A stretch of DNA of 22,511 nucleotides, from IMG/VR virus record IMGVR_UViG_3300030102_007123, positions 1 to 22,511 of that record; one strand, written 5' to 3'. Position numbers and translations under genes: made by a program. Positions within the stretch are counted from its first letter, which is position 1. Each line of letters starts with the position of its first letter. Below the pieces are notes generated by a model. It saw only the letters and a program-made list of their open reading frames with translations. It searched no databases and had not been told where the DNA came from. Of the stretch, positions 1-22,511 are shown in pieces. The stretch is from a virus.

Positions 1-3000
1 CAAATGCTGGTGTTGGTGGTGCTCAATTAGATTTTTATCATCAGTCTACATCAACTGCTAACGATGATTTGGTAGGTACAATAAATTTTAATGGTGATGA
101 TAGTGGTGGAAATTCAACCACTTACTCAAGAATATCTGGTATAGCAACGAATGTATCTGATGGAAGTGAAGAAGGTGAGATACAATTTTGGACAAGAACA
201 AATGCTAGTACATTTTCAGAAAAGGTGCGTATTGATAATGACGGTAATGTCGGCATTGGAGACACAAGTCCTGATGCTCCTTTGGATATCGAAGCTGGAG
301 TAGATCCACTTTTAATATTAAACAAAACTGGTGGTAATAATTCAGCTATTCATTTTCAACACGCTGGAACTGCAAAGGGTTACATATATGTGGGTGATGA
401 TGAGCTGATGAGATTTGGAAACCCTACAACTAATCCAACTTTAGCAATAGATGCTAATGGAAGAGTTGGCATCGGAACGATAAATCCTGGTGGAGTTATA
501 GGTGAGGCAATGCTTGATATATCCGAAACAGGAACAAACTCTGATGCCAGAATAGTATCAAGAACGACTTCTGTTACTGGTTCATTTGGAGCTGCTCAAG
601 GGGGTTCGAGATTTTTTACTTCTGGACCTGGTTTAGCAATAATGACCAATTCAAACCATCCAATACAATTTGCTACAAATGTTACAGCAGGTGGTGCCAC
701 AGAAGATGTTATAATTGATACAAACGGTAATGTCGGCATCGGCACCACAAGTCCAATGGGTAGTAGTGATGGAATTACTGGATTAGAAATAGGTGGATCG
801 GCTACTCCAGGTTTGACAATAAAAAGCACATCTTCTTCTCTGGTTTACAGTTTATGGGCAGATGCAAGTGACAATTTAAACATTCAAGACAACACTAATA
901 ATGCAACCAGACTTACTGTTAATTCATCAGGTAATGTCGGCATCGGCACCGCAAGTCCTGGTTCATTACTCACAATAAAAGATACTGGTGACATATCAAC
1001 TGCTACGTTCATATCAGGTATAACTGGTGATGGATTTAGAATAGAAGATAATGGTTCTGATGGAACATTCTTAGAAGTTGATAATATATTTGTTCGTAAT
1101 ACTTTAAGAACACATATCTTTCAAAAAGATGTTGTAAAAGCCACAAATGGTATTTTGTTTATTTCTGATAGTGGTGTTATATCAGGTTCATCTAATAGTG
1201 CCGGTACTGTTACATTTGAGGATAGTAAATCTGCTACATTTAATGATGATGATATACTTCTTTTTAAAGATGTGCCTGATTCAGGTTCACAAGCCGTAAT
1301 TGGAGTTAGATTTCAAATAAATGGAGATGGAACTTCTGCTAACGGACATACAACATATAATGTTGATAATGTAAGTGGTGATTTAGATGATTTAAATGTT
1401 GGTGGAACGGCTGCTAGAATAAGTGGTGGAACAGTTGCTATTGATGCTTCTTCTAACCATAGTCCGTTTATAGATGTAAATGCTTCAAGTGGTTCTGCTG
1501 TTGTGAGAATGGGTAAACTTACAGGTATCACATCACCAAGATTTCAAACATTAAGTGGTTTTGGAATATGGGCTTCAGGCTCTGCTTACTTTGAAGGAGC
1601 TGTAAATGCTACAACTGGTAACATCGGTGGATGGGGAATTTCTGGAAATGCTATAACAAGTTCTGCTGGTATTATAAAGATTGATGCTAATTTAAGAAGA
1701 ATTACTATTAAATCAGATTCTACTACTGATAGAATTTATTTAGGTGAAGTCGATGGAGACGGTTCAACTTTACCTGGCTCTCCCCAATATGGATTAAAAA
1801 TATTTGACGGAACTGGCACTGCAGATGGGGACAGATTAGTAGAATTAGGTGCTGGTGATAACATGATTGTTGGATGGGAACTAACACCTGGTAGATTTCA
1901 ATATAATGATGCTGGTGGTTCTATTGCACTTGATGCTGGAAATCAACAAGTTTCTGTATTTACAGGTTCAATAAATACTGCAAGACCAAAAGTTGTAATG
2001 GGTAAATTACCACGAGTTGGTGGTTCATCAGCTGATGACAGATATGGATTTGCTGTTTTTGCTGGAGATGGTAATGCTGACATAACAAACGATTCAACAT
2101 ATAATGTCTTGATAACAAGAGATAAGGCAAAACTTGCTGGATGGGATTTAATACCTGGTAATATACAGAGTGACAATTCATTTGGTAGTGTAAGACTTAG
2201 TTCTATCTCACAATCCCTAGCAATATGGACAGGAAGTATTAATGATAAAGAACCTAAATTAGTATTAGGTAAGTTACCATTACATGATGGAACTGTAGAT
2301 AGTCCTTATGGATTTGCTGTATTTAGTGGAACGGGAACTGTATCGGGTAGTGAAGCTAGTGCTTCTGTATTAATTACGGCAAACAAAGCTCGTCTTGCTG
2401 GTTGGGAATTAGTACCTGGTCAGTTAAAGAGTGGGACGGTTGCTAGAATAGATGGAAATCAAGCCACAATTGCTCTTGGAGCTAATGCTAACCAAACACA
2501 TACAACAGCACAAGATAATTTATTTTATGTTAGTGCTTCTGCTACACCAACATTTTTCGTAGGTTCAAACTTTTCTTTTATTAATAATACTCTAACAGCA
2601 GCTGGTTGGACAATAGGAACAAATTCAATTGCAAAATCAACAGATGTAGTAATTGATTCTAATGCTAAATCTATAACGCTTGGAAATGGTTCAGTTGCTA
2701 TAGAAAATAATAGTGGTACTCCAATCATAAGAAGTGCTACAAACTTTACAAGTGGTAATGGTTTCTTTTTATCATCTGCTGGAACTGATAATTTTAGAGT
2801 CGGAAATGCGGGGGCAGCAAGACTACAATTCGATGGTACAAATTTTGAAATTTATAATTCATCAGATACAAAGTTAGTCTCATTAGGTGCATCTAACACG
2901 ATAGCTGGTTGGTCAATCACAAGTGCTAGATTAAGTGCTGGTAACATCAAAATAGATTCTGGTGGTTTTATTGAAGTTTCGTCTGCTGGATTTTCAAATG

Positions 3001-6000
3001 TAAATGACATAGGAGATACATCAACAGGTTTTCTTGTAAACAACGATGGTGAGGTGTTAATAAAACAAGGTGGTGCAAATTCAAACTTTATAAGATTTGC
3101 AAGTGGTGTTTTAGATATAAGAACCGGTACGGCTACCATTAGTGGAAGTGCCGTAAATATAAACACGCCAAAGTTTTTCTTAGGTAGTAGTAGTCAATTC
3201 GTAAGTGGTTCTAATGGAAATATAGAAATAAGTTCTTCTAACTTCCACTTGGATAATCAAGGTAATGTTGATATGACAGGAACAATTACTGCTAATACTG
3301 GTGAAATTGGTGGATTTGTAATTGGTACAACTAGTTTGACTGGTTTAACCAGTGGTACTGAAAAATTTAGGTTAGAAACGGGAACAGGTGATGGTTTACT
3401 AATAGATGATAATCCTTCGTTTGGTCTTTCTCTTGGTGGTGATGCTTCAAGTGATTACAATGCTGATTCTGGTACTTCGATTCCTATTGTTATGGCAACT
3501 CAGCAAAATGCTACTAGAACCATATTTAGAGTGGGTGACGCTACAAACTTTTTAAGATTTGATACTGCTGGAACTTTTACATTACAAAATAGTGGAACAA
3601 CAACGATTAGTGGAAGTGCTGTTAATATACAGACTCCAAAATTTTTCTTAGGTGGTGGTGGACAATTCGTAAGTGGTTCAAATGGTAATATAGAAGTAAG
3701 TTCATCTAGATTTCATTTAAAACCAGATGGTAATGTTGTTGTAACTGGTGAAATAAATGCTGATTCAGGTGACATAGGTGGATTTGCATTAGAAAATGAC
3801 AAAATAATAAATAAAACTGTAAGTGGTACTAGTCAAACTACTTCTTCTTTACATTCTGGTGTTCTTGCGGGTTATGAAAATATAACAAAAAATACCGCTA
3901 CAGACAGAAAAATGACCAGAAGTATATTCTCTGCTGCAGGTGCAAAAAACACAGAAATATGGGAATATAGAGCCGATGATACTCTTTCTTCAAATCACGA
4001 ATTTAAAACTACCGTAACTGCAGGACAATTCTCTCCACCTGGTCAAACTTGGGAATGGGCACATAAAGATCCTTATGATGATTTAGAAGCTTTATTTGAA
4101 AGTATAACTATTCAAAATACATCTGGTAGTTTTAATTCAACTGACAGAGGATTAAAATTAAAATATAATACTGGTATAGGCGGAAGTCTTCAAGAAAAAT
4201 TAGTAATAGGTTGTATAGATAGAAAAAATGTAAATCATTTAGCACCAGGTGGACTTGCTCCTGTTTATTACGGTATAAGTGGTTCAAATGATTTTACTGC
4301 TTCGTTTGGTCGTATTATTAGTTCACAAACTGTAGGCATCGGAACAAATAGTCCTGATAAACCACTTCATATTAGTAGTGCTGATAATCAACCACTTAGA
4401 GTTGAATCAACAGATGCTTATTCTGGTATTGAAATTAAAGATAATGGAAGTTCCACCCTACCACCATTGATTAGTGCTTTATCAGATGATTTTATTATCT
4501 ATGGTGGACATAGCAGTGCAAGACCTGCTGTGATGTCTATCAAATCAGCAGGTAATGTCGGCATCGGCACTACAAGTCCTGTTGCCCCATTACATATTAG
4601 TACAACTGCAAATGCAATCACAAGTACAAGTGTTGATGTATCAAACCTTCAGTTCAAAATACTAAATCCTGCTAATGATAATGATGAAGCGGTAGGTATG
4701 GGTTTTGCTCTTTCTACTGATGACGAAAATATTGGAGCTGCAATTATCCATAATAGACAAGGTTCAGAGAGTTACGGATCTTTACATTTTGCAACAAAAG
4801 CTTCTGGTGATGCTGGTGGAGCTGATATTCCTATCAAAATGTCATTGTCTCCAGATGGTAATCTTGGCATCGGCACCACAAATCCTCAAAGTATGTTACA
4901 TATTTCTGATGCTACTAATAGTAACCTTGAAATTGATGGAGCAAGTGCTGGTGTAATAACAATACAATCACTTAATGATGCTAGAAATGCATATGAAAAT
5001 ATAAAAATATATGGTGATAAAATTAATTTACAAGCAAACACGAGTGGTGAAGTTGGCATTGGAGTTGATTCACCAGTGACAGCATTTGATGTTCATTCTC
5101 ATGGAACTGAGATTCCTGCTGCATTTGGAATGGCAGATGATGGAAATGCTTTGATTGCCACAAGAGTTGGTGAGGTTGAAGGTAGAATAAGTGGACATGC
5201 ATTTATGGTAGGTACTGCTGCAATAGATGGATATAGTTCAACAAACACAACTGCCACAATTACATCAAAAGTTACAAATTCAGGAACTTTAGCAGGTAAT
5301 TTAAAATTTGCTGTTAATTCAGGTGATTCTTTAAATACTGTGATGACTATAGAAAGTAGTTCAGTTTATGTAGAACAACTTGCTCAAGATGACCACATTA
5401 TGGAATTTAGAAGCACCGGCGATGTTGCTCATGGTTTTACTGCTAAAGTCCCAACTACTACTTTTGGTGCTTTTAAAAAATGTAGTGCAACGGCTGGTGG
5501 CCTGATGGTCAGAGGATTTAGGGAAGCGGTAACAGGCCATAGTGCCTTAAGATTAGAGGGAAGTCTTAATGAAAATGCTGATACTGGTAAAAACGGTTCA
5601 AGTTATGGAGTTATTAGAATGGAGGCACATCAACAAAATGGATCTAATAGTCATGCAAACATAGATGTCAATGGTAATATACTTTCTATTGGAACTAATG
5701 GCACCACAGAATTTATTTTTGATAAAGAAGGACAAATTCATTTAGATGCATCTACCGCTCAAATAAATGCATTTGATAGTTATGATGATGCCATGTTGGT
5801 TAGAGCCATGTCAACCACGACAGCACCAAAAGAAATCATTCACAGTGAATTTGATAAATATGTAAAATATAATGAAAAAACATTGATTGAAGCGGGTTTA
5901 CTAGGTAAAGTCTCAGAGGAAGATAAGAAAAAAGGTGTTAGACCACTTGTAAATTCGACTGGTTTACAAAAACTACATAATGGTGCAATATGGCAACAAT

Positions 6001-6125
6001 ATTCAGAAATGCAACAAATGAAACAATTAATGTATGAAACAATGGTTGAAACGATTGGAAAAGAAGCAGCTGATAAAAAATTAGAAAAACATGGTTTAAA
6101 ATTATTGAATCAAAATAAAGATTGA
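1..6125 (+). CDS. Giant repetitive tail-fibre protein, 5'-partial
   Basis: The frame is open from the left edge: the first complete codon is at position 3 and 2040 codons precede the TAA. The apparent TTG start at 69 is internal, because fibre-like sequence (AQLDFYHQS) precedes it, so the true start lies upstream. Eight VGIGT-type repeats occur in two clusters (about 243-960 and 4330-5070), each followed by short beta-strand text such as APLHIS. Between them lie three GW(E/D)L-PG modules (about 1860-2430), several AGW/GGF repeats, and a duplicated module at 3135-3310 and 3603-3780. A non-repetitive island follows (about 3790-4310). The charged C-terminus (about 5760-6125) contains YDDAMLVRAM and LHNGAIWQQYSEM, text I recall at the ends of marine phage fibres; no Ser-Lys pair of the S74 autoprotease type is evident. 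Probable role: an elongated, perhaps trimeric, host-contacting virion fibre. The fibre call is fairly secure; the receptor is unknown. Confidence 0.9.
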   Translation, partial: NAGVGGAQLDFYHQSTSTANDDLVGTINFNGDDSGGNSTTYSRISGIATNVSDGSEEGEIQFWTRTNASTFSEKVRIDNDGNVGIGDTSPDAPLDIEAGVDPLLILNKTGGNNSAIHFQHAGTAKGYIYVGDDELMRFGNPTTNPTLAIDANGRVGIGTINPGGVIGEAMLDISETGTNSDARIVSRTTSVTGSFGAAQGGSRFFTSGPGLAIMTNSNHPIQFATNVTAGGATEDVIIDTNGNVGIGTTSPMGSSDGITGLEIGGSATPGLTIKSTSSSLVYSLWADASDNLNIQDNTNNATRLTVNSSGNVGIGTASPGSLLTIKDTGDISTATFISGITGDGFRIEDNGSDGTFLEVDNIFVRNTLRTHIFQKDVVKATNGILFISDSGVISGSSNSAGTVTFEDSKSATFNDDDILLFKDVPDSGSQAVIGVRFQINGDGTSANGHTTYNVDNVSGDLDDLNVGGTAARISGGTVAIDASSNHSPFIDVNASSGSAVVRMGKLTGITSPRFQTLSGFGIWASGSAYFEGAVNATTGNIGGWGISGNAITSSAGIIKIDANLRRITIKSDSTTDRIYLGEVDGDGSTLPGSPQYGLKIFDGTGTADGDRLVELGAGDNMIVGWELTPGRFQYNDAGGSIALDAGNQQVSVFTGSINTARPKVVMGKLPRVGGSSADDRYGFAVFAGDGNADITNDSTYNVLITRDKAKLAGWDLIPGNIQSDNSFGSVRLSSISQSLAIWTGSINDKEPKLVLGKLPLHDGTVDSPYGFAVFSGTGTVSGSEASASVLITANKARLAGWELVPGQLKSGTVARIDGNQATIALGANANQTHTTAQDNLFYVSASATPTFFVGSNFSFINNTLTAAGWTIGTNSIAKSTDVVIDSNAKSITLGNGSVAIENNSGTPIIRSATNFTSGNGFFLSSAGTDNFRVGNAGAARLQFDGTNFEIYNSSDTKLVSLGASNTIAGWSITSARLSAGNIKIDSGGFIEVSSAGFSNVNDIGDTSTGFLVNNDGEVLIKQGGANSNFIRFASGVLDIRTGTATISGSAVNINTPKFFLGSSSQFVSGSNGNIEISSSNFHLDNQGNVDMTGTITANTGEIGGFVIGTTSLTGLTSGTEKFRLETGTGDGLLIDDNPSFGLSLGGDASSDYNADSGTSIPIVMATQQNATRTIFRVGDATNFLRFDTAGTFTLQNSGTTTISGSAVNIQTPKFFLGGGGQFVSGSNGNIEVSSSRFHLKPDGNVVVTGEINADSGDIGGFALENDKIINKTVSGTSQTTSSLHSGVLAGYENITKNTATDRKMTRSIFSAAGAKNTEIWEYRADDTLSSNHEFKTTVTAGQFSPPGQTWEWAHKDPYDDLEALFESITIQNTSGSFNSTDRGLKLKYNTGIGGSLQEKLVIGCIDRKNVNHLAPGGLAPVYYGISGSNDFTASFGRIISSQTVGIGTNSPDKPLHISSADNQPLRVESTDAYSGIEIKDNGSSTLPPLISALSDDFIIYGGHSSARPAVMSIKSAGNVGIGTTSPVAPLHISTTANAITSTSVDVSNLQFKILNPANDNDEAVGMGFALSTDDENIGAAIIHNRQGSESYGSLHFATKASGDAGGADIPIKMSLSPDGNLGIGTTNPQSMLHISDATNSNLEIDGASAGVITIQSLNDARNAYENIKIYGDKINLQANTSGEVGIGVDSPVTAFDVHSHGTEIPAAFGMADDGNALIATRVGEVEGRISGHAFMVGTAAIDGYSSTNTTATITSKVTNSGTLAGNLKFAVNSGDSLNTVMTIESSSVYVEQLAQDDHIMEFRSTGDVAHGFTAKVPTTTFGAFKKCSATAGGLMVRGFREAVTGHSALRLEGSLNENADTGKNGSSYGVIRMEAHQQNGSNSHANIDVNGNILSIGTNGTTEFIFDKEGQIHLDASTAQINAFDSYDDAMLVRAMSTTTAPKEIIHSEFDKYVKYNEKTLIEAGLLGKVSEEDKKKGVRPLVNSTGLQKLHNGAIWQQYSEMQQMKQLMYETMVETIGKEAADKKLEKHGLKLLNQNKD
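1860..2430 (+). repeat. Three tandem GW(E/D)L-PG shaft modules
   Basis: Protein text of the type GWELTPG, GWDLIPG and GWELVPG recurs at about 1870, 2137 and 2400. The intervening sequence carries shared pieces: SVFTGSIN or AIWTGSIN, then P-K-(V/L)-V-(M/L)-GKLP, then YGFAVF. The period is about 265 bases, roughly 88 residues. Looser relatives (GGWGIS near 1627, AGWTIG near 2602, AGWSIT near 2905, IGGF near 3307 and 3775) suggest one family of shaft modules. The structural role is inferred. Confidence 0.8.
3135..3785 (+). repeat. Duplicated fibre module, about 468-base period
   Basis: Two copies start at ATTAGTGGAAGTG (3138 and 3606). Both encode ISGSAVNI(N/Q)TPKFFLG, then QFVSGSNGNIE(I/V)SSS, then an IGGF element. 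The copies differ mainly at synonymous and conservative positions, so the duplication is not recent but the module order is kept. Confidence 0.8.
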
Positions 6126-6195
6126 TTGGTTGTAGATATAATTGAACGATAACAAATTAATTTTATATTTATATATGAATAATTAGGATAAGTTT
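6126..6195 (+). other. Seventy-base intergenic gap with RBS
   Basis: This AT-rich spacer separates the giant fibre gene from the next, smaller genes. AGGA at 6185-6188 is a reasonable ribosome binding site seven bases before the ATG at 6196. I see no hairpin with a U-run that would support a terminator. A TATTTATA octamer at 6166-6173 would read as a T4-type late promoter only on the minus strand, where there is no gene. Confidence 0.5.
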
Positions 6196-6510
6196 ATGCC
6201 GACTACATTTGGTCAAGCAAATATAGCCTTTGGGGCTTCTCAATTTACATTTGCTGAATTTAGTATTGCTTATGAACTATCTTTGATTCAAGATGTGGGT
6301 GGAAGATATAAAAGAAAAGAACTATATGACCAACTGTTTAAAAAAGAACCTGAAAAGAAAAGAAAAGTAATTGAGTTGATACTAAAGGTAAAAGGCAAAA
6401 CAATAAAAGATAATGTTCAAATTCCACAAAATGTGAATATATCATTATCAAACATAGATTTAGTAATACAAGAGGTGCTAAAGAAACCATCTGCGAGAAT
6501 ATATGCTTAA
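6196..6510 (+). CDS. Hypothetical protein, 104 aa, basic
   Basis: I do not recognise this family. The first 30 residues are hydrophobic and aromatic (FGQANIAFGASQFTFAEFS) but lack the basic start and cleavage site of a signal peptide. Residues about 38-70 are lysine/arginine-rich and probably helical (KKEPEKKRKVIELILKVKGK). The C-terminus is mixed. The ATG is chosen because AGGA lies seven bases upstream and the frame upstream is short. The gene overlaps the next by eight bases, which suggests translational coupling and a shared role. Composition differs sharply from the Gly/Ser/Thr fibres on both sides, so this is more likely an assembly, connector or chaperone-type protein than a fibre shaft; that is only inference. 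Confidence 0.8.
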   Translation: MPTTFGQANIAFGASQFTFAEFSIAYELSLIQDVGGRYKRKELYDQLFKKEPEKKRKVIELILKVKGKTIKDNVQIPQNVNISLSNIDLVIQEVLKKPSARIYA

Positions 6511-7018
6511 ACTTTATACAGATAAAAAAGAATTATTTGAATGTAATGTAGCACTTGAAGGTGTTGATATAAAAGATTCAAAAATTAGAGCTATTCTTAA
6601 GTTCGATGATAAAAATCTTATGATTGAAGGTAAGATAAAGTCTGGTGGTAAGGGTGAAATTGTTTTTCCTAAATTAAAGGGATTGACCGAAGAAGGGCAA
6701 AAAGGAACAATGGAATTGGAAGTTATTGCAGAAGATGCTTACTTTCAACCATATGAAGAAGATTTTGAAGTAAAAGTTAGTAAAAAAGTTACTGTAGAGG
6801 TATTAAATAAAGAAGAACAAAAACCACAAATTGTTGTTGAGAGAATCACACCAGAAACCGAGTTGATGAAAATGTTAAGAGAAAATGGAATTACCAAAAA
6901 AATGTTGGTAAAAAACAAGTCTCGTTTCACTCCTGTTTTACATAATTATTATAAGGAAGCAAACATTCAAGAAGGTTTTAATGTCTTTTTATCAAAGGTT
7001 TTAAAGAGGTTAGATTAG
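6503..7018 (+). CDS. Hypothetical protein with beta-rich N-terminus, 171 aa
   Basis: No function can be assigned. Residues about 1-100 look like a beta-sandwich-type domain with alternating strands (KIRAILKFDDKNLMIEGKI, then TMELEVIAEDAYFQPYEEDF). A short linker (about 100-115) leads to a helical, basic C-terminus beginning TPETELMKMLRENGITKKM. Its start overlaps the end of the preceding gene by eight bases, with no strong ribosome binding site of its own, fitting translational coupling. The next gene begins one base after the stop. The acidic-plus-lysine composition contrasts with the adjacent fibres. A virion connector or fibre-assembly factor would fit the position but is unproven. Confidence 0.85.
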   Translation: MLKLYTDKKELFECNVALEGVDIKDSKIRAILKFDDKNLMIEGKIKSGGKGEIVFPKLKGLTEEGQKGTMELEVIAEDAYFQPYEEDFEVKVSKKVTVEVLNKEEQKPQIVVERITPETELMKMLRENGITKKMLVKNKSRFTPVLHNYYKEANIQEGFNVFLSKVLKRLD

Positions 7019-7019
7019 T

Positions 7020-7610
7020 ATGTCATTTGATTTAACCAATGTATTGATATCAGAGGGGTTTCAGAATTTACTACAAGTTCGTAGAGATGACAAAACTATC
7101 TTTGATGCTCTTGGTAATAGATTAGATGACTTTCGTCTTTCTGGTTCTTTCACCACAAGTGAATTTTTAGAAATTGAAAATGGAACATCCCAAACTGGTA
7201 ATAAATTACACAGTCGAGGTGGCACTCTTTATTGGGGTGCGACAAACTTAGAGTCTTACGGTGGTGGTGGACTATCCAACATACACGAGGATACAACTCC
7301 TCAACTTGGTGGGGACTTAGACTTAAATTCTAATGACATAAACGGTACAGGAAACTTTTTAATACAAGGATCTGGTTCAATTCAACATATTAATGTTGGA
7401 GATAATACCTTTGATTCATATTTATCTATAACACCCTCGTCTGTTGAAAAAGACCTTTTCTTAGTAAAATCAGGTAGTTTTTCTGCTTTTGAAGTCAATG
7501 ACAAAGGTGTAGTTAATTTCGGTGGATTTACAGAGGAACCAGATTTTGTTGAAGGTGGATTTTATTATAATACAGATGAAAATGAATTTTATCTTGGAAT
7601 AGGGGAATAA
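7020..7610 (+). CDS. Fibre-associated structural protein, 196 aa
   Basis: The gene starts one base after the preceding stop, with AGAGG at 7005-7009 as a likely ribosome binding site. The N-terminal part (residues about 1-45, LISEGFQNLLQVRRDD) is not repetitive and may be a docking segment. A GGGG hinge leads into EDTTPQLGGDLDLNSND (about residues 90-107), a linker that recurs in the two giant genes downstream. The end (GGFYYNTDENEFYLGIGE) is a pattern common at the C-termini of marine phage fibre proteins. It is probably a short fibre or a connector sharing a module with the long fibres. The structural class is fairly secure; the specific role is unknown. Confidence 0.85.
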   Translation: MSFDLTNVLISEGFQNLLQVRRDDKTIFDALGNRLDDFRLSGSFTTSEFLEIENGTSQTGNKLHSRGGTLYWGATNLESYGGGGLSNIHEDTTPQLGGDLDLNSNDINGTGNFLIQGSGSIQHINVGDNTFDSYLSITPSSVEKDLFLVKSGSFSAFEVNDKGVVNFGGFTEEPDFVEGGFYYNTDENEFYLGIGE

Positions 7611-7611
7611 A

Positions 7612-9081
7612 ATGCCTAGTTGGAAAAAGATTATAGTAAGCGGAAGTAATGCTGTACTGAATGAAATAACTGCCTCAGGAGGATTTAAAGGTGACGGTAG
7701 TGGTATTACAAATGTAACTGCTGCTAGTGTAACATATGCAAATGTAAGTGGAAAACCAACATTAATTAGTGGTAGTGCTCAATTAGCAACATCAATTAGT
7801 GGTTCTTTCACCTCTGTTAGTTCTTCTTTATCTAGTAGGTTGACGATTGCTGAATCAGAGTTAGGCAATACTCTAATTAGTGGTAGTGGGCAAATTGCAA
7901 CAGCAATAAGTGGTGCTTTTACTGAAACATCATCTAGTTTAGCTGGTAGAGTAACCACTACATCATCAAGTTTAGCTAGTAGAATAACTACTAACGAAAG
8001 TCGTTTAAATCAATCAGTCAAAACTGATGCAAGTCCAACTTTTGCTGGTATAACTTCTACAAGTGATGTTTCTGTAACAGGAAATATAGAAGCTACTGGT
8101 GATGTTATAGCAAAAAATTATATTGTAAGTTCTTCTGTAACTTACATGACACAATCGTTCAGTAGTGGTTCAACTATTTTTGGTGATGATAGTCAAGATA
8201 CACATCAGTTTACCGGCTCACTAACAATTTCTGGTGCTTTTGCATTAAATGGGGAATCTTTTTCAACGGCAGTTTCTTCATCAGCTGCGGCAGCTGGATT
8301 TGGAACTGGTGGTGGTAGTGGTGTTTCAAGTTACGATGATTTAACAGATGTTCCATCTGGTATAATATCAAGTTCTAATCAGTTACCAACCGGTCTAGTT
8401 AGTGGTTCTGCACAATTATCTACTTCTATAAGTGGTTCACTTACATCATTAAGTTCATCTCTTGCTGGTAGATTAACAACTGCTGAATCTGAATTAGGTA
8501 ATACACTAATAAGTTCTTCTGCTCAAATTGCATCACAGATAAGTGGTTCATCTACAAATTTATCTTCTAGTGTTACATCAAGGATTACGACTCTTGAAGG
8601 AACTGGAACAACACAAGGTGTAGGTCAGAGTGATAATGTAACATTTGGTAGAATAACAACGACATCTGGACCTGATGTATTTGGTGGTAATGTTACTATT
8701 GGTGGAAATTTAACTTTACAAGGTTCACAAAGTGCTGCTGATACATTAGTTATTGCTGACCAATTTGGATTCTTTGCTTCTGGTTCAAAAAATGCCAATG
8801 TTGACGCTGGTATTCTTGTTCAAAGTGGAAGTAATGGAGATACGGGTAGTGCTTTATATCACGACATAACTACTGCTGAAAATACTAATCCCAACGGTGG
8901 TAGATGGTCTGTTGCAAAAAATGTGAAAGCAGATGATACTGCAGTAACGCCAGGTGCTTTTGTGGGAACTGTTACGGTTGGTGGAGACGCATCAGAACCT
9001 GATGATGGTGATGTTCAATATGGTGTGGGAGAAATGTATATTACAAGTGATGGTGAAATATACATCTATACAGGAAGTTAA
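7612..9081 (+). CDS. Fibre protein with MPSWKK N-terminus, 489 aa
   Basis: The start follows the preceding stop by one base, with GGGG at 7602-7605 as ribosome binding site. The N-terminus MPSWKKIIVSGS, followed by GDGSGITNV, is shared with the 104-aa protein at 9397. Residues about 50-150 and 260-345 are Ser/Leu-rich repeats of the type SSSLAGRLTTAESELGN then ISGSAQIA, suggesting a coiled or trimeric shaft. Between them is a flexible AAAAGFGTGGGSG hinge. The C-terminal third (GGNVTIGGNLTLQGS onward, ending GEMYITSDGEIYIYTGS) is less repetitive and may be the distal domain. This is likely a medium-length tail fibre. A 38-base stretch at 7768-7805 is identical to one in the giant gene at 9713. 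Confidence 0.87.
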   Translation: MPSWKKIIVSGSNAVLNEITASGGFKGDGSGITNVTAASVTYANVSGKPTLISGSAQLATSISGSFTSVSSSLSSRLTIAESELGNTLISGSGQIATAISGAFTETSSSLAGRVTTTSSSLASRITTNESRLNQSVKTDASPTFAGITSTSDVSVTGNIEATGDVIAKNYIVSSSVTYMTQSFSSGSTIFGDDSQDTHQFTGSLTISGAFALNGESFSTAVSSSAAAAGFGTGGGSGVSSYDDLTDVPSGIISSSNQLPTGLVSGSAQLSTSISGSLTSLSSSLAGRLTTAESELGNTLISSSAQIASQISGSSTNLSSSVTSRITTLEGTGTTQGVGQSDNVTFGRITTTSGPDVFGGNVTIGGNLTLQGSQSAADTLVIADQFGFFASGSKNANVDAGILVQSGSNGDTGSALYHDITTAENTNPNGGRWSVAKNVKADDTAVTPGAFVGTVTVGGDASEPDDGDVQYGVGEMYITSDGEIYIYTGS

Positions 9082-9103
9082 AAATTAAAATGAGAGGTTA
9101 TAA

Positions 9104-9325
9104 ATGCCAGCTAAGTCTTTAAGTCAAGCTGTTTCGGAACAAAGTATTCCGAAGGAAAACAATCAACCGAATGTGGTTGGTGAAAAAAATTTTAATTTGA
9201 GTTCTGATGAAGTTAAATTTATTTTAGCTAAATTAGCTCAAATAGAGTTTAAGGGAGTTGAAATTGAGTTTACTTATAACTTGATTGTAAAACTTCAAGA
9301 ATACTATAAAAGTTTAAATAAATAA
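9104..9325 (+). CDS. Small helical hypothetical protein, 73 aa
   Basis: GAGAGG at 9092-9097 precedes the ATG by six bases, a good ribosome binding site, and the gene sits between two fibre genes. The first 30 residues are polar and probably disordered (SEQSIPKENNQPNVVGEKN). The rest forms likely amphipathic helices (LSSDEVKFILAKLAQ, then YNLIVKLQEYYKSL). I recall similar small proteins beside fibre genes in marine phages but cannot name a family. A fibre chaperone or small adaptor is possible, unproven. After its TAA the frame stays open for twenty codons, to 9388; I treat this as chance. Confidence 0.8.
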   Translation: MPAKSLSQAVSEQSIPKENNQPNVVGEKNFNLSSDEVKFILAKLAQIEFKGVEIEFTYNLIVKLQEYYKSLNK

Positions 9326-9333
9326 TTTTTATT

Positions 9334-9380
9334 GTTGGCTTCTGAAATAGAAGAAGTGGGCTCAACGATGAGTAACCAAC
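9334..9380 (+). ncRNA. Candidate three-stem structured RNA in 5' leader
   Basis: The gap between 9325 and 9397 can fold as a closed three-way junction. P1 pairs GTTGG (9334-9338) with CCAAC (9376-9380). P2 pairs CTTCT (9339-9343) with AGAAG (9349-9353) around a GAAAT loop. P3 pairs CTCA (9361-9364) with TGAG (9369-9372) around ACGA. The junction strands are none, AAGTGGG and TAA. The ribosome binding site of the next gene begins seven bases after P1, so folding could affect its translation. The layout resembles glutamine-type (glnA / Downstream-peptide) aptamers, but the conserved loop-E residues are not clearly present. It may be a chance fold of short stems. Confidence 0.4.
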
Positions 9381-9386
9381 CGCGAT

Positions 9387-9391
9387 AGGAG
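9387..9391 (+). promoter_or_regulatory. Strong ribosome binding site for the 104-aa gene
   Basis: AGGAG lies five bases before the ATG at 9397 and seven bases after the end of the candidate three-stem RNA. It fixes the start of that gene, which shares its MPSWKK opening with the 489-aa protein. Confidence 0.8.
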
Positions 9392-9396
9392 TTGAA

Positions 9397-9711
9397 ATGC
9401 CAAGTTGGAAAAAAGTAATAGTTTCTGGCTCAGAAGCCAGTTTATCATCACTTAGTGTTGATGGAACAGTTACAGCAAATTCTTTTGCTGGTGATGGTAG
9501 TGGTTTAACTGGTGTTGGTATGGATGCCTTAACCTTCAATAAAAATTTATCAGAGGCTTTTGAAATAGATGGTGATGACTATGTGTTAGTAGATACCACG
9601 ACAAAGTTTGTTGTAGATAGAAGATGGGAAGTTGATTCTAATGGTGATGTTATGCCAAGAAATGTAATGTTGTTTACTTCTGGTTCAACTGTAAGTTACT
9701 TAGAGGATTAG
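9397..9711 (+). CDS. Short MPSWKK-family fibre protein, 104 aa
   Basis: The first ~40 residues (MPSWKKVIVSGSEASL, then GDGSGLTGVG) closely match the start of the 489-aa protein encoded at 7612, so the two are paralogues or share an attachment module. The shaft repeats of the longer protein are absent. Instead a compact C-terminal part follows (DDYVLVDTTTKFVVDRRW, ending STVSYLED). The start is supported by AGGAG five bases upstream and by the paralogue. The giant fibre gene begins one base after its stop. It could be a cap, connector or N-terminal adaptor for the downstream fibre. There is no frameshift or truncation signature; the short length looks intended. Confidence 0.85.
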   Translation: MPSWKKVIVSGSEASLSSLSVDGTVTANSFAGDGSGLTGVGMDALTFNKNLSEAFEIDGDDYVLVDTTTKFVVDRRWEVDSNGDVMPRNVMLFTSGSTVSYLED

Positions 9712-9712
9712 T

Positions 9713-12700
9713 ATGGCTACTAAAAATATAGTCCCAAGAGGTAATAACGAAGGTCAACTAGGAACTGACGAAAAAAGATGGAATTCAGTAATAGCTGAAA
9801 CTGCTTCTTTTACTACTTTTAGTGGTAGTATAACTGGTAACGAATTTACACTTTTTAGTGGTTCTGCACAATCTACTGCTTCATTTGGTTTTTTAATGGG
9901 AGATGGTCGTGGTCTGACAAATTTGACCGCAACTGCTACACCTGGTGGTTCAGATAATCATGTTCAGTTTAATGATGGTGGCACTACGGGTGGTGATGCT
10001 GGGTTTCAATATAATAAAACAACAAATTCTATAACTCATATAACTAACATAACTGCTAGTGGTCACATAAGTAGTTCTGCAACCTCAACTGGTTCATTTG
10101 GTTTAATATTAGGTGATGGTAGTCAACTAACTAATTTACCAGCATCTTTTACATCTGCTGGTATTAGTGGTTCTTTTACACCAACAAGTAGTAGTTTAGC
10201 AAGTAGAGTTTCAAATATCGTAGATGGTACTACAATAGTTGCAAGTGCAAGTAATGCTATAACAGCAAGTCACGCTTTAAATTCAGGTGTAACTTCATAT
10301 ACAAGCTTAACAAATGTTCCAACTGATATTGTAAGTGGTAGTGCTCAATTAGCAACATCAATTAGTGGTTCGTTTACATCAACGAGTTCAAGTCTTGCTT
10401 CAAGATTAACAACTGCTGAATCAGAGTTGAGTAATACATTAATTAGTGGAAGTGCACAAATTGCTTCTTACATTAGTGGTTCGTTTAACAAAGGGTTTGA
10501 ATTTGATGGAAAAATAAGTGGTTCAATAACTTCAACTGGTTCATTTGGTAGAATTGAAGTTAGTGCTGACACCTTAGCGATTGGCGGAACTGAGTTAAAT
10601 AAAACTGTAGCCGATAATATCACAGACTTAGACCAAGAGTTAAATACAACATCAAGTCCGGTATTTTCTGGTTTAAGAGTTGCTGGAGATATAACTGCTG
10701 AAAGATATATAGTATCTTCATCTGTGACTTTTATGACTCAATCATTCAGCAGTGGTTCAACGATATTCGGCGACACTTTAGATGACACTCATGTATTTAC
10801 TGGTTCGGTAAATATTACAGGTTCAGCAACTATAACATCTCGTTCACCTTTACTTCACCTTAATGAACCACTTGGGCTTGGTGGGGATAGTGCTGTTAGA
10901 TTGACAGAAGATGGTAATTTCAGAGGTGGTTTTATAAAGTATGATGGTACTAATAATCTTCTTAAAATCGGTACACATACAAATAACAACAGAACACTTA
11001 GTGATGATATAGAAACAATACAAATTCAACGAACTGATGGTGTTCCGACTTTTGTAGTGAGTGAAGTAAATTTTAGAGAATATCTACTCCACGAAGGAGA
11101 CTCAGACACTTACGTTAGATTTCAAGGAAATCAAGTAGACTTATCTGCTGGTGGTAATATATTTGAAATAAATACTACATCTCTAAGTGGTTCAGCATCT
11201 TCAACTGGTTCGTTTGGTAGAGTGTTAGCTCCAATTTTTGGTGGTTTTGGAGTAGTTAGTGATGTAGATGATTCAGCTTATGCTATACTCCATGTAAGAG
11301 ACCAGACTGATGGTAGTGCTAAACATTCTTTTAGAATCAATCAGAATCCTTCCTCTACCGAAGCTAGTGTCGATACACTAAAAGTTAGAGGTGAAACATC
11401 TGCTAATGCTCTTGGTATTTATCAATTTGGAACTGGAAATATAGCTGAATTTTTAGATGGAAATACTGCTGTAACTACAATAGACCAAAAGGGAAGTGTA
11501 AGTGGTTCAGCATCTTCAACTGGTTCGTTTGGTTCATTAGTTGTAGCTGATAAAGTACAAGGTGATTTAATAGTAAGTAGTTCAACAAGTGGTGCTATAC
11601 TAAAGGTTAAAACAACAACTACAAATGGTGATGCCTTTGCTCAATTTGATACCGATAGTATGGCGGTTAAAATTGGAGCTGATGGTCACAGCGGAACTTA
11701 CCGAGAAGGTGTGATTTCTGTGTCTGGTAATAGAATGCTTATGTTTAAGCTTGGCTCAGCGGGTGGAGATAAAAGAGTAATGTTTGGTGCAAGTGGTGGT
11801 ATAGGTCTTGGAGATAGTTATGCTTTAGAAACTGCCACATTAATCAATCATGGAATAAAAGCTGAAGGAACAATATATTCAGACGCAAACATAAGTGGTT
11901 CAGCAACTTCAACTGGTTCATTTGGACAAGTCACTACTACAACTCCAGGTAGAATAATCGGTAACATTACTGAAATAATAGAAGTAACTGTGGTGGACGA
12001 TGGTGGAAACCATTATGCTTTTGAAGGAGCTACAACTCCTAATTTAGTAGTAAGTGAAGGAAAGACATATAGATTTGACCAATCAGATAGTACAAATGAT
12101 AGTCATCCTTTTGCATTTAGTTTAACAGAGGATGGTTCTACTTATACCACTGGTGTCACTACAGTTGGAACACCTGGTGTCACCGGAGCTTACACAGAAA
12201 TTAAGGTAACGAAAGCTACTGCAAATCGTTTATTTTATAAGTGTACCTCTCATAGTGGTATGGGTAATCAAGGTAATATTCTTAAAAATGACTTAGGAAA
12301 TTTTGGCGGAAACATAAGCGGTTCATCAACTTCAACTGGTTCTTTTGCTAGAGTTGAAGCTCATGGTGGATTACACATTCCAACTGTAGGTAGTCAAGCA
12401 AATGGTATTTTATTTGGAGATGGTGACACAGGTTTCTACGAAACTGCTGACGATGATGTATATTTTAAAAGAGGTGGTAATACAGTATTTAGAGCAAATA
12501 CATCTTCACAATTAGATATTGGTGTTCAACATTTATTTTTTAATACAACTGGTGGTTTTTTCATTACTACAGGAGCTGGTAGTGCAGCGGCACCAAACTA
12601 TGTATTTAGAGGTGACCAAGATACAGGTATGTATCGTTCAGCTGATAATGTCATTGGTTTTAGTGCTGGTGGAGCATTGCAATTAGAAGTAGCTTCAAAT

Positions 12701-15061
12701 AAAATAAGTGGTTCAGCAACCTCAACTGGTTCGTTTGCTAGAGTAGATTCACACCACACTCTTACTAAACCAGAAGGTCTTTTTATTGCCAGCACAATTT
12801 CACAATCTCATGCTACTATAAATTCTACATCTGGTAGTCATAGAATTTACGATAGTAGTGATGATTTAGTAATTGAAGGTGTTAATTTAGGGAGCAAAGG
12901 AGCTATACAATTTAAGACTGGTAATGGTCCTGGTCACACCAGTAATGCTACCCATATGGTTATCTCCACAAATGGTAATGTGGGAATCGATGCTAGTGAT
13001 GCTGGAAATGGACTTTCGACAGACATAGCTAATCATGGTGGTGGTCTTACTGTATATGATGGAAGCACATCGATAATTAAACTTGTAAATGCCGCCTCTG
13101 GTGTTGGTGCTAGTGATGGTATGGATTTAATGTATGGTAGTACAGGTGCAGTTATTAACAATAGAGAGGCTACAAAGTTAAGACTCGTAACAAATAGTAA
13201 CACATTTACATTTACCACAGATAATCAATGGAGTGGTTCAGCTACTTCAACTGGTTCGTTTGGACATGTTATGGTTGGTGGAAACAACTTTACAACTGCC
13301 GTATCAGAATCAGCAGCTGCAAGTGGATTTGGAACTGGTGGTGGTGGAAGTGGTATTTCTAATGTGGTTGAAGATACAACTCCACAACTTGGTGGTAACT
13401 TAGATACCAATGGAAATGATATAGTATTATCCGACACAACCATAATATACTATAGTGGTTCTTTAGGAACATATAATACTGATAATATTATTGCTGCTGG
13501 TTGGAATAGTGGGTATGCTAATACTGCAAAAATAAATTTAAAAAGATATGGTAGTACACAAGTAGGATTGGGTTTTCAACCATCAGACCAAAGCAACGAT
13601 GTTACTGCGTTGGTTGTTGGTGGTGAAAGCTTGCATGAAGTTGGAATTGGTGCATTTGATGGGCAGCGTATACCACAATATAATCTTCATATTTCAGCTA
13701 GTAATACTGATTATCTGATATACGCAGAGGGTACAAAAAATGGAAATAGAGGAATTTATGTTAGAGGTGGTCATACAGGTAATGCTTTATTGGATACATT
13801 TCATTTTGCAGTCGGTAATACAGGTACAAGTTTACTACGAGGTGATGGGCAAAAAGTAAAATTTCATTCACCAGCAACATTCTTTAGTGGTAGTGGTGAA
13901 ATACAAATGACTGGTAGTCTTGTTGGAACAAGTGCTCAATTCACAGATTATGTAGGTAATGTAAGTGGTTCAGCAACATCAACTGGTTCGTTTGGTAGAT
14001 TAGAAACTGTTGGTGCTTCTAATATTGGTGGTATTTTAAGCATACCAGGCTTTCCTAATGTATCTTCTTCTTTGGCAGCTGCTGTTGCTGGTGGTGATAA
14101 TTTAGGAAATCATACAGCAACTCAAGATATTAACTTAGATGGTAATAATTTAACTAATGTGAGTTCCTTAACTGCTACTGGAAATATAAGTAGTTCATTA
14201 TCCTCAACTGGTTCGTTTGGTACATTGAAATTAAATAATTCAAATGGTGATATAGAAATTCTTAACTCAACAGATGGCTCTATGAATGTAATCATAGGTG
14301 ACAAGACAACTGGAGAAAACATAACTACTGGAGCTGACAATGTAGTAATTGGACAAGGTATTTCAGCCATAACTGGTGAAAATAATGTATACATAGGAGC
14401 TGGTGCTGCAGCAGCTAATGCAACTCCAAATAATTGTGTTGCTGTTGGATATGCAGCTCTGAGTCAAGGAGCTGGTAATCAAAGAAGTGTTGCTGTTGGT
14501 ATGCAAACTTTACAAGGTAATGGTAGCACCATTAACAGTACCGCTGTTGGTCATCAAGCAGGCAAAGCCACCACTAGCGGTGAGGAGAATGCCTTTTTCG
14601 GATATGCATCAGGTGACACAAATACTACTGGAGATAAGAATGTAACACTAGGTTCAGGCGCCGATGTAAGTATAGCTGATGCTCAAAATCAAATTGCTAT
14701 TGGACACAATGTTACATCTACTGGTGATAATCAAACTGTAATTGGTAATTCAGACCAAACTCATGTTGTATTTGGTGGGAATGCACTAATAAGTGGTTCT
14801 GCTCAATCAAGTGGTTCGTTTGGAGTATATAGTAATAATTTCATTCCTAGTATTGATAACACTCATGATTTAGGTTCATCAACTCATAGATGGGCAAATG
14901 CTCACATTGGTGATATAGAACTATCCAATGAAGGCACAGAAGGAAACGAAGTAGATGGAACAACGGGTTCATGGACAATTCAGGAAGGTGAAGATGACTT
15001 ATACTTATTAAATAGAAAGAATGGTAAAAAGTATAAATTTAAACTAGAGGAAATTGAGTAA
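9713..15061 (+). CDS. Giant cassette-built tail fibre, 1782 aa
   Basis: AGAGGA at 9702-9707 supports this start. The protein is a string of beta-rich cassettes separated by twelve SGSATSTGSFG-type tags. Near both ends is an LG-x4-RW motif (QLGTDEKRW near residue 16, DLGSSTHRW near 1722). Residues about 755-865 form a cupredoxin-like domain with H798, C844, H847 and M850. A hinge (AASGFGTGGGGSG) and the linker EDTTPQLGG fall near residues 1203-1227. Residues about 1540-1690 are YadA-like head repeats (VAVGYAAL, TAVGHQAG, IAIGHN). The C-terminus WTIQEGEDDLYLLNRKNGKK is a recurrent phage fibre ending. The stop overlaps the next start as TAATG. Likely a long, probably trimeric host-contacting fibre on the virion surface. 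Confidence 0.9.
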   Translation: MATKNIVPRGNNEGQLGTDEKRWNSVIAETASFTTFSGSITGNEFTLFSGSAQSTASFGFLMGDGRGLTNLTATATPGGSDNHVQFNDGGTTGGDAGFQYNKTTNSITHITNITASGHISSSATSTGSFGLILGDGSQLTNLPASFTSAGISGSFTPTSSSLASRVSNIVDGTTIVASASNAITASHALNSGVTSYTSLTNVPTDIVSGSAQLATSISGSFTSTSSSLASRLTTAESELSNTLISGSAQIASYISGSFNKGFEFDGKISGSITSTGSFGRIEVSADTLAIGGTELNKTVADNITDLDQELNTTSSPVFSGLRVAGDITAERYIVSSSVTFMTQSFSSGSTIFGDTLDDTHVFTGSVNITGSATITSRSPLLHLNEPLGLGGDSAVRLTEDGNFRGGFIKYDGTNNLLKIGTHTNNNRTLSDDIETIQIQRTDGVPTFVVSEVNFREYLLHEGDSDTYVRFQGNQVDLSAGGNIFEINTTSLSGSASSTGSFGRVLAPIFGGFGVVSDVDDSAYAILHVRDQTDGSAKHSFRINQNPSSTEASVDTLKVRGETSANALGIYQFGTGNIAEFLDGNTAVTTIDQKGSVSGSASSTGSFGSLVVADKVQGDLIVSSSTSGAILKVKTTTTNGDAFAQFDTDSMAVKIGADGHSGTYREGVISVSGNRMLMFKLGSAGGDKRVMFGASGGIGLGDSYALETATLINHGIKAEGTIYSDANISGSATSTGSFGQVTTTTPGRIIGNITEIIEVTVVDDGGNHYAFEGATTPNLVVSEGKTYRFDQSDSTNDSHPFAFSLTEDGSTYTTGVTTVGTPGVTGAYTEIKVTKATANRLFYKCTSHSGMGNQGNILKNDLGNFGGNISGSSTSTGSFARVEAHGGLHIPTVGSQANGILFGDGDTGFYETADDDVYFKRGGNTVFRANTSSQLDIGVQHLFFNTTGGFFITTGAGSAAAPNYVFRGDQDTGMYRSADNVIGFSAGGALQLEVASNKISGSATSTGSFARVDSHHTLTKPEGLFIASTISQSHATINSTSGSHRIYDSSDDLVIEGVNLGSKGAIQFKTGNGPGHTSNATHMVISTNGNVGIDASDAGNGLSTDIANHGGGLTVYDGSTSIIKLVNAASGVGASDGMDLMYGSTGAVINNREATKLRLVTNSNTFTFTTDNQWSGSATSTGSFGHVMVGGNNFTTAVSESAAASGFGTGGGGSGISNVVEDTTPQLGGNLDTNGNDIVLSDTTIIYYSGSLGTYNTDNIIAAGWNSGYANTAKINLKRYGSTQVGLGFQPSDQSNDVTALVVGGESLHEVGIGAFDGQRIPQYNLHISASNTDYLIYAEGTKNGNRGIYVRGGHTGNALLDTFHFAVGNTGTSLLRGDGQKVKFHSPATFFSGSGEIQMTGSLVGTSAQFTDYVGNVSGSATSTGSFGRLETVGASNIGGILSIPGFPNVSSSLAAAVAGGDNLGNHTATQDINLDGNNLTNVSSLTATGNISSSLSSTGSFGTLKLNNSNGDIEILNSTDGSMNVIIGDKTTGENITTGADNVVIGQGISAITGENNVYIGAGAAAANATPNNCVAVGYAALSQGAGNQRSVAVGMQTLQGNGSTINSTAVGHQAGKATTSGEENAFFGYASGDTNTTGDKNVTLGSGADVSIADAQNQIAIGHNVTSTGDNQTVIGNSDQTHVVFGGNALISGSAQSSGSFGVYSNNFIPSIDNTHDLGSSTHRWANAHIGDIELSNEGTEGNEVDGTTGSWTIQEGEDDLYLLNRKNGKKYKFKLEEIE
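11960..12295 (+). other. Cupredoxin-like domain inside a fibre protein
   Basis: The encoded segment runs from EVTVVDDGGNHYAFEG to YKCTSHSGMGNQGN. It carries the order His (798), Cys (844), His (847), Met (850), the ligand types of a type I copper site, with HPF and CTSHSGM contexts. The Cys-x2-His-x2-Met spacing is tighter after His than in plastocyanin. I recall similar domains in marine phage structural proteins. Copper binding is an inference; the fold could be kept without metal. Confidence 0.65.
13338..13395 (+). repeat. Fifty-eight-base exact repeat, copy A
   Basis: This stretch, encoding the end of the glycine hinge and the linker GISNVVEDTTPQLGG, is identical base for base to 15692-15749 in the next gene. 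Confidence 0.9.
14330..14790 (+). other. YadA-like head-repeat region
   Basis: Repeated short units of the form (V/I)-A-(V/I)-G-x-x-A follow one another (NVVIGQG, NVYIGAG, VAVGYAAL, VAVGMQTL, TAVGHQAG, NAFFGYASG, IAIGHN, TVIGNS). This is the pattern of left-handed beta-roll head repeats of trimeric autotransporter adhesins and of related phage fibres. It implies trimerisation and a possible surface-binding role. Confidence 0.7.
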
Positions 15062-18000
15062 TGCCTATTATTGCATCATCACATATTACGGCAAGTGGTC
15101 AAATAAGTGGATCTGCTAATACGACAGGTTCTTTTGGTCATCTTATAGTTAGTGGAGATAATTTTGATACTGCAGTGTCATCATCTGCGGCTGCTAGTGG
15201 ATTTGGAACTGGTGGTGGCGGTGGAAGTGGCATCTCAAATGTGGTTGAAGACACGACTCCACAACTTGGTGGTAATCTAGATTTAAATTCTAAAAACATT
15301 GTAGGTAATGGTGGTATTAGTTTATCAGGTTCATTAATTATAAGTGGCACAACAGCACCTACGAGTGCTTCATTACACATTACAGATACTAGTTTTACCG
15401 ATACTCATATATTATCACAATCTTTAGTTGTTGCTGTAGATGGAAACAATGGTAGATTGTTTAGTGTTACAGACCAGATGACTGGTAGTTTATTTAGTGC
15501 AAATACGGTTGCTGGTTTACCTGTCATTGAAGCATTTAGTGATAATAAAGTTACATTAGGACCATTCAGTAGTCAAGTCATTGTAGATAGTAGTGGAAAC
15601 ATAAGTGGTTCATCAACATCAACTGCTTCATTTGGTCAACTTGAAGTTGGTGGTGGAACATTTACATCTGCTTCTCTTGCTGCAGGTGGAAGTGGTGGTG
15701 GAAGTGGTATTTCTAATGTGGTTGAAGATACAACTCCACAACTTGGTGGAGATTTAGATTTAAACTCCAATGATGTAACTGGCACTGGTAATATAAATAT
15801 CGTTGGAAACATAAGCGGTTCAGCAACCTCAACGGGTTCGTTTGGTAAATTAGAAGTTGGTAGTCAAATAAGATTGATTGAAGGTGATGATTCATTTATC
15901 AAAGGTGGTGATTTTGGCATTGGAACAAGCACACCAGTAGCTCGTTTAGAAATAGAAGATGACGGAACATCTAACTCCATGTTGTTGAAACTCACAGTAG
16001 ACGATACTAATGTCTATGGTATGGTTTTCGGTAATGATACCTTTAGCACGACTGATACCGATGGTGGACAACATATATTAAGTAATGATGGTACTTACAT
16101 AATCAGAACACTTGGTTCTGGCACCGCAACGAGAATTGGAGCTGGTACAGCTTATGACAATTATAACTACTTAGAGATAACCGGCTCTATTGCTAAATTT
16201 ACAACCACCACAATAAGTGGTTCGGCAACTTCAACTGGTTCATTTGGTCATATAATGAAAGGTGGAGTTAATTTTGATACGGCAGTATCATCATCTGCTG
16301 CAGCTGCTGGTTTTGGTGGTGGTGGTGGTGGTGGAACTATTACAGCACTAAACAATCAAACTGCAAACAGACTTGTGACCATTGGTTCAACCACAACAGA
16401 ATTGGATGGTGAGGCTAACTTAACATTTGATGGTAGTACCTTAACTGTCAATGGTGATATAATACTTGACGATGGTGGCTCTTTAAAAGAAGCTGGTGGA
16501 ACTGCTGCAATAACATTCGATGGTTCAGGTAATGTAACAAAGATAGGTCAAGATAGCCCAAGTAGTGATGAAGTATTAACTTGGGATGGAAGTAAATGGG
16601 TTGCAGCTGCTGCAGCTGGTGGACAAGCAACTGGTGGTTCTGGTTTATTTGGAGCTGGTACAACTCAAGGTGGAATTTTAGTTAAAGCAGCTGGTGACTT
16701 AACGGGTTCGTTTGTAGATAATATCACAATAAGGTCAGGCTCTTTACATATAGTGTCTGGCACTCTACAAGCAGATATGATAGGACCGAGTGGTGATAAT
16801 ATTGACATAAACTCCATAACTCATCAGTATGGTTCAAAAGATGCTGGTTATGATGTTAGTTATGGATTTGATGGTGGTGTTAGTATTAATTCTTATCTTT
16901 ATAGCATTTTCTTTTCTCCAGATGGTAAAACTTTAATGGCGCTGGATGGTGCTAGTAATAAAAGAATTTATCAATTTGAATTAAAAACTCCTTGGGATGT
17001 TAGAACACAACAATATGTGATGCGAAATACTATGGCAGATGGAGAAACATCTCCATATGGAATGTGGTGGCATCCTGATGGATTAAGATTTTGGTTGGTT
17101 GGAGGTGCAATTGATGGAATATCAGAATATGCCGTTGATATACCTTGGACTTTACCTAAAGACGATCTTACTGTGATAAAATCAATAGATAATAACTTGA
17201 TTGCAAATAATATTGGAGATGAAGCTACTCCAAGAGGAATTTTTTGGAAACCAGATGGAACAAGAGTTTATATTATTGGTGGTTCTAGAGAAACAGTAAT
17301 GCAATATCACACAACAGGCTCTGCGTTTGATATACATGCTTTAAATTTTATAAAAGAATTTGATGTTGATGCTGAAGAAAATGATCCTTACGATGTTCAT
17401 TTTGATAAAACTGGAACTCAAATGTTTGTTGTTGGTACTCAAGCCGATGAAATAAATCAATATCATTTATCACAATCATGGGATGTTGGTACGGCAAGAC
17501 ATGTCGGAGTATACGATACTTCTACTGAGGAACATGTTCCTACCGGTATGTTTTTAAGACCTGACAGTAGTGAAATTTATCTTTTTGGAACTGGTCAAGA
17601 TGAAATTAATGTTTATACCATAAGTGGTTCTCGTAGAGTAAGCACCACAACCATAACTGGTGATGTAAAAGTAGAGGGTAGTGATTTTGATTTTAAAGAT
17701 AGTAGTTATTTAAAAATTTCTAGTTCACTAGAATTAAGCCCTATAGCCGATGTAAATATAAATACGCCAATTACAATGCAAAGTTCTAGTATGTACTTGA
17801 ATAGTGTTGCTAGAGAATTAAAACTTAGTTATCTTAATTTTTTATATGGTTCAAAAGATGGTGGTTATCAAAATAATTATGCATTTGATGGTAATCTTAA
17901 TATTAATTCTTATCTATATGACATGGCTATTTCTCCAGATGGTAAAACTTTAATGGTGATGGATGGTGCTAGTAATCAAAGAATTTATCAATTTGAATTA

Positions 18001-21000
18001 AAAACTCCATTTGATCTTAGAACACAACAATATGTGATGCGAAATACTATCTCAACAGGAGAAACATCTCCAAATGGAATGTGGTGGCATCCTGATGGAT
18101 TAAGATTTTGGTTGGTTGGAACTGTAACTGATGGTATAGCAGAATATAGTCTTGATATACCTTGGACTTTACCTAAAGACGGTTTTACTGTGATAAAATC
18201 AATAGATACCAATCTCATTGATGGTTTTTGGAAACCAGATGGAACAAAAGTTTATGTTATTGGTAGTGGTAGAGATACCATTCAGCAATATGCTGTAACA
18301 GGTTCTGGTAATAATTTTAATATCCACGCTTTAAAACAAGAACATGAAATAGGAGTGCCATATGAAGAAGTTACTCCAAAATCTATTATATTTACATATG
18401 ACGGAAGTCAAATGTTTATTCTTGGTCAGCAAGAAGATGAACTATATAGGTACAATTTATCAAAAAATTGGGATATTAGCACCGCTAGGTATAAAGAAAG
18501 TTTTGATTTTGCCACTCCTTCGGGTGAAACTACTCCAAACTTTGCATATCTTTCATATGACCAAAATAGATTTTATATTGGAGGATCTTATGAAGATGAA
18601 ATTCAAGCTTTTGAATTTGATGAATCACTATATAATCATAGTTCTTCACTAGACCGTCTTAACATCTCAACTCCTACTGACATGTACGGTAATGTAGATG
18701 TATATGGAAAATTAACTTTAAGACAATCACCAACATTTAAAACAGAACCAAATTTTGAACATGGATTAATTAGTGAAACTGGTAGCATTAAAGCTTCTAG
18801 TATATCAAATCCGATTAATGTTGAAAATTTAATATTTGAGTATGGTTCAAAAGATGGTGGTTATAAAAGTGGTTATGGATTTGATGGTGGTATTAATATT
18901 AATTCTTATCTATATGGCATGGCTATTTCTCCAGATGGTAAAACTTTAATGGTGATGGATGGTGCTAGTAATTATAGAATTTATCAATTTACATTAAAAA
19001 CTCCATTTGATCTTAGAACACAACAATATGTAAGTTATACTACTATAGGTGATGGAGAAACATCTCCATATGGAATGTGGTGGCATCCTGATGGATTAAG
19101 ATTTTGGTTGGTTGGGACCTCAAAAGATGGTATATCAGAATATGCCGTTGATATACCTTGGACTTTACCTAGAGACAATCTTACTGTGATAAAATCAATA
19201 GATAATAACTTGATTGCAAATAGTGTTGGTGATGAAACCTTTCCTACTGATATTGTTTGGAAACCAGATGGAACAAAAGTTTATGTTGTTGGACAAACTA
19301 GAGATTGTATAGTACAGTATGCGGTAACAGGTTCTAATTTTGATATCCATGCTTTAAAACAAGAACATGAAATAGGAGTGCCATATGAAGAAACTAGTCC
19401 AAAAGGTCTTGCATTTACAGGTGACGGAAGTCAAATGTTTGGTCTTGGCAATGACAAAGATGAACTATATCAATTTGATTTATCAAAAAATTGGGATATT
19501 AGCACCGCTAGGTTAACAAAAACTTTTGATTTTGCCACTCGTACAGGTGAACTAAATGCATTCTTTGTATATCTTCCATATGACCAAGATAAATTTTATA
19601 TTGGAGGAAGTCAAGAAGATGAAATTCATGTTTTTCAACTACCTAAAACTAACATAACTGGTTCTGGTTATGATAGTAAATTTACTATTGCTTCTCCTAC
19701 TGATGTTTATGGAAATTTAGATGTATATGGAAAATTAACTTTAAGACAATCACCAACATTTAAAACAGAACCAGAACTTACACATGGATTAATTGCTGTA
19801 TCTAGTAGTTTTAAATTTACTGATTCAAGTATATCAAGTCCAATTGATTTATCGACCGCAAAATTTAAACAATCTTCTCCAAATCCAGAAAGTATTGGTG
19901 ATATTTACAGCATATACTTCAAGCCCGATGGAAGAAGAGTAATATTAATGGATGATACCAGTGTTAATAAGATTTTTCAATTTGACTTATCGATTCCTTG
20001 GGATGTTAGCAGTTTAGATACAACAAAAAAAGGTGAATTTAGCGTATCTTCATTTGAGAGTAGTGCATATACGATGAACTTGTCTATGGATGGTTCTTAT
20101 ATGTTTATTGTTGGTGCTGCAGATGATGGAATAAATTCATTTAGATTATCAACTCCTTTTGATATTACTACTGCCACTCATGAAAGAGTAATGGATTCAA
20201 ATTTAATTGCTGGTGGTGATGACGAGACTTTACCTTCAGGAATTTTTGTTAAACCAGATGGTACAAAATTTTATATGATGGGACTCAATAGGGACACCAT
20301 TCAACAATATGCGGTAACAGGCTCTCTTTTTAATATTAATTCTTTAGTGCGAGAACATGAAATAAGGGTAAATAGAAGTGCCGATTCATGTACAGATTTA
20401 CAATTTACAGGTGACGGAAGTCAAATGTTTGTTCTATCTAATGATGATGATTTAATATTTCAATACGATTTACCAAAAAGTTGGGATATTAGCACTGCTA
20501 GACTGATACAGACGAGCTCGGTAAGTGCAGTTGAATCAAGTCCTCGTGGGTTTTTTATAAAACCTGATAACAGTAAAATGTATGTCGTAGGTAGTGGTGG
20601 TGAAAAAATACATGAATTTACTTTAGGAAATGGTAAAACAGGTGCAAATTTTAGAAATTCACAACTTACTGCTTCTACACATACACTTGATATGTCAGGA
20701 CAAGTTAATTTATTTGGTTCAATGGATGTCCAACAAGACATTAATGTATTGGGTTATGTTGATGGTAATCTTAGAGGTTACAGACCTATTGTAAAACAAA
20801 ATTCTGATTTTACATGTACTACAAATAATAGTGGATTTTACTTTAGAGTTGGTGGAAACATAACTTGTTCGATAGCTGCTAATGTTAATTTTACAGGCTC
20901 AGGAATAATCAATGATTCCACTGGCTCCTTATATGCTCCAATTGGGACTGAATGGGACTTTTTTCAAACATCTTCTGCAGGAAACTTTTTATTTGAAAGT

Positions 21001-21120
21001 GCAAGTGGAGTTACCGTAAATGTTAAAAATAATAACATGAATCTTGCTGGTCAATTTTCATCTGCTACCTTAAAGAAAGTAGATGATAATGAGTGGGACC
21101 TCATGGGAGATTTAACATAA
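15061..21120 (+). CDS. Giant fibre with four beta-propeller-like units, 2019 aa
   Basis: The ATG overlaps the previous TAA, with AGAGG at 15046-15050. Residues 1-400 carry four SGSATSTGSFG tags and two EDTTPQLGG linkers; a run of seven glycines ends this part. Residues 420-585 form a linker with WDGSKWVAA. Four propeller-like units follow at about 590-860, 929-1190, 1261-1530 and 1604-1857. Each has about five blade motifs of the form (S/H/K)PDG(T/K)-x-(L/V/F)(M/Y/W)-(V/L)-x-G with W-D-(V/I)-x-T closings. Connectors share DVYGKLTLRQSPTFKTEP. Residues about 1877-2019 (GTEWDFFQTSSAGN, then LKKVDDNEWDLMGDL) resemble a common fibre C-terminal domain. Probably a host-binding fibre with propeller-based adhesion domains; the ligand is unknown. 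Confidence 0.9.
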   Translation: MPIIASSHITASGQISGSANTTGSFGHLIVSGDNFDTAVSSSAAASGFGTGGGGGSGISNVVEDTTPQLGGNLDLNSKNIVGNGGISLSGSLIISGTTAPTSASLHITDTSFTDTHILSQSLVVAVDGNNGRLFSVTDQMTGSLFSANTVAGLPVIEAFSDNKVTLGPFSSQVIVDSSGNISGSSTSTASFGQLEVGGGTFTSASLAAGGSGGGSGISNVVEDTTPQLGGDLDLNSNDVTGTGNINIVGNISGSATSTGSFGKLEVGSQIRLIEGDDSFIKGGDFGIGTSTPVARLEIEDDGTSNSMLLKLTVDDTNVYGMVFGNDTFSTTDTDGGQHILSNDGTYIIRTLGSGTATRIGAGTAYDNYNYLEITGSIAKFTTTTISGSATSTGSFGHIMKGGVNFDTAVSSSAAAAGFGGGGGGGTITALNNQTANRLVTIGSTTTELDGEANLTFDGSTLTVNGDIILDDGGSLKEAGGTAAITFDGSGNVTKIGQDSPSSDEVLTWDGSKWVAAAAAGGQATGGSGLFGAGTTQGGILVKAAGDLTGSFVDNITIRSGSLHIVSGTLQADMIGPSGDNIDINSITHQYGSKDAGYDVSYGFDGGVSINSYLYSIFFSPDGKTLMALDGASNKRIYQFELKTPWDVRTQQYVMRNTMADGETSPYGMWWHPDGLRFWLVGGAIDGISEYAVDIPWTLPKDDLTVIKSIDNNLIANNIGDEATPRGIFWKPDGTRVYIIGGSRETVMQYHTTGSAFDIHALNFIKEFDVDAEENDPYDVHFDKTGTQMFVVGTQADEINQYHLSQSWDVGTARHVGVYDTSTEEHVPTGMFLRPDSSEIYLFGTGQDEINVYTISGSRRVSTTTITGDVKVEGSDFDFKDSSYLKISSSLELSPIADVNINTPITMQSSSMYLNSVARELKLSYLNFLYGSKDGGYQNNYAFDGNLNINSYLYDMAISPDGKTLMVMDGASNQRIYQFELKTPFDLRTQQYVMRNTISTGETSPNGMWWHPDGLRFWLVGTVTDGIAEYSLDIPWTLPKDGFTVIKSIDTNLIDGFWKPDGTKVYVIGSGRDTIQQYAVTGSGNNFNIHALKQEHEIGVPYEEVTPKSIIFTYDGSQMFILGQQEDELYRYNLSKNWDISTARYKESFDFATPSGETTPNFAYLSYDQNRFYIGGSYEDEIQAFEFDESLYNHSSSLDRLNISTPTDMYGNVDVYGKLTLRQSPTFKTEPNFEHGLISETGSIKASSISNPINVENLIFEYGSKDGGYKSGYGFDGGININSYLYGMAISPDGKTLMVMDGASNYRIYQFTLKTPFDLRTQQYVSYTTIGDGETSPYGMWWHPDGLRFWLVGTSKDGISEYAVDIPWTLPRDNLTVIKSIDNNLIANSVGDETFPTDIVWKPDGTKVYVVGQTRDCIVQYAVTGSNFDIHALKQEHEIGVPYEETSPKGLAFTGDGSQMFGLGNDKDELYQFDLSKNWDISTARLTKTFDFATRTGELNAFFVYLPYDQDKFYIGGSQEDEIHVFQLPKTNITGSGYDSKFTIASPTDVYGNLDVYGKLTLRQSPTFKTEPELTHGLIAVSSSFKFTDSSISSPIDLSTAKFKQSSPNPESIGDIYSIYFKPDGRRVILMDDTSVNKIFQFDLSIPWDVSSLDTTKKGEFSVSSFESSAYTMNLSMDGSYMFIVGAADDGINSFRLSTPFDITTATHERVMDSNLIAGGDDETLPSGIFVKPDGTKFYMMGLNRDTIQQYAVTGSLFNINSLVREHEIRVNRSADSCTDLQFTGDGSQMFVLSNDDDLIFQYDLPKSWDISTARLIQTSSVSAVESSPRGFFIKPDNSKMYVVGSGGEKIHEFTLGNGKTGANFRNSQLTASTHTLDMSGQVNLFGSMDVQQDINVLGYVDGNLRGYRPIVKQNSDFTCTTNNSGFYFRVGGNITCSIAANVNFTGSGIINDSTGSLYAPIGTEWDFFQTSSAGNFLFESASGVTVNVKNNNMNLAGQFSSATLKKVDDNEWDLMGDLT
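15692..15749 (+). repeat. Fifty-eight-base exact repeat, copy B
   Basis: Identical to 13338-13395. A third version of the same peptide near 15216-15270 differs at several synonymous positions, so the peptide is conserved while the age of the DNA copies differs. Confidence 0.9.
16315..16335 (+). repeat. GGT trinucleotide run encoding seven glycines
   Basis: Six GGT codons and one GGA encode the hinge FGGGGGGG just after an AAAAG segment. Equivalent hinges in this and neighbouring genes have three to five glycines. Slippage here would change hinge length in frame. Confidence 0.8.
16828..20635 (+). repeat. Four tandem beta-propeller-coding units of about 1 kb
   Basis: The first three units begin with TATGGTTCAAAAGATG at 16828, 17845 and 18841. 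The marker ending in ATGTGGTGGCATCCTGATGG recurs at matching offsets (17047, 18064, 19060), so the periods are 1017 and 996 bases. Unit four (about 19870-20635) is diverged and lacks the YGSKD opening. An exact 54-base connector repeat occurs at 18697-18750 and 19720-19773. Unit two lacks about 11 residues between NLI and FWKPDG that units one and three keep, an in-frame deletion. Confidence 0.88.
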
Positions 21121-21857
21121 TGCCAGGAATTTCGGCTGGATTGGGTGGACAAGTAAATAATAATATTCAAACTGATGGTTTGGTGTTTTATATAGATGCT
21201 GCTTATAAAAAAAGTTATCCGAAAGCAGGATCGACTTGGTATGATTTAATTGGTGCCAACGACACTGCTATAAGTAATGCATCATTCAATTCAAGTGGTT
21301 ATTTTGAACTAGACGGTACAAATGATTCGTTTGAGGTTACGAATGATGGTTCTTCTGATTTTGCTAAACAAACTTTTTCAATTGAGTTTTGGTGTTATGT
21401 AGGTCCTACTGATGGTAATTATGAAATTTTTTGGAGTTATGATTATATAACACATTCTGCTCCATATTATGCACAACATTGGAGAACAAGTAATTCATCT
21501 ACTACATTATATGGTGGATCAAATAAAGACGGTGCTTGGAATTCTTCTACTGGTGTTCATGATGACGTATCATACACCAAAGAAGTATGGACACATTTGG
21601 TTTGGACAATGGGTGATGGTGGTTCAACTAAAACAAGTACATTTTATCAAGACGGTGTATCAATTGGTACTGAAACAAATACAAGCTGGAATGATATCGA
21701 TTATTATAGCCAAGAAGTTATAATTGGTACTTCTCCAAATTTTTTCACAGGTAGATATGCGGGATACATAGCATCTGTTAGGTTTTATGATAGGGATTTA
21801 TCATTACAAGAAGTAAAACAAAATTATAATGCAGGTAAAGAAAGGTTTGGGTTCTAA
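21120..21857 (+). CDS. LamG/ConA-like lectin-fold protein, 245 aa
   Basis: The start is ATG at 21120, overlapping the previous stop as TAATG, with GGGAG at 21105-21109. A GTG at 21093 in the same frame lies inside the preceding gene and would add only MGPHGRFNI, so I reject it. The body has the layout of a Laminin_G_3 / concanavalin-like jelly roll: DGLVFYIDAAYKKSYP near residue 19, TFSIEFWCYV near 80, EVWTHLVWTMGDGG near 150, and the closing strand GYIASVRFYDRDLSLQEVKQ before an NYNAGKERFGF tail. Such domains often bind glycans, so a receptor-binding tip or decoration protein is plausible. No signal peptide is present. A second relative follows immediately. Confidence 0.87.
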   Translation: MPGISAGLGGQVNNNIQTDGLVFYIDAAYKKSYPKAGSTWYDLIGANDTAISNASFNSSGYFELDGTNDSFEVTNDGSSDFAKQTFSIEFWCYVGPTDGNYEIFWSYDYITHSAPYYAQHWRTSNSSTTLYGGSNKDGAWNSSTGVHDDVSYTKEVWTHLVWTMGDGGSTKTSTFYQDGVSIGTETNTSWNDIDYYSQEVIIGTSPNFFTGRYAGYIASVRFYDRDLSLQEVKQNYNAGKERFGF

Positions 21858-21859
21858 TA

Positions 21860-22511
21860 ATGGGTTATAGTTTTGGAGGATCAATAGTAACTGATGGTTT
21901 AGTAGCCTCTTACGATGCTGCCGATAAAAATAGTTATCCTGGTAGTGGAACTAATTGGAGTGATTTGATAGGTTCAAATACAGCAGTGTTGACTAACGGT
22001 CCTACTTTTAGTAATTTGAATAGAGGTTCTATCACCGTAGATGGTAGTAATGATAGTATAGAAATATCATCAGGTTCTGGTGATTTTAGTTTTACTTCCG
22101 AAATGTTTATGGAAGTTATGGTTGTTCCTAAAGAAGAAACTCATGTCAGACCAATTGTTGTTACAAATAGTCAAGAGCCTTGGAGATTGATTATGGCTAG
22201 CACTACGGGTACAGGTGGTGAGTTTTATTTTAATTGGAATATAAATATTGATGGTGCTAATAATACAGTAAGCACAGCATTTTATGTTGAAAATGAACCA
22301 TATATTCTTCAATGTGGGTATGATGGTGCAGAAGTTTTTGCATATATGAATGGAGTGAAACAATCCGATACTGAATCTGCGACTGGCGACATTGACACTT
22401 TAACTAAAGATATTTCAATAGGTGGTGATGCTGGTTATTTTCCAACAAGACATACTAATCTTGATGTTGGATTTTTAAGATTTTATAATCGATGTTTAAC
22501 TGACGAAGAAA
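21860..22511 (+). CDS. Second LamG/ConA-like protein, 3'-partial
   Basis: ATG at 21860, two bases after the previous stop, opens a frame that stays open for 217 codons to the right edge. It begins MGYSFGGSIVTDGLVASYDA, then ADKNSYPGSGTNWSDLIGS, matching the DGLV-x-Y-x-DAA-x-K-x-SYP and W-x-DLIG layout of the protein just upstream. Later landmarks are SITVDGSNDSIEI near residue 57, EPYILQCGYDG, AYMNGVKQ, and LDVGFLRFYNRCLTDEE at the edge, the usual last strands of a Laminin_G_3 domain. About 20-30 residues are probably missing. The ribosome binding site is weak, so translation may be coupled to the upstream gene. Likely a paralogous glycan- or receptor-binding virion protein. Confidence 0.85.
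   Translation, partial: MGYSFGGSIVTDGLVASYDAADKNSYPGSGTNWSDLIGSNTAVLTNGPTFSNLNRGSITVDGSNDSIEISSGSGDFSFTSEMFMEVMVVPKEETHVRPIVVTNSQEPWRLIMASTTGTGGEFYFNWNINIDGANNTVSTAFYVENEPYILQCGYDGAEVFAYMNGVKQSDTESATGDIDTLTKDISIGGDAGYFPTRHTNLDVGFLRFYNRCLTDEE

Follow-up and report, generated by a model that had tools for sequence, protein, structure and literature searches.

How a phage can change its host-recognition fibres and keep a long trimeric protein intact has been asked for a long time, and the usual answer is the swapping of two modules at the tip. The DNA analyzed here, hereafter the window (22,511 nucleotides of the viral record IMGVR_UViG_3300030102_007123, which has 31.2 kb), has consecutive large fibre-type genes, in two of which a short peptide tag is repeated many times. 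Gene 1 (ORF, 9713..15061, + strand) encodes a tail-fibre-like protein of 1782 aa with 12 tags, and gene 2 (ORF, 15061..21120, +) a protein of 2019 aa with four, all of them in the first 400 aa and followed by repeats that, judged by eye, read like a beta-propeller. The C-terminal 73 aa of gene 1 are similar to residues 1007–1078 of the tail fibre gp28 of cyanophage P-SCSP1u (PDB 8i4m, E 6e-17), a part which forms the host-facing end of that fibre (PMC10575957); this tail fibre homology covers the C-terminus only, the remainder of gene 1 being without match, and searches of Pfam and PHROG gave no match for gene 1. The record also encodes a gp20 portal (Portal_T4, E 3e-67) and a large terminase of the T4likevirus type (Terminase_6N, E 3e-14), which places it among the T4-like (Tevenvirinae-type) phages. 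T4 gp23 was found in seven and RecA/UvsX in three of the 19 tag-bearing records checked. In our view genes 1 and 2 likely encode tail-fibre-type proteins of a marine, uncultured phage of the T4-like group, a judgement that applies to the explanation developed below as a whole.

The 33-nt tag (SGSATSTGSFG) is present in 16 copies, each with three mismatches or fewer to SGSATSTGSFG and all on the + strand. In gene 1 they are SGSAQSTASFG (tag 1, 9857..9889), SSSATSTGSFG (tag 2, 10070..10102), SGSITSTGSFG (tag 3, 10517..10549), SGSASSTGSFG (tags 4 and 5, 11186..11218 and 11501..11533), SGSATSTGSFG (tag 6, 11894..11926), SGSSTSTGSFA (tag 7, 12317..12349), SGSATSTGSFA (tag 8, 12707..12739), SGSATSTGSFG (tags 9 and 10, 13232..13264 and 13964..13996), SSSLSSTGSFG (tag 11, 14189..14221), and SGSAQSSGSFG (tag 12, 14792..14824). 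Those of gene 2 are SGSANTTGSFG (tag 13, 15106..15138), SGSSTSTASFG (tag 14, 15604..15636), and SGSATSTGSFG (tags 15 and 16, 15814..15846 and 16216..16248). An additional degenerate copy, SGSNDFTASFG, lies at 4278 in the upstream fibre gene. An earlier note on this DNA had described 12 and four tags in the same phase in two fibre genes, with a spacing of 213–732 in the first; all 16 could be located, each in the frame of its own gene, and the start-to-start distances in gene 1 do span 213–732 nt. The claim of a common phase is true gene by gene, since the inter-tag segments within one gene are all multiples of three, but it fails across the two genes, whose frames differ. The sole exception among the segments is that of the gene boundary (281 nt, 14825..15105, +), comprising the C-terminus and stop of gene 1 together with the start and N-terminus of gene 2.

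Chance does not account for this recurrence: the DNA pattern of the tag matched the 31.2-kb record 11 times in the forward direction vs. 0 for a reversed control, and the tag consensus matched 624 times (225 ORFs, among the matches listed) vs. 4–17 times for shuffled consensuses. As all pattern matches in the record are on one strand (11 forward and 0 reverse), the inverted crossover sites that, with a dedicated recombinase, define a site-specific invertible (shufflon) system were not found, and such a system is improbable for this locus. By protein and pattern searches we have assembled a set of at least 588 tags in at least 225 ORFs from at least 114 viral contigs, with up to 18 tags per ORF among the matches listed and a wider consensus of G-N-[IV]-SGS-[AS]-T-STGSFG-[RKH]-[LVI]. 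Among the matches listed, 348 tag-flanked cassettes fall into 255 families.

The nearest relative, L010, has 95–97% DNA identity to the window in the neighbouring backbone. It also has exactly 16 tags, but its cassettes differ from those of the window. Cassettes W13, W14, and W15 are 99–100% identical between the two, while W11 (14222..14791, +; 570 nt of adhesin-head-like repeats, with tags 11 and 12 as left and right borders) is replaced in L010 by an unrelated cassette of 312 nt between flanks that are 98.4% (W10) and 99.6% (W12) identical. The slot between W10 and W12 holds two cassettes in the contig L009 and another one in the contig L187, its contents differing in the window, L010, L009, and L187. 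Cassette W7 (12350..12706, +) belongs to gene 1 in the window and to gene 2 in L010, where it is found at 84% identity between the homologues of W15 and W16 (flanks 99.7 and 94% identical), and both crossovers of this move lie inside tags. Specifically, tag 16 (16216) is split in L010, which agrees perfectly with the window on the left as far as base 5 of the tag and agrees with it again on the right, starting halfway through the tag; between these two points lie foreign tag sequence and the inserted cassette. The tags at the junctions are hybrids in which the switch takes place inside the 33 nt; they differ by 2–5 nt, so that the homology is short and imperfect. A fixed cassette order, which the earlier note had named as an outcome that would speak against cassette exchange, is thereby rejected, as even L010 has its cassettes in another order and at other positions and differs in their content, and exchange between positions is seen in W7, which lies in gene 1 of the one and in gene 2 of the other.

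The swapping between phages which the same note had proposed is seen in cassette W6 (11927..12316, +), located between tags 6 and 7. It is 97.2% identical (11888-12352) to a cassette of L105, another T4-like phage whose 94-kb record carries gp23, and the flanking sequence is unrelated on both sides. In total, five tag-bearing contigs contain W6; its left flank is different in each of them, and its right flank comes in four versions. The earlier description of this cassette as cupredoxin-like agrees with its best Foldseek matches, rusticyanin and small laccases (E 6e-4, with TM of only 0.3–0.4), and with the ligand residues, His85 being invariant and Cys131, His134, and Met137 at least 90% conserved among 44 sequences. 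A first model from five sequences was not usable (pLDDT 42) and was replaced by one from a 44-sequence alignment, and this AlphaFold monomer model has a core with pLDDT of ~76–94 that ends where the tags begin. Fold and His-Cys-His-Met ligand set together indicate a cupredoxin domain with predicted copper binding. Both flanking tags have pLDDT <50 in the monomer model, which carries no interchain information, and a search of the tag profile against the PDB gave no credible match; the trimer clamp suggested in the earlier note and a hinge are both possible roles of the peptide. Altogether, cassettes have been observed to be exchanged for others, added, relocated, and common to different phages; their ends lie in tags, and the crossovers within the 33 nt.

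A check independent of the tag was made with loci fetched by cupredoxin peptides alone, some of which are contigs of the tag set. At 83% identity or more, the tag follows directly after the domain in 10 of 11 loci, and these ten show four right-hand contexts besides that of the window. At the left end of the cupredoxin, L213-L216 and L228 have a different sequence, and the L219 locus is without tags. Remoter cupredoxin domains (~47–60% identity) are mostly tagless, several at 59–63% still ending at a tag, which seems to indicate that the tag is confined to a subset of phages and that the domain travels also without it. Neither tblastn with concatenated tags nor a nucleotide search of 50,697 phage records gave a real tag in named phages. 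Scanning found none in the regions of S-CAM4, AG-345-D19, Flavobacterium phage immuto, and S-B68, nor in stretches of pelagimyophage HTVC008M (11-109 kb); none was seen on reading those of S-H25, P-HM1, and S-H9-2. The peptide SGSATSTGSFG had no match in a literature search, and one stringent pattern did not find the tag in bacterial genomes. The negatives for named phages and bacteria apply at the sensitivity of these searches.

Whether homology breakpoints fall in the tags or at random, the check that had been proposed for this locus, was addressed by aligning all tag ORFs against each other by blastn. With the tags replaced by N before alignment, so that the tag itself cannot attract alignment ends, 130 of 485 unique breakpoints among the matches listed lay within 12 nt of a tag edge vs. 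8.0 expected, and a random distribution is rejected. The proportion reached 61 of 94 in ORFs with seven or more tags, with a small excess (7 of 176) in single-tag ORFs. When near-identical contigs were collapsed (97 clusters), 93 of 373 ends were still at tags, the mean of 2000 circular shifts of the tag positions being 20.0 and the maximum 38. The rate is 0.42 breakpoints per tag vs. 0.052 per 33 nt elsewhere. An unbiased 4-mer screen of the ends of blocks with at least 85% identity ranked the tag peptides first (STGS ~1e-60), with NVGIGT next, and VGIGT appears as a second, weaker boundary. Three control motifs (DTTPQLGG, cupredoxin GVTTVGTPG, and GDGSGLTNL) gave no breakpoint enrichment, but with few copies each, while three others (VGIGT, SGSAQ, and AVSSSAAA) had an excess at breakpoints in small counts. 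Breakpoints concentrate in the tag, which is what defines a recombination-boundary motif, and the crossover, statistically placed across contigs, is distributed through the 33 nt. Without masking, block ends away from tags make up about three quarters of the total when all tag ORFs are counted and about half when ORFs with four or more tags are taken, so that tags are the preferred boundary and not the sole one. Twelve within-contig cassette duplications were found among the matches listed. It was also considered that all fibre genes might end in a tag-bounded cassette, but this was rejected, as only six of 56 C-terminal domains fit.

Since the tag is the most conserved peptide of the genes concerned, it could be thought that tags are simply conserved islands in fast-diverging orthologous genes and that alignments stop beside them. 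We regard this as practically impossible, as the enrichment goes up once the tags are masked, at 72 of 83 junctions the next cassettes beyond the tag have no protein similarity, the order of cassettes is variable, and cassettes have changed gene at high identity; translocation and blocks of 97–100% identity adjoining unrelated sequence refute it. Another concern is that short-read assemblers joined unrelated fibre genes at the repeated tags, which are near-identical repeats of 33–36 nt, in contigs that are all metagenome assemblies, and the same arrangement was seen in a second contig at only 28 of 110 junction sites. However, these 28 replicated junctions, together with the 116 times that tags are passed through in cross-contig alignments, argue against wholesale chimerism. 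Arrangements recur in independent assemblies (that of L105 in L155 and that of L009 in L010), the junction tags differ at several positions, and reading frames stay open through arrays of 12–18 tags, all of which makes chimeric assembly very improbable.

A more serious alternative is that the tag does no more than link domains structurally at their borders, with no role as DNA, and that random or illegitimate recombination is followed by selection, the products broken at borders being the ones that survive. Tags do stand at domain borders, the AlphaFold cupredoxin core stopping where they start, a different second motif (VGIGT) marks borders too, and phage tail fibres are known mosaics (PMC10684548). 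Against it, the length of the tag is invariant, with two residues between SGS and STGSFG in 408 copies and 0, 1, 3, 4, or 5 residues in 0 (among the matches listed), where illegitimate joining should leave indels, and the junction tags are hybrids that switch within the 33 nt. The agreement of third codon positions between tags on different contigs is 0.616 vs. 0.464 expected from codon usage (0.54 and 0.52 in control motifs, with VGIGT having a smaller excess of the same kind), and the serine before Phe is encoded by TCG in 44% of the tags vs. 4% of serines elsewhere; both point to homogenisation or exchange at the DNA level. The AGY/TCN serine split in the tags is partly a product of the search pattern, so that the third positions alone have been taken as evidence for conservation. 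Third-position identity, TCG bias, fixed length, and hybrid tags favour crossover by tag homology over random joining and selection, and we find the linker by itself an unlikely explanation. For structural reasons, breaks are tolerated at domain borders, and selection after random recombination can thus account for part of the breakpoint enrichment; both processes may be at work.

Our best explanation, which we consider likely, is that the tag arrays are shared crossover sites that give in-frame exchange of fibre domains in marine T4-like phages. Genes 1 and 2 would each be a series of independent domains with a standard 11-residue connector between them. Near-constant DNA and exactly constant length would make any two copies of this connector usable as a short homologous crossover site, and whichever pair of tags is used, the crossover product would be an in-frame protein in which the set of domains is new. 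Enzymes of the phage or of the host would carry out the exchange by ordinary homologous recombination or by annealing (some tag-bearing contigs have UvsX), and it might serve to alter the surface displayed to hosts, the cassettes being putative host-binding domains by virtue of their fibre context. The tag DNA itself is probably a homology adaptor, given its constant length and the moderate excess of synonymous conservation (0.62 vs. 0.46). A further step, that the tag is a dedicated recombination adaptor at the DNA level and that gene conversion keeps its copies similar in different phage lineages, is possible but to our judgement has somewhat less than even chances. If true, hundreds of cassettes would form a freely combinable "parts library" for marine T4-like fibres, like exon shuffling. 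The joints are visible, countable, phase-safe, and recurrent in many uncultured marine phages; domain shuffling becomes measurable per joint in natural populations, and with the tag as a marker fibre cassettes can be found in metagenomes. It also suggests natural joints for dividing such proteins for expression and structure work.

The closest known parallel is found in T-even phages, at whose fibre tips recombination between conserved motifs has been described (Tetart 1998, as cited in PMC3797505), and adhesins with glycine-rich motifs are already known (PMC6851490, PMC7230728). In the T-even gp38 adhesins, as in the tag genes, short conserved motifs alternate with variable segments in T4-like fibre genes, and recombination at the motifs is taken to be the cause of exchange. 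However, the gp38 motifs are polyglycine stretches within a single small adhesin of the tip (10 motifs among 73 residues, PMC6851490), whereas the tags are Ser/Thr/Gly joints of 11 residues between whole domains, which range from 20 to several hundred residues, in two long genes whose cassettes change number, order, and gene. The tag genes were not assigned to these gp38 or glycine-rich-motif (PGII) adhesins, as their separator, SGSATSTGSFG, is not polyglycine and stands between whole domains, and as gene 1 has no PHROG or Pfam match; by analogy, the tag array appears to work like the gp38 motif system without being a member of it. Another known modular system also has a conserved N-terminus followed by variable modules with repeated separators, but with a different motif and in a different virus group, and the available part of its description contains no mapping of breakpoints within the separators. 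The host recognition cluster of pelagimyophages and cyanomyophages (PMC7029224) is likewise a hypervariable fibre island among conserved structural genes in marine T4-like phages, although the accessible text of that paper deals with turnover at the gene level and speaks neither of a tag nor of cassette boundaries within genes. The shuffling of domains among phage proteins in general (PMC10684548) shares with this locus recent mosaicism concentrated in tail fibres, but the accessible portion of that study gives domain-level statistics and names no common DNA or peptide adaptor. New are the tag as such, its use as the uniform joint of long arrays that extend across two genes, and the mapping of breakpoints to it.

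The related viral contigs L188 and L089 differ by the duplication of a 106-aa cassette bounded by the tag (the SGSATSTGSFG joint), the two copies in L188 being 96% identical, in what looks like an unequal crossover at the tags. Between the window and its nearest relative (L010), the cassette at 10550-11185 is common only over its first 273 nt, with a break at ~10822. Adjoining this break is the peptide ITGSATITS, apparently a decayed copy of the tag.

Even the boundary between genes 1 and 2 falls within a tag-bounded segment (14825-15105). Tags were found on both sides of the C-terminal domain in 6 of 56 homologous C-terminal domains, placed 12-18 nt upstream of the domain and 26-50 nt past the stop, and fibre genes could be split or fused via gain or loss of such a boundary segment. 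NVGIGT(TSP) repeats, present at 3-6125 of the window and on related contigs, ranked second in motif enrichment at the ends of homology blocks. In the upstream fibre gene they may act as a second type of joint between cassettes.

In gene 2, units of the SPDGKTLMALDGASNKRIYQF / WHPDGLRFWLVGG type recur (16800-20700) and, from their sequence, read like several beta-propellers; their distant matches are in phages of Roseobacter and Lentibacter. The fibre genes are followed by consecutive Laminin_G_3 (concanavalin-like lectin) genes (window 21093-22510; contig L190 4861-6258), and 6264-7010 of L190 reads like another one.

The cupredoxin-like fibre cassette (11927-12316) keeps a complete type-1 copper ligand set among 44 viral sequences, His85 showing no variation and Cys131-x2-His134-x2-Met137 a conservation of at least 90%. 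For a phage fibre, such a putative copper-binding domain would be unusual. Its Cys-x2-His-x2-Met spacing is the same as that of amicyanin.
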